DNA of 44,136 nucleotides from a virus: positions 1-44,136 of IMG/VR virus record IMGVR_UViG_3300042516_004603, one strand, 5' to 3'. Made by a program: the position numbers and the translations under genes. Each line of letters begins with the position of its first letter. Within the stretch, counting starts at the first letter, position 1. Below, piece by piece: positions 1 to 44,136 of this stretch. The notes under the pieces were generated by a model, which was not told the DNA's origin, did no database searches, and saw only the letters and a program-made list of their open reading frames with translations.

Positions 1-192
1 TCCGCCCATTGCAGCGGCTTGCCACCACTCAATCAGGCCCGGGTGCATCGTGCGCAGCGTCACCCACACGCAACCCACGGCGGCGGTGTATTGCACAGCC
101 CCAAGCGCTCGCAACGCCCAATCGCTACGGCTACGCGCGCCTAACCCCTCGCTCAACGCGGACCCATCGGGGCCGGCTGCATCGTCTCGCAT
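1..192 (-). CDS. Small membrane protein of an attC-flanked cassette, cut by the window edge
   Basis: The visible part runs from an ATG at 192, preceded by AGGAG about 6 bases upstream, to the window edge, so the C-terminus is missing. It matches the 81-residue protein at 38002-38247 almost exactly from the motif LSEGLGARSRSDWALRALG onward, with a hydrophobic stretch around TAAVGCVWVTL and a second segment expected beyond the edge. A two-helix inner-membrane protein is likely; the role is unknown, and a holin-like or exclusion function is only a guess. The start codon and first codons lie inside the attC-like repeat 139-241, so the N-terminus differs from the paralogue while the rest is nearly identical. 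Confidence 0.7.
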   Translation of the reverse strand, partial: MRDDAAGPDGSALSEGLGARSRSDWALRALGAVQYTAAVGCVWVTLRTMHPGLIEWWQAAAMGG

Positions 193-241
193 CGTCTACT
201 CCTGTTCGGCCCCGCTGGGCCGGTTAGCTCGAACGTCCGGC
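139..241 (+). repeat. Integron attC-like site in prophage 1 (degenerate R' box)
   Basis: The left end reads GCCTAAC followed by CCCTCGCTCAA, the same R''-L'' arm as the prophage 2 sites. The right end reads GGTTAGCTCGAAC then GTCCGGC, a degenerate R' box in place of GTTAGGC. The arms between them are imperfectly complementary (CCCATCGGGGCC against GGCCCCGCTGGG), leaving a loop that carries the RBS and start codon of the leftward gene ending at position 1. The stop codon of the gene 224-973 is the TAA in the right arm. Confidence 0.75.
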
Positions 242-973
242 CCCACAGGCTGCAGCACCGCGCGCACCAGTCGCAGGCCACGCTCCCTCAGCAGGCGTGC
301 TCTTCAGTCCGCGCCCTTTTGTTTGCTCCATCTCGGCCGCCAAGGCCGCCCAGGCGCTTTCCTGCCGCGAGGTGAGAACCCGGAACGTCTGCCCGGCGCT
401 GGCCTCTGCAGCGTTCGCATCACGCACAGCCTGCACCCGCGCGCGCAGCCGCTCCAGCCGCGTCCGCGCCCGCCACAGCGCCGCCACGGTGTGCGCGATC
501 GACTCCCCGCAGTGGCCCGGCTCGTCGGTGAGCATGTGCATCTGGCCGTGCTTGATCAGGTGCTCGGCGATCAGCGCCGCGTGCCGGCTGGCGGGGCACG
601 TGTTGCCGGGAAAGTCCCGCGCCTTGCGCATGGCCTTGAGCGCGGCTTTCGGGTGCTGGTGAAGCGGTGGGCGCTTCGCGCGCTTCGCGGGCTTCGGCAG
701 CTGCACCTCCACATCGCCGCTGGCGATCCACATGCTGCTGCCGACGACGGCGCTGCGCCTGTCGGCGTGGCCGAGCGCCCATTCGCCCGGGTAGGGGTCA
801 AACGCATCCATCAGCCACAGCGCCCTGAGCTCCAGCACGGTGCCCGCACGCGCCATCCGCTCGGCCACGCCAACAGGCGCTGCGCCGACGTAGTTGCGCC
901 GCGGCCGGAACACAGCCAGGACGCCCGGGCCGTAGCGGTGCGAGGCCCAGTCGAAGGTGGGTTTGCTTGCCAT
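224..973 (-). CDS. Hypothetical phage early protein, 249 aa
   Basis: I do not recognise a family. The start chosen is the ATG at 973 (MASKPTFDWASH), with a purine-rich GAAAGA upstream; the frame stays open further upstream but that part is arginine-rich and looks non-coding. The N-terminal third has a compact look (YGPGVLAVFRPRRNY), followed by a basic linker (PKPAKRAKR) and a helical region rich in R, A and E near residues 150-215. The C-terminus runs into the attC-like repeat, where the codons of its right arm give the last residues (GRSS) and the TAA stop. It is part of the leftward operon driven by pL1. Confidence 0.6.
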   Translation of the reverse strand: MASKPTFDWASHRYGPGVLAVFRPRRNYVGAAPVGVAERMARAGTVLELRALWLMDAFDPYPGEWALGHADRRSAVVGSSMWIASGDVEVQLPKPAKRAKRPPLHQHPKAALKAMRKARDFPGNTCPASRHAALIAEHLIKHGQMHMLTDEPGHCGESIAHTVAALWRARTRLERLRARVQAVRDANAAEASAGQTFRVLTSRQESAWAALAAEMEQTKGRGLKSTPAEGAWPATGARGAAACGAGRSS

Positions 974-984
974 GCTGTCTTTCT

Positions 985-1488
985 TCACAGTGTTCCGGCG
1001 TCGATCACGCACACGCCCGCCGGCACGGTGGGGCTGCGCATCAGGCGCCGCACGCGGGCAGCGACGCGGGCCTCGCACTCGTAGAGCTGGGCGTGGGTGA
1101 CGGCGGCCAGCACGTCGGAGTAGGCCGTCACCACGTCGCCCAGGGCCGCGAGCTCGGCGGCGCGGGCGGCGCGCACGCCGGTGTGCTGCTGCCGGGCCAG
1201 GATGGCGGCCACGGCGGCTTGCCCGGCCTGTACGAGGCCGGCGTCGTCGCGGCACACGCCCATGCGCACAAACTCCTCGATCAGGTTGATGGCGTCGAAC
1301 AGGGCCGCCCACTGCGGGCGCTGGGCCGTGCCGGTGCGCACCGCGGCCAGGGCGTCGCGCAGGGCCAGCAGCCACGCCACGCGGTCGTCGCGCGTCAGCA
1401 GCGCGGCGCCGCGCATCGCCATCTCGTGGGCGTGCCGGTTCACCGGGCGCGCACGGTAGGGCTTGGCGGGTTTGCGGTTGCGGCCCAT
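985..1488 (-). CDS. Hypothetical phage early protein, 167 aa
   Basis: Starts at the ATG at 1488 (MGRNRKPAKPYRARPVNRH), four bases after the stop of the upstream gene at 1493. The N-terminus is strongly basic; residues about 35-165 are predicted helical and alanine-rich (WLLALRDALAAVRTGTAQ, LIEEFVRMGVCRDDAGLVQ). This resembles small phage proteins of unknown function encoded in leftward early operons of beta-proteobacterial phages, but no function can be assigned. Close spacing with both neighbours supports co-translation. Confidence 0.6.
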   Translation of the reverse strand: MGRNRKPAKPYRARPVNRHAHEMAMRGAALLTRDDRVAWLLALRDALAAVRTGTAQRPQWAALFDAINLIEEFVRMGVCRDDAGLVQAGQAAVAAILARQQHTGVRAARAAELAALGDVVTAYSDVLAAVTHAQLYECEARVAARVRRLMRSPTVPAGVCVIDAGTL

Positions 1489-1492
1489 CGCC

Positions 1493-1807
1493 TCAGCGCC
1501 CGGTGCGGGCCACGCGCACCAGGTGCGGCTGCTCGTCATGCCGCACCAACACGCCGGTGCCCAGACCGTAGTCGAGGGCCTCGCGCGCCATGTCCAGCAC
1601 GGGCGGGCTGTGCTCGCGCTCGTCGAGCATGGGCCTGACGTCATACCAGGTGTACCGGCCGCAGGCGCTGCGCTGGGCGGGGCAGTTGGTCTGCACGTCG
1701 GCCACCACGGCATCGTTGGCGATGCGGATGGCGGCCTGCACGCGCGGGTACAGGTGCGCCGGCAGGGGCACGGGCGGCGGCGGCACGGGCTGGGGCTGGG
1801 GGTGCAT
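1493..1807 (-). CDS. Hypothetical phage early protein with proline-rich N-terminus, 104 aa
   Basis: Starts at ATG 1807 (MHPQPQPVPPPPVPLPAHL). The first 20 residues are nearly all proline, glutamine and histidine; the remainder has two cysteines (NCPAQRSACGRYTW) and an acidic helix (PVLDMAREALDYGLGTGV). It lies 4 bases after the upstream stop at 1812 and 4 bases before the next start, so it is part of a tightly packed operon. Function unknown. Confidence 0.55.
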   Translation of the reverse strand: MHPQPQPVPPPPVPLPAHLYPRVQAAIRIANDAVVADVQTNCPAQRSACGRYTWYDVRPMLDEREHSPPVLDMAREALDYGLGTGVLVRHDEQPHLVRVARTGR

Positions 1808-1811
1808 GGGC

Positions 1812-2246
1812 TCAGTCCTCACGGTCGTTGGCAGCCAAGCGCTTGACGTCAAGCCAGCCGGCGGGGGCTATGCGGGAAAAGCTGCCCAGGTTGGTGCCGC
1901 CGCGCGGCAGCGGCCCGGCTTGCGGCTTTGCGCGCTTGGCCGGCGGCGGGTGGGCCGGGGTGGGTGGCACCACCGCGCCGTTGTTCACGGCGTGCAGCGG
2001 GCGGGGCTGCGGGCGCCACGCGGGGCGGTCAAGCTGGCGCGCGAGGCCGTTGATGCAAACGCGGTAGTGCTGCACCTGCAGCGCGGCATCCAGCGTGCGG
2101 GGCCAGCCGGGGCGGGCCAGGTGCCGGTAGGCCATCTCGAGCTGCTGGCGGGTGGGCTGGGGTGCGGCGCGTTCAGCGGTGGGCTGAGCGGTGGGCTCAG
2201 CGGTGGGCTCAGGGGTGGGCTTGGCAAGCGGGCGGGCGCGGATCAC
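1812..2246 (-). CDS. Hypothetical phage early protein with PTAE repeats, 144 aa
   Basis: The GTG at 2246 is chosen as start because it overlaps the TGA of the upstream gene (GTGA), as elsewhere in this operon. The N-terminus carries a short low-complexity region (PTPEPTAEPTAQPTAE) encoded by four 12-base direct repeats at 2175-2222. The middle part (QQLEMAYRHLARPGWP, ALQVQHYRVCINGLARQLD) looks globular. The C-terminal third is rich in proline and lysine, with a NLGSFSRIAP segment. No family recognised. Confidence 0.55.
   Translation of the reverse strand: MIRARPLAKPTPEPTAEPTAQPTAERAAPQPTRQQLEMAYRHLARPGWPRTLDAALQVQHYRVCINGLARQLDRPAWRPQPRPLHAVNNGAVVPPTPAHPPPAKRAKPQAGPLPRGGTNLGSFSRIAPAGWLDVKRLAANDRED
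2175..2222. repeat. Four 12-bp tandem repeats inside a coding region
   Basis: The unit AGCGGTGGGCTS occurs four times in a row with few changes. On the minus strand it encodes the PTAE/PTPE repeat of the gene 1812-2246. The unit length is a multiple of three, so copy number can vary without breaking the frame. Confidence 0.85.
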
Positions 2247-2506
2247 AGCCACCCCTTCCAGGCCGCCCAGTGCAGCAGCGTGGCAATGGCCAGCAGCGCG
2301 CACACGCCGAGCACGAGCCAGACGACGTCTTCACCAACCAGGCTGTGGTCGATGGGTTCGTCACCCTGCAGCTCGCTGGCCGCGTGCGCCCCGTCGGGGT
2401 GGGTGGGGTGCGGCGCGCTCCGGGCGCTGCGGTCGAGGTTGTCGCTCGTCCAGACGCCGGTGTCGCGCCGGCCCTGCTGGTCAGCCCCGTGGGGGATGTA
2501 CGCCAT
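2243..2506 (-). CDS. Small C-terminally anchored membrane protein, 87 aa
   Basis: Soluble N-terminal part (MAYIPHGADQQGRRDTGVWT, histidine- and aspartate-rich) followed by one predicted transmembrane helix near the C-terminus (VVWLVLGVCALLAIATLLHW) and a short KGWL tail. It is closely similar to the 89-residue protein at 41849-42118 in prophage 2, which occupies the same relative place in that phage's left operon. The pairing supports a real, conserved phage gene of unknown role. The stop overlaps the GTG start of the next gene. Confidence 0.7.
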   Translation of the reverse strand: MAYIPHGADQQGRRDTGVWTSDNLDRSARSAPHPTHPDGAHAASELQGDEPIDHSLVGEDVVWLVLGVCALLAIATLLHWAAWKGWL

Positions 2507-2516
2507 GGCGCGCTCC

Positions 2517-2627
2517 TCAGTTAAGGCCCACCGCGGCCAACGCGCCGATGGCGGCGCAGGCCAGCACGCAGACGACGGCGCGGGCGACCTCGGCCCAGCG
2601 CCACGGGGGCGTGTGGTGCTGCTTCAT
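2517..2627 (-). CDS. Membrane microprotein, 36 aa
   Basis: Starts MKQHHTPPWRWAEVARAV, then one hydrophobic helix (VCVLACAAIGALAAVGLN) at the C-terminus. The ATG at 2627 overlaps the stop of the upstream gene (ATGA). Its last 25 residues are nearly identical to the C-terminus of the 60-residue protein at 42133-42315 in prophage 2, which argues that this short frame is translated. Function unknown. Confidence 0.65.
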   Translation of the reverse strand: MKQHHTPPWRWAEVARAVVCVLACAAIGALAAVGLN

Positions 2628-2812
2628 CGCTGCACCACGGTGTCGAGGAGCCAGCCGCGGGCCGTGGCGCGCACCAAGCGCACGGCGCGCAGCCACTCGC
2701 GCTGGTTGCGCTCGCTGTCGGGCCACAAGCGCTGGGCGCGCTGCAGCAGCGGGTCTGGCCGGGCCGGGGGCGGCGCAAGGCGCAGGGTGGGCAGGGTGGC
2801 GACGGTGCTCAT
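2624..2812 (-). CDS. Hypothetical small phage protein, 62 aa
   Basis: Starts at ATG 2812 (MSTVATLPTLRLAPPPARP) four bases from the stop of the upstream gene. The C-terminal half is an amphipathic, arginine- and tryptophan-rich helix (RNQREWLRAVRLVRATARG). The stop overlaps the start of the membrane microprotein (ATGA). No family recognised; a role in the same early operon is inferred from the spacing alone. Confidence 0.55.
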   Translation of the reverse strand: MSTVATLPTLRLAPPPARPDPLLQRAQRLWPDSERNQREWLRAVRLVRATARGWLLDTVVQR

Positions 2813-2816
2813 GGCC

Positions 2817-3188
2817 TCACCCCTGCGCCGCGGCCGTTTGCCCGCCGTGCAGCACGTGCCGCGGCTCGGCCAGCAGCGTGCGCAGGCCGATGCGCCAGGT
2901 GCGGCGGATCTCGGCCAGGCCGTGCTCCAGGCGGGTGCGTTCGATCAGCCGCGCGATGTGGCCCCGCAGCAGCAGCTGCGGGCCGGATGCGCGGGCGCCG
3001 AGGCGCCGCGCGTCGGCGATCAGGCCCGGGCGGGAGTGCCGCGAGCTGGTGGCGCAGTCAACCGGCAGCCAAGGGCCGGGCGAGAGCACACACAGCGCCG
3101 GGCTGCAGCTGTGGGTGCGACGACGCAGCTTGTGCGCTGCGAGTACGAGGCGCAGATCGTCTGCGCGGATGCTGGCGGGGTGTGGCAC
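2817..3188 (-). CDS. First gene of the prophage 1 leftward operon, hypothetical, 123 aa
   Basis: Begins about 23 bases downstream of the -10 element of pL1, so it is the first gene of the leftward transcript, where lambda carries N. The protein is basic (many Arg and His: KLRRRTHSC, LLRGHIARLIERTRLEHG, EIRRTWRIGLRTLL) and has several cysteines in the first half. An arginine-rich first-gene product could be an antiterminator, but no N-type boxes were identified, so this is only a positional suggestion. Confidence 0.5.
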   Translation of the reverse strand: MPHPASIRADDLRLVLAAHKLRRRTHSCSPALCVLSPGPWLPVDCATSSRHSRPGLIADARRLGARASGPQLLLRGHIARLIERTRLEHGLAEIRRTWRIGLRTLLAEPRHVLHGGQTAAAQG

Positions 3189-3217
3189 TGGGCGCCTCCG
3201 TCGGGGTGACGGGGCGC

Positions 3218-3246
3218 ATTATGCGCTATCGAATAGTCTCTGTCAA
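3218..3246 (-). promoter_or_regulatory. Promoter pL1 (sigma70-type)
   Basis: On the minus strand a perfect -35 box TTGACA (3241-3246) is separated by 17 bases from the -10 box CATAAT (3218-3223). It points at the gene starting at 3188. Both boxes overlap the operators at 3219-3236 and 3244-3261, as expected for a repressed lytic promoter. Confidence 0.85.
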
Positions 3247-3261
3247 TGCGTCATCGCATAA
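3219..3261. promoter_or_regulatory. Operator oL of prophage 1, two half-symmetric sites
   Basis: Two 18-bp sites of the form YWATKCG-N4-CGMATAR: TTATGCG-CTAT-CGAATAG at 3219-3236 and CAATGCG-TCAT-CGCATAA at 3244-3261. The same pattern occurs twice between the repressor and cro genes (4396-4413 and 4434-4451) and was not noticed elsewhere. Four copies at the two divergent lytic control points make these the binding sites of the prophage 1 repressor and/or Cro. Confidence 0.8.
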
Positions 3262-3269
3262 ATCTTCGG

Positions 3270-3884
3270 CTACAGCGCTTCAAGCCAACGGCGCTCAGAG
3301 ATGATCTCGATCTCGTGGCCGGCTTCCTGCAACTCCGCGGCCCGCTGGATTTTGCGGCCGTAGGTGGTGTGTGCCCAGTTCGGCGACACGCGCGTGCCGA
3401 TCACCAAGTACTCGACGCGGCGGCTGACGCCATCGACGGGCATGCCGCCAGCTTTCAGGGTAGCTCGCTCCACGGCCGCGCGAGTGCCGTACAGAAACTC
3501 TCCTGTGTGGCAGACGCCAGCGTTGACAAGCCGCACCGTCACCTGGTCATCGATGGGCAGGGTGGCAACCAGCGGTTCCGGCGCTCCCGTCAACGAAAAC
3601 TCAGAACCGCATAGTGAGCGCAGCACGCTGACCAGGTAATCGCGCTCTTCATGCGTTATAGCGCCGTCTGCAAGCACATCGCGCACGGCCGTCGCTACGG
3701 CGTTCGCGGGCCAAACGCTGGCTGCCTCGTGGTGTTCAGACAGCCACGTGCTCAGAAACGAAATCTCCTGATCATGGAGATGGCCGTCAGCAAGGATGCC
3801 AGAGGCAATTCCAAGCAGCTGCTCCAACGCCCGATTTAGCCGGTGTCGGCGGGCTGTCTCGAAGCTCGATGCGGATGCGGTCAA
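3270..3884 (-). CDS. TerB-like/BRCT-domain protein co-transcribed with the repressor
   Basis: The 204-residue product starts at a TTG overlapping the repressor stop (TTGA), so it should be translated with the repressor in the lysogen. Residues about 19-93 form an acidic all-helical segment with two similar halves (GILADGHLHDQEISFLSTWL and DVLADGAITHEERDYLVSVL), like TerB-type tellurite-resistance domains. Residues about 115-204 look like a BRCT domain, with AGGMPVDGVSRRVEYLVIG and the conserved Trp near the end (SERRWLEAL). BRCT domains bind phosphopeptides or DNA ends. Its place between pL and the repressor is that of lambda rexAB, suggesting a lysogenic-conversion or phage-exclusion role; that is inference. 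Confidence 0.75.
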   Translation of the reverse strand: MTASASSFETARRHRLNRALEQLLGIASGILADGHLHDQEISFLSTWLSEHHEAASVWPANAVATAVRDVLADGAITHEERDYLVSVLRSLCGSEFSLTGAPEPLVATLPIDDQVTVRLVNAGVCHTGEFLYGTRAAVERATLKAGGMPVDGVSRRVEYLVIGTRVSPNWAHTTYGRKIQRAAELQEAGHEIEIISERRWLEAL

Positions 3885-4387
3885 GTCGTCTCTTCTTTGG
3901 TCGGCAGGCAGTCAGGCGGGACGCGCAAAAGGCATTCCAGCGACGCGCGCATCTCCGGTGCGCCGCCAGCCCGCGCCCAGGTTTCCAGCAGCACGCCCAA
4001 TGGTTGCCGCAGCTCCGGCGCGACCTGGCGCAGCAATGTCGCAACAGCGTCAAGCTCGCGCCGATACAGCGGGTCAGGCGGGCGGTTCGGCGGCGGAAGC
4101 GCTCTCACAACACTGTACGTGGGAGCAGCTTCGCGCACCGCCAAAGGCGTCGACAGCTGTCTGGAAGCGGCAACCTGCTGTGCCACTGACGCCTTGTAGA
4201 CAGCGTCAACCGGGATGCCAAAGAACCGGGAGATGCGCTCGGCACTCCTGCGAGTGGGGGACTTGACATGCCCGCTGCAAATCTTGTGGAGCGTGCCCTG
4301 GAACGTGGGCGCTCTCATCTCGCGCGCCACTCTGGCAGTGCCGCCAGCGGCCTCGACAAGCTGGCGAATCAGGTCGTGCGGCTCCAT
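3881..4387 (-). CDS. Phage repressor (CI-like, without LexA-type peptidase domain), 168 aa
   Basis: Start taken at ATG 4387 (MEPHDLIRQLVEAAGGTARV). An N-terminal helix-turn-helix lies around residues 13-58 (ARVAREMRAPTFQGTLHKI, SAERISRFFGIPVDAVYK). The C-terminal part (residues 100-160) is helical and proline-containing and has no Ser-Lys peptidase motif, so RecA-stimulated self-cleavage is not expected. It is transcribed away from cro, with operators between them. A possible -10 (CATAGT) sits only about 7 bases before the ATG and no ribosome binding site is visible, so the mRNA may be leaderless like lambda cI from pRM. Confidence 0.8.
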   Translation of the reverse strand: MEPHDLIRQLVEAAGGTARVAREMRAPTFQGTLHKICSGHVKSPTRRSAERISRFFGIPVDAVYKASVAQQVAASRQLSTPLAVREAAPTYSVVRALPPPNRPPDPLYRRELDAVATLLRQVAPELRQPLGVLLETWARAGGAPEMRASLECLLRVPPDCLPTKEETT

Positions 4388-4395
4388 GCGGGGAA

Positions 4396-4451
4396 CTATG
4401 CACCCACGAATAAAGCGATGGGGCATTGAAAAGCTATTCGACATCGCATAG
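4396..4451. promoter_or_regulatory. Operator oR of prophage 1, two sites
   Basis: Sites CTATGCA-CCCA-CGAATAA (4396-4413) and CTATTCG-ACAT-CGCATAG (4434-4451) match the oL sites upstream of the leftward operon. The second overlaps the spacer and -10 of pR; the first lies next to the repressor start codon and should control pRM. Their centres are 38 bp apart. Confidence 0.8.
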
Positions 4452-4454
4452 AGT
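4426..4454 (+). promoter_or_regulatory. Promoter pR1 driving cro
   Basis: TTGAAA (4426-4431), 17-base spacer, TAGAGT (4449-4454). Transcription should begin about 7 bases later, at or next to the cro ATG at 4462, leaving no room for a ribosome binding site. The layout is repeated in prophage 2. Confidence 0.65.
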
Positions 4455-4461
4455 GCGCGCT

Positions 4462-4713
4462 ATGGAAACGACTCAAGAGCTTTTGAAGGCGCTGCGAGGG
4501 CGCGGCTTGACGCAAGTCGAAATCGCCAAGCGTTCGGGCATCCCTCAGCCGCGCCTGTCTCGCTGGGAGGCTGGAGAGGCCCCGGCTGCAGCCGACGATG
4601 CTTTGCGGCTTCGGCGGTTGTGCGAAGAGCTTGCGGGCGTTGAGACGGTCGGCGACGAAACCGCCGCGCCGCAGCCCACCGCCACCCCTGAGCCCACCCA
4701 TGCCGCAGGCTGA
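4462..4713 (+). CDS. Cro-like helix-turn-helix regulator, 83 aa
   Basis: METTQELLKALRGRGLTQVE begins a classical XRE-type HTH at residues 17-37 (LTQVEIAKRSGIPQPRLSRW), followed by an acidic helix and a flexible Pro/Thr tail. An in-frame ATG exists further upstream (4426) but would lie inside pR, so 4462 is preferred. The ATG lies about 7 bases after the -10 box, implying a leaderless transcript. It is divergent from the repressor and is the first gene of the rightward lytic transcript. Confidence 0.8.
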   Translation: METTQELLKALRGRGLTQVEIAKRSGIPQPRLSRWEAGEAPAAADDALRLRRLCEELAGVETVGDETAAPQPTATPEPTHAAG

Positions 4714-4754
4714 CCGCCGCCGCCTGCTGGCGATCCTTGCCGCGGGCTGCGTGG

Positions 4755-5003
4755 CTAGTTTCTGGTGCCGGGCGGCCGCCGCAGATGGTCGAAGCCGCCG
4801 GTCTTCGACATGTCTTCCAGCACGTTCAGCAGGTACAGCGCATCCAGCAGCGGGATGGTCAGCCGCCACGCGGTCGGGGCCTCGTTGTTGGACGGTGGTT
4901 TGGTGTAGCCAAGAACCTCCATCTGCACAACTGTGTGCTGAGGGTCCGGTGATCTGGCGCCGAGTGTGGCGCCCTCGACTCGCGTGATGAACATGTGTTC
5001 CAT
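4755..5003 (-). CDS. Hypothetical phage protein, 82 aa, opposite strand to the right arm
   Basis: Start at ATG 5003 (MEHMFITRVEGATLGARSPD) preceded by a strong AGGAGG. The sequence has a plausible fold (PTAWRLTIPLLDALYLLNVL near the C-terminus) and ends PPGTRN. It lies between cro and the next rightward gene but runs leftward, so it needs its own promoter; such inverted small genes are often expressed in the lysogen. No family is recognised. Confidence 0.55.
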   Translation of the reverse strand: MEHMFITRVEGATLGARSPDPQHTVVQMEVLGYTKPPSNNEAPTAWRLTIPLLDALYLLNVLEDMSKTGGFDHLRRPPGTRN

Positions 5004-5162
5004 GGGTGCCCTCCTGGTGAGGCTGGTCGTCGTGGGGATGTCCAGCGTACACCGGGCAGGGCGCCCGCCAAACCCTGCGAGGGGTGTCTCTTTCACTCCG
5101 CTGGTGCCGGCCTATCCGGCGGCTGCCTTCTCCTCCTGCGGCGGCCGGGGTGACCTGGCCCT

Positions 5163-5189
5163 CGGCCCACGGGCCGGGGGCGTTTTCTT
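5163..5189 (+). terminator. Possible rightward terminator after cro
   Basis: CGGCC-CACG-GGCCG hairpin (5163-5176) followed by GGGGCGTTTTCTTC. The U-run is short and offset from the stem. It sits where lambda has tR1. Weak candidate. Confidence 0.3.
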
Positions 5190-5223
5190 CAACCGCGGCT
5201 GAGCCGCCAGCATTGCACACGCC

Positions 5224-5439
5224 ATGAGCCTTGACCGCAAAGACCTGCGCATCAAGTTGGACCCCGACGATCACGCCGGCCTGCAGCTGCTGGCCGACGC
5301 CGAAGACCAGGACATGAGCGCCTGGGCCGAGGCCCTGCTCAAGCGTGAGATCCGTCGTCGTGTGCATGCCGCCATCGTGCTGGCCAAGCGCGCGCAGCGC
5401 TTGGGAATAGCCGGGAGTGCACTCCCGGATGAGCGCTGA
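5224..5439 (+). CDS. Ribbon-helix-helix-like small protein, 71 aa
   Basis: MSLDRKDLRIKLDPDDHAGL has the strand pattern of Arc/MetJ-type proteins (alternating LRIKLDPDDH), followed by two helices (LQLLADAEDQDMSAWAEALL, REIRRRVHAAIVLAKRAQR). It is probably a small DNA-binding regulator of the rightward early operon, like CII-position or Arc-like phage proteins, though the target is unknown. It is followed after about 60 bases by the wHTH gene. Confidence 0.6.
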   Translation: MSLDRKDLRIKLDPDDHAGLQLLADAEDQDMSAWAEALLKREIRRRVHAAIVLAKRAQRLGIAGSALPDER

Positions 5440-5499
5440 CATCAGGGAGTGGCCGGGAATGGACTCCCCAGACACGGCAAATGCCGAACAGGTGCGTTG

Positions 5500-5805
5500 A
5501 TGCGGCCGCTTGGTGACATTGCCCGCGCCATGCTGCAGCACGCCAGCACACCGGGCACGGTGCGCGAGGTGTGCGAGCGGGCGCATGTGGGCTACGGCAC
5601 GGGGGCGTACACGGCCAGCCGGCTGCTGAGTGCCGGGCTGCTGGTGCCGGATGCGAAGGCGCCGGCGCCCCAGCGGGCTGGCCGCGGCCGCCCGCCGATG
5701 GTGGTGATGGTGGCGCCTGAACACGATGACGAAGGCGTGGTGCACCTGCTGCAGCGCGCGTTCGCGCTGCGGCGCCCCACTGCTTTGGAGTGGGACGCGC
5801 TGTAG
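5500..5805 (+). CDS. Winged-helix-like DNA-binding protein, 101 aa
   Basis: Start at ATG 5500 (MRPLGDIARAMLQHASTPGT). Residues about 5-50 look like a winged helix (TVREVCERAHVGYGTGAYTA, SRLLSAGLLVPDA), followed by a basic proline-rich wing (APQRAGRGRPPMVVMVAPE). It lies directly upstream of the primase/helicase gene and may act as a replication accessory or initiator, comparable in position to lambda O; that role is inference. Confidence 0.6.
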   Translation: MRPLGDIARAMLQHASTPGTVREVCERAHVGYGTGAYTASRLLSAGLLVPDAKAPAPQRAGRGRPPMVVMVAPEHDDEGVVHLLQRAFALRRPTALEWDAL

Positions 5806-5847
5806 CAGCGCCCCCGCAAACCTCAACGCTGACCGCGCGGGCAACGC

Positions 5848-8592
5848 TTGCCAGGACCTCACTCCCCCATCGACTTTGTGGCGCTGGCCGATGCGCTGCT
5901 GCATCGGGCGCACACGCTGCTGTCGCAATGGATACCCGGCGGCCACATGGAGGGCCACGAGTACGTTGGCCCCAGCCGCCGAAGCGGCGGCGTGGGCGAC
6001 AGCCTGAAAGTCAACACCACCAATGGGCGGTGGGCCTACTTTGCGGGGGACGACAGCGACAGCGGCGGCGATCTCGTGTCGCTCTACGCCTGGCTGAACA
6101 ACCTGCCGCAAGGCAAGGCGGCGCTGCAGCTGATGGACGAGCTGGGCTGGCAGCGCTCGCGCACGGCTGCCCCGGCGGGCAGCGACGCGGCAGCCGGCAC
6201 GCCGGCCTGGCACGCCGATGTGCCGCCCGATGACGAGGCCGCGCCTGCCCCGGCAGCGCCCAGCCCCGCGCCAGCGCCTGATGCACCGCCGCCGGCGCCG
6301 GTGGCCCGCCAGGAGCGGTGGGTCAGCGTGCTGCCAGTGCCGCCGCATGCGAAGCCGCCCCGCTCGTTTGTGTTCGCGTTCAAGAACGAGAAGCTGGGCG
6401 CGTGGCAGGAGATCGAGGCTGCCAAGGTCTGGGAGTACCGGTTCGAGCGTGAGTTGTTCGGCTACGTGTGCCGCTTCGAGCGGTTCAACAGCAGCGGCGA
6501 GCTCACCAAAGACACGGTGCCGCTGACGTGGTGTGAAGACACCCAGGACGCGCGCCGCGGTGCCAAGTGGCACTGGAAGACCTGGGCCACGCCGCGCCCG
6601 CTGTACGTGCCGGCCACGCTGCTGAGCGGCGACCCTGCCAACGTGCCGGTGGTCATCGTGGAGGGGGAGAAGTGCGCGTTGGCCGGGCACGAGCTGCTGG
6701 GCCACGAGTTCGACTTTGTGAGCTGGCCCGGTGGCAGCCGCAGCTGGGCACTGGCGCGCTGGAGTTGGCTGATGGGGCGCACGGTGTACCTGTGGCCCGA
6801 CTGCGATGCCGCGCGGGTGAAGCTGAGCCGGGCCGAGCGCGAGGCCAACGTCGACCCGGCCACCAAGCCGCTGCTGCTCGAGGCCAAGCAGCCGGGCATG
6901 CAGGCCATGGTGGGCATTGGCCAGTTGCTGCTGGCCGAGCAGGGGTGCGACGTGCTGCTGTGCCCCATCCCGAAGCCGGGCGCGGTGCCGCACGGCTGGG
7001 ACATCGCGGACGCCATCGCGGAGGGGTGGGACGCTGCGCGCGTGCGCGATTTCATCCGCTCGGCACGGCCTCTTTCGCCCCCTGACGAGGCCGTGCGTGC
7101 GAAGGCGGGCGATCCCGTGGCGGCGGCGGCGCAAGCCGCGTCTACCCCTTCCAGGGCTGCCGCAGGGGAGGGGGAAGGCGACGAGGCGCTGGGTTGGCTG
7201 GTGCACCTGCTGCGCAGCGGCTCGGGTGCTGTGCGCAACGTGCGCGAGAACATCGTGCTGGCTCTGGACGGGCTGCCGGGCACCAAGGTGCGGGGCATCG
7301 AGGCTTGCGCCGGGTTGATCGGCTTCAACGAGTTCAGCAACAACATCGAGAAGCGCCGGCCCACGCCGTGGGGCACGCCCGCGGGCGACTGGATGGAAGC
7401 TGACGAGCTGCTGCTGGGCGATTGGCTGGTGCGAGAGCACCGCATGCCCAGCATGCCCCGCGGCGCGCTGGAAGAGGCGGTGATGGTGGTGAGCAGGCGC
7501 CACAGCTTTCATCCCCTGCGCGAGCGCATGGAGGCCTTGCGCGGCAAGTGGGACCAGCAGCCGCGCCTAGACCGCTGGCTGCGTCTGACGATGCTGGAAG
7601 AGGATGAGTGGGACGAATCCGATCCGCTGGTGCGCTATCTGGCGCTGGCTGGCACGTGGTTCGTCATGGGCATGGCGGCGCGCGTGATGCCCGAAAAGCG
7701 CGAGGGCGCGCAAGTGGTGGTTGGCCCTGGCACCAAGTTTGACTACATGCTGGTGTTCGAGGGGCCGCAGGGCTGGGGCAAGAGCTCGGCGGCGGCGGTG
7801 TTGGGCGGCGAGTACTTCGCCGACACGGGCCTGGACCTCGAGCACAAAGACTCGCTGATGAACATTCAGGGCGTCTGGGTGTACGAGTGGAGCGAGCTTG
7901 AGAACCTGAACAAGCAGGAAGTGGGCGCCGTCAAGCGCTTCGTTAGCAGCCCGACGGATCGGTTCCGCGCCACGTTTGACCGCCGGCCGGCGAAGTACCC
8001 GCGGCAGGTGGTGTTCATCGGCACCACGAACGAATCGCACTACCTCACAGACCCGACGGGCAACCGCCGTTTCTGGCCGGTGCGCGTGACGCGCCCGCCC
8101 GACCTGACCTGGCTGCGGGCGAACCTGGAGCAGCTGCTGGCCGAGGCCGTGCACCGGGTGGATGCGGGCGAGCGCTTCTGGCCCACGCGGGAGGAGCAGC
8201 GACTGCTGTTCGATCCGCAGCAGCATGCACGCACGGTCGAGAGCGGCATGGAGTCGGCGATCCGCTCGTTCTTGTATGACGAGACGCAAAAGACCTTCCC
8301 GAATGAGCAGGCAGGTACGGCGTTGAACGAGATCGCTCTGGGCGAGCTGCTCAGGCGCATCGGCTTCAGCACGGACAAGCAGACCGACGCCGTCGGCAAG
8401 CGGGCGGGCGCAGTGATGAAGGCACTCGGCTGGGAAACCCGCAAGACCAGCTCGCCCGGCCGGCCGCGTGTGTACGTGCGGCCGAGGCATGAACCGCGTT
8501 TCGAGGCGGGCGCAAGCCCTGGATCGAACGATGACAGCGTAGCCGGCGGCCGACCGCTGGCGCATGGAGACCCCGATGGGAACCCCTTCTAG
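5848..8592 (+). CDS. VapE-type primase/helicase replication protein, 914 aa
   Basis: The C-terminal half is a virulence-associated E (VapE) family NTPase: P-loop GPQGWGKSS near residue 640, a Walker B-like WVYEWSELENLNKQ, and the sensor motif VVFIGTTNESHYLTDPTGNR with RRFWPV. The N-terminal third (GRWAYFAGDDSDSGGDLVSL, later VVIVEGEKCALAGHEL and WPDCDAARVK) has zinc-finger-less primase/TOPRIM features. A proline/alanine linker lies near residues 125-155. The protein should prime and unwind phage DNA during replication. The TTG at 5848 is the longest start; the GTG at 5878 is an alternative, and no strong ribosome binding site is visible. Confidence 0.85.
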   Translation: MPGPHSPIDFVALADALLHRAHTLLSQWIPGGHMEGHEYVGPSRRSGGVGDSLKVNTTNGRWAYFAGDDSDSGGDLVSLYAWLNNLPQGKAALQLMDELGWQRSRTAAPAGSDAAAGTPAWHADVPPDDEAAPAPAAPSPAPAPDAPPPAPVARQERWVSVLPVPPHAKPPRSFVFAFKNEKLGAWQEIEAAKVWEYRFERELFGYVCRFERFNSSGELTKDTVPLTWCEDTQDARRGAKWHWKTWATPRPLYVPATLLSGDPANVPVVIVEGEKCALAGHELLGHEFDFVSWPGGSRSWALARWSWLMGRTVYLWPDCDAARVKLSRAEREANVDPATKPLLLEAKQPGMQAMVGIGQLLLAEQGCDVLLCPIPKPGAVPHGWDIADAIAEGWDAARVRDFIRSARPLSPPDEAVRAKAGDPVAAAAQAASTPSRAAAGEGEGDEALGWLVHLLRSGSGAVRNVRENIVLALDGLPGTKVRGIEACAGLIGFNEFSNNIEKRRPTPWGTPAGDWMEADELLLGDWLVREHRMPSMPRGALEEAVMVVSRRHSFHPLRERMEALRGKWDQQPRLDRWLRLTMLEEDEWDESDPLVRYLALAGTWFVMGMAARVMPEKREGAQVVVGPGTKFDYMLVFEGPQGWGKSSAAAVLGGEYFADTGLDLEHKDSLMNIQGVWVYEWSELENLNKQEVGAVKRFVSSPTDRFRATFDRRPAKYPRQVVFIGTTNESHYLTDPTGNRRFWPVRVTRPPDLTWLRANLEQLLAEAVHRVDAGERFWPTREEQRLLFDPQQHARTVESGMESAIRSFLYDETQKTFPNEQAGTALNEIALGELLRRIGFSTDKQTDAVGKRAGAVMKALGWETRKTSSPGRPRVYVRPRHEPRFEAGASPGSNDDSVAGGRPLAHGDPDGNPF

Positions 8593-8900
8593 CCCGACCT
8601 GGCGCTTCGACGCCGTGGCGATGCGCTGGCTGGGGGCAGGCCATCGGGGCGTTGCCATGTAGCGGCCCGCGACCCGGCGCCCCGGGACCTGCGCTGTGTC
8701 CACGTGTCCGCGTTCCTCTTGAGGAGTGCTGAGGTCTTGAAGAACCAAGAGCCCGGCGACCTTGGCGGAGCCTTGCCCGGAATGACCCGGGGTGTCCACG
8801 AACCGGCCCGCAGCGCGGGTGACGGGCGCAGGCGTCTGCGCAGGCAGGCGCGCGCGAGCAGACCCAGGCATTCATCTCTCATCAAGGGGAACGTGGACAG
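8593..8900. other. Gene-free stretch with long inverted repeat, possible replication origin
   Basis: No convincing gene; one 28-codon frame starts at 8576 inside the primase end. The segment holds TGTCCACGTGTCCGCGTTCC (8697-8716), whose reverse complement matches GGAACGTGGACAGATGGACA (8888-8907) at 17 of 20 positions. An extra GTGTCCACG at 8792-8800 repeats the one at 8696-8704. Repeats beside a primase gene could be an origin or a regulatory site. Confidence 0.45.
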
Positions 8901-9188
8901 ATGGACAAGGCAGAGCAGCAGGGCAGGTGGGCATGGGTTCCCGCGCTGATGCCCGGCGTGGCGCGGTTGATGGCGGACAAGAAGCGGGAGATGGGCGCGG
9001 CGCACGTCAACCGGTGCTGGGAGCGCGGGGTGGTGCGGCGCGAGCCCGGGTGGTTCTTCGCACGGGAGGGTGCGGTGGCCATCGGCACGCCCTGGCCTGC
9101 CATCGCCGATGTCGCTGGATGGCAGGTAACGCCGAACCAAGCGATGGTGTTCTTGCAACCATTGGAGGAGGCACATGCCGGCACGTGA
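8901..9188 (+). CDS. Hypothetical phage protein, 95 aa, upstream of the Q-like gene
   Basis: MDKAEQQGRWAWVPALMPGV followed by a helical, tryptophan-containing sequence (HVNRCWERGVVRREPGWFFA) and a short acidic tail. The start lies inside the right arm of the inverted repeat 8888-8907. The C-terminus overlaps the start of the regulator at 9175 by 14 bases. Proteins in this place often precede antitermination genes, but I recognise no family. Confidence 0.6.
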   Translation: MDKAEQQGRWAWVPALMPGVARLMADKKREMGAAHVNRCWERGVVRREPGWFFAREGAVAIGTPWPAIADVAGWQVTPNQAMVFLQPLEEAHAGT

Positions 9189-9525
9189 CGAGCGTATCGA
9201 GGCGAGGCTGCAGCGGTGGGCGCAGTGGGTGACGGTGGGCGATGGCTCAGGCTTTCCCACGATGAGCGTGCTGCACCGGGAGTGGACACCGCCCAGCCCG
9301 GGCACGACGCCGACCCTCAAGGTATCGGCCACCAGCGACGTGCGGCAGACGCACCGCGCGCTTGAGCAGCTGAGCGCCCGGCTGAAGAACACGGTGGTGG
9401 TGCACTACTGCCACAAGGTGCCGTTGGCTGAGCAGGCGCGGCGCCTGGAATGCGCTGAGAGCACGGTCGTGCAGCGGGTAGGCCTGGTGCATCAGCGCTT
9501 GGCGGCGTTGTTGCGCGAAACCTGA
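9175..9525 (+). CDS. Q-like late regulator with sigma-region-4-like HTH, 116 aa
   Basis: The C-terminal half (LKNTVVVHYCHKVPLAEQAR, RLECAESTVVQRVGLVHQRL) has the pattern of sigma-70 region 4-like helix-turn-helix domains, typical of short phage antitermination/late-activator proteins (ArpU/Q-like families). It is the last gene before a strong promoter (9536-9563) and a terminator (9597-9628), followed by all the late genes, which is the arrangement of lambda Q and pR'. The exact mechanism, antitermination or activation, cannot be told from sequence. Confidence 0.6.
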   Translation: MPARDERIEARLQRWAQWVTVGDGSGFPTMSVLHREWTPPSPGTTPTLKVSATSDVRQTHRALEQLSARLKNTVVVHYCHKVPLAEQARRLECAESTVVQRVGLVHQRLAALLRET

Positions 9526-9535
9526 AAAAGGAGTT

Positions 9536-9563
9536 TTGCAAGAAATTACTGATGGGCTAGATT
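9536..9563 (+). promoter_or_regulatory. Candidate late promoter pR'
   Basis: TTGCAA (9536-9541), 16-base spacer, TAGATT (9558-9563), immediately after the Q-like gene and about 35 bases before an intrinsic terminator. The short leader ending in a terminator fits a late promoter that needs antitermination. Confidence 0.6.
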
Positions 9564-9596
9564 CATGCAGACTCGGGGCTCAGACCCTGAAGACAA

Positions 9597-9628
9597 CCCC
9601 GCCCGGTGCAAGCCGCGGCGGGGTTTTT
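9597..9628 (+). terminator. Intrinsic terminator in the late leader
   Basis: CCCCGCC (9597-9603) pairs with GGCGGGG (9617-9623), followed by TTTTT. It lies between the late promoter and the HNH/terminase genes, so late expression must pass it. Confidence 0.8.
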
Positions 9629-9633
9629 CATTC

Positions 9634-10119
9634 ATGCCCACCGCTGCCCCCAAACCCTGCTGCCAATGCGGCGTGCTCGTCACTGACGGCACCACGCGCT
9701 GTGCGGCGCACAAGCGCAAAGCCTGGGCCAAACCTGTCGAGCAACAGGGCCGCGGCGGGCGCCCGTGGCGTCGCAAGCGCGAGGCTGTGCTAGCCCGTGA
9801 TGCGGGGCTTTGTCAGCCCTCGCGGCGCCATGGGTTGCTTGTCCCGGCCACGACGGTCGACCACATCGTCCCCCTGGCCCGCGGCGGCAGCGATGACGAC
9901 ACCAATCTGCAGGCCATCAGCGCCAGCGTCCACGCGGCCAAGACCGCGGCCGAAGCGGCCGGCGTGGAGTGGGACGAGGACGCCTGGTTCGCCCGGCAGG
10001 GAGGGGGGGTGCAAATCTCTGGCACCCCCCGCCCGGACACCGACCTACCAGAAGCATTTCTTTTCGCGGGGGTTTCAGGGGAGGGGGTACCCCAGGCTGA
10101 AGGGTGGGGTGCACTCTGA
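9634..10119 (+). CDS. HNH endonuclease, 161 aa
   Basis: Start at ATG 9634 (MPTAAPKPCCQCGVLVTDGT). An N-terminal zinc-ribbon-like CCQCG...CAAH is followed by a basic stretch (RGGRPWRRKREAVLARDAGL) and the HNH core DHIVPLARGGSDDDTNLQAI with VHAAKTAAE. HNH enzymes next to the terminase are common in cos-type phages and are needed for terminase cutting in HK97-like systems. Oddity: the usual CxxCH of the last HNH half (C-H-A-A-K-T) has Val in place of Cys, and LC is followed by QPSRR rather than a second Cys, so zinc binding may be altered. It overlaps terS by TGATG. Confidence 0.8.
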   Translation: MPTAAPKPCCQCGVLVTDGTTRCAAHKRKAWAKPVEQQGRGGRPWRRKREAVLARDAGLCQPSRRHGLLVPATTVDHIVPLARGGSDDDTNLQAISASVHAAKTAAEAAGVEWDEDAWFARQGGGVQISGTPRPDTDLPEAFLFAGVSGEGVPQAEGWGAL

Positions 10120-10679
10120 TGGGTGCCCGTGGCCCGAAGCCGCTGCCGGCGAACGTGCACCTGCTGCGGGGCAACCCCAGTAAGCTGCCCGTGGGCCAGC
10201 TGCTGGACAGCCTGCAGCCGGAGATCGAGATCCCCGGCTGCCCGCCGCACCTGCTGCCCGAGGCCCGCAAGGAGTGGCGGCGCATCACGCCCGAGCTGCA
10301 GCGCTACGGCCTCATCAGCAGGCTCGACCGCAGCGCGCTCTCTCTGTACTGCCAAGCCTGGGCGCGCTGGGTGTGGGCTGAGCAGCAGCTGCGTCGATCG
10401 ATGGCCCTGGCCGAGCAGCGCCGCGCCGAGGCCGAGGCCGAGGGCCGCGAGTACACCGGTGGCGACGGCATGACCGTGCCCACGCCGAACGGCCACATGA
10501 CGTACAGCCCGCACTGGGTGATCGCCAACAAGGCCATGGAGCAGGTGAACAAGTACCTGGCCAGCTTTGGCATGGACCCCGCCAGCCGCGGCCGCGTCAA
10601 CCCCAGCAACCACCTGCAGCGCACCTTGCCCGGCATGGGTGCCGACGACGGTGATGGCAGCGGCTTTGCTGCCCTGTAG
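10119..10679 (+). CDS. terS: Terminase small subunit, P27-like, 186 aa
   Basis: MGARGPKPLPANVHLLRGNP is the typical N-terminus of P27-family small terminases, followed by PGCPPHLLPEARKEWRRI and a helical segment with LYCQAWARWVWAEQQL. The C-terminal GGDGMTVPTPNGHMTYSPHW and the helix IANKAMEQVNKYLASFGMDP are also family hallmarks. It recognises phage DNA for packaging together with TerL, which follows after 4 bases. The ATG at 10119 overlaps the HNH stop. Confidence 0.9.
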   Translation: MGARGPKPLPANVHLLRGNPSKLPVGQLLDSLQPEIEIPGCPPHLLPEARKEWRRITPELQRYGLISRLDRSALSLYCQAWARWVWAEQQLRRSMALAEQRRAEAEAEGREYTGGDGMTVPTPNGHMTYSPHWVIANKAMEQVNKYLASFGMDPASRGRVNPSNHLQRTLPGMGADDGDGSGFAAL

Positions 10680-10683
10680 CCCC

Positions 10684-12402
10684 ATGCGCGACTTCGCCGC
10701 CATCGCCACCACCTACGCCACCGACGTAGCCGAGGGCCGCATCGTGGCCTGCCGCTGGGTGCGCCTGGCTTGCCAGCGCCACCTGCGCGACCTTGCGCGC
10801 AGCGAAGCCGGCGAGTTGCCTTTCGTCTTCAACCCCGAGATCCACGACCCGCGCCGCAACAAGCACTACCGCCCGGCCCAGCGCGTGTGCCACTTCGCCG
10901 AGCTCATGCCCCACATCAAGGGCGACTGGGCGGCGCGCGGCGAGCGCATCCAGCTTGATCCCTGGCAGGTGTTCGTCCTGGCCAGCATCTTTGGCTGGGT
11001 GCACCGCGAGACCTTCAAGCGCCGCTTCACGAAGGCCGACCTCTTCGTGCCGCGCAAGAACGCCAAGAGCACGCTGGCCGCTGTCATTGGCCTGTACATG
11101 CTGGCCGTCGACGGCGAGCACGGCGCCGAAGTCTTCAGCGGCGCCACCAGCCGCGATCAAGCGCTTGAGGTCTTCCGCCCGGCGCGGCTGATGTCTCTGG
11201 CCAGCCCCGACTTCAGGGCGCAGTTCGGCGTCATCCCCAACGTCAGCAACCTGGCGATGATTGACACCAACAGCAAATTCGAGCCCCTCATCGGCAAGCC
11301 CGGCGACGGCGCCAGCCCCAGCTGCGCCCTGGTGGACGAGTACCACGAGCACGCCACCAGCGAGCTCTACGACACCATGTGGACTGGCATGCTCGCCCGC
11401 AGCCAGCCGCTGCTGCTGGTCATCACCACCGCTGGCAGCAACATCGGCGGCCCGTGCTTCCAGCACCAGCTCGAGCTGCAGAAAGTGCTCGAAGGCGCCG
11501 TGGTTGACGAGCGCCGCTGGGGCATCGTCTACACCGTCGACAAGGGCGACGACTGGACAGACCCCGCCGTGCTGTGGAAAGCCAACCCCGGCCTGGGCGT
11601 CTCCATCAACCCCGAGAAGCTGCTGGCTGACCAAGCCGAAGCCGTGCGCGATCCGCGCAAGCAGGCCGTCTTCAAGACCAAGCACCTGAACGTGTGGGTC
11701 AACGCTGCCAGCCCGTGGCTGAACCTCGAGCAGCTTGCCAAGGGCGGCTCTGGCGGCCTGCAGCGCGAAGACTTCAAGGGCGAAACCTGCTGGGTAGGTC
11801 TTGACCTTGCCAGCAAGCAAGACATCGCCAGCGCCGCGTGGCTCTTCCGGCGTGAACAAGCCGGCGAATGGCACTACTACCTCTTCAGCCGCCACTGGCT
11901 GCCCGCCGCCGCCGTCCAGAAGCCCGAGAACCAGCACTACCAAGCCTGGGTGACGGCCGGCCACCTGGTGCAGACCCCCGGCAACATGATCAACCTGCGG
12001 CAGATTCAAGAGGAGGTCGAAGCCTCCGCCGAGCAGCACGTCATCGCCGAGATCCCGATGGACGCCTGGGGCTCGCGCGAGATCGCGCCCGCGCTGCAAG
12101 ACGCCGGCTTTGCCGTGGTCGACGTGCCCATGACCACCCGCAACCTCAGCGAGCCGATGAAGCTCATCGCCGCGCTCATCGATGCCGGCCGCTTCCACCA
12201 CGACGGCAACCCCGCCACTCTGTGGATGTTCAGCAACGTCGAAGTGTTCGAGGACCGCAACGGCAACATCTTCCCGCGCAAAGGCAGCGCCGAAAAGAAG
12301 ATCGACGCGGCCGTGGCCACGGTGCTGGCCATGGGCCGGGCGATGCTGGGCGCTGAGAGCGGCGACAGCTACCTCACCTCTGGCAACCTGGTAATCGCCT
12401 GA
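10684..12402 (+). CDS. terL: Terminase large subunit, 572 aa
   Basis: The packaging ATPase/nuclease. Walker A-like VPRKNAKSTLAA is at about residues 122-133, Walker B ALVDEYHEH at 215-223, and the C-terminal RNase H-like nuclease begins at GLDLASKQDIASAAW (Asp374, Asp380), with a late acidic residue in KKIDAAVATVLAMGRAM. The length is normal for HK97/P27-type large terminases. It is followed by portal with a TGATG overlap, as in cos phages of the HK97 group. Confidence 0.95.
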   Translation: MRDFAAIATTYATDVAEGRIVACRWVRLACQRHLRDLARSEAGELPFVFNPEIHDPRRNKHYRPAQRVCHFAELMPHIKGDWAARGERIQLDPWQVFVLASIFGWVHRETFKRRFTKADLFVPRKNAKSTLAAVIGLYMLAVDGEHGAEVFSGATSRDQALEVFRPARLMSLASPDFRAQFGVIPNVSNLAMIDTNSKFEPLIGKPGDGASPSCALVDEYHEHATSELYDTMWTGMLARSQPLLLVITTAGSNIGGPCFQHQLELQKVLEGAVVDERRWGIVYTVDKGDDWTDPAVLWKANPGLGVSINPEKLLADQAEAVRDPRKQAVFKTKHLNVWVNAASPWLNLEQLAKGGSGGLQREDFKGETCWVGLDLASKQDIASAAWLFRREQAGEWHYYLFSRHWLPAAAVQKPENQHYQAWVTAGHLVQTPGNMINLRQIQEEVEASAEQHVIAEIPMDAWGSREIAPALQDAGFAVVDVPMTTRNLSEPMKLIAALIDAGRFHHDGNPATLWMFSNVEVFEDRNGNIFPRKGSAEKKIDAAVATVLAMGRAMLGAESGDSYLTSGNLVIA

Positions 12403-13667
12403 TGGCCCTCCGCGACATCCTCCGCTACGTCTGGCTGGGCCGGCAGGCCGCTGGTGCGCCTGGTGGCATGCACAGCCGCGACCTCACCCTGGCCAATGCC
12501 GGCGTGCTGATCGACGTGAATGGCGAGCTCGGCACCCGTGCCGGCGTCACCGTCACCATCGACCGCGCCATGCAGCTGTCGGCGGTGTCGGCCTGCGTGC
12601 GCCTGCTGTCGGAGAGCATCGCGTCGTTGCCGCTCAACGTGTACCGGCGGCTCGATGGTGGCCGCCGCCAGCGCGTGAGCGACTTGCCCGAGGCCCGGCT
12701 CCTGCACGACGAGCCCAACCCGCTGATGACCAGCTTCACCTGGCGCGAAACCTCGTCCGCCCATCTGCTGCTGTGGGGCAACGCCTACAGCGTCATCCTG
12801 CGCGGTGAAGGCGCCGAGCCCGTGGCCCTGCTGCCCATCATGCCGCAGTACGTGCACGTTCTCAAACAAGCCAACGGCGAGCTGGCGTACCACGTCAACG
12901 GCTACGGCTTCAAGCGCCTCATCAACCAGGCCGACATGCTGCACGTGCCCGGCCTGTCGTACGACGGTCTGATCGGCATGTCGCCCATCAAGTACGCCGC
13001 GCAAAGCATCGGCCTGGCGCTGGCGGCCGAGTCTTACGGCGCCGGCTTCTTCGGCAACAGCGCCCGCCCCAGCGGCTTCATCAGCACGGCCGCCAAGCTG
13101 AGCGCCGACCAGGCGCTTGCCCTGGGCCGGGCCTGGACTGCCAACTACGGCGGCGATAAGTCTCAAGGCACCGCCGTGCTCGACAACGGCGCCAAGTTCG
13201 AGCGCGTGACGATGCCGCCCGAAGAGGCCCAGTTCATCGAAACGCGCAAGTTCCAGTTGGCCGACATTGCCCGCTGGTACCGCGTGCCGCCGCACATGAT
13301 CGGCGACCTCGAGCGCGCAACCTTCTCGAACATCGAGCACCAGGGCCTGCAGTTCGTCACGCACACCCTGCGGCCCTGGCTGGTGCGCATTGAGCAGGAG
13401 ATCACCCGCAAGCTCTTCCCCGCCCGCAGCGACGGCAGGCCGAGCGAGCTGTACGTCGAGTTCAACGTCGACGGCCTGCTGCGCGGCGACCTCAAGAGCC
13501 GTTATGACGCCTACGCCGTGGGCCGCCAGTGGGGCTGGCTGTCCACCAACGACATCCGCAGCCGCGAGAACCTCGAGCCCGTGCCCGATGGCGACACCGA
13601 CTACCTGCAGCCCCTGAACATGGTGCCGCGCGGGCAAGACCCGCAGGGCACGGAGACCACCCCATGA
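12402..13667 (+). CDS. Portal protein, HK97 family, 421 aa
   Basis: Forms the dodecameric ring at the capsid vertex. Hallmarks are AVSACVRLLSESIASLPLNV, ETSSAHLLLWGNAYSVILRG, the DMLHVPGLSYDGLIGMSPIK motif, and RWYRVPPHMIGDLERATFSN followed by the C-terminal helix region. Length matches HK97 portals. The ATG overlaps the terL stop, and the C-terminus overlaps the protease start by 4 bases. Confidence 0.95.
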   Translation: MALRDILRYVWLGRQAAGAPGGMHSRDLTLANAGVLIDVNGELGTRAGVTVTIDRAMQLSAVSACVRLLSESIASLPLNVYRRLDGGRRQRVSDLPEARLLHDEPNPLMTSFTWRETSSAHLLLWGNAYSVILRGEGAEPVALLPIMPQYVHVLKQANGELAYHVNGYGFKRLINQADMLHVPGLSYDGLIGMSPIKYAAQSIGLALAAESYGAGFFGNSARPSGFISTAAKLSADQALALGRAWTANYGGDKSQGTAVLDNGAKFERVTMPPEEAQFIETRKFQLADIARWYRVPPHMIGDLERATFSNIEHQGLQFVTHTLRPWLVRIEQEITRKLFPARSDGRPSELYVEFNVDGLLRGDLKSRYDAYAVGRQWGWLSTNDIRSRENLEPVPDGDTDYLQPLNMVPRGQDPQGTETTP

Positions 13668-14278
13668 GCAAAGACATTGAGCGCCGCATCCTCTGCAAAG
13701 AGGTGCGGGTTGAAAGCGGCGAGGGCGACAAGCCCGTCATCCGCGGCTACGCGGCCCTGTTCAACCAACTGTCCGAAGACCTCGGCGGCTTCCGCGAACA
13801 GCTCGCCACCGGCGCCTTCAGCGAGGCCATGGCCAACAGCGACGTGCGCGCGCTCATCAACCACGACGCCAACCTCGTGCTGGGCCGCAACCGCGCCGGC
13901 ACGCTGGCCATGCGCGAAGACGCTGCCGGCCTCTACGTCGAGATCACCCCGCCCGACACCCAGGCCGCCCGCGATCTTGTCGAAGTCATGCGCCGTGGCG
14001 ACGTCAACCAAATGAGCTTCGCCTTCACCGTGGCCAAAGAAGACCAGAGCTGGACGCGCGAAGGCACCGGCCCCTGGCTGCGCACCATCAAGCGCGTGTC
14101 TCGCCTGTTCGACGTGAGCGTCGTCACCTACCCCGCCTACCCGCAGACCAGCGCCGCCGTGCGTGCGCTGCAAGAGGTGAACGACACCGCCGCACAGCTG
14201 GCCGCGGCGCAGCACGAAGAAGCCCGCCAGCGCGTGGCGCGAGCCCGAGAAATCGATCTTCTGGAGGTGCGCGCCTAA
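13664..14278 (+). CDS. Prohead protease, HK97 (U35) family, 204 aa
   Basis: Cleaves the capsid scaffold during maturation. His67 in RALINHDANLVLGR and Ser118 in NQMSFAFTV are the expected catalytic pair, followed by the conserved LFDVSVVTYPAYPQTSAAVR. The start at 13664 overlaps the portal stop (ATGA). An acidic/alanine C-terminal tail follows the protease core. Confidence 0.93.
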   Translation: MSKDIERRILCKEVRVESGEGDKPVIRGYAALFNQLSEDLGGFREQLATGAFSEAMANSDVRALINHDANLVLGRNRAGTLAMREDAAGLYVEITPPDTQAARDLVEVMRRGDVNQMSFAFTVAKEDQSWTREGTGPWLRTIKRVSRLFDVSVVTYPAYPQTSAAVRALQEVNDTAAQLAAAQHEEARQRVARAREIDLLEVRA

Positions 14279-14299
14279 GCCACCTCCGCACCCTTCAAC

Positions 14300-14332
14300 A
14301 GGGCCGCCCCGGGCAACCGGTGGCGGCCCTTT
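14300..14332 (+). terminator. Hairpin between protease and capsid genes
   Basis: AGGGCCGCC (14300-14308) pairs with GGCGGCCCT (14322-14330), followed by only two or three T. It may attenuate readthrough or protect the capsid mRNA end, rather than act as a strong terminator. Confidence 0.5.
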
Positions 14333-14430
14333 GCATTGGCCGCCCCGCGCATTTGCCGACCACGCGGGCGGTTGTGGCGCAAGCCCCGATTGCCCTGGTC
14401 GGCGATGTCACCCCCGAAAGGAAACCCATC

Positions 14431-15720
14431 ATGTCCAAGCGCCTGAACGAACTCCGTCAGGAATACAACACCGCCGTCAAGCTGATGCGCGACCTGCACA
14501 ACGCGGCCGAGGCCGAAAAGCGCGGCTTCAACGCCGACGAGCAGGCCAAGTACGACGAAGCCCGCAAGGGCCTCGACGCGCTGCGCGCCCGCATGGAGCG
14601 CGAGGAAGACCTCGCCGCCGCCCAGCTGCGCAGCGCGCAGAGCCTGCCCGGCGTGGAGGGCACCGCCGACGATCCCGACGCGCAGCGTGCCGCCCAGCGC
14701 GGCGGCAAGGGTCGCGACAAGTACGACCTCGCCTTCCGCCAGTACCTCGTCGGCGGCAACCAGTCGCTCTCCGAAGAGCAGCGCGGCCTGCTGGCCGAGC
14801 GGCGCGATCTGTCGCTCACCGGCGCCTCCGGCGGCTTCACCGTGCCGCAGAGCTTCCAGGCCACGCTCGTGAAAACCATGCGCGCCAGCGGCGCCTTCCT
14901 CGAGCCCGGCATGGCCACGATCCTGGACACCGACGCCGGCAACCCCATCCCGGTGCCGCTGGAAGACGACACGGCCGCTGCCGCGGCCATCGTGGCCGAA
15001 AACGTCGCGCTGACCGCCTCGACGGACCCGGTGTTCGCGCAGCTGACGCTGGGCGCCTTCACCTACCGCAGCCTGGTGCGCGTGTCGCTCGAGCTCCTCA
15101 ACGACAGCGCCTTTGACCTGGAGGCCTACATCGCCCGCAAGCTCGGCTTGCGCCTCGGCCGCGGCTTCAACGCCCACGCCACCACCGGCACCAACACGGG
15201 CCAGCCGCAGGGCGTTTTCAACGCCACCGTCGGCGCCAGCATCGGCCACGCGGCGGCTGCGGGCAACGTCACCAGCTTCAGCTACGCCAGCCTCGTGGCG
15301 CTGGAGCACTCGCTCGATCCGGCCTACCGCTCCGGCGCCCGCTGGATGTTCGCCGACGGCTTCCTGCAAGGCCTGAAGAACCAGCTGGACAGCACCGGCC
15401 GCCCCATCTGGATGCCCGACTATGCGGTGTTCGCCCAGGCCGGCCAGGCCTTCCCGGGCCGCGTGCTGGGCCACGAGTACATCGTGAACCAAGACGTGCC
15501 GGCCATGGCAGCCAGCGCGCGCAGCGTGGCCTTCGGCGACTTCAGCTACTACATGGTGCGCCGCGTGCGCAACATGATGCTGATCCGCGCCGACCAGCGG
15601 TTCATCGACCAGGGCCAGATCGGCTACTACCTGTTCGCGCGCATGGATGGCAAGTACGCCAACCCCACCGCCACCGCGGCGCGCTCGCCCATCCGCCTGG
15701 GCCAAAACAGCGCCACCTGA
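14431..15720 (+). CDS. Major capsid protein, HK97 family, 429 aa
   Basis: Start at ATG 14431 (MSKRLNELRQEYNTAVKLMR) with AAAGGA upstream. Residues 1-95 form a coiled-coil delta/scaffold domain. A cleavage site is expected between this region and the mature capsid, near residue 110-130 (KGRDKYDLAFRQYLVGG). The HK97 core includes GASGGFTVPQSFQATLVKTM, YRSLVRVSLELLNDSAFDLE and KNQLDSTGRPIWMPDYAVF, with the C-terminal RADQRFIDQGQIGYYLFARM. A 5' leader of about 150 bases with a hairpin precedes it, as is common for highly expressed capsid genes. Confidence 0.95.
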   Translation: MSKRLNELRQEYNTAVKLMRDLHNAAEAEKRGFNADEQAKYDEARKGLDALRARMEREEDLAAAQLRSAQSLPGVEGTADDPDAQRAAQRGGKGRDKYDLAFRQYLVGGNQSLSEEQRGLLAERRDLSLTGASGGFTVPQSFQATLVKTMRASGAFLEPGMATILDTDAGNPIPVPLEDDTAAAAAIVAENVALTASTDPVFAQLTLGAFTYRSLVRVSLELLNDSAFDLEAYIARKLGLRLGRGFNAHATTGTNTGQPQGVFNATVGASIGHAAAAGNVTSFSYASLVALEHSLDPAYRSGARWMFADGFLQGLKNQLDSTGRPIWMPDYAVFAQAGQAFPGRVLGHEYIVNQDVPAMAASARSVAFGDFSYYMVRRVRNMMLIRADQRFIDQGQIGYYLFARMDGKYANPTATAARSPIRLGQNSAT

Positions 15721-15735
15721 CCCCCCGCGCCATCG

Positions 15736-15774
15736 CGTGCACCAACGCGCCCATCGCGGCGCCGTTGGTGCACG
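15736..15774. repeat. Perfect 12-bp inverted repeat after the capsid gene
   Basis: CGTGCACCAACG (15736-15747) and CGTTGGTGCACG (15763-15774) form a 12-bp stem with a 15-base loop. There is no U-run, so an mRNA-stabilising or processing hairpin is more likely than a terminator. Confidence 0.7.
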
Positions 15775-15805
15775 TTGAGGCGCGCTGCGCAGCCAAAGGC
15801 CACTC

Positions 15806-16177
15806 ATGAGCATCCAGCCCCACGACAACCTCACCACGCCGCGGGTGGTGAACCACGGCGACGGCACGCACTCCGAGGCGGCTGTGCTGTCTGGCACGCG
15901 CGAGTACAGCGTGGCCGACAAGGTGCGCGTCAACATCGGCGCCGCCAGCGTAGCCGCCGCGCTGCCGCCGCTCTCCGAAGTGCGCGAGCTGTACGTGCTC
16001 AGCTCGGCGCGCTGCTTCTTCCGCACCGGCGACAGCAACGTCACGGCATCGGCCGCCACCGCGCACCCGCTGCCGGCGGACGAGCGGTTTCACCATCGCA
16101 TCCCGGCCGGCCACACCCACATCGCGGTCATCCGCGACGCGGCCGACGGGGTGCTTGACGTGGTGCCGGTGGCCTGA
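15806..16177 (+). CDS. Hypothetical head protein, 123 aa
   Basis: MSIQPHDNLTTPRVVNHGDG begins a beta-rich protein (SVADKVRVNIGAASVAAALP, ELYVLSSARCFFRTGDSNVT, RIPAGHTHIAVIRDAADGVL). It sits directly after the capsid gene, where phages often encode decoration or head-fibre base proteins. The stop overlaps the ATG of the fibre gene, suggesting the two products are used together; this is inference. Confidence 0.6.
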   Translation: MSIQPHDNLTTPRVVNHGDGTHSEAAVLSGTREYSVADKVRVNIGAASVAAALPPLSEVRELYVLSSARCFFRTGDSNVTASAATAHPLPADERFHHRIPAGHTHIAVIRDAADGVLDVVPVA

Positions 16178-18624
16178 TGTTCGGCGTAGGCAACACGGGC
16201 CGGCTGAGCGTGGGCTCGGCCTCGCGCCGCAGAGCGCCCGGCGCGGTGTTGCCGCCGCTGAGCCTCATCAGCGCCACGGCCGCCGCTGCCTACGGCCCGC
16301 GCCGCTTGCGGGCGGACTACACCGGCCCAGCCATGCGGGTGCGGCGCAGCGCGGACGACGCCCAGCTCGACATCCCGCTTGCCACGGCGGTGCAGACTCG
16401 CACCAACCTGATGCCCGTGCCGCTGGTTGATAACGGCCCACCCGTTGGCGGCATCACGGTTACGCAGCTCGGCAGCGGTGTGGAGTTTGGGCAGCCGTAC
16501 ATCGACGTGCGCTGGCAGGGCACGGCAACCGCGTCGGGCGCGCTGGTGTTTCGGCAGGGCCCAGGAGGTATCTACAACCCCGCAGTGCACGCGGCGGTAA
16601 CGCCTGGGTTGGTCTACACGGCATCGCTCGGCTACCGCCTCATTGGTGGCACGGCCCCTACTCAGCAGCTGAGCATTCGGCTGATTCAGCGCGCCGCAAA
16701 CGCGACCGCAATTTCTTTCGGCACGGTCTACAACCTGCCCGCGCCAACGGCAGCCCTGCGCCGCGCTGTCGCAATGGACGTGATTTTGTCCGGCGTTACT
16801 TACGCCCATGCGCAGTTTGGCTACTCGCTCGCCATCAACGACACGGTAGACGTAACGCTGCGCCTGTATGCCAACAATCTGGAGCAGGCGATCGGAAACC
16901 TGCGCCCGCTGCTGCAGCGCAACGTGCCTGAGGTTGTGGCCGCGCCCGGCGACTTGGACTTGGAAACGCTCGCCAATTTCGTGGGCGGCGAAAACCTGCT
17001 CACGTGGAGCGACGATGTTTCCAACGTGGCCTGGAGCGGGACCGGGCTCAGCTCGCGCACGGCGACGGAGATTGTCGAAGACGCAGCCGCAGCCACTCAG
17101 CACCGGCTGTCTCGCTCGATTTCACTGGGCCTTGGTGCTAACACCGTCTCAACGCGCGTGCAACGCGGTTTTGGCACGAGACAGTTTCAGTTTGGCATTT
17201 CCGGCACCGGGCTTGTAGCGCGGGCCTACTTCGACCTTGGCACGGGCACCGTGGGCGCCACGGATCAGTGTACCGCCGCGATTGCCGATCTGGGCGGTGG
17301 CGAATTCCTGGTGAGCATGACGGCCACTGTCGTGACCGCCGGGGCTCATACCGTGTCTTATGCCATGGCCAACGGCACCACTATCGGCAGCGAGACGTAC
17401 ACCGGCAACGGCACCAGCAGCCTGTTCATCCGCAACACGCAACTGCGGCAGGGCCTGCTCGGCAGGTACAACGCCACCACGAGCACAGCCATTGCACTGA
17501 CGGCGGTGCATAACGGATTAATCCCGACGTGGTATGACCAGGGGCGCTACTGGCACGCGGTGCCGCGCAACCTGCTGACGCACACAGAGGAGTTAGACAA
17601 CGCCGCGTGGTCAAAGACTGGCGTCACGGTCACGGCAAACTCCGTTACAGCGCCTGATGGCTCGCTGACCGCTGATGTCTTGGCGGGAACTCCGGGCGCT
17701 AGCACGATATTCCTGCAACAAACCCTCACGCGGGCAATAAATCCTGGCGATGCTTTTGCAGGGTCGGTTTGGGTTCGGAACGCCAGTTCAAATATTCAGA
17801 TGCGAGTGTTCAGAACAGGCCCGTCTACTGCGGAGTCTGCCACCCTTATTGTTCCTCAGTCGTCAAGCTGGCAGCGTCTCGCCATTCCGATAACATTCGC
17901 TCTTGCACACACTGGGGTACGGCTGGATTTCGTCGCACAGAATTCCAATCCGGTATCCATTGAGGTATGGGGCGCGCAACTTGAGAACGCAACGCTCTCC
18001 GACTACCAGCCCATTCTGACGGGCACGCCCCTTAACGCCACCCAGGCCACGGCCGCAAACCAGCCACAGATCGTGGTGGGTGGCGCAGTGCATATTGCCG
18101 GCACCCGCGCCGTGCCCAGCTTCGCGGGCGCACAGGGGCTGCTGGTCCCGGAAATCACCAGCCTCGGCAATACCTACTCGCTCAATGCGGTGGCGACGAC
18201 AAACGCTGCCACGGGTGCGATCTTGTCGTCGCGTGGGGCCGCCGGCATCAACCCGCAACTTGACATCGTGGCAGCGGCGACCCTGCGCCTTTTGGTGCGC
18301 GACAACTCGGCGGCAAACAGCATCGCTGCCCAGCGCGCCATGCCAGCCGGCGAGCAGACCGTGATCTCGGCCATTCGTGCCGGCAACTCCGGCGCGCTGT
18401 CAACCAACGGCGTGACGACTACCGGAGCGGCAACGCCAGCAGCCATCGGCGCATTGACGACGACAACCGGCCTGGGCATTGGCGCTGATTTCGCGCCGAC
18501 ATTCGGCGCTTGGCTGACCGGATCAATCGGCGAATGCATCGTGTTCGCCTCGGCCCTTTCCACCGCCGACCGCCAAGCCCTTGAGCGCAACCAGGGCGCC
18601 TATTACGGCGTCGCGGTCGCCTGA
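16177..18624 (+). CDS. Large head-spike/fibre protein with carbohydrate-binding-like modules, 815 aa
   Basis: The N-terminal region (ISATAAAAYGPRRLRADYTG, PAMRVRRSADDAQLDIPLAT) is the module found at the start of many phage fibre proteins. Two beta-sandwich modules of the head-spike/CBM kind follow, near residues 270-400 (GGENLLTWSDDVSNVAW) and 464-609 (PRNLLTHTEELDNAAWSKTG to LSDYQPILTG), then a LamG-like C-terminal domain from about residue 650 (ITSLGNTYSLNAVATT, FASALSTADRQALERNQGAY). It probably decorates the head or tail and binds glycans. The sequence around 17.5-18.1 kb is visibly richer in A/T than its neighbours, suggesting recent acquisition of the receptor-binding part. Confidence 0.75.
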   Translation: MFGVGNTGRLSVGSASRRRAPGAVLPPLSLISATAAAAYGPRRLRADYTGPAMRVRRSADDAQLDIPLATAVQTRTNLMPVPLVDNGPPVGGITVTQLGSGVEFGQPYIDVRWQGTATASGALVFRQGPGGIYNPAVHAAVTPGLVYTASLGYRLIGGTAPTQQLSIRLIQRAANATAISFGTVYNLPAPTAALRRAVAMDVILSGVTYAHAQFGYSLAINDTVDVTLRLYANNLEQAIGNLRPLLQRNVPEVVAAPGDLDLETLANFVGGENLLTWSDDVSNVAWSGTGLSSRTATEIVEDAAAATQHRLSRSISLGLGANTVSTRVQRGFGTRQFQFGISGTGLVARAYFDLGTGTVGATDQCTAAIADLGGGEFLVSMTATVVTAGAHTVSYAMANGTTIGSETYTGNGTSSLFIRNTQLRQGLLGRYNATTSTAIALTAVHNGLIPTWYDQGRYWHAVPRNLLTHTEELDNAAWSKTGVTVTANSVTAPDGSLTADVLAGTPGASTIFLQQTLTRAINPGDAFAGSVWVRNASSNIQMRVFRTGPSTAESATLIVPQSSSWQRLAIPITFALAHTGVRLDFVAQNSNPVSIEVWGAQLENATLSDYQPILTGTPLNATQATAANQPQIVVGGAVHIAGTRAVPSFAGAQGLLVPEITSLGNTYSLNAVATTNAATGAILSSRGAAGINPQLDIVAAATLRLLVRDNSAANSIAAQRAMPAGEQTVISAIRAGNSGALSTNGVTTTGAATPAAIGALTTTTGLGIGADFAPTFGAWLTGSIGECIVFASALSTADRQALERNQGAYYGVAVA

Positions 18625-18646
18625 ATCACCACCTGAGGAAATCACC

Positions 18647-19075
18647 ATGCCTCGCAACTACGACACGACCGGCGGCCTGCCGTACCCGCGGGTAGGCCGC
18701 ATCGTCATCGACAACCTGGAGTCGGGACCACTGCAGGTCGAATACATCGAACGCACGGCCATCGTCGACGCATCGGGTGCTGTGCGCATGCTCGATGGCG
18801 GCGGCCAGCAAGTCCGCATGCACATCCCCCCGCCGCTGCAGCCGGTGCAACTCGTCGACCCGGCTACGGGCGCCGTCATTGCGGGCACTACGTCGGTACG
18901 CGAGCTGATGCTCGGCATCACCGCGATGCTGCGCCGCGATCAACTGCTGCGCGACGGCGAGGTCAACCCCCTGGCCGTCGCCCCGGCGCCGCCGCCGCCC
19001 GCACCGCCCCCGCCTGCCGAGCCCCCGGCCAAACCCCCGGCCGAGCCGCCGGCCCCGCCCCCGGCCGAGGGCTGA
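18647..19075 (+). CDS. Structural protein with proline-rich tail, 142 aa
   Basis: Start at ATG 18647 (MPRNYDTTGGLPYPRVGRIV) with GAGG upstream. The core is beta-rich (DNLESGPLQVEYIERTAIVD, SGAVRMLDGGGQQVRMHIPP) and the last 40 residues are almost only proline, alanine and glutamate. It lies between the fibre and a papain-like protein; a role as fibre accessory or head protein is inferred from position. No family recognised. Confidence 0.6.
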   Translation: MPRNYDTTGGLPYPRVGRIVIDNLESGPLQVEYIERTAIVDASGAVRMLDGGGQQVRMHIPPPLQPVQLVDPATGAVIAGTTSVRELMLGITAMLRRDQLLRDGEVNPLAVAPAPPPPAPPPPAEPPAKPPAEPPAPPPAEG

Positions 19076-19077
19076 TC

Positions 19078-19560
19078 GTGCTGGTCGCCCACTACGTCGG
19101 CGCCCACCGTGGCGACACGCTGCTCACCCGCCTGGGCTGGGCCGTGGTGCGCCTGGTGCAGCGCGGCCCGTGGCGCCGCGTCACGCACGTCGAGGCCATC
19201 CACGAAGTGCACGACGACGGCACCGTCACCATTGCCAGCAGCAGCCTGCGCGACGGCGGCGTGCGTGACAAGCGCGTGCGGCTCACCCCGGGCCACTGGC
19301 TCATCGTCGACGTGCCGCAGTGGAGCGTGCGCGACAGCCTGCGCCTGCTGGCCGAGTCCCGCGGCATGCCGTATGACTGGCGCGGCGCCGCCGCCACCGT
19401 GCTGCCGCTGCGCCAGAGCCGCCGCGGCTACTTCTGCACCGAGTGGGTGGGGCGGCCGTTCCTGCAGGCCTCGCACCTCTTCGGCCCGGCGCAGCTCGCC
19501 GCCATCACCCTGTCGCTCGGCGAGGACGTGACCGAGCGGTTCTTTGCCGCGCGTGCCTGA
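19078..19560 (+). CDS. YiiX/NlpC-P60-like papain-fold protein, 160 aa
   Basis: GTG start three bases after the previous stop. His in RRVTHVEAIHEVHDDGTV precedes a Cys in RRGYFCTEWVGRPFL, the permuted His...Cys order of YiiX/YaeF-type papain-fold enzymes, with YDWRGAAATVLPLRQ between. These cut amide bonds, often in peptidoglycan or lipoproteins. A tail-tip NlpC/P60-like protein is separately encoded at 26476-26916, so this one in the head/fibre region may serve entry or another function. Catalysis not proven. Confidence 0.6.
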   Translation: MLVAHYVGAHRGDTLLTRLGWAVVRLVQRGPWRRVTHVEAIHEVHDDGTVTIASSSLRDGGVRDKRVRLTPGHWLIVDVPQWSVRDSLRLLAESRGMPYDWRGAAATVLPLRQSRRGYFCTEWVGRPFLQASHLFGPAQLAAITLSLGEDVTERFFAARA

Positions 19561-19561
19561 C

Positions 19562-20143
19562 ATGCCGACCACCCTGCGCCCACTCAACCCGCCCACGGCG
19601 CTGCCCGTCAGCCTGGCCACGGCCAAGCTGCACTGCAAGGTCGATCACAGCGCAGACGACGCGCTGATCACGTCCATGATCCGCGCCGCCGCCCGCTCGG
19701 CCGAGCAGCAGCTCAATCGCGCGCTCATGGAGCAACAGTGGCTCTGCAGCCTCGACGAGTTCCCCGCCACCGGCATCGTGCTGGGCAAGCCGCGCGTCAT
19801 CGCCATCGACAGCATCATCTACACCAACCCCGCGGGCACCGATGTCACGCTGCCCGGCAGCGCCTACACGCTGGATGCCGACGCGCTGCCCGGCCTGGTG
19901 CTGCCCGCGCTGGGCACCACGTGGCCCGCCACCCGCGCCCAGCCGAACGCCGTGCGCGTGACGTTCACCGCCGGCTACGGCGCCGATGCCGCCGCCGTGC
20001 CCGACGACGTGGCCGTGTGGCTGCTGCTGCAAGTGGCCACGCTCTACCGCAACCGCGAGGCCTTCGCCCAGGGCGTGAGCGTGGCCGAGCTCCCCGGCCG
20101 CTTTGCCGACGGCCTGCTTGATGCGCAGAGGCTCTACTGGTGA
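19562..20143 (+). CDS. Head-tail connector, gp6-like, 193 aa
   Basis: Start at ATG 19562 (MPTTLRPLNPPTALPVSLAT). Pattern of gp6-type adaptors: PVSLATAKLHCKVDHSADDA, LITSMIRAAARSAEQQLNR, MEQQWLCSLDEFP, with VRVTFTAGYGADAAAVPDDV and the final AVWLLLQVATLYRNREAF helix. It docks to the portal ring. It overlaps the next gene at GTGA. Confidence 0.9.
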   Translation: MPTTLRPLNPPTALPVSLATAKLHCKVDHSADDALITSMIRAAARSAEQQLNRALMEQQWLCSLDEFPATGIVLGKPRVIAIDSIIYTNPAGTDVTLPGSAYTLDADALPGLVLPALGTTWPATRAQPNAVRVTFTAGYGADAAAVPDDVAVWLLLQVATLYRNREAFAQGVSVAELPGRFADGLLDAQRLYW

Positions 20144-20493
20144 GCCTGCCCGCCCTCAACGCTGGCGCGCTCGATCAGCGCGTCACCATCCAGGCCCGCA
20201 CCGTGGGGCAAGACGAGCGCGGCCAGGCGCGCGACACGTGGGTGGACGTGGCCACCGTCTGGGCGCGCGTGGCGCCGCGCCGCGGGCGCGACTTCTTCGC
20301 CGCCGCGCAAGATCAGGCCACCTTCGACTGCACCGTGTGGCTGCGCTACCGCAGCGACATCACCGCCGCGCACCGGCTGCTCTGGCGCGGCCAGCCGCTC
20401 AGCATCGAAGGCCAGCCCGTCGACGTGGCCGGTGCCGGCGTCATGCTCGAGCTGATGTGCGTGCAGGGTGTGCGCGCGGGGGGCGCAGCATGA
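20140..20493 (+). CDS. Head-closure/adaptor protein, 117 aa
   Basis: GTG start overlapping the stop of the gp6-like gene. The sequence GALDQRVTIQARTVGQDERG, QARDTWVDVATVWARVAPRR, FDCTVWLRYRSDITAAHRLL and GQPLSIEGQPVDVAGAG is the standard SPP1 gp16/head-tail adaptor family pattern. It seals the DNA-filled head before tail joining. Confidence 0.9.
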   Translation: MSLPALNAGALDQRVTIQARTVGQDERGQARDTWVDVATVWARVAPRRGRDFFAAAQDQATFDCTVWLRYRSDITAAHRLLWRGQPLSIEGQPVDVAGAGVMLELMCVQGVRAGGAA

Positions 20494-20972
20494 TGCGGGC
20501 CACCGTTACCGGCATCCCCGATCTGAAGGCCGCGCTGGCCAACGTGCACGCGCAGCTCAAGCGCCGCGTGCTGCGCAACGCACTGGCGGCCGGCGCCCGC
20601 GTGGTGCGCGACGATGCGCGCCAAAACACGCCCGTCATCAACGCTGCCGCCGCGCCGGTGCGGCGCGGCGAGCGCAAGCCCGGCACCGTGCGCCAGGCCA
20701 TCGTCGTGCGCACCAGCAAGCAGGCGCGGCGCGAGGGCAACGTAGGCGTCTTCGTCAACGTGCGCCCGGCCAAGCGCGGCGGCCGCGGCGCCAAGAACCC
20801 GAACGATCCGTTCTACTGGCGCTGGCTGGAGTTCGGCACCAAGTTCATGCAGCCCAGGGGCTTTCTGCAGCGCGCCGCAGACCGCTTGCCCCAGGCGCTG
20901 CAGGTGTTCATCGCCCAGGCCGGCCGGCAGATTGAAAAACTCAACCGCCCCGGCGGCGGGGGCAGCCCATGA
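20490..20972 (+). CDS. HK97 gp10-like tail-completion protein, 160 aa
   Basis: MMRATVTGIPDLKAALANVH with helix ALAAGARVVRDDARQNTPV and the conserved C-terminal FYWRWLEFGTKFMQPRGFLQ RAAD motif identify the gp10 family. It joins head and tail. The start overlaps the previous stop and the stop overlaps the next start, all by 4 bases. Confidence 0.9.
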   Translation: MMRATVTGIPDLKAALANVHAQLKRRVLRNALAAGARVVRDDARQNTPVINAAAAPVRRGERKPGTVRQAIVVRTSKQARREGNVGVFVNVRPAKRGGRGAKNPNDPFYWRWLEFGTKFMQPRGFLQRAADRLPQALQVFIAQAGRQIEKLNRPGGGGSP

Positions 20973-21334
20973 GCGCCGAACTGGAGTTCCGCAACCTGCT
21001 CACCAGCCACCCCGGCCTGGCCGCGCTGGTGGGCACGCGCATCGCCGAGGCGGCCGTGCCCGAGGGCGCCGTGCTGCCCTACGTGGCCTTCAACTCGCGC
21101 CACGACATCACGCACAACCTCCTCGGCCAGGTCATGTCTGACGAGGTGCAGTTCACCGTGCAGTGCTGGGCGGAGAGCGCCAGCGCCGCCGCCGCGGTGG
21201 CTGCCCAGGTGATGCTGGCCGTGACCGCCGCCGACGTGCAGCGCGGCGCCGCGGTGCTGAGCACCGAAACCGCGTACGACCCCGAACTGCGGCTTGATGC
21301 CGCCATCCTCACCGTCGAGTGGTGGGCGCTGTAG
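20969..21334 (+). CDS. Tail-completion/terminator protein, DUF3168-like, 121 aa
   Basis: MSAELEFRNLLTSHPGLAAL, VLPYVAFNSRHDITHNLLG, EVQFTVQCWAESASAAAAVA and ELRLDAAILTVEWWAL match tail-terminator proteins of the DUF3168 kind (lambda gpU-like). It caps the tail tube and joins it to the head. It ends the connector cluster; about 115 bases with no gene follow before the tail tube gene. Confidence 0.88.
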   Translation: MSAELEFRNLLTSHPGLAALVGTRIAEAAVPEGAVLPYVAFNSRHDITHNLLGQVMSDEVQFTVQCWAESASAAAAVAAQVMLAVTAADVQRGAAVLSTETAYDPELRLDAAILTVEWWAL

Positions 21335-21451
21335 CGCCGCCCCCCACACCCCGCAGCCCAACCCCCAGCGGCCCGCCCGGCACCCAGCCGGCGCGGGCCG
21401 CGCCGCTTTCATCAACCGCCGGCCGCGCCGGCAATGCGAGAGGAGCATCTC

Positions 21452-22093
21452 ATGCCCAACATCAGAGGGCGCGGCATCCGCGTCGAGATCGGTGCCACCT
21501 TCGGCACCGCCAAAGTCGTGACGGCCGTCACCAAGGCGAGCACCGGCGTGGCCACGAGCACCGCGCACGCCATGACGAACAACACCGTCGGCTACTTCCA
21601 GAACGTGGTCGGCATGGTGCAACTGGAGCGCCAGGCCTGCCGACTGAAGAACGTCGCCGCCAACGCCTTCGATCTGCAGGGCCTGAACACCACGCCCTTC
21701 ACCGACTTCGTCTCGGGCGAGTTCATCAACGTGCTCACGTGGCAGACGCTGGCCGAATCCACCAACTACGAGCTCGGCGGCGGCACGGCCGAGCGGCTGA
21801 ACGCCACGCGCCTGATCGACGTGATCGCGCAAGAGGAGCTCGGCAACCTGCCCGCACACACGCTGAGCATCGGCGTGCTGGCGCAGGACACCCCGCCCGC
21901 GGCCATGCTGCTGCTGGACAACGCCGCGCAGACGCAGGGCTTTGTGGTGGTGCGCATCACGCTGGCCAACGGTGCCGTGCGCGTGTGCACCGCCGAGCCC
22001 GGCCTGCCGGGTGAAAGCGTGCAGCAAGGCCAGCTCGCCACCGGCAACATCGAGTTCGCCGTCAAGGGCCTGGTGCTCAGGCTGGCGCCCTGA
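21452..22093 (+). CDS. Major tail tube protein, 213 aa
   Basis: Start at ATG 21452 (MPNIRGRGIRVEIGATFGTA), with GAGAGGAG upstream; an ATG 18 bases earlier is inside that ribosome binding site. The first two thirds resemble siphovirus tail tubes (VTAVTKASTGVATSTAHAMT, NNTVGYFQNVVGMVQLERQA, FVSGEFINVLTWQTLAES). The C-terminal TGNIEFAVKGLVLRLAP closes the fold. It polymerises into the tail. Confidence 0.85.
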   Translation: MPNIRGRGIRVEIGATFGTAKVVTAVTKASTGVATSTAHAMTNNTVGYFQNVVGMVQLERQACRLKNVAANAFDLQGLNTTPFTDFVSGEFINVLTWQTLAESTNYELGGGTAERLNATRLIDVIAQEELGNLPAHTLSIGVLAQDTPPAAMLLLDNAAQTQGFVVVRITLANGAVRVCTAEPGLPGESVQQGQLATGNIEFAVKGLVLRLAP

Positions 22094-22095
22094 AC

Positions 22096-22479
22096 GTGAG
22101 CGCCCCCGCAAAGCCCGCAGGCGCCTTCGACCCTGCCGACTACGTGGTGCGGCGCCTGCGCGAGCAGCGCCTGCGCTGGGTTGACGTCGGCCAGGGCCGC
22201 CAGGTGCAGGTGCTGATGCTGCGCGAGACCGAGATGGTCCGCCTGCGCCGCGACCCGCTGGTCGACATCGTGGTTGAACAGGTTGTTGACTGGCGCGGCT
22301 TCAGCGAGGCCGCCCTCTTCGGCGCACACGACGGCCCCAGCGACCCGCTGCCCTTCAGCCCCGCCGTCTGGGACGCCGTGGCGCGCGACAGCATCGAAAT
22401 CGTCAGCCTCGTGGGCGACGTGCTGGTGCAGCACGCCACCGAGCAGATGGAGCAGAGGGCCGCCGCAAAAAAAGCCTGA
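22096..22479 (+). CDS. Tail assembly chaperone G-like protein, 127 aa
   Basis: GTG start (MSAPAKPAGAFDPADYVVRR). It is positioned between tail tube and tape measure as lambda G is. The unshifted product ends QRAAAKKA followed by TGA. The codons encoding the last lysines form the slippery A7 at 22467-22473, allowing a -1 shift into the frame that ends at 22730. The short protein and the fusion together fold the tape measure during tail assembly. Confidence 0.88.
   Translation: MSAPAKPAGAFDPADYVVRRLREQRLRWVDVGQGRQVQVLMLRETEMVRLRRDPLVDIVVEQVVDWRGFSEAALFGAHDGPSDPLPFSPAVWDAVARDSIEIVSLVGDVLVQHATEQMEQRAAAKKA
22467..22473 (+). promoter_or_regulatory. Programmed -1 frameshift site, A-AAA-AAA
   Basis: In the zero frame the codons are GCA-AAA-AAA-GCC-TGA. 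Slippage by -1 on A-AAA-AAA reads AAA-AAA-AGC-CTG and remains open to 22730. This is the standard heptamer and position for G/GT-type tail chaperone genes. No pseudoknot was verified downstream. Confidence 0.85.
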
Positions 22480-22730
22480 TCGCCCTCCTCGACGAACGGG
22501 CCGATGAAGACGGCTCTGAAGTGGAGGGCGCGGCGCTGCAGCAGCCCGACGCCGACGAAGCCACCGCCATCGCCGTGTTCCACGCGCTCAAAACCGGCCA
22601 GGGCGGCATTGACTGGGCGGGCCTGCCCACGATGTTGGAGTGGTTCGGCGTGTCTGACGTGGCCGGCCTGCTGCAGCGCCTGATCGTCATCAAGACCTAC
22701 CGCAAACCCGCCGAGCGCAACGACGAATGA
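22473..22730 (+). CDS. T part of the frameshifted tail chaperone (GT fusion), 85 aa extension
   Basis: This frame continues the G-like protein after the -1 shift: SLIALLDERADEDGSEVEGA and then QQPDADEATAIAVFHALKTG, ending KTYRKPAERNDE. The fused protein would be about 211 residues (126 from G plus 85). An internal GTG at 22521 is not needed as a start. The T domain normally binds the tape measure, which begins 13 bases later. Confidence 0.82.
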   Translation, partial: SLIALLDERADEDGSEVEGAALQQPDADEATAIAVFHALKTGQGGIDWAGLPTMLEWFGVSDVAGLLQRLIVIKTYRKPAERNDE

Positions 22731-22743
22731 GCCACACCGCACC

Positions 22744-24795
22744 ATGAGCAAGGGCCTCGCCACCCTCAGCATCAACCTCGAGGCGCGTCTGGCCGAGCTG
22801 CAGGCCGGCTTCGACAAGGCCGCCCGCATGGCCGAGAAAAACGCGTCTGCGGTCGAGGCGCGTTACAACCGGCTGGCCAGTGCGGCTGCCGGCGTGGGCA
22901 CCGCCATCGCCGCGGCTTTCTCGACCACGGTGCTGGTGCAGTTCGCCCGCGCCACCATCAACGGCCTGGACGCCCTCAACGACCTGTCGGACGCCACCGG
23001 CGCCAGCATCGAGAACCTCTCGGCGCTCGAAGACATCGCCGCCCGCACCGGCACCACGTTCGACACCGTGGGCTCGGCCCTGGTGCGCTTCAACGCCGAG
23101 CTGGCCGGCGCAACGCAGGGCAGCCAAACCGCCGAGATCCTGCAGCGCATCGGCCTGAGCGCCGAAGAGCTGCGCCAGCAAGACCCCGCCGAGGCCCTGC
23201 GCCGCACCGCCGTAGCGCTGGCCGAGTTCGCCGACGACGGCGACAAGGCCCGGGCCGTGCAGGCGCTGTTCGGCAAGAGCGTGCGCGAGGTGGCGCCGTT
23301 GCTCAAAGACCTGGCCTCAGCCGGGCAGTTGAACGCCACAGTCACCACCGAGCAGGCCAAGGCCGCGGAGCGCTTCAACCTGCAGTTGGCAGATTTCACC
23401 AAAAGCAGCACCGACGCAGCGCGGCAAGTGGCCGGCCCCCTGCTGACGGCCATGAACCAACTGTTCGACGCGGTTGAGGGCCGCGGCATCGCAGGGTTCG
23501 ACCGGCTCAGCGACGCCATCCGGGTGCCTGTGCAGGCCCTCAGCGTGCTCGGCGCGAACGTGTCGTTCGTGCTCAAGGGCATTGGAACCGAGCTCGGCGG
23601 CCTGGCTGCGCAGGGCGCGGCACTGGCCCGGGGCGACTTCGCGGGCTTTGCCGTCATCGGCGAAGCCATGCGCGCCGACGCAGCGGCGGCCCGCCGCGAG
23701 TTCGACGCCCTGGAGCGCCGCCTGATGGGCATCGGCAACGGCTTGCCGCAGGCCAGCTACAGCAACGAAGGGCGCTTTGCCAACTTGCCGCGCGGCATCG
23801 GCGGGTTGCCAGACCTCACGCGCCCCGCCAAACCCGCCGCCCAGCCCTCCGCCGAGCTCTTCGGCCCGCTGCTCGATCCCGTCACCGAGGCCGCCCTCAA
23901 GCGGCTGGAAAACACCGACACCGCCCGCATCGCCGCCCTGAGCGCCGAGCTTGAGCGCCTCATCGTCATCGGCGGCGACACCTCCACCGGCAAGCAGGGC
24001 GAGGCCTTGAGCGCGGTGCGTGACGAGCTCGCCAAGCTCGACCCCGAACAAGTCAAAGCCGCCGCCAGCCGCGCCCGCCTGAACCAGCTGCTGGCCGAAA
24101 CGCCCACCGGCCGGCTCAACACCGTGCTGGCCGATATCGAGCTGCTGAACGCCGAGTTCGCAAAGAGCCCCGAGCTCGTGGAGCAGTGGGCCGAGGCCGT
24201 GCGCAGCGTGACGGCCCGCCTGCCGCGCGACACCGAAAAAGCCCTCGACGAGCTCAGCGAGTTCACCAAGCAGTTCCAGCGCAACGTGCAAGACGTGCTC
24301 GGCGACAACATCGCCAGCGCCCTGAAGGGCGACTTCGACAGCATCGAAGACGCCTGGAAGACCATGCTCCTGAACATGGCCGCGCAGGCCGCTGCCGCCG
24401 AGCTGGCCAAGGGCTTGTTCGGCGCTGACGGCCGCGGCGGCTGGCTTGCCAGCCTGCCCAGCATCCTGGGCTTCGCCAAGGGCGGCGCCTTCAGCCAGGG
24501 CCAGCCCGTCACCGCCTTCGCCGACGGCGGCGTGCTCAGCCGCCCCACGTTCTTTGGCATGGGCGGCGGCCGCATGGGCGTGGCCGGCGAGGCCGGCGCC
24601 GAGGGCATCTTGCCCCTGCGCCGCGGCCGCGGTGGAAAGCTGGGTGTTGAGGCCTACGGCGGCGGCGGCACCACCAACATCTACAACGTGGCCGCGGGCG
24701 TCACGCGCACCGAGCTTGTCAGCGCGCTGCAGCTCATGAGCCAGCAGACCGAGGCGCGCGTCATGTCCAACCTCCGCAGCGCCCGGGTGCTCTGA
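22744..24795 (+). CDS. Tape measure protein, 683 aa
   Basis: It sets the tail length and is threaded through the tube. MSKGLATLSINLEARLAELQ begins a helical coiled region; hydrophobic segments appear near residues 45-70 (AAGVGTAIAAAFSTTVLVQF) and the C-terminus has glycine-rich stretches (FAKGGAFSQGQPVTAFADGG, GMGGGRMGVAGEAGAEGILP) typical of lambda gpH-type proteins. 683 residues is short for a tape measure, so a short siphovirus tail is expected. Confidence 0.92.
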   Translation: MSKGLATLSINLEARLAELQAGFDKAARMAEKNASAVEARYNRLASAAAGVGTAIAAAFSTTVLVQFARATINGLDALNDLSDATGASIENLSALEDIAARTGTTFDTVGSALVRFNAELAGATQGSQTAEILQRIGLSAEELRQQDPAEALRRTAVALAEFADDGDKARAVQALFGKSVREVAPLLKDLASAGQLNATVTTEQAKAAERFNLQLADFTKSSTDAARQVAGPLLTAMNQLFDAVEGRGIAGFDRLSDAIRVPVQALSVLGANVSFVLKGIGTELGGLAAQGAALARGDFAGFAVIGEAMRADAAAARREFDALERRLMGIGNGLPQASYSNEGRFANLPRGIGGLPDLTRPAKPAAQPSAELFGPLLDPVTEAALKRLENTDTARIAALSAELERLIVIGGDTSTGKQGEALSAVRDELAKLDPEQVKAAASRARLNQLLAETPTGRLNTVLADIELLNAEFAKSPELVEQWAEAVRSVTARLPRDTEKALDELSEFTKQFQRNVQDVLGDNIASALKGDFDSIEDAWKTMLLNMAAQAAAAELAKGLFGADGRGGWLASLPSILGFAKGGAFSQGQPVTAFADGGVLSRPTFFGMGGGRMGVAGEAGAEGILPLRRGRGGKLGVEAYGGGGTTNIYNVAAGVTRTELVSALQLMSQQTEARVMSNLRSARVL

Positions 24796-24797
24796 CC

Positions 24798-25913
24798 ATG
24801 CCCACCATCGACTGGCCCGAGGCCCTCATCCCCCAAAGCGCGCAGCTCACCCTGCGCAAGGCCGGCGCGCAGTTCGCCAGCCCCTTCAACGGCACCACGC
24901 AGGCCGTCGACTTCCTGGCCGAGCGCTGGACGCTGAGCGCCAGCCTGGCGCAGATGTCCGCCCGCAACCCGCGCGGGGTGGATGCCTTCTGCAACACCCT
25001 GGCCGGCGGGGTGGAGCGGGTGAGGGTGTGGCCGTTTCACCAACCGCAGCCCCGTGGAAGCCTGCGCTGGCAGCCGGTGGTCGGCTCGCTGGCCGCTGCC
25101 CGCGGCGACCAGCTTCTGGTGCTGTCCAGCGCCCTCGGTGCCAATCTCCTGTTGGGCGGAAGTTTCGAGTTTGACTCCAACGCCGACGGCTTGGCAGATG
25201 GGTGGCTGCCCATCCAAACCGGGTCGGTCTCTTCGGTGGTCAGGAGCCTGCAGACCGCTGTGCCTATGGATGGAAGCAACGAACAAGGCGTCGATTGCGT
25301 CTTTGGCGCGCCTGGGGCCACGGTAGGCATCGAGCGCTTTGTGCCGCTCTTGCCAGGCCCCGGCACGTACACCGTGCGCGCGCAGGTGCGCGGCGGCGGC
25401 GAGGCGCAGCAGTTCCGCATCCTCGTTGAACCGCGTGATGTGAATTCCGTAATCATCCCTCCTGGCATCACGGTAGTGCAGGATGGGCTGCCGGGCTCCC
25501 CGCAGGTTGTCGGGGGCACCTTTGTCGCGCCTCCGGGGTCGGTGGCGTGCACGATACGCCTTGAGATGGTGGCGCTAAACAGCGGCACGCCGGCAAATAT
25601 CCGCTGGGATGGGGTGGCCTTGGTCGGCGGCTCGCCTGGCCTGGCCTGGCCCGGGCGAGCAACCCTGCGGCAGGGCGACTACCTGGGTGCTGGTGGGCAA
25701 CTGTTCATGTGCGCGGCCGACTGCCAGGCCAACGACGCCGGCGGGCTGAGCGTGCCCGTTGTTAACCGCGTCCGCGCCCCCATCGCAGCCGGCAGCCCCG
25801 TCACCTGGTACCGCCCCACCTGCGAGATGATGCTGCCCGCCATGCAGGCCGGCCCCGTGCGCCGAGCGGGCGCCATCGAAAGCACCGCGCTTGACTTCGT
25901 GGAGGTGTGGTGA
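24798..25913 (+). CDS. Distal tail/tip protein with inserted beta-sandwich domain, 371 aa
   Basis: The N-terminal region (IPQSAQLTLRKAGAQFASPF, VERVRVWPFHQPQPRGSLRW) and the C-terminal region (LGAGGQLFMCAADCQANDAG, GAIESTALDFVEVW) belong to a lambda gpL/M-like or Dit-like protein. A CBM-like module at about residues 114-270 starts GANLLLGGSFEFDSNADGLA and lies between the halves. The insertion probably adds a surface-binding domain. It follows the tape measure after 2 bases, the normal place for distal-tail proteins. Confidence 0.75.
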   Translation: MPTIDWPEALIPQSAQLTLRKAGAQFASPFNGTTQAVDFLAERWTLSASLAQMSARNPRGVDAFCNTLAGGVERVRVWPFHQPQPRGSLRWQPVVGSLAAARGDQLLVLSSALGANLLLGGSFEFDSNADGLADGWLPIQTGSVSSVVRSLQTAVPMDGSNEQGVDCVFGAPGATVGIERFVPLLPGPGTYTVRAQVRGGGEAQQFRILVEPRDVNSVIIPPGITVVQDGLPGSPQVVGGTFVAPPGSVACTIRLEMVALNSGTPANIRWDGVALVGGSPGLAWPGRATLRQGDYLGAGGQLFMCAADCQANDAGGLSVPVVNRVRAPIAAGSPVTWYRPTCEMMLPAMQAGPVRRAGAIESTALDFVEVW

Positions 25914-26479
25914 TGCGCACCATCGCCCCCGCCGCCCAGGCCGTGCTGGCCGGCCCCGTGGTGCCCATGGCGCTGCTGCTCGATCTGGCCTTTGCCACGC
26001 CCGTGCGGCTGTGCACCGGCAGCGTGGCCATCCAGTGGGCGGGCAACCTGTACTTCGGCACCGGCACGCTCGGCGCGGTGGATGCCGTCACCGACGAGGT
26101 GCAAAGCACCCAGGGCCTGCGCTTCACGCTCAGCGGCGTGCCGCAAGACAGCATCGCGCTGGCGCTGGGCGAAACCGTGCGCGGCACCGGGTGCGTGCTG
26201 CGCCTGGTGATCCTGGACCCCACCACCCACGCCGTGCTCGATGCGCCCACCGTGTTTGCCGGCACGCTGGACACCATGGCCGTGAGCCACGGCGCTGAGG
26301 ACTGCACCATCGCCGTCACCGCCAGCCACCGCGGCGACACCTACCGCCGCGCCAAACCGCTGCGCTACACCGACGGCGACCAGCAGCTGCTCCACCCCGG
26401 CGACACCAGCCTGCGCTACGTGCTCAGCCAAGCCAACGCGCAAGACGTGTGGCCCGCCGCGAGCTTCTTCCGGCAATGA
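25913..26479 (+). CDS. Tail assembly protein, 188 aa
   Basis: Start at ATG 25913 overlapping the previous stop (TGATG). MRTIAPAAQAVLAGPVVPMA and then strand-rich ALLLDLAFATPVRLCTGSVA, FGTGTLGAVDAVTDEVQSTQ and HRGDTYRRAKPLRYTDGDQQ resemble the DUF2163-like baseplate hub proteins of siphoviruses. Together with the following NlpC-like and tip genes it forms the tip complex. Confidence 0.75.
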   Translation: MRTIAPAAQAVLAGPVVPMALLLDLAFATPVRLCTGSVAIQWAGNLYFGTGTLGAVDAVTDEVQSTQGLRFTLSGVPQDSIALALGETVRGTGCVLRLVILDPTTHAVLDAPTVFAGTLDTMAVSHGAEDCTIAVTASHRGDTYRRAKPLRYTDGDQQLLHPGDTSLRYVLSQANAQDVWPAASFFRQ

Positions 26480-26916
26480 GCGCACTGCCCGCCCACCGCC
26501 TGCGCGACTGGCCCGAGCGCCTGGCGGCGCTGTTTGCTGCCCGCGCCGCCGAGCCCTTTGCCTGGGGCCGGCACGACTGCTGCCTCTTCGCGGCCGATGC
26601 CGTGCTGGCCGTAACCGGGCACGACCCCGCCGCCGATCTGCGCGGCGCCTACACCACCGCCGCCGGTGCGGCCCGCGTGCTCGAGCCCTTCGGCGGCGTG
26701 GCCGGCGTGGCCATCGCCCGCGCCGGCCGCGTGGTGCCCGTGGCGCTGGCCCAGCCCGGCGACGTAGGCCTGAGCCACCAAGACCCCGCCCGCCCCACCC
26801 TGGCCGTATGGGGCGGCGGCGCCTGGCACGCTGCCGGCGCCGTGGGCGTGGTGGTGGTGCCCACCGAAACCGTGGTGCGCGCCTGGCGCTGCACCGCCGA
26901 CACCCCCGGAGCCTGA
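26476..26916 (+). CDS. Tail-tip NlpC/P60-like (DUF6950-type) protein, 146 aa
   Basis: Start at ATG 26476 (MSALPAHRLRDWPERLAALF), overlapping the previous stop. PFAWGRHDCCLFAADAVLAV has the Cys of NlpC/P60-like peptidases, with VALAQPGDVGLSHQDPARPT and a late His in GGGAWHAAGAVGVVVVPTET. It is related to lambda gpK-type proteins that act in tip assembly or cut peptidoglycan. It lies directly before the central tip gene. Confidence 0.8.
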   Translation: MSALPAHRLRDWPERLAALFAARAAEPFAWGRHDCCLFAADAVLAVTGHDPAADLRGAYTTAAGAARVLEPFGGVAGVAIARAGRVVPVALAQPGDVGLSHQDPARPTLAVWGGGAWHAAGAVGVVVVPTETVVRAWRCTADTPGA

Positions 26917-26920
26917 CGCC

Positions 26921-29900
26921 GTGCCGCAAGCCGTAGCCACGTGGATCGCCACGTACACGCTCACCGCCACGAGCGTGCTCACGTACTCGCAGATTCTCGC
27001 GCTCACCTACACCGCCTTCGCCGCGGCCACCATCACCTACGGCAACCACCAGCGCCGCAAGCAGCAGCGCGCCGCGCGCAACGCCTTCAACGCCAGCGTC
27101 GAAGACCGCCTGGTGATGACGGCCACCGCCCAGGCCGCCCGCAGCCGCGTGTACGGCCGCGTGCGGAACGTCGACGGGGTGGTCTTCAAGCACACCCACG
27201 GCGCCAACAAGCAGTTCTACACCCTCGTCATCGCCCTGGCCGGCCACGAGGTAGACGCCATCGAACAGGTGTGGTTCAACGACGTGCCTGTGGCGCTTGA
27301 CGGGGACGGCTACGTCACCACCGCGCCCTGGAACATCACCCAGCCCTTCGGCAGCACGCTGAGCATGACGGTGGCCGGCGGCGCCGGCAGCGTGACGCTG
27401 CCGCCGGGGTTTCAGAGCAGCGTGCCGCCCGTGGCGCTGCTTGAGGGCGCGGATGGCTTCAGCTACCAGGTCGGCGGCACCGTCGCAGGGAACGTGTTCA
27501 GCGTCACGGGCGCCGCGTTTGATGGCCTGTACCGCGTCATGTTCCAAGAGGCCTACACCGAAAGCCGCGCCCGCGTGCGCCGCTACACCGGCGCCCCGGG
27601 GCAGAACCTCTACAACGACCTCACCGCGCTGGTGGGCGCCGCCGTAGGCCCGAGCGACCGCTTCGAGGGCTTTGCCGCGCTGCTCGTCACGCTGCAGTAC
27701 GACCAAGACGCCTTTCCGACCGGCGTGCCGAACATCAGCGCCGTCATGCGCGGCGCCCGCGTGTTTGACCCCCGCACCAGCACCACCGCCTGGACAGAAA
27801 ACCCCGCCCTCATCGCCCGCGACTGGAGCCTGCACCCCCACGGCGGCGGCTGCGTGGCGGCCGAGATCAACGAGCCCGCCTTCATCGCCGCGGCCAACGC
27901 GTGCGATGTCTCCACCATCTTCGCGCTGCCGCAGGGCGGCCCCACCGTGCGCCCGCTGTACCAGTGCGGCATTGTCATCCCGCTCGATGCCAACCCCGAC
28001 GAGGCCCTGGGCGAGCTCTGCGAGGCCATGGCCGGCCAGTGGGGCTGGGCCGGCGGGCGCCTGAGCGTGCGCGCCGGTGTGTACCGCGCCCCCGTGGCCA
28101 CCGTCACCGAAGACTGGGTCACCAGCGTCGAAGCCATCCAAATCACGCCCGGCGCCAGCACCGCCGAGGCCGTCAACGTGCTGCGCCCCACCTATGCCGA
28201 CCAGGGCCAGGGCTACGTGCAGACCCCCGGCCCCGAGGTGCGCGCCGCCGCCTACGTCACGGCCGACGGCCGCGAGCTGGTGCAAGAGCTGCAGCTCGGC
28301 GGCGTCACGCACAGCGTGCACGCGCAGCACGTGTGCGGCGTGCTGCTGCGCGAGGCGCGCGAGGCCCTCACCGTGCAGCTGCCGTGCAACCTGCGCGCCT
28401 ACCCGCTCGAGCTGTTCGACGTGGTGTCTGTCACCCTGCCGCGCTTTGGCTGGGCAGCCAAGCTCTTCGAGGTGGTGGCCTGGCGCTTCAGCCCGGCCGG
28501 CGGCGTGCTGCTCACCCTGCGCGAAACCGCCGCCGCCAACTACACCGTGGCGGCCGAGTTCGACGTGCTCACCGCCAGCCCCAACACCGGCCTGGCCCGC
28601 CCCGAGGCGCCGCCCGCCATCACCGGGCTGGCCGCCACCAGCGGCGGCGTGGCGCAGATCGACGGCAGCAGCCTCGCGCGCATCCGCGTCACCTGGGCGC
28701 CCGTGGCCAGCGAGGCCGTGCGCCAAAGCGGCAGCATCGAGCTGCAAGTGGCCGAGGTCTACGCCGGCCTGCCTGCGGGCGACTGGCCCGCCGTGCCGCC
28801 CGCCGCCGGCCGCGCCGTGGCGGCCGACATCTTTGGCCAGCGCATCGGCCGCCTCGTGGCCATCCGCGCCCGCGCCGTCAACACACTCGGCATGCGCGGC
28901 CCGTGGGTGCAGATCACCCACCAGGTGAGCGGCCGCCGCGCCCCCGTGGTGTGGCGCCAGGCCACCGCCCCTGCCGACGCCAGCGTGCAAGACAACGACG
29001 AGTGGGTCGACACCGACGACGCCAACCGCCGCTACCTGCGCGCCGGCGGCGCCTGGGTAGACGTGCGCGACGCCACCATCGCCACAGCCGCCACCACAGC
29101 CAACTGGACGGGCGTGAGCAGCCGGCCGGCGAACCTGGCGGGGCTGGGGGGTGGGGAGACGATCCTGAACGACGCCACACGTCCAGGCGCTGGCAACCAG
29201 TACCGCAACACCGACTTCGAGCTTGAGCCTGTTGGGCACACTGGCCCGCCCACGTGGTTCGCGCACTACAACAACGGCGGATACCCGGCGAGTCACCTTA
29301 TCAGTGCCGGCGGCCCCATCGGCAATGCCAAGGTCTGGCGCATAACGCCCGGCGTGGATGTGTTCAACACCTGGGGATTCCTGCTGTTCGCGGATGGCTG
29401 GACGGGCTGGCGCAACCACCTGTTCTACGTCTGGAGCTTCTATGCTCGCGCCCCGTCTGGCGGCAACATCGTCGGCGCTGGGTTCTATGGGGCGTGGAAC
29501 CAGTCGCCACAATCTCAGGAGTGGCTCGAAAACCCCCCGCTGTCTACGGCTTGGCAGCGCTACGTGCTGCGCATCAATTTCGTGAACGCGGCCATTGACC
29601 CCAACGGGTTCGTGTCGATCAACGTCGGTCCGCTGGCCGGCGTGCCGCTGGAGTTCTCGTGCATCGCAGTTGAGCCAGGCCTTACTCCGTCTGGCTGGGC
29701 GCCGTACCAGTACGTCCACAACAACAGGCTGTACGGGCTCGGCACGGCAGGCTCGGGCACAGAAGTGGCGAACGCCGCACTGGTGCCCTCAATCAACTCC
29801 GCCGCCACCACGGCGAACTGGGCTTCCGTGGCGGCTCGGCCCAGCAACATCGCAGCGCTCAGCGGCGGGGAGGCGATCCGCAACGACCAGATCGGCGTGA

Positions 29901-31318
29901 GCGGCGGCGTGCTTACCGGCATCGGCACGGCGGGCGTGCAGGTGGACAACAGTTATGCGCCCATTGGTCAAAACAGGGTGCCCAACAGCGAGCAGTCTCT
30001 GCGGCCGGTGTTCGGCCGCGCCTACACACCGAACGGCGGCACGTTCGACCCCAACGTTACGGGCCTGTCTCGTACCGTTGGCCCGGCGCAGGGCTGGACA
30101 TCAACCAACTACCTGATGCCCGGCACCGGAACCGACGTATGGGTGCTGCGCCAAAACGGCGCGTCTACCGGATCGGCAGACAGCGACACCATTGCCGGCA
30201 AGCTGATGGCGTGCGATGTGCCTGTGCTGGAGGCCAGCATTGGGGCAGAGGCTAGGGTGCAGGTCATCCCCGGCCAGCGCTACTGTTTTTCGGTGTACAG
30301 CTCGGAGCACCGCTGCAACATCCGCCTGTACATCGCCTTTGTTGACCTTTCGGGCATCACGATCGCTTACGTTCCAACGGGCGACATCGTTGGCGTCGAA
30401 ACCGTGACGCACTCACTCGCCGTGATGAACCGCCGCCACCTCTTCGCTGTGGCCCCGGCTAATGCAGTGGCGGCGTGGTGCTTCGTGCGCAAGAGCACCC
30501 ACACGGGCGGCGACTGGGACAGCTACCTGTTCCTCGCGGCGCCCGTTTTCGAAGCCGCCGCGCCCAACCAGACCGGCCCGTCGCCCTACCAGCCGGGGCC
30601 AGTGGTGAGCACCCGCGAACTCGGCTACACCGGCGACCTCAACGCCACCCTAGGCGCCCCCGCCGGCACGCCCGTGGGCTCGATCCTGGCCGAGCAGGTT
30701 GAGTCCCAAACCGGCGCCGCAGCCAAAGCCACCGCGGCGCGGGTGGCGGCTGAGGCAGCGGCTGCAGCCGATGCAGCGGCCAAGGCCAACCTCGCCGAAG
30801 TCACCGCCAAAGCCTACGCCGACGGCATTGTCGACGCCGAAGAGGCCCGCGCCATCGCCGACGCGCAAGCCAAAGCCAACGCGGCCCAGGCCGCCGCCAT
30901 CGCCGCCGCAGCCGCAGACGCCACGGCCAAGGCCAATGCGGCGCAGACAGGGGCGCAAAGCTACTCCGACGTTTTGGTCGCAAGCCTCGGCAGCCTCAGC
31001 GTCAGCATCAGCGTGGGCAACATCAGCCAAACCGTGCCGCCTGGAGCAACGTTTGCGCCGGGCGTCATCGGCACCCGCACCGCCAGCGCCACGGGCGGCA
31101 CGGCACCCATCAGCTACATGTGGCAACTCATCGACGCGAGCCAGCAGACCAACGCCTCGATTTGGCTCTCGTCCGGCTCCAACGCCGCCACGGCACAGCT
31201 ATCGGCGCAGTGCCTATCCGGCGGCCAGGCCACCGTCATTGCCAGAGTCACCGCCCGCGATGCCCGCGGCACCGTCGCCTCGGCGCAGATCACGGCCTCG
31301 ATCCTGAGCCTGACATGA
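26921..31318 (+). CDS. Central tail-tip/host-specificity protein (J-like), 1465 aa
   Basis: GTG start (MPQAVATWIATYTLTATSVL). Residues about 1-700 hold the phage tail hub and fibronectin-like regions (TAQAARSRVYGRVRNVDGVV, LCEAMAGQWGWAGGRLSVRA, then IRVTWAPVASEAVRQSGSIE). After residue 720 a short module is repeated (TTANWTGVSSRPANLAGLGG and TTANWASVAARPSNIAALSG), with CBM-like domains between and after. An alanine-rich coiled coil spans about 1263-1345. An Ig-like C-terminus (SISVGNISQTVPPGATFAPG) ends the protein. It binds the host receptor; the repeated modules suggest duplication. Confidence 0.9.
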   Translation: MPQAVATWIATYTLTATSVLTYSQILALTYTAFAAATITYGNHQRRKQQRAARNAFNASVEDRLVMTATAQAARSRVYGRVRNVDGVVFKHTHGANKQFYTLVIALAGHEVDAIEQVWFNDVPVALDGDGYVTTAPWNITQPFGSTLSMTVAGGAGSVTLPPGFQSSVPPVALLEGADGFSYQVGGTVAGNVFSVTGAAFDGLYRVMFQEAYTESRARVRRYTGAPGQNLYNDLTALVGAAVGPSDRFEGFAALLVTLQYDQDAFPTGVPNISAVMRGARVFDPRTSTTAWTENPALIARDWSLHPHGGGCVAAEINEPAFIAAANACDVSTIFALPQGGPTVRPLYQCGIVIPLDANPDEALGELCEAMAGQWGWAGGRLSVRAGVYRAPVATVTEDWVTSVEAIQITPGASTAEAVNVLRPTYADQGQGYVQTPGPEVRAAAYVTADGRELVQELQLGGVTHSVHAQHVCGVLLREAREALTVQLPCNLRAYPLELFDVVSVTLPRFGWAAKLFEVVAWRFSPAGGVLLTLRETAAANYTVAAEFDVLTASPNTGLARPEAPPAITGLAATSGGVAQIDGSSLARIRVTWAPVASEAVRQSGSIELQVAEVYAGLPAGDWPAVPPAAGRAVAADIFGQRIGRLVAIRARAVNTLGMRGPWVQITHQVSGRRAPVVWRQATAPADASVQDNDEWVDTDDANRRYLRAGGAWVDVRDATIATAATTANWTGVSSRPANLAGLGGGETILNDATRPGAGNQYRNTDFELEPVGHTGPPTWFAHYNNGGYPASHLISAGGPIGNAKVWRITPGVDVFNTWGFLLFADGWTGWRNHLFYVWSFYARAPSGGNIVGAGFYGAWNQSPQSQEWLENPPLSTAWQRYVLRINFVNAAIDPNGFVSINVGPLAGVPLEFSCIAVEPGLTPSGWAPYQYVHNNRLYGLGTAGSGTEVANAALVPSINSAATTANWASVAARPSNIAALSGGEAIRNDQIGVSGGVLTGIGTAGVQVDNSYAPIGQNRVPNSEQSLRPVFGRAYTPNGGTFDPNVTGLSRTVGPAQGWTSTNYLMPGTGTDVWVLRQNGASTGSADSDTIAGKLMACDVPVLEASIGAEARVQVIPGQRYCFSVYSSEHRCNIRLYIAFVDLSGITIAYVPTGDIVGVETVTHSLAVMNRRHLFAVAPANAVAAWCFVRKSTHTGGDWDSYLFLAAPVFEAAAPNQTGPSPYQPGPVVSTRELGYTGDLNATLGAPAGTPVGSILAEQVESQTGAAAKATAARVAAEAAAAADAAAKANLAEVTAKAYADGIVDAEEARAIADAQAKANAAQAAAIAAAAADATAKANAAQTGAQSYSDVLVASLGSLSVSISVGNISQTVPPGATFAPGVIGTRTASATGGTAPISYMWQLIDASQQTNASIWLSSGSNAATAQLSAQCLSGGQATVIARVTARDARGTVASAQITASILSLT

Positions 31319-31845
31319 CACTCCACTACGCCATTACCCAAGGCGCCGACGTGATCGGCGTGCAGCAGGCCAGCAACCCCGAGGGCCTGCCGCCCGGCGC
31401 CGTGCCACTGCCCGCCTGGGCCGGTTGGCCGCTGCGCCCAAGCCCGAGCCACCGTCTGCACGCGGTGGCCGGCGCCTTGAAGTGGGTAGACCCGCGCACC
31501 CTCCCCGAAGCCCGCGCCGCCCGCATCCAGGCCCTGCGCGACGCCCGCGAGGCCGCCATCACGGCCGGCTTCAGCTGGGACAGCTCACTGTTCGACGCCG
31601 CCCAGCTCAGCCAAACCAGGCTGCTCGGCCTCTACATCTCATCACAGTCGCCCAGCTTCGCCCCCCAGCCCTGGCGCCTGGCCGACAACACCTGGCGCAC
31701 CCTCACGGCCGCATGCGTGGCCGGTGTCTGCGCCGCGTTGCAGGCGCACGTGCGCGCGCAGTTCGCCCAGTTTGCGGCGCGCGAGGCGGCCGTCAACGCA
31801 GCCAGCAGCATCGCCGAGATCGACGCGGTGGCGTGGGAGGCGTAG
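31315..31845 (+). CDS. Tail fibre assembly-like (DUF4376-like) protein, 176 aa
   Basis: Start at ATG 31315 overlapping the tip protein stop (ATGA). The N-terminal part (MTLHYAITQGADVIGVQQAS) is followed by a helical DUF4376-like region with RAARIQALRDAREAAITAGF, FSWDSSLFDAAQLSQTRLLG and DNTWRTLTAACVAGVC. These proteins assist fibre assembly. The order after the tip gene supports this. Confidence 0.75.
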   Translation: MTLHYAITQGADVIGVQQASNPEGLPPGAVPLPAWAGWPLRPSPSHRLHAVAGALKWVDPRTLPEARAARIQALRDAREAAITAGFSWDSSLFDAAQLSQTRLLGLYISSQSPSFAPQPWRLADNTWRTLTAACVAGVCAALQAHVRAQFAQFAAREAAVNAASSIAEIDAVAWEA

Positions 31846-31937
31846 CCCAGCGCTCAAGCCACCGCACCCCAGTCATCAAAAACCCGCAGAGCGCGCCCCA
31901 TGAGGCGCCCGCACCACATCACCGTGAGGGGCCACAC

Positions 31938-32321
31938 ATGAGGCTCGATCCAGCATCAGGACAACCCGCCATGGCCGAACCTGCAACCACCACCGCCGCC
32001 AGCATGGCCGCCGCCGCGTCCGGCGTCACCATGGCCCTGCTCGGCGTGGACTACCACTCCGTGCTCTACGGCCTCATCGGCGCGCTCATCGCCGTCAGCC
32101 AGAGCCAGCACACCAGCCGCTGGCGGGCCGTCGTCAGCGTGGTGCTGTCCACCGTCACCGGCGCCGTGCTGGGCACTGCCGTCGTGCAGGCGCTGGGCCT
32201 CGAAGGCCGCGCGTCACTGCTGCTGGGCTGCATCGTGGGCGGCGCGGGCGCGCAGGCCCTGGTGCTGGGCCTCGTCCGCGCGGCCGGCTCGCGCATTGAG
32301 CGCCTGGGAGACAAGCAATGA
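31938..32321 (+). CDS. Holin-like membrane protein, 127 aa
   Basis: After a soluble start (MRLDPASGQPAMAEPATTT) three hydrophobic segments are predicted: GVTMALLGVDYHSVLYGLIG, VVSVVLSTVTGAVLGTAVVQ and LLLGCIVGGAGAQALVLGLV. Position just before a second membrane protein and the lysozyme-like gene makes a holin likely; an internal ATG at 31971 is an alternative start. Holins release the endolysin at the programmed lysis time. Confidence 0.7.
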   Translation: MRLDPASGQPAMAEPATTTAASMAAAASGVTMALLGVDYHSVLYGLIGALIAVSQSQHTSRWRAVVSVVLSTVTGAVLGTAVVQALGLEGRASLLLGCIVGGAGAQALVLGLVRAAGSRIERLGDKQ

Positions 32322-32602
32322 GCGCCCACTACCTGCTGCTGCTGCCCATCGCCTACGTGCTGCTGGCCTGCGTGTGCCGCCTCAACCTGATGACGCCCGG
32401 CAGCAGCCGCCTGGCGTGGCGCGTGGCCTACGTGGCGCTGGCCGCCTGGACGGGCGCCGTAGCGGCCGACCTGGCCACAGCCGGCGCCGTGCCCCTGCGC
32501 GACGCGCTGGGCGTGCTGGCCATGGCCCTGTACATGCACCTCACGCGCCGCCGCTGGGCCAACGGCGTGCCCGAGGTGGCGCAGCGCAACAGCGGAGTCT
32601 GA
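32318..32602 (+). CDS. Second lysis-cassette membrane protein, 94 aa
   Basis: ATG overlapping the previous stop. Three helices are predicted (MSAHYLLLLPIAYVLLACVC, VAYVALAAWTGAVAADLATA, LGVLAMALYMHLTRR). It could be a class II holin, an antiholin or a holin partner; phages of this group often carry two such genes. The order holin-like, membrane protein, lysozyme, Rz/Rz1 is typical. Confidence 0.7.
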   Translation: MSAHYLLLLPIAYVLLACVCRLNLMTPGSSRLAWRVAYVALAAWTGAVAADLATAGAVPLRDALGVLAMALYMHLTRRRWANGVPEVAQRNSGV

Positions 32603-32603
32603 C

Positions 32604-33167
32604 GTGACGGCCGCCCCCGCCCCCGCCCGCGTCGAGATCGTCACCCAGCCCGGCCAGCCGCCCGACGTGGCCGCGGGGCTTGTGCACGAACGGGCCATCG
32701 CCCCCGCCCTGGCCCTGCTGCCCGGCGCCATGGACACCCCCGAGGCCCGCGTCATGCTGCTGGCCATGGGGCTGCAAGAGTCTCGCCTGACGGCCCGCCG
32801 CCAGCTGGTGGGCACGCCCCCGCGCCCCACTGGCCCGGCCACCGGGCTGTGGCAGTTCGAGCAGGGCGGCGGCGTGGTGGGCGTGCTGCAGCACGACGCC
32901 AGCCGCTACTGGATGCACCGCGTGTGCCACGAACGCGGCGTGCAGCCCGTGCCCCGCGCCGTGTGGCAGGCCCTGCAGCACGACGACATCCTCGCTGCGG
33001 CTGCGGCGCGGCTGCTGCTCTTTACCGACGCGCGGCGCCTGCCCGACCTGGGCGACGAGCTCGCGGCGTGGCAGGGCTACATCCGCACATGGCGGCCCGG
33101 GCGCCCGCACCGCATCACCTGGCCTGGCCTGTACGCCGTGGCACTGGCTGAAGTGGTGCCGGCGTGA
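32604..33167 (+). CDS. Endolysin, lysozyme/transglycosylase-like, 187 aa
   Basis: GTG start (MTAAPAPARVEIVTQPGQPP) two bases after the previous stop. Glu59 in LLAMGLQESRLTARRQLVG is the expected catalytic acid and GLWQFEQGGGVVGVLQHDAS (residues 81-100) matches the transglycosylase/lysozyme signature. There is no signal peptide, so release through the holin is expected. It cleaves the peptidoglycan glycan strands. Confidence 0.8.
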   Translation: MTAAPAPARVEIVTQPGQPPDVAAGLVHERAIAPALALLPGAMDTPEARVMLLAMGLQESRLTARRQLVGTPPRPTGPATGLWQFEQGGGVVGVLQHDASRYWMHRVCHERGVQPVPRAVWQALQHDDILAAAAARLLLFTDARRLPDLGDELAAWQGYIRTWRPGRPHRITWPGLYAVALAEVVPA

Positions 33168-33529
33168 GGGTGGCCGCTGTGGCGGCGCTGGTGGCCTGCG
33201 CGGCGGGCTTCGGCGGCGCTTGGTGGCTGCAGGGCGTGCGCTGGGATGCCGCAGACGGCCGGCGCGCGGCGGCCGATGCCGAGAGCCAGCGCCTGGCGCA
33301 GCGCGCCGCCGACGGCGCGGCGGCCCGCTTCGAGGGCGACCGCGCCCGCCTCGCGGCGCAGCGCCGCATCATCACCCGGGAGGTCGAACGTGTCATCACT
33401 GTCGACGCGGCTGCTGCCGCTGCTGTGTGCCTGTCTGATGACGGCCTGCGCCTCATCGCCCGCGCCGTCGGCGCCGACGATCCCGGCCAGCCTGCGCCAG
33501 CCGTGCCCACCGCTGACCCCGCCCGCTGA
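33164..33529 (+). CDS. Rz-like inner-membrane spanin, 121 aa
   Basis: GTG start overlapping the endolysin stop. One N-terminal transmembrane helix (VAAVAALVACAAGFGGAWWL) is followed by a long charged coiled coil (ADAESQRLAQRAADGAAARF, EGDRARLAAQRRIITREVER) and a proline-rich tail. It spans the periplasm and fuses inner and outer membranes together with Rz1, whose gene lies inside this one in another frame. Confidence 0.8.
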   Translation: MRVAAVAALVACAAGFGGAWWLQGVRWDAADGRRAAADAESQRLAQRAADGAAARFEGDRARLAAQRRIITREVERVITVDAAAAAAVCLSDDGLRLIARAVGADDPGQPAPAVPTADPAR

Positions 33530-33635
33530 CGGCACCGGCGCCGCCGTGCTGCGCACGATGGTCGAGTGGGCGGCGCTGTACCGCGAATGCGCGGCGCGGG
33601 TTGAGGGGTGGCGGGCGGCTATCCCTCAGCCTTGA
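33390..33635 (+). CDS. Rz1-like outer-membrane spanin lipoprotein nested in the Rz gene, 81 aa
   Basis: GTG start at 33390 (MSSLSTRLLPLLCACLMTAC) with GGGAGG 5 bases upstream. The signal peptide ends in a lipobox LMTAC, so Cys20 should be lipidated; the mature part is proline-rich (SSPAPSAPTIPASLRQPCPP). It overlaps the Rz-like gene in a different frame for about 140 bases and continues past its stop. Nested Rz/Rz1 pairs are a well-known arrangement. Confidence 0.8.
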   Translation: MSSLSTRLLPLLCACLMTACASSPAPSAPTIPASLRQPCPPLTPPADGTGAAVLRTMVEWAALYRECAARVEGWRAAIPQP

Positions 33636-33788
33636 GCCGCTCGGCCAGGGCGCAGGTGTCAAGCCATTCTTGACAGCTGGCGCTGTGCGGGGGATTCCTC
33701 CCGATCCGGCGCGAAATCGGCTCGATCCGCGGATCCCGCGTAGCGCAGCCACCTAGGAAGGGCACCGACGCGCGGCGCGCGCTTCGTG

Positions 33789-33848
<60 letters not shown>

Positions 33849-33872
33849 AGTGTGCGGGGCGATCCTCCCGGA

Positions 33873-34829
33873 TCAGGCCCGCCGTTTGGTACCAATCAGC
33901 CCCACGGCGCCTGCCAGCGTGTCGGCCGTCAGGTGGCTGTAGCGCTGGGTGCTGCGGCTGTCGCGGTGGCCCAGCACCTTGCCGACCACGAAGAGGTCGA
34001 CCCCGGCGTTGACCATTTCCGAGGCGGCTGAGTGCCGCAGGTCGTGCAGGGTGACGTGCTCCATGCCCACCCGGGCGCGCGCCCGCTGCCACGCCCGCTG
34101 AATCGTGATCTTCGGCGACTTCAGCGGCAGGAACCGCAACAGGTGGCGGATCTTCGGGTGCACCGGCACGGCGCGGCGGTCGCCGTTCTTGGTGTCGTGC
34201 AGCACCAGGGCATCGCCCTCGGGCTGTACGCGCAGCAGCTCGCCCAGGCGCAGGCCGCTGTAGAAGGCCACGCGGATGGCGACCTGCGTCTCCCAGTGGG
34301 TGCACGCTCGGCAAGCCTGCAGCATGGCCTTGCGGCCGATGTACACCTGCCGCTCGTTGTTGACCCTCGGCAGCTGCATGCGCGTCGTGGGGTCTTCGCG
34401 CACCAGCCCGTGCGCCTTCCAGGCCCACCGGCAGGCGGCCTTGAGCACGGCCAGGCGGTTGCGCACGGTAGCGGGTGCTACCTCAGCCCTCTCCGCCACT
34501 TCCCGCGCCACTGCGGGCAGCGCAGACAGGGGCTTGCCGGTGTAGGCCCAGGCGATGGCACCCAAGTGCTCGGCGGTGGCCTTGTAGCTCTTCAGGCCCG
34601 TCTTGTCGCGCAGGTACAGGACGACGGCCTCGTCGATCAGGGGGTCGCGTTGCTCGAGGCCAGCCGCAGCGGCGTAGAGACGCCCGCCTTCTTTCCGGTC
34701 GTAGGCGTCAGCCTGGGCTTGACTCCAACCCCGCGGAAGAAGGCGGCTAAGTCGGTGCCTGCGACCTTCAATGACGCGGTCGAACTCGTAGCGCCAGCGC
34801 TTGTTGCGGGTGTCCCAGCGGATCGACAT
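33873..34829 (-). CDS. int: Phage tyrosine integrase, 318 aa
   Basis: It catalyses site-specific recombination at the adjacent tRNA-Ser att core. The active-site residues are visible: Arg194 in FYSGLRLGELLRV, Lys214 in TKNGDRRAVPV, His262/Arg265 in TLHDLRHSAAS, His288 in LGHRD and the nucleophile Tyr297 in STQRYSHL. The SAM-like core-binding domain lies at about 60-150. No extra helix patch of integron IntI enzymes was recognised, so this enzyme is unlikely to act on attC hairpins. It is the last gene of the prophage 2 leftward operon. Confidence 0.95.
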   Translation of the reverse strand: MSIRWDTRNKRWRYEFDRVIEGRRHRLSRLLPRGWSQAQADAYDRKEGGRLYAAAAGLEQRDPLIDEAVVLYLRDKTGLKSYKATAEHLGAIAWAYTGKPLSALPAVAREVAERAEVAPATVRNRLAVLKAACRWAWKAHGLVREDPTTRMQLPRVNNERQVYIGRKAMLQACRACTHWETQVAIRVAFYSGLRLGELLRVQPEGDALVLHDTKNGDRRAVPVHPKIRHLLRFLPLKSPKITIQRAWQRARARVGMEHVTLHDLRHSAASEMVNAGVDLFVVGKVLGHRDSRSTQRYSHLTADTLAGAVGLIGTKRRA

Positions 34830-35020
34830 GATGCGAGGTAGGCGGCAACGTCGTCGGGGTGGAAGCGCACGGCGCCGCGGCCCGCGCCGAGCCGGTAGCG
34901 CGGCAGGGCCGACTCTGGCACGTCATAGACCGCCCGAGGCGACAGGCCGAGCATCGGCCCGACCTGCTTGGCCGTGAGCAGGGAGCCGGAGGATACGGCG
35001 GATGCGCTGGTTGCGGTCAC
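34637..35020 (-). CDS. Excisionase-like HTH protein, 127 aa, long overlap with int
   Basis: Likely start GTG 35020 (MTATSASAVSSGSLLTAKQV), with weak ribosome binding signal. Residues about 14-60 (LLTAKQVGPMLGLSPRAVYD, GRGAVRFHPDDVAAYLASC) match MerR/excisionase-like domains, which bend att DNA and direct integrase to excision. Odd: the frame does not stop at the int start but continues about 190 bases into it; the tail there (SAGTPATSAG...) looks like an out-of-frame shadow. Either the overlap is real or a frame error exists near 34830. Confidence 0.65.
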   Translation of the reverse strand: MTATSASAVSSGSLLTAKQVGPMLGLSPRAVYDVPESALPRYRLGAGRGAVRFHPDDVAAYLASCRSAGTPATSAGATSSTASLKVAGTDLAAFFRGVGVKPRLTPTTGKKAGVSTPLRLASSNATP

Positions 35021-35027
35021 CAATCGC

Positions 35028-35345
35028 TCACTGCAAGCGCCGCGCGCCCATCGTCGGCGGCAGGCTGTCGGCCAGGCTGTGGAGCAGCGTCTTGAGCGCT
35101 GCGCAGTCGGTGACGTTGCCGGCCTCGTCAAGCTGGCGCCATGAGATGTAGCCTCGGCGGGGCTCGAACGTCACCAGCTCGCCGCCAGCGCTGCGCAGGT
35201 CAACCGTGAAGGGCTGGCGCGCGTCGGTACACGGCTCGCGGTCCGGCATGCCTGCATCGCGATCGGCTTGAGCGCGGCCCTCCGCAGCCCGCCATCGGCA
35301 GTTGGCAGAGTGGCGGGCAGCGGCTGATCGGGTGCGGAATCGCAT
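35028..35345 (-). CDS. Hypothetical phage protein, 105 aa
   Basis: A basic N-terminus (MRFRTRSAAARHSANCRWRA) precedes a better-looking core, FTVDLRSAGGELVTFEPRRG, YISWRQLDEAGNVTDCAALK and TLLHSLADSLPPT. The true start may be the ATG at 35249, as the region before it is arginine-rich. It lies between xis and the first attC-like site, so it is the first phage gene outside the cassette array. Function unknown. Confidence 0.5.
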   Translation of the reverse strand: MRFRTRSAAARHSANCRWRAAEGRAQADRDAGMPDREPCTDARQPFTVDLRSAGGELVTFEPRRGYISWRQLDEAGNVTDCAALKTLLHSLADSLPPTMGARRLQ

Positions 35346-35366
35346 GGCGCAAAGTTTCTAGATGTT

Positions 35367-35384
35367 GCCTACCACACGTTAGGC
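35367..35384 (+). repeat. Minimal attC/R-box site at the array's left end
   Basis: GCCTACC (35367-35373) and GTTAGGC (35378-35384) are separated by only 4 bases, with no L arms. The right box is a perfect R' core. This could be a remnant of an attC or the array boundary. Confidence 0.4.
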
Positions 35385-35839
35385 CACGCAACACCAGCAA
35401 GGCGGCGCGTCCAACCTTCAGCCCACAGCGCGGTGGGGCCGTTCACGCCATCACCGTCAGGCGTTGCCCCGTGCACGTCGATCAAGCGCACTTCCTGAGC
35501 GAGCAGCAGCAGCGGCACAAGCTGCGCCTTCAGCGCGGTCAACTCGGCGCGCATCTCGCGCACGCACTCCGGGCACCCCCAGGCGTTGTGCGGCATGGCC
35601 TCACCGTGGGTCTTGCATGTCCACCAGTTCGGTAGCGCCGCCATCGCTACAAGCTCCGTCACTTCTACCTCGAATCCGGTGGTAGCGCGTATGGTTGCCA
35701 AGTCAAGCTCGCTGGGCTGGTTAGTCCAAGCACAGCCGTCATCAGGGCTGCCAGCCTTTGCCACCCACCACGCGCGTGGCCTAACCCCTCGCTCAAGCTG
35801 ACCCGCTACGGCAGAGTTGCCCTGCGGTTCTTCGGTCAT
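35369..35839 (-). CDS. Cassette gene 1, hypothetical CxxC protein, 156 aa
   Basis: Start at ATG 35839, inside the loop of the attC-like site 35779-35904, with GGAG before it and 1 base after the stop of the upstream gene (TGACATG). The attC left arm encodes the N-terminal LERGVRPRA segment. Further on, VAMAALPNWWTCKTHGEAMP with HNAWGCPECVREMRAELTAL gives a His/Cys-rich zinc-ribbon-like region, then a helix. The end PNVW is coded by the minimal R-box site 35367-35384. No family recognised. Confidence 0.6.
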   Translation of the reverse strand: MTEEPQGNSAVAGQLERGVRPRAWWVAKAGSPDDGCAWTNQPSELDLATIRATTGFEVEVTELVAMAALPNWWTCKTHGEAMPHNAWGCPECVREMRAELTALKAQLVPLLLLAQEVRLIDVHGATPDGDGVNGPTALWAEGWTRRLAGVAWPNVW

Positions 35840-35904
35840 GTCAATTCTCCTTCGCCCCGCAGGGCAACGCCGCCTCCGCGGGCAGCTTAGCTCGAACGTT
35901 AGGC
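35779..35904 (+). repeat. attC-like site 1 (126 bp, loop carries stop/start)
   Basis: R'' GCCTAAC (35779-35785), L'' CCTCGCTCAAGC, L' GCAGCTTAGCTCGAAC and R' GTTAGGC (35898-35904). The loop contains the stop of the gene 35841-36323, a GGAG ribosome site and the ATG of the gene 35369-35839. The asymmetry of the arms (right arm one base longer) matches the top strand of the classical aadA attC, so the plus strand is the attC forward direction. Confidence 0.85.
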
Positions 35905-36323
35905 GCCCGCTGCGGGCCAACCGGTATGCCAGCGTGGCTCAACTTTGTCTGCTCCGAAACTGGCGCCTTGCATCGTCGGCAGTTGTCGGGGTCGGTACAC
36001 CAGTCGCGGTCGTCTAGCTGCTTGGCCCGCTCCAGCGCTCGCAAGCACGTCGGGCACGTCACCAAGCGCATGCCGCTGTAGCTCCATCCGGCACTGCGCG
36101 GCCCAGGCTTCGCGCCGCATAGAGCGCGCTGGATCGCGTAGCCGTTGCGCGCCAGGTCGTCGGTGTACGGCACCGCGTGGACGCGCACGCCTTGGCCGCG
36201 CTCGTATCCGTTGGCGCACCGGCCAGCCAGTGAGGCGGGCAACGTGGGGCGCGCTCCGGCACCAGCGCCTAACCCCTCGCTCGAAGCCGACCCCAAGGGG
36301 CCGGCAACTTTGTCTGCTTCCAT
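35841..36323 (-). CDS. Cassette gene 2, zinc-ribbon-like protein, 160 aa
   Basis: Start ATG 36323 (MEADKVAGPLGSASSEGLGA) in the loop of the next attC site, with AGGAA upstream. The N-terminus is coded by that site's arm (SSEGLGAGAG). The core has two Cys pairs, RLVTCPTCLRALERAKQLDD and WCTDPDNCRRCKAPVSEQTK, a zinc-ribbon pattern. The C-terminus PNVRAKLPA is translated attC right arm of site 35779-35904. Stop TGA, one base, then ATG of the next gene, so translation is coupled. Confidence 0.65.
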   Translation of the reverse strand: MEADKVAGPLGSASSEGLGAGAGARPTLPASLAGRCANGYERGQGVRVHAVPYTDDLARNGYAIQRALCGAKPGPRSAGWSYSGMRLVTCPTCLRALERAKQLDDRDWCTDPDNCRRCKAPVSEQTKLSHAGIPVGPQRAPNVRAKLPAEAALPCGAKEN

Positions 36324-36370
36324 GTCAGTTCCTTTCGGCCCCTTGGGGCGGTTCAGCTCGAACGTTGTGC
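36267..36370 (+). repeat. attC-like site 2 (104 bp)
   Basis: R'' GCCTAAC (36267-36273), L'' CCTCGCTCGAAGCCGA, inner complementary CCCCAAGGGGCCG and CGGCCCCTTGGGG, L' GGTTCAGCTCGAAC and a degenerate R' GTTGTGC (36364-36370). The loop carries the stop of the gene 36325-36930 and the ATG of 35841-36323. Confidence 0.8.
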
Positions 36371-36930
36371 GGCGTGGGAAGCTCCCAGGCGTGCGTAGGC
36401 CACCAATCTCCGGTGCCGCGCGGGCACGCTTCGCGGATCAACCACGGCACCAGCTTGGTTTCCCACTCCTGCCGCCCTATCCAGCCGCCCACGCAGATGG
36501 CGTTGATGTCGAACACCTCGTCACCAGCCACGGCCACCCAATGCGTTTGCCGGTAGCGCGCGGCCATCGGCACGCCCGGTTGTGTCCACGGGCCAGCCCA
36601 CTGCACGCGCATCAGCCCGAAGTCCAGGCGGCACCGCCCTGGTTGGTCGCTGCGGTAGGTCTGCCGGTGGCGCACGCCGTGGGCGCGCAGCACGTCGGCC
36701 ATCAGCGTCGGGTTGGTGTAGCCCTTGGCCTCGAAGTCGCCCATCTTCGGGCGCAGCTCTTCGGGCGTCAGGTCCAGCACCGCGCACAGCGCCCCTGGGC
36801 CGCAGTTGAAGCCCCACGCTTCGGCGGCAGCATTGGCTTCCTGCACGCCAAACACCGCGCGCCGCCGCACAACACGCTGGTCAACCGGACCCGCGTCGGC
36901 GGCCGGCAGTGTCTCAATTGCATGCGCCAT
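36325..36930 (-). CDS. Cassette gene 3, papain/C39-like cysteine-peptidase-fold protein, 201 aa
   Basis: Cys43 in AWGFNCGPGALCAVLDLTPE, His130 in RYRQTHWVAVAGDEVFDIN and Asp141/Asn143 give a plausible Cys-His-Asn triad in the order of papain- and C39-like peptidases. WWPTHAWELP follows near the end, and the last residues (PHNVRAEPPQG) are coded by the attC right arm. Start ATG 36930 with AAGGAGG close upstream. It may be a peptidase or an inactive fold member; no substrate is indicated. Confidence 0.65.
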   Translation of the reverse strand: MAHAIETLPAADAGPVDQRVVRRRAVFGVQEANAAAEAWGFNCGPGALCAVLDLTPEELRPKMGDFEAKGYTNPTLMADVLRAHGVRHRQTYRSDQPGRCRLDFGLMRVQWAGPWTQPGVPMAARYRQTHWVAVAGDEVFDINAICVGGWIGRQEWETKLVPWLIREACPRGTGDWWPTHAWELPTPHNVRAEPPQGAERN

Positions 36931-36934
36931 CAGC

Positions 36935-36966
36935 GCCTCCTTGGTCCGGTTACCAGCACGTTAGGC
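36935..36966 (+). repeat. Short degenerate attC-like site
   Basis: Right R' GTTAGGC is perfect (36960-36966); the left side reads GCCTCC instead of GCCTAAC, with a small hairpin TTGGT-CCGGTT-ACCA. The TAA of the gene ending at 36961 is the complement of the R' box. A decayed attC is likely. Confidence 0.4.
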
Positions 36967-37293
36967 CCGCAGTCTGTCGGCCACCCGCGTGGCATAGCCG
37001 GCAATGTCCACCCATGAATCGTCGTAGTGCGGGTCGCCGCAGAGGATGCGGCTGATCTTGTGCGCGTTCATTTCCAGCGCCTCTTTCATGTCGGGGTCCA
37101 GCGCTTCCCACTTCGGGCCGCTTCGCATCACTGCCTTCAGGGCCTGCGACAGCGCGGCGTTGTCCTTGAATGCGCCGTACCGTGCGCCTCGGTCGGCCAG
37201 CAGCGGGTCGGCGTGCTGGTCAGGCGCCAGCGGGCCGAATGTCTCGGCCTGGTGTTGTTGGTCGGCAGTCATTTGCAGTTGGTTCTCCATCAT
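36961..37293 (-). CDS. Cassette gene 4, DUF6378-like phage protein, 110 aa
   Basis: RGARYGAFKDNAALSQALKA followed by PDMKEALEMNAHKISRILC and GDPHYDDSWVDIAGYATRVA is the signature of a small family common in tailed phages (DUF6378-like), of unknown function. ATG 37293 is preferred over the GTG at 37299 because GGAG lies 7 bases before it. The TAA stop lies inside the R' box of the adjacent attC-like remnant. Confidence 0.75.
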   Translation of the reverse strand: MMENQLQMTADQQHQAETFGPLAPDQHADPLLADRGARYGAFKDNAALSQALKAVMRSGPKWEALDPDMKEALEMNAHKISRILCGDPHYDDSWVDIAGYATRVADRLRA

Positions 37294-37315
37294 GGTCACG
37301 CTCCGGCCACAGCGG

Positions 37316-37389
37316 GCCTAACTGGTCGCTCAAGGCGACCTCCTACGGCGCTTCGCGCCTACGTCGGCGCCTTAGCTCGAACGTTAGGC
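37316..37389 (+). repeat. attC-like site 3 (74 bp)
   Basis: R'' GCCTAAC (37316-37322), L'' TGGTCGCTCAAGGCGACC, inner TACGGCGCTTCGCGCCTACG hairpin, L' CGCCTTAGCTCGAAC, R' GTTAGGC (37383-37389). The C-terminal codons PNVRAKAPT of the HD-domain gene are coded by its right arm. Confidence 0.85.
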
Positions 37390-37922
37390 TTCAGCGTGGC
37401 GTACCGAGCAAGGAATGCCTCGCGTGCTTGGCGCGGTGGCATCGGCTGGATGCGCTCCTGCAGCGGCTCTGCGCCGCCGGTGAACGTCCAGCAGTGGCCA
37501 TCGGCGTGCATCAGGTCGCGCTGCTCGGTGCGCAGTAGCACTCGGTCCGCCTGCTTCACACTTTCCGGCAACTTGGCTGGAAGGCCAAAGCGGCGGAACA
37601 CCGCAGCCTCTACACGGTCTTCCACGCGCGCATAGTCCGGCAGAAGCACCTTCAGCGGCTTCGAGACATCGCCCACGAACGCCTCGGGCGCATCGTGGAG
37701 AAGACCGGCCAGCGCGTCCTCGGGCGGCACTGCGTAGCTCACCAGCACCGAATGCTGGGCCACGCTGTAGAACTCGCGGCAGTGCCCCGTGAAGCGACAG
37801 ATGTGCGATAGCGCGTGCGCGATGTCCTCGATGTCGAACTCGCAGTCTTCAGGCGCTTCGAGGTCGAAGTACCGACCACTTGAAAGCAGGATCGTCGGGC
37901 CTTTGATCGTCGTCACTGTCAT
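37359..37922 (-). CDS. Cassette gene 5, HD-domain phosphohydrolase (YfbR-like), 187 aa
   Basis: Metal-binding residues of the HD superfamily are visible: an early His in [16 protein letters not shown], His57 in [20 protein letters not shown], the His76-Asp77 pair in [19 protein letters not shown], and Asp126 in [16 protein letters not shown]. The family removes phosphate from 5'-deoxynucleotides, adjusting nucleotide pools during phage replication. Start ATG 37922 with AGGAG. The last seven residues are translated attC arm. This is the best-characterised product in the array and shows these are ordinary phage early genes. Confidence 0.85.
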
Positions 37923-37942
37923 TTCGTTTCTCCTGGGCCGAA

Positions 37943-37997
37943 GCCCAACTAGTCGTTCGAGCCGACCGAGTACGGCGGCTCAACTCCAACGTTAGGC
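37943..37997 (+). repeat. attC-like site 4 (55 bp)
   Basis: R'' GCCCAAC (37943-37949), L'' TAGTCGTTCGAGCCGA, short TACGG loop, L' CGGCTCAACTCCAAC, R' GTTAGGC (37991-37997). Size and layout match classical mobile-integron attC sites closely. Confidence 0.85.
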
Positions 37998-38001
37998 GCT
38001 T

Positions 38002-38247
38002 TCAGGTGCGCCGCGTGTAGATCGCCGCGACGATGGCAGACACTCCGCCCATTGCAGCGGCTTGCCACCACTCAATCAGGCCCGGGTGCATCGTGCGCAG
38101 CGTCACCCACACGCAAACCACGGCGGCGGTGTATTGCACAGCCCCAAGCGCTCGCAACGCCCAATCGCTACGGCTACGCGCGCCTAACCCCTCGCTCAAC
38201 CCGCGACCTGCGTCGGCGTTGTTGCTCGGGTTCGCTTCGTCACTCAT
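38002..38247 (-). CDS. Cassette gene 6, two-helix membrane protein, 81 aa
   Basis: A hydrophilic N-terminus (MSDEANPSNNADAGRGLSEG) is followed by two hydrophobic segments, AVQYTAAVVCVWVTLRTM and AAAMGGVSAIVAAIYTRRT. The segment from LSEGLGARS onward is nearly identical to the truncated gene at the window start. Start ATG 38247 after AGGAGGCG; the stop of the upstream gene is 3 bases away. It may be a holin-like or exclusion protein; the function is unknown. Confidence 0.7.
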   Translation of the reverse strand: MSDEANPSNNADAGRGLSEGLGARSRSDWALRALGAVQYTAAVVCVWVTLRTMHPGLIEWWQAAAMGGVSAIVAAIYTRRT

Positions 38248-38287
38248 GGCTCACGCCTCCTTGTCGGGGTTAGCTCGAACGTTCGGC
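38182..38287 (+). repeat. attC-like site 5 (106 bp)
   Basis: R'' GCCTAAC (38182-38188), L'' CCTCGCTCAACCCGCGAC, then a loop with stop TGA of 38251 and ATG of 38247, L' GTCGGGGTTAGCTCGAAC, R' GTTCGGC (38281-38287). The left arm is identical to that of site 139-241, the rest differs. Confidence 0.8.
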
Positions 38288-38652
38288 TGCATGAATTCCC
38301 CGCGCCACCGCATGCGCCCCTTCAACACGCGGCGGTCCATGTCGCTGAATCCGCGGCTCGCCGCAGGCACCATGTCTTCGGCCTTGTTCAGCAGCGCAAA
38401 GCGGATCGCCTCGGCCGAGCTACCGATCAGGCTCGCATAAAGCGGGAACACCGAGTCGGCGCCGAACAGGAACTGGATGGCCTCCTGCGCTTCGCTGTCC
38501 AAGTTTCGTTCCTTGCGCTTTTCATCGGCCGTCATCGGCTTGCAGGCGTCCTTGATGGCCTGCGCAATCACTGCGGCCAGCAGCCGCGCGCAGGCGGCGG
38601 TTTGTGCGTCAGTGGTCTGGCGCGTCGAAACAAAGTCAATCATCGTGGTCAT
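38251..38652 (-). CDS. Cassette gene 7, hypothetical phage protein, 133 aa
   Basis: MTTMIDFVSTRQTTDAQTAA starts a helical protein (LLAAVIAQAIKDACKPMTAD, EKRKERNLDSEAQEAIQFLF). Start uncertain: ATG 38652, 38643 (with GGGA at good distance) or TTG 38682 are possible. The C-terminus FMQPNVRANPDKEA is coded by attC site 38182-38287. I recognise no family, though similar short phage proteins are common. Confidence 0.6.
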   Translation of the reverse strand: MTTMIDFVSTRQTTDAQTAACARLLAAVIAQAIKDACKPMTADEKRKERNLDSEAQEAIQFLFGADSVFPLYASLIGSSAEAIRFALLNKAEDMVPAASRGFSDMDRRVLKGRMRWRGEFMQPNVRANPDKEA

Positions 38653-38664
38653 TCCCGGCATGCA

Positions 38665-38753
38665 GCCGAACTGTCGGTTCAAGCGGACGGCCCACGGCCG
38701 TCCTGTGGTTATCGAAAGGTCAAGCGGGGCCGCCGCTTAACCTGGCGTTCGGC
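38665..38753 (+). repeat. attC-like site 6 (89 bp)
   Basis: R'' GCCGAAC (38665-38671), L'' TGTCGGTTCAAGCGGACG, inner GGCCCACGGCCG, L' GCCGCTTAACCTGGC, R' GTTCGGC (38747-38753). Both R boxes carry the same C/G exchange, so they still pair with each other. Confidence 0.8.
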
Positions 38754-38755
38754 CT

Positions 38756-39124
38756 CTAGTGGCCCACCGTCAGGATGCGGTCCGGGTGCACCTTCTCAGC
38801 CAGCTCGCTGATCGGGTCAATGCTCTGGTGCGCGTGCTCGGGCATCGGCTCCACGTCGAACCATTCCCCGTGCTCGCCGATCCGTTCGTACAGCCACGCC
38901 GCGAAGTTCTCCGGCGTCACCTCGTCGCCAGTCACGGCCGCAAGCGCCGGGAACTGCGCCAGCAAGTGAGGCTTGCTCTCGGTCATCACGCGGCCGAGCT
39001 GGTGCGTCCATACGGGCTCGCCAGCGAGGTGCTGCGCGATCTTGTAGATGTCGTCCATCTGGCACAGCAGCTTGCCGGTCGTCATGCTCAGTACGGCGCC
39101 GAGGTGGAATCGTTGCGTTGTCAT
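38756..39124 (-). CDS. Cassette gene 8, DUF7736-like phage protein, 122 aa
   Basis: MTTQRFHLGAVLSMTTGKLL followed by DDIYKIAQHLAGEPVWTHQL and a C-terminal KVHPDRILTVGH tail resembles a conserved family common in tailed phages (FHLGxVLSxTTG type). Function is unknown. The stop lies two bases after the attC right box in the forward sense. Start ATG 39124 is clear; the ribosome site AAAAGGAC lies before it. Confidence 0.7.
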   Translation of the reverse strand: MTTQRFHLGAVLSMTTGKLLCQMDDIYKIAQHLAGEPVWTHQLGRVMTESKPHLLAQFPALAAVTGDEVTPENFAAWLYERIGEHGEWFDVEPMPEHAHQSIDPISELAEKVHPDRILTVGH

Positions 39125-39153
39125 CGTCAGTCCTTTTCGCTTCGGAGCCAGAG

Positions 39154-39213
39154 GCCTAACCCTTCGCTCAAGCTGACCCGCCTACGGCGGGCAGCTTAGC
39201 TCGAACGTTAGGC
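39154..39213 (+). repeat. attC-like site 7 (60 bp)
   Basis: R'' GCCTAAC (39154-39160), R' GTTAGGC (39207-39213), arms CGCTCAAGCTGACC and GCAGCTTAGCTCGAAC, hairpin CCGCCTACGGCGGG. Sites 39535-39594 and 39939-39998 are the same except for the three or four bases after the R'' box. Confidence 0.9.
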
Positions 39214-39222
39214 AGCGCCAAT

Positions 39223-39501
39223 TCAGCGGTCCAGCGCCGCCAGCGCTTCGCGGGCCGCCTTTATCTCGTCGCTGTGGATCGGCTCGCAAACCCACTCCAC
39301 GCCGTCTTCACGCCCCTTGCCAATGTGCATAAGCATGTCGCGCAGCGCCTCGGCCAATGCGTCGGCCTTCAGTGCAAGCTCTGCCGCCGCATGGCGGGCA
39401 TCTCGGTGGCCTAGTCGGTAGGCATGCACAAGCCCATCGGCCTTTTCCAAGTCGTGCGGCGTCTTGGCCGGAATGTTCATGATCTTGCCATGCAGGTTCA
39501 T
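39223..39501 (-). CDS. Cassette gene 9, hypothetical helical protein, 92 aa
   Basis: MNLHGKIMNIPAKTPHDLEK starts a mostly helical protein (AAELALKADALAEALRDMLM, HSDEIKAAREALAALDR) with one Cys. AAGGA is before the ATG at 39501. It ends just before the attC right box. No family is recognised. Confidence 0.6.
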   Translation of the reverse strand: MNLHGKIMNIPAKTPHDLEKADGLVHAYRLGHRDARHAAAELALKADALAEALRDMLMHIGKGREDGVEWVCEPIHSDEIKAAREALAALDR

Positions 39502-39534
39502 CTTCGATCCTTGGTTTGTTATCCACCAGGCGCT

Positions 39535-39594
39535 GCCTAACTACTCGCTCAAGCTGACCCGCCTACGGCGGGCAGCTTAGCTCGAACGTTAGGC
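39535..39594 (+). repeat. attC-like site 8 (60 bp)
   Basis: R'' GCCTAAC (39535-39541), spacer TAC, same arms as sites 7 and 9, R' GTTAGGC (39588-39594). The TAA stop of the gene 39589-39918 is the reverse complement of the R' box. Confidence 0.9.
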
Positions 39595-39918
39595 ATCACC
39601 AAGCAGCCGCAGTGCGGCGCGCAAGCAATCTCTGCAAACGCAGGCTGTGGAACTGTCGTAGCCCGGCGGCTCGCCAAGTCTGACGACTTCCCACGTTTCT
39701 TTACCGCATTCGTCGCAAGCCCGTTCGCACACCCAAGATGAGTTCCCGATGATCTCGGCCACATCTGCGGCTGTGGCCGTATCTTGGTCAAGCGCCATCA
39801 GTTCAGCGCCAACGCGCCGACTGCGCTTATCGTCACGGTAAGTGCCGTCTAGGCCATACATATGCACCCAGCGCCGTATCGCGTTCTTTACCTGCGTGCG
39901 TTCGTCCAAAACTATCAT
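39589..39918 (-). CDS. Cassette gene 10, zinc-binding-type protein, 109 aa
   Basis: MIVLDERTQVKNAIRRWVHM, helical region, then CERACDECGKETWEVVRL and STACVCRDCLRAALRLLGDA give four-cysteine zinc-finger-like pairs. ATG 39918 is preceded by GGGAG at 8 bases. The final codon before the stop is the attC R box. Possible DNA- or RNA-binding protein; no family is certain. Confidence 0.65.
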   Translation of the reverse strand: MIVLDERTQVKNAIRRWVHMYGLDGTYRDDKRSRRVGAELMALDQDTATAADVAEIIGNSSWVCERACDECGKETWEVVRLGEPPGYDSSTACVCRDCLRAALRLLGDA

Positions 39919-39938
39919 CGGTAATCTCCCAAAGTGAT

Positions 39939-39998
39939 GCCTAACCCCTCGCTCAAGCTGACCCGCCTACGGCGGGCAGCTTAGCTCGAACGTTAGGC
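39939..39998 (+). repeat. attC-like site 9 (60 bp)
   Basis: R'' GCCTAAC (39939-39945), spacer CCC, L'' TCGCTCAAGCTGACC, hairpin CGCCTACGGCGGG, L' AGCTTAGCTCGAAC, R' GTTAGGC (39992-39998). The left arm TCGCTCAAGCTGAC differs by only one or two bases from the aadA attC top strand. Confidence 0.9.
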
Positions 39999-40000
39999 TT

Positions 40001-40294
40001 CTAGTAGCCCCACGAGCACCATTCACAGCGCGGCTCGCCGTACAGGTGCCAGCCGTTGCATCGCTTGATGGGCGTCAGGTGGTGGGCACGCAGCGCACCG
40101 TCGTCCGCACCGTCGCGCGCCCCAGCAGCCCCGCAGGGCTCGCCAGTAAAAACGCGCGCCGGCTGGCCGCCAACGCGGGTTTCCTCGGTCACTTCGCGGT
40201 CTTGCCGGCTGTACGTGCCGGCCGCTTTCGGGCCTCGGGTTACGTCCCCAGGTCCGGGCTGTTGCCGCGCCATGTGCCCACCCCTCACGCTCAT
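40001..40294 (-). CDS. Cassette gene 11, small His/Cys protein, 97 aa
   Basis: Start ATG 40294 (MSVRGGHMARQQPGPGDVTR) after GGAGCGACG. The C-terminal half has LRAHHLTPIKRCNGWHLYGE and RCEWCSWGY, a compact His/Cys region that could bind zinc. The middle is Gly/Arg-rich. No family recognised. It is the cassette next to the recombination genes. Confidence 0.55.
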   Translation of the reverse strand: MSVRGGHMARQQPGPGDVTRGPKAAGTYSRQDREVTEETRVGGQPARVFTGEPCGAAGARDGADDGALRAHHLTPIKRCNGWHLYGEPRCEWCSWGY

Positions 40295-40328
40295 CGTCGC
40301 TCCTTGAATTCACCTCGCTCCGGCCCCG

Positions 40329-40385
40329 GCCGAACTACTCGCTCAAGCTGACCCAAAGGGGCAGGCGGCTTGCATCTCGTTGCTT
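40329..40385 (+). repeat. Decayed attC-like site at the right end of the array
   Basis: Left GCCGAAC (40329-40335) and L'' CTCGCTCAAGCTGACCC are intact; the right arm GGCTTGCATCTC and box GTTGCTT (40379-40385) are degenerate. It borders the exonuclease gene, so it marks the array edge. Confidence 0.5.
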
Positions 40386-40410
40386 TGGCCACTTGGTTGA
40401 TTGGCGTGCT

Positions 40411-41025
40411 TCACGCGACCTGCCTTTGCAGCCGTTCCGTGTAGCTGTCCACCTCGGCGGCAAACGCCAGCAGATCGGCCTCCAGCGCCTTGATGTAGGC
40501 GGCATCGCGCGCCACGCGCAGCGGCTTGATCGGGATGCTGGGGTGATAGATCAGCACGTCGCACCACGCGCGGCCGGTGATCCAAAGCCCGCCCTGCACT
40601 TGGTCGGCGTACTCGTTGATATCGCGCGTCAGCAGCAGTTGTGCCAGCTTGTACGGGTTCGACGGGCACTTGATCTCGATCAGGCCGTCGTCGCCCACCA
40701 GGCCGTCGGGGCTGTAGCCGAAGGCCAGCGTGTCGTGCAGGCACATGCCCAACTCGGACACGATCTCACCAGTGTCGGCCTCGTAGGCTGCCCGCGCAGC
40801 GCTCTCCAGCTCTGTGCCGCGCTGCATGGCCGGCGTGACGAAGCGGTCAGTCAGCGATCCGGTGATGCGCTCCAGCGCCAGCTCGGCCATGTAGTCCAGC
40901 CGCGACTGTGCCGGCGAGCCGTTTTTGAGCGTGGCGCGGGCATCCTTGTAGCGGCTTGCCGTGATGAGGCCGCAGCGGGCGGCGAACCACTCCGGCGAGC
41001 GCTGCTCGCAGTTGACGACCCTCAC
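40411..41025 (-). CDS. YqaJ-type (lambda exo-like) exonuclease, 204 aa
   Basis: GTG 41025 overlaps the recT stop (GTGA) and is preferred over the ATG at 41064. Motif residues of the YqaJ/lambda exonuclease family are visible: QRSPEWFAARCGLITASRY, Glu72 in AMQRGTELESAARAAYE, Asp107 in AFGYSPDGLVGDDG and Glu117/Lys119 in GLIEIKCPSNPYKL. It resects double-strand ends 5'-3' and hands the single strand to the annealing protein. Together with RecT it forms the phage recombination module, immediately beside the attC array. Confidence 0.92.
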   Translation of the reverse strand: MRVVNCEQRSPEWFAARCGLITASRYKDARATLKNGSPAQSRLDYMAELALERITGSLTDRFVTPAMQRGTELESAARAAYEADTGEIVSELGMCLHDTLAFGYSPDGLVGDDGLIEIKCPSNPYKLAQLLLTRDINEYADQVQGGLWITGRAWCDVLIYHPSIPIKPLRVARDAAYIKALEADLLAFAAEVDSYTERLQRQVA

Positions 41026-41804
41026 GGCGTCACTCCTTCGGCGGCTTCGTAGCTCGCCGCCCATTCGTCGCCGCCTTCGACGGCGGGCGCGGCCGGGGCT
41101 GCGGGCGGCAGGGCCGGCGCCGCGCGGCTGCGGTCGGCTTCTTCGGCCATCGTCTTCAGCCGCTCATGCTCGCCGGCCAGGGCCTTGCGCTGGTCTTTGG
41201 TCGCGGCCTTCCACCAGCCGGCGTACACCTGGACGCCTTGGCGCGCGGCGGCCTCGGCCTCGGACAGCAGCGATTCCTCGAGGACCGGCTGCGGCGCGGC
41301 GCTGTGGGCGATCTGCTGCTGCGGCGCAGCCGGCGCCATGTCGCGCGCCTCCTCGGCCACCAGCAGGCCGCCGATGGCGCCCGGGTAGATGGCGCGCACG
41401 CCCTCGGCGATGCAGCGGGCGCGCAGCATGGCGCGCGGGTAGTTCTTCCAATTGTCCTTGCCGGTAAGCCCAGCCTTGCGCGCCTGCTCGAACGTCCACT
41501 CCATGCGCAGGCTGCCGCCTTGCGGGTGCGCGAAGGTGGCGGACGCCTTGGCGTCGGTCAGTTCGTGCCACTGCACGCTGCCGCCGGCCGCCTGGAAACG
41601 CGCCATCACGCTGTGCGTCTTGCGGGCTGCTCGGCCCTGGATGATGTCGTAGTCCTGCGCGATGGTGGCCGGGTGTTGTCCTTCGGCCTGCGCCACCAGC
41701 ATAAGCGCCAGAGCTTGCGTCGTGTTCTTGACGCCGAACAGGCCGGATTGCGACATGGCGGCGGCCATGGTCTGCATGTCGTTCAGGGGGACCAGGGCGG
41801 TCAT
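41022..41804 (-). CDS. recT: RecT-family single-strand annealing protein, 260 aa
   Basis: The start MTALVPLNDMQTMAAAMSQS, then LMLVAQAEGQHPATIAQDYD, IIQGRAARKTHSVMARFQAA and FEQARKAGLTGKDNWKNYPR, AMLRARCIAEGVRAIYPGAI are hallmarks of RecT. The C-terminal 90 residues are alanine/proline-rich and probably flexible. It anneals homologous single strands during recombination and replication. Such proteins tolerate short, imperfect homology, relevant for exchange at repeats like those next door. Confidence 0.92.
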   Translation of the reverse strand: MTALVPLNDMQTMAAAMSQSGLFGVKNTTQALALMLVAQAEGQHPATIAQDYDIIQGRAARKTHSVMARFQAAGGSVQWHELTDAKASATFAHPQGGSLRMEWTFEQARKAGLTGKDNWKNYPRAMLRARCIAEGVRAIYPGAIGGLLVAEEARDMAPAAPQQQIAHSAAPQPVLEESLLSEAEAAARQGVQVYAGWWKAATKDQRKALAGEHERLKTMAEEADRSRAAPALPPAAPAAPAVEGGDEWAASYEAAEGVTP

Positions 41805-41848
41805 GTGATCTCCTTTGGGGGTTGGTGTTCAGTCGGTCTCTTGCGCGC

Positions 41849-42118
41849 TCACAGCCAGCCCTTCGAGGCCGCCCAGTGCAGCAGCGTGGCGGCGGCCAGC
41901 AGCGCGCACGCGCCCAGCACCAGCCACACGATGCCGTCGCCGTCGCCGCCACGGCTGTCGTTGGCGGCGTCGTCGCCCAGCACCTCGCTCGCCGCGTGCG
42001 CGCCGTCGGGGTGGGCGGGGTGCGGCGCGCTTCGGGTGCTGCGGCCGATGTCGTCGCTGGTCCAAACGCCGGTTTCGCGCCGGCCCTGCTGGTCAGCCCC
42101 GTGGGGGATGTAGGCCAT
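41849..42118 (-). CDS. Small C-terminally anchored membrane protein, 89 aa (paralogue of 2243-2506)
   Basis: MAYIPHGADQQGRRETGVWT begins as its prophage 1 counterpart and ends with a transmembrane helix (IVWLVLGACALLAAATLLHW) and SKGWL. The middle differs more (NDSRGGDGDG). Conserved in two prophages at the same operon position, so real and probably useful to the phage, but of unknown function. Confidence 0.7.
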   Translation of the reverse strand: MAYIPHGADQQGRRETGVWTSDDIGRSTRSAPHPAHPDGAHAASEVLGDDAANDSRGGDGDGIVWLVLGACALLAAATLLHWAASKGWL

Positions 42119-42132
42119 GGTGAGGCTCCCTA

Positions 42133-42315
42133 TCAGTTCAGGCCCTGCGCGGCCAACGCGCCGATGGCGGCGCAGGCCAGCACGCAGACGACGGCGCGGG
42201 CAAGATCGGCCCAGCGGCCCATCGGCGGGCGGTAGTGCTCGATGGCGCAGGCGCGCTCGTCAGGGAACGCCTCGGCCAGCGACCGGGCATAGCGGCGGGT
42301 GGTGGGCCAGCTCAC
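42133..42315 (-). CDS. Membrane microprotein, 60 aa (paralogue of 2517-2627)
   Basis: MSWPTTRRYARSLAEAFPDE, then ACAIEHYRPPMGRWADLARA and a hydrophobic C-terminal helix VVCVLACAAIGALAAQGLN. The C-terminal part is nearly identical to the 36-residue protein in prophage 1. The ATG overlaps the stop of the previous gene (ATGA). Function is unknown. Confidence 0.65.
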   Translation of the reverse strand: MSWPTTRRYARSLAEAFPDERACAIEHYRPPMGRWADLARAVVCVLACAAIGALAAQGLN

Positions 42316-42806
42316 AGAGCCTCCGCCTCGGCCTTCAGCTGGCGGGCCAGCGACGGAGACAGCACGTCATCCGGGCAGCGCCACGCGCCATGCATCCAGA
42401 CGCCGGCCAGCAGGGGCTCGTCTTCGCCGTCGCCGAGTTGGCAGTAAAAGCCGATGCCGTCCGCTTCGAGCCATTGCCAGTCTTGCCCGGCCGGGATGCA
42501 CTTGCGCGCCTCCGTGCGCAGCAGCCGCAGCGCCCTTTCCAGCGAGACGGCCAGCGCCGGCCAGGACGTGTAGCCGTCGACCGTGTGCTCCTCCGTGATG
42601 CCGTCGATCACGTCTTGCGCAAGCCATTCGGGGCCGTTCAGCAGCGCGCGGCCCGTCGCCTCGCCGACCTTGTGCGGGTGCACGATGCCACCGCGGGCAA
42701 AGGCGCTCGGCATGCTGCCGAACCGGGGTTGGCGGCCGTCGTCGAGAGGGAGCGCAAAGTCGACCACGCCAGCGGCGGCGTGCTCTGCGGGTTGGAAGCT
42801 GGTCAT
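42312..42806 (-). CDS. First gene of the prophage 2 leftward operon, hypothetical, 164 aa
   Basis: MTSFQPAEHAAAGVVDFALP is the start, then GDGEDEPLLAGVWMHGAWRC with DGYTSWPALAVSLERALRLL inside. It begins about 58 bases after the pL2 -10 box, thus is the first gene of the operon but is not similar to the first gene of prophage 1. I recognise no family. Confidence 0.6.
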   Translation of the reverse strand: MTSFQPAEHAAAGVVDFALPLDDGRQPRFGSMPSAFARGGIVHPHKVGEATGRALLNGPEWLAQDVIDGITEEHTVDGYTSWPALAVSLERALRLLRTEARKCIPAGQDWQWLEADGIGFYCQLGDGEDEPLLAGVWMHGAWRCPDDVLSPSLARQLKAEAEAL

Positions 42807-42863
42807 CGCCTTGTCTCCCCGGCCCGCCGCGGATGCGGGGTGTCTGTGGGCCGATGGGATAGA

Positions 42864-42892
42864 AGTTTATGAACCACTCAACCGTAAGTCAA
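42864..42892 (-). promoter_or_regulatory. Promoter pL2 with operator
   Basis: Minus strand: TTGACT (42887-42892), 17 bases, TAAACT (42864-42869). The operator-like GTTTATGAACCACTCAACC (plus strand, 42865-42883) overlaps it and matches GTTTATAAACTGCTCAACC at pR2 (43313-43331) at 16 of 19 positions. Confidence 0.8.
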
Positions 42893-42895
42893 GCG

Positions 42896-42922
42896 AAAAA
42901 TGAACAGGTGGATTGATCCACC
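42896..42922 (-). terminator. Terminator of the prophage 2 repressor transcript
   Basis: GGTGGAT-TG-ATCCACC (42907-42922) forms a 7-bp stem; on the minus strand it is followed by TGTTCATTTTT. It lies about 20 bases after the repressor stop codon. Confidence 0.5.
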
Positions 42923-42943
42923 CGTTCGGGGGTCTGCAGCCGA

Positions 42944-43255
42944 TCAGGGTTTAGCGCTGTCGTCGCCCAACATGGAGACCAGGGCTTCCCACTTGGACTT
43001 CATTGGCTCGGGAAGCTGATTGAAACGCATCGCGAGCTGCGCGGTGCGCTCGTCCATCGTTTCAAAGTAGTCCTCTGGCAGGCCCAGCCGCAGCGCAAGC
43101 TCACGTGCGGCTCGCTCGCCAAAGGGGTAGCCGTCGCTCATAAGTTGCGACAGGCGCGATTTGTTCAGCCCTGTTTCTGCCATGAACTTTTCCCTGCTCC
43201 CGTTGAAGCGAACAGCGATGAGGTGACGAAGCTTCTCTCGGCGGAAGTGTTGCAT
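42944..43255 (-). CDS. Phage repressor (short, HTH only), 103 aa
   Basis: ATG 43255 (MQHFRREKLRHLIAVRFNGS) is chosen; a TTG at 43264 is possible. The helix-turn-helix is around residues 18-48 (EKFMAETGLNKSRLSQLMSD, GERAARELALRLGLPEDYF), followed by a short acidic helix. It is not similar to the prophage 1 repressor and also lacks a self-cleavage domain. The two prophages therefore should have different immunity, which permits tandem lysogeny. Confidence 0.75.
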   Translation of the reverse strand: MQHFRREKLRHLIAVRFNGSREKFMAETGLNKSRLSQLMSDGYPFGERAARELALRLGLPEDYFETMDERTAQLAMRFNQLPEPMKSKWEALVSMLGDDSAKP

Positions 43256-43294
43256 GGCGGGCAAGATTGTCGCAAACGCGGGTTCATGGACCGC

Positions 43295-43331
43295 TTGACG
43301 TCATGGTCAGTGGTTTATAAACTGCTCAACC
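43295..43331 (+). promoter_or_regulatory. Promoter pR2 and operator
   Basis: TTGACG (43295-43300), 17-base spacer, TAAACT (43318-43323). The operator-like GTTTATAAACTGCTCAACC (43313-43331), whose first ten bases are a perfect palindrome, overlaps the -10 and the predicted start site and ends at the cro ATG. The layout equals that of pL2. Confidence 0.78.
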
Positions 43332-43568
43332 ATGCGACTACATGACTACCTCTCTGCGGAGCCTGGCCGGGCTACCGCGATGGCGGCGCACTTTGGCGTC
43401 GGCAAAGCTGCCGTCAGCCTTTGGCGTAGGGATGGCCCACCGGTCGAGGAACTGCGGCGCATCGTCGAGTGGACGGGCGGCGCGGTCACGGTCGAGGAGA
43501 TGCTCGAAGACATCGAGAACCGGAAGCAGCGCAACCGCGCCGAAGCGTTGCCGCAGGAGGCCGCGTGA
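43332..43568 (+). CDS. Cro-like regulator of prophage 2, 78 aa
   Basis: MRLHDYLSAEPGRATAMAAH with an HTH at about 14-35 (ATAMAAHFGVGKAAVSLWRR) like Cro/YdaS-type proteins. The ATG lies 8 bases after the -10 box, so the transcript is expected to start at or just before it: a leaderless start, as in prophage 1. Stop overlaps the next start at GTGA. Confidence 0.8.
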   Translation: MRLHDYLSAEPGRATAMAAHFGVGKAAVSLWRRDGPPVEELRRIVEWTGGAVTVEEMLEDIENRKQRNRAEALPQEAA

Positions 43569-43855
43569 GCGCGTATTTCCTCACCGACGACGAGATCGAG
43601 GATCTTCACCTTGAGGCCGCTTCCGGCACCTTCGGGCATGCCTTGCCGCTGATCATCCGCAACGTCCAGAGCACGCAGTTTTCGCTGGCGCGGTACTACG
43701 GCGCGATCACCTACAACGGCCAGCTCTTCACCTACTTCGCGCCGGGCGACGAGCTGATCCGCGACGACGTGCTGCGGTGGGTGACAAAGCGCCGCGAGGC
43801 CGCGCGCAAAGCCGCAGCCGACAGGGCGACGGCTGCGCAAGGGAGCCTGCTCTAG
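43565..43855 (+). CDS. Hypothetical phage early protein, 96 aa
   Basis: GTG start overlapping the cro2 stop. MSAYFLTDDEIEDLHLEAAS, then FGHALPLIIRNVQSTQFSLA and RYYGAITYNGQLFTYFAPGD, ending in a lysine/arginine helix. It is a compact protein with no known family. It has no counterpart after cro in prophage 1. Confidence 0.6.
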   Translation: MSAYFLTDDEIEDLHLEAASGTFGHALPLIIRNVQSTQFSLARYYGAITYNGQLFTYFAPGDELIRDDVLRWVTKRREAARKAAADRATAAQGSLL

Positions 43856-44041
43856 ATGGCCCCGCAACACTGCCCCGGGCACTGGCCGCCCGTCCAGAAC
43901 CGCCTGCTGCTGCTGTGCATCCGCTGCGCGCGCAACCAGGCGCGACAGCCTGACGACGCCGCGGCCGTGTTTATCGCGCCGGCTGCCACCCGCCAGCCGG
44001 ACCGCTCCTGGGCCTGCCCCAACTGGGCGGCGCCGACGTGA
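43856..44041 (+). CDS. Hypothetical small His/Cys protein, 61 aa
   Basis: Starts directly after the previous TAG (TAGATG). MAPQHCPGHWPPVQNRLLLL, CIRCARNQARQPDDAAAVFI and a late WACPNW give a few Cys/His residues that may bind zinc. Its stop overlaps a following ATG (TGATG). No family is recognised. Confidence 0.5.
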   Translation: MAPQHCPGHWPPVQNRLLLLCIRCARNQARQPDDAAAVFIAPAATRQPDRSWACPNWAAPT

Positions 44042-44136
44042 TGCGCCCGCTTGTCTCCTGCGCGCTCTTGGTGCCGGCCTACCCGGCGGCCCGGCCTCTC
44101 CTGCCGGGCCTGCGCGCCTTTGCCCCGGGCCTCGCG
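44041..44136 (+). CDS. Possible start of the next rightward gene, cut by the window edge
   Basis: ATG overlaps the stop of the previous gene. MRPLVSCALLVPAYPAARPL continues open to the edge. The DNA around LVPAYPAA matches prophage 1 at about 5100-5122 (21 of 23 bases). It could be coding or a conserved GC-rich palindrome. Confidence 0.35.
   Translation, partial: MRPLVSCALLVPAYPAARPLLPGLRAFAPGLA

Follow-up and report, generated by a model that had tools for sequence, protein, structure and literature searches.

A probable integrase-less gene cassette array among the early genes of a temperate phage, and indications of a phage-dedicated integron with reversed cassettes

Introduction

Clusters of integron attC sites in phage genomes have been described, some of which were recombined by IntI1 when tested, together with a few temperate phages carrying intI (Qi et al., 2023; PMC9892861). 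The clusters were small, with 17 integrase-less arrays (CALINs) and 21 phages in all, and captured host integrons were described in Vibrio, P1 and Shewanella. Two of the phages figured in that study were described as having cassettes of typical orientation (PMC9892861). Neither attC clusters in phages nor integrons taken from the host are new, and a sequence-only reading of the DNA considered here was right in regarding phage operons of attC-bounded genes as rarely described, with phage CALINs and a few captured host integrons on record in 2023 (PMC9892861). Other phages serve as context only: a beta-proteobacterial attC model found no match in Tetrasphaera phage TJE1 or in a Vibrio phage and a weak one in Virus Rctr41k.

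The DNA analysed, called the window, is a viral stretch of 44,136 nt (IMG/VR record IMGVR_UViG_3300042516_004603, positions 1 to 44,136) from a temperate phage whose host probably belongs to the Burkholderiales.

attC sites and cassettes in the window

A covariance model (R1), trained on 19 short attC sites from bacterial chromosomal contigs with phage sequence excluded, gave 12 attC matches in the window, all 12 on the plus strand. Eleven of these form an array (ten with E ≤ 5e-4, one with E 0.03), while the twelfth lies outside it, at 139–241. Their orientation is clear because minus-strand scores are far lower (79 bits on the plus strand versus 19.8 bits on the minus strand for the best site). 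A geometric scan with a threshold of at least 13.0 detected 8 sites in 35.3–40.4 kb, and dinucleotide shuffles of the whole window gave a mean of 0.12 sites at that threshold. The array sites follow the geometry 1L-5 nt-2L with one extra base ... 2R-6 nt-1R, and the scan, the shuffles and R1 together reveal the integron features of R boxes (RYYYAAC/GTTRRRY), paired L boxes with one extrahelical base and a foldable bottom strand. As Rfam at gathering cut-offs gave no match anywhere in the window, confirmation of the attC sites rests on the R1 model built in this analysis. The attC-like array between phage early genes that had been proposed from the letters is thus present, and there is more to it than had been reported; against its 11 R1 matches, the proposed tally (nine sites well formed, three decayed) came close, and a covariance-model search, suggested as a check, did not end without matches.

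The array is located between the integrase/xis end of the phage and a RecE-type exonuclease, where it had been placed earlier. To its left, a tRNA-like remnant (33756–33844, plus strand; a weak cmscan match to the tRNA-Sec model, 23.8 bits, below gathering), which is a probable phage attachment site, stands beside a phage tyrosine integrase (33873–34829, minus strand; phrog_1, E 1.9e-41). The latter is not an integron integrase, being the sole TIGR02249 match in the window at 42 bits against a cut-off of 265 bits, and the earlier failure to recognise an integron integrase was borne out for this possibly incomplete contig. No attI was recognised in the window either; intI and attI beside the array, as in a complete integron, are found in related phages. 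A small ORF supported by its coding score (35028–35345, minus strand), with no family match, appears to occupy the position of the excisionase. The left boundary of the array is a lone R box, GTTAGGC (35378–35384, plus strand), a candidate for a decayed attC or for the attI position. At the right border, the RecE-like exonuclease (40411–41064, minus strand; phrog_149, E 1.9e-35) is followed by a RecT-like annealing protein (41022–41804, minus strand; phrog_561, E 6.5e-15).

All 11 ORFs of the array lie on the minus strand, antiparallel to the attC sites, each gene having its attC at its 5' end; all 11 start within the attC hairpin or 17–35 nt past attC, with a clear RBS in most. Gene 1 (35369–35839), without a family match, has its RBS and start codon (GAAGGAGAATTGAC-ATG) within attC 1 (35779–35904, 126 nt with a long terminal structure; R1 58.3 bits, E 1.6e-13). 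Gene 2 (35841–36323) starts within attC 2 (36267–36370; 35.2 bits, E 3.1e-7) and stops in attC 1 beside the start of gene 1; likewise, gene 3 (36325–36930) starts within attC 3 (36867–36966, left box decayed; 23.4 bits, E 5e-4) and stops in attC 2 beside the start of gene 2. Gene 4 (36961–37299; DUF6378, phage family phrog_17775) is paired with attC 4 (37316–37389; 52.1 bits, E 7.7e-12), and gene 5 (37359–37922), a deoxyribonucleoside 5'-monophosphate phosphatase (HD/YfbR-like; phrog_318, E 4.3e-73), with attC 5 (37943–37997; 59.1 bits, E 9.2e-14). Gene 6 (38002–38247), a small membrane-like protein whose cassette, termed X, occurs in several contexts, starts within attC 6 (38182–38287; 36.2 bits, E 1.6e-7). 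Gene 7 (38251–38682) is listed with a TTG start in the left arm of attC 7 (38665–38753; 46.2 bits, E 3e-10), and its real start may be another. Gene 8 (38756–39124; DUF7736, PF24875, E 3.5e-23) is accompanied by attC 8 (39154–39213; 79 bits, E 3.5e-19), gene 9 (39223–39501) by attC 9 (39535–39594; 76.7 bits, E 1.5e-18), gene 10 (39589–39918) by attC 10 (39939–39998; 78.1 bits, E 6.1e-19) and gene 11 (40001–40294) by the decayed attC 11 (40329–40389; 16.8 bits, E 0.031). The site at 139–241 (plus strand; 29.1 bits, E 1.4e-5) belongs to another copy of cassette X, which lies at the left end of the contig with its body running from position 1 and is 87% identical to 38044–38287. This extra site, the antiparallel layout and the starts in or next to the hairpin had escaped the sequence-only reading.

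Orientation of the cassettes

In classical cassettes the ORF has the orientation of its attC, which lies 3' of the gene, and neither the window nor most viral arrays have this layout. With gene strands assigned by a codon-usage score (trained on the phage of the window) and by ORF lengths, 32 of 38 viral arrays were mainly antiparallel, 4 parallel and 2 tied; the 88 chromosomal arrays with the common attC 20-mer, among the matches listed, comprised 8 antiparallel, 65 parallel and 15 tied (Fisher p 8e-16, for the chromosomal set among the matches listed). The chromosomal sample covered at least 120 stretches of Burkholderiales integrons with the same attC core. Among viral cassettes, 19 of 116 were called parallel, some of these calls probably being wrong. 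In viral attC sites of at least 85 nt, an RBS and start were found in the terminal structure on the bottom strand in 44 of 93 and on the top strand in 4, as against 16 of 407 chromosomal sites of that length, among the matches listed. The reversed pattern recurs in dozens of IMG/VR contigs, a recurrence which, like the related phages with their own IntI and attI, had not been noticed earlier.

These starts, and sometimes stops, in the hairpin loop (both at 11 viral sites, often a few nt apart) could suggest that the repeats are not recombination sites and have been retained in the early operon as hairpins for translation coupling or termination. Such an origin is very improbable, considering that a translation hairpin needs no extra base in the L box, full attC score, exact crossover junctions, or linked intI and attI as found in relatives. 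Recombination and translation roles of the attC hairpins may nevertheless coexist.

The orientation also bears on whether the phage took up the array as a piece of its host's chromosomal integron, as in Vibrio anguillarum phages. The same 20-nt attC end occurs in Burkholderiales chromosomal integrons, and segments captured from hosts are present among the complete phage integrons known so far (PMC9892861); the intI of Vibrio phage p16 adjoins the gene for ribosomal protein L20. Capture is nonetheless improbable here: the phage cassette genes are reversed, whereas chromosomal ones are mostly parallel among the matches listed, and since the orientation of a gene to its attC is fixed within the cassette, simple transfer of chromosomal cassettes would be impossible. 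Most chromosomal attC sites among the matches listed measure about 129 bp, phage sites range from 50 to 130, the phage IntIs form a separate clade, and the recognisable cassette genes match phage families. Instead of host-type cassettes with chromosomal flanks, the window has reversed cassettes with phage genes on both sides.

Cassette junctions

In the window and its relatives, cassettes are joined at G^TTRRRY, the canonical crossover point of IntI, as seen in the contexts of cassette X, in one deletion and in one attI insertion in relatives. Cassette X is found intact beside four different left neighbours (the window and contigs L026, L039 and L017), with identity beginning at AACG^TTAGGC, which answers the earlier suggestion of looking for the cassettes in other orders. 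A sister phage contig, L039, lacks exactly one cassette of the window, that of gene 9. Contigs L248 and L249 are identical across 1092 bp (attI and intI) and 579 bp of array, and L249 contains one extra reversed cassette of 523 bp exactly at attI that is absent from L248. In the phage collection searched, no relatives useful for comparison by DNA were found, and arrays are missing from most relatives of either the exonuclease or the phage integrase.

It is conceivable, if unlikely, that the cassettes are real units exchanged by homologous recombination, with the adjacent RecE/RecT acting on the attC repeats in place of an integron integrase. Exonuclease and RecT genes adjoin the array, three of its attC sites are 93–97% identical to one another, and the deletion in L039, lying between such near-identical repeats, could have arisen in this way. 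Some attC leaders are also common to different gene bodies, which crossover by IntI at 1R alone does not explain. Against this, cassette X is joined to attC sites with differing right arms, identity begins no more than about 3 nt from the point of IntI crossover, and the insertion in L249 took place at an attI with little beyond the R box in common with attC. Sequence, geometry, the independent covariance model and the junctions at the crossover support the reading that the array sites behave as integron attC sites; the junctions and the R1 matches likewise favour the earlier view of these phage genes as gene cassettes.

Integron integrases of related phages

The sequence-only reading had recommended a search of related genomes for intI, and an integron integrase is encoded in about 20 related viral contigs and two bacterial prophages. 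The TIGR02249 cut-off of 265 bits was exceeded in 2 of 28 array-bearing viral records (428 and 425 bits), and a wider search gave dozens more relatives. The residues R, K, H, R, H and Y of the catalytic site are conserved in all 23 phage IntIs; with scores above the curated cut-off, the gene in these relatives qualifies by sequence as intI. In a tree with 24 other IntIs, the 23 phage IntIs group as a single clade (100/99), partly a sampling effect because the set was gathered by similarity to two phage IntIs. Owing to their long branches, very divergent matches (L251, with a frameshift, L258, L281–L283, L286–L288 and others) do not figure in the final tree. A conserved attI lies upstream of the phage intI genes, its cassette side being random sequence. 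Every attC in the 21 intI-bearing loci is upstream of intI, and their cassettes comprise 58 antiparallel, 13 parallel and 6 unclear cases.

Proposed mechanism and meaning

Very probably, the interval is a genuine integrase-less cassette array (CALIN) which a temperate phage carries in its early operon and which belongs to a phage-dedicated integron form. In this form, attC would have the normal orientation relative to attI and intI, with each cassette gene reversed and attC at its 5' end, so that a single leftward early transcript would extend from the exonuclease through the cassettes to xis and int. The attC appears to supply or abut the RBS and start codon and, at some sites, the stop codon of the gene before it as well, which would make each cassette arrive ready for translation. 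IntI-type recombination at G^TTRRRY would bring in cassettes, remove them and change their order, with IntI presumably provided in trans by a related IntI-encoding phage or a host integron. The phage might benefit, for example, through the exchange of counter-defence genes.

Site identity, orientation, start positions, junctions, the single deletion, the attI insertion in relatives and the phage IntI clade are all apparent from sequence. It is likely that a temperate phage lineage has domesticated an integron. Where its early operon ends, this lineage would have an IntI and attI of its own, together with attC sites as 5' translation-start modules and a shared, phage-specific cassette pool including counter-defence genes (Acb2-like, DNA methyltransferases), the array of the window being an integrase-less user.

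Rapid gene turnover in phage early regions is usually ascribed to illegitimate or homologous recombination. If true, early operons equipped with site-specific cassette exchange would provide phages with a direct route for swapping counter-defence genes, and integrons would matter not just for bacterial adaptation but for viral evolution as well. The reversed layout is also relevant to how cassettes originate, because attC sits 5' of the gene, often with the start codon. The phage IntI, attI and cassette set is short and amenable to existing integron assays.

Comparison with known systems

The layout of the attC sites in the window appears to be like that of the class 1 integron attC aadA. The phage IntI is about 57% identical to class 1 IntI1 and has the same catalytic residues in the alignment; class 1 integrons differ in carrying parallel resistance cassettes on transposons and plasmids. 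The sedentary chromosomal integrons of Burkholderiales (Rubrivivax and relatives) share attC arms, geometry, the 20-nt end GCTTAGCTCGAACGTTAGGC and IntI homologues with the phage form, but their IntI branch is separate. In the inverted-intI integrons of Treponema, as in the phage form, intI and the cassette genes share one direction of transcription (PMC3607928). There, however, intI reads toward attI and the cassettes away from it (PMC3607928), whereas in the phage form intI reads away from attI as usual and it is the cassette genes that are flipped. The phages of Qi et al. (2023) had neither the phage IntI clade nor reversed cassettes starting in attC, while the type found in the window has both, with IntI in relatives. 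A phage-dedicated integron with reversed early-operon cassettes thus appears to be previously undescribed.

Anatomy of the attC array

In the window, an IMG/VR virus record of 44,136 bases, inspection and scanning of the reported interval revealed repeats with the layout GCCTAAC-N5-GCTCAAGC ... GCTTAGC-N6-GTTAGGC, which matches attC even in the lone additional base of the left inner box. The attC-like array proposed in the sequence-only reading was borne out by a covariance model trained on bacterial chromosomal attC sites only, which gave 12 hits across the window, every one of them on the + strand, with 11 in the array (35,779-40,389) and the remaining one at 139-241. A strict geometric scan likewise returned 8 sites within the 5-kb array region, compared with a mean of 0.12 in shuffled copies of the window. 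The array is flanked by a phage integrase gene (33873-34829) on one side and RecE/RecT genes (40411-41804) on the other. Its ORFs, with strands assigned from codon score and ORF position, all lie on the - strand, opposite to the attC, and start within their own attC or 17-35 nt past it, a good ribosome-binding site (RBS) preceding most of them. Two genes read through the next attC and have stops adjoining the next start (stop 35841, start 35839; stop 36325, start 36323; both - strand), so that one gene ends and another starts within a single attC hairpin. The identifiable products, a dNMP phosphatase (phrog_318), a DUF6378 protein and a DUF7736 protein, are all known from phages. As that reading had also stated, no integron integrase (IntI) was found in the window, where the sole TIGR02249 match was the phage integrase, far under the cut-off.

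The first 2620 bases of the window repeat features of 38044-42239, namely a second version of cassette X (the sixth of the array; 87% identical) and 2243-2620 against 41849-42239 (85%), and sister contigs match one side only (L019 the left, L039 the right). Judged from these repeats and one-sided matches, the contig may hold two tandem prophages, at a tRNA-like site near 33.8 kb.

Orientation in viral and chromosomal arrays

The exact 20-nt attC end is present in 34 IMG/VR stretches; a viral locus has as many as about 14 sites, which almost always share one orientation. One 12-kb viral contig (L024) has two oppositely oriented arrays near its ends, at 1092-2221 and 11130-12326. Several array-bearing contigs are plainly phage, with portal, major head, tape measure and tail fibre genes. 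When ORFs were scored by codon usage in these metagenomic assemblies, 32 of 38 viral arrays (154 sites) were mainly antiparallel, 4 parallel and 2 tied, whereas the 88 chromosomal arrays with the same attC end among the matches listed, mostly from Rubrivivax and other Burkholderiales, gave 8 antiparallel, 65 parallel and 15 ties (Fisher p 8e-16). Viral attC sites of at least 85 nt carry an RBS and start codon with an ORF leading out on the bottom strand in 44/93 cases and on the top strand in 4, an arrangement detected in 16/407 chromosomal sites among the matches listed. Stop and start both fall in the attC loop in 11 viral sites and, among the matches listed, in 0 chromosomal ones.

Most of 76 cassette proteins were without a family, the families found including DNA methyltransferases, HNH endonuclease, DUF5131 and Acb2/Tad1, a family that sponges defence signalling nucleotides. 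The Acb2/Tad1 protein (PF24729, 52 bits) is a cassette at L093:5944-6228, on a contig related to the window's phage through its integrase. This content suggests that the cassettes may form a pool of counter-defence genes.

Integron integrases of the phages

A true IntI was identified in 2/28 viral array records (428 and 425 bits; cut-off 265), and searches with these two recovered dozens more viral contigs, with relatives about 35-99% identical; in many, IntI is adjoined by a second, phage-type integrase. All six catalytic residues are kept in 23/23 phage IntIs. In a tree with 24 other IntIs, IntI1 and those of Burkholderiales chromosomes among them, these 23 group together as a single clade (bootstrap 100, SH-aLRT 99), a result limited by similarity-based sampling. 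On addition of 30 further bacterial IntIs, two sequences of bacterial genomes fell inside the clade. The first shares its contig with a phage integrase and phage tail genes. The second, on a large chromosomal contig (L362, genome G385), lies among phage early genes, beyond which come a phage integrase in convergent orientation and, after it, host-like genes. By gene context, both loci are prophages, and their cassettes are mostly reversed. The L362 prophage (9273-15399) has eight attC sites and IntI, its cassettes including a C5 DNA methyltransferase and DUF5131. An IntI-like protein, 46.6% to phage IntI and annotated xerD, is encoded at L323:4680-5678 in Virus Rctr41k (KX853513), a phage from a methane-oxidising enrichment, with a weak attC match nearby.

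A conserved attI, [RYYYAA]C-N3-AATTCG-..., is found upstream of intI; the sequence on its cassette side is random. Position 1 of three contigs (L243, L244 and L265) is exactly at the attI R box, which suggests that assembly was broken there by many different first cassettes in the population. In the 21 intI-bearing loci every attC is upstream of intI, and 58 cassettes are antiparallel, 13 parallel and 6 unclear.

Cassette movement

Two contigs from different metagenomes (L248 and L249) share 1,092 identical bp in attI-intI and a further 579 identical bp of the array, and L249 carries one extra 523-bp cassette exactly at attI; the attC of this cassette is canonical, and its 88-aa ORF is reversed and starts within the attC loop. 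Contigs L026 and L039 match the right-hand portion of the window array at more than 98% identity, L039 being without exactly one cassette (39214-39594). The left neighbours of cassette X (gene 38002-38247) differ among the window, L026, L039 and L017, the shared sequence starting at AACG^TTAGGC, the IntI crossover.

N-terminal leaders encoded by attC, such as MSDEANPSNNAD.GRGLSEGLG and MRDDAAGPDGSALSEGLG, occur with the same leader on different gene bodies (window 38002-38247 and L028:2799-3122; window 139-241 and L030:118-534), which points to leader/body exchange at the left R box, a process unexplained by ordinary IntI crossover at 1R. Near-identical cassettes at L028:2737-2804 and L039:742-800 have the same attC outer arms and different central hairpins, as though only the centre of the hairpin had been swapped.

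Comparison with known integrons

The window array is placed in a new integron variant as a member without an integrase; we infer its integrase source, activity, transcription and benefit to the phage. No description of reversed phage cassettes or of a phage IntI clade was found in the open-access literature searched. It is already known that phages carry CALINs (attC clusters without their own IntI) and captured host integrons, and that IntI1 acts on attC sites from phages (PMC9892861). In Treponema, intI and cassettes are also co-directional, but there the co-direction results from a flipped intI, the cassettes not being flipped (PMC3607928).
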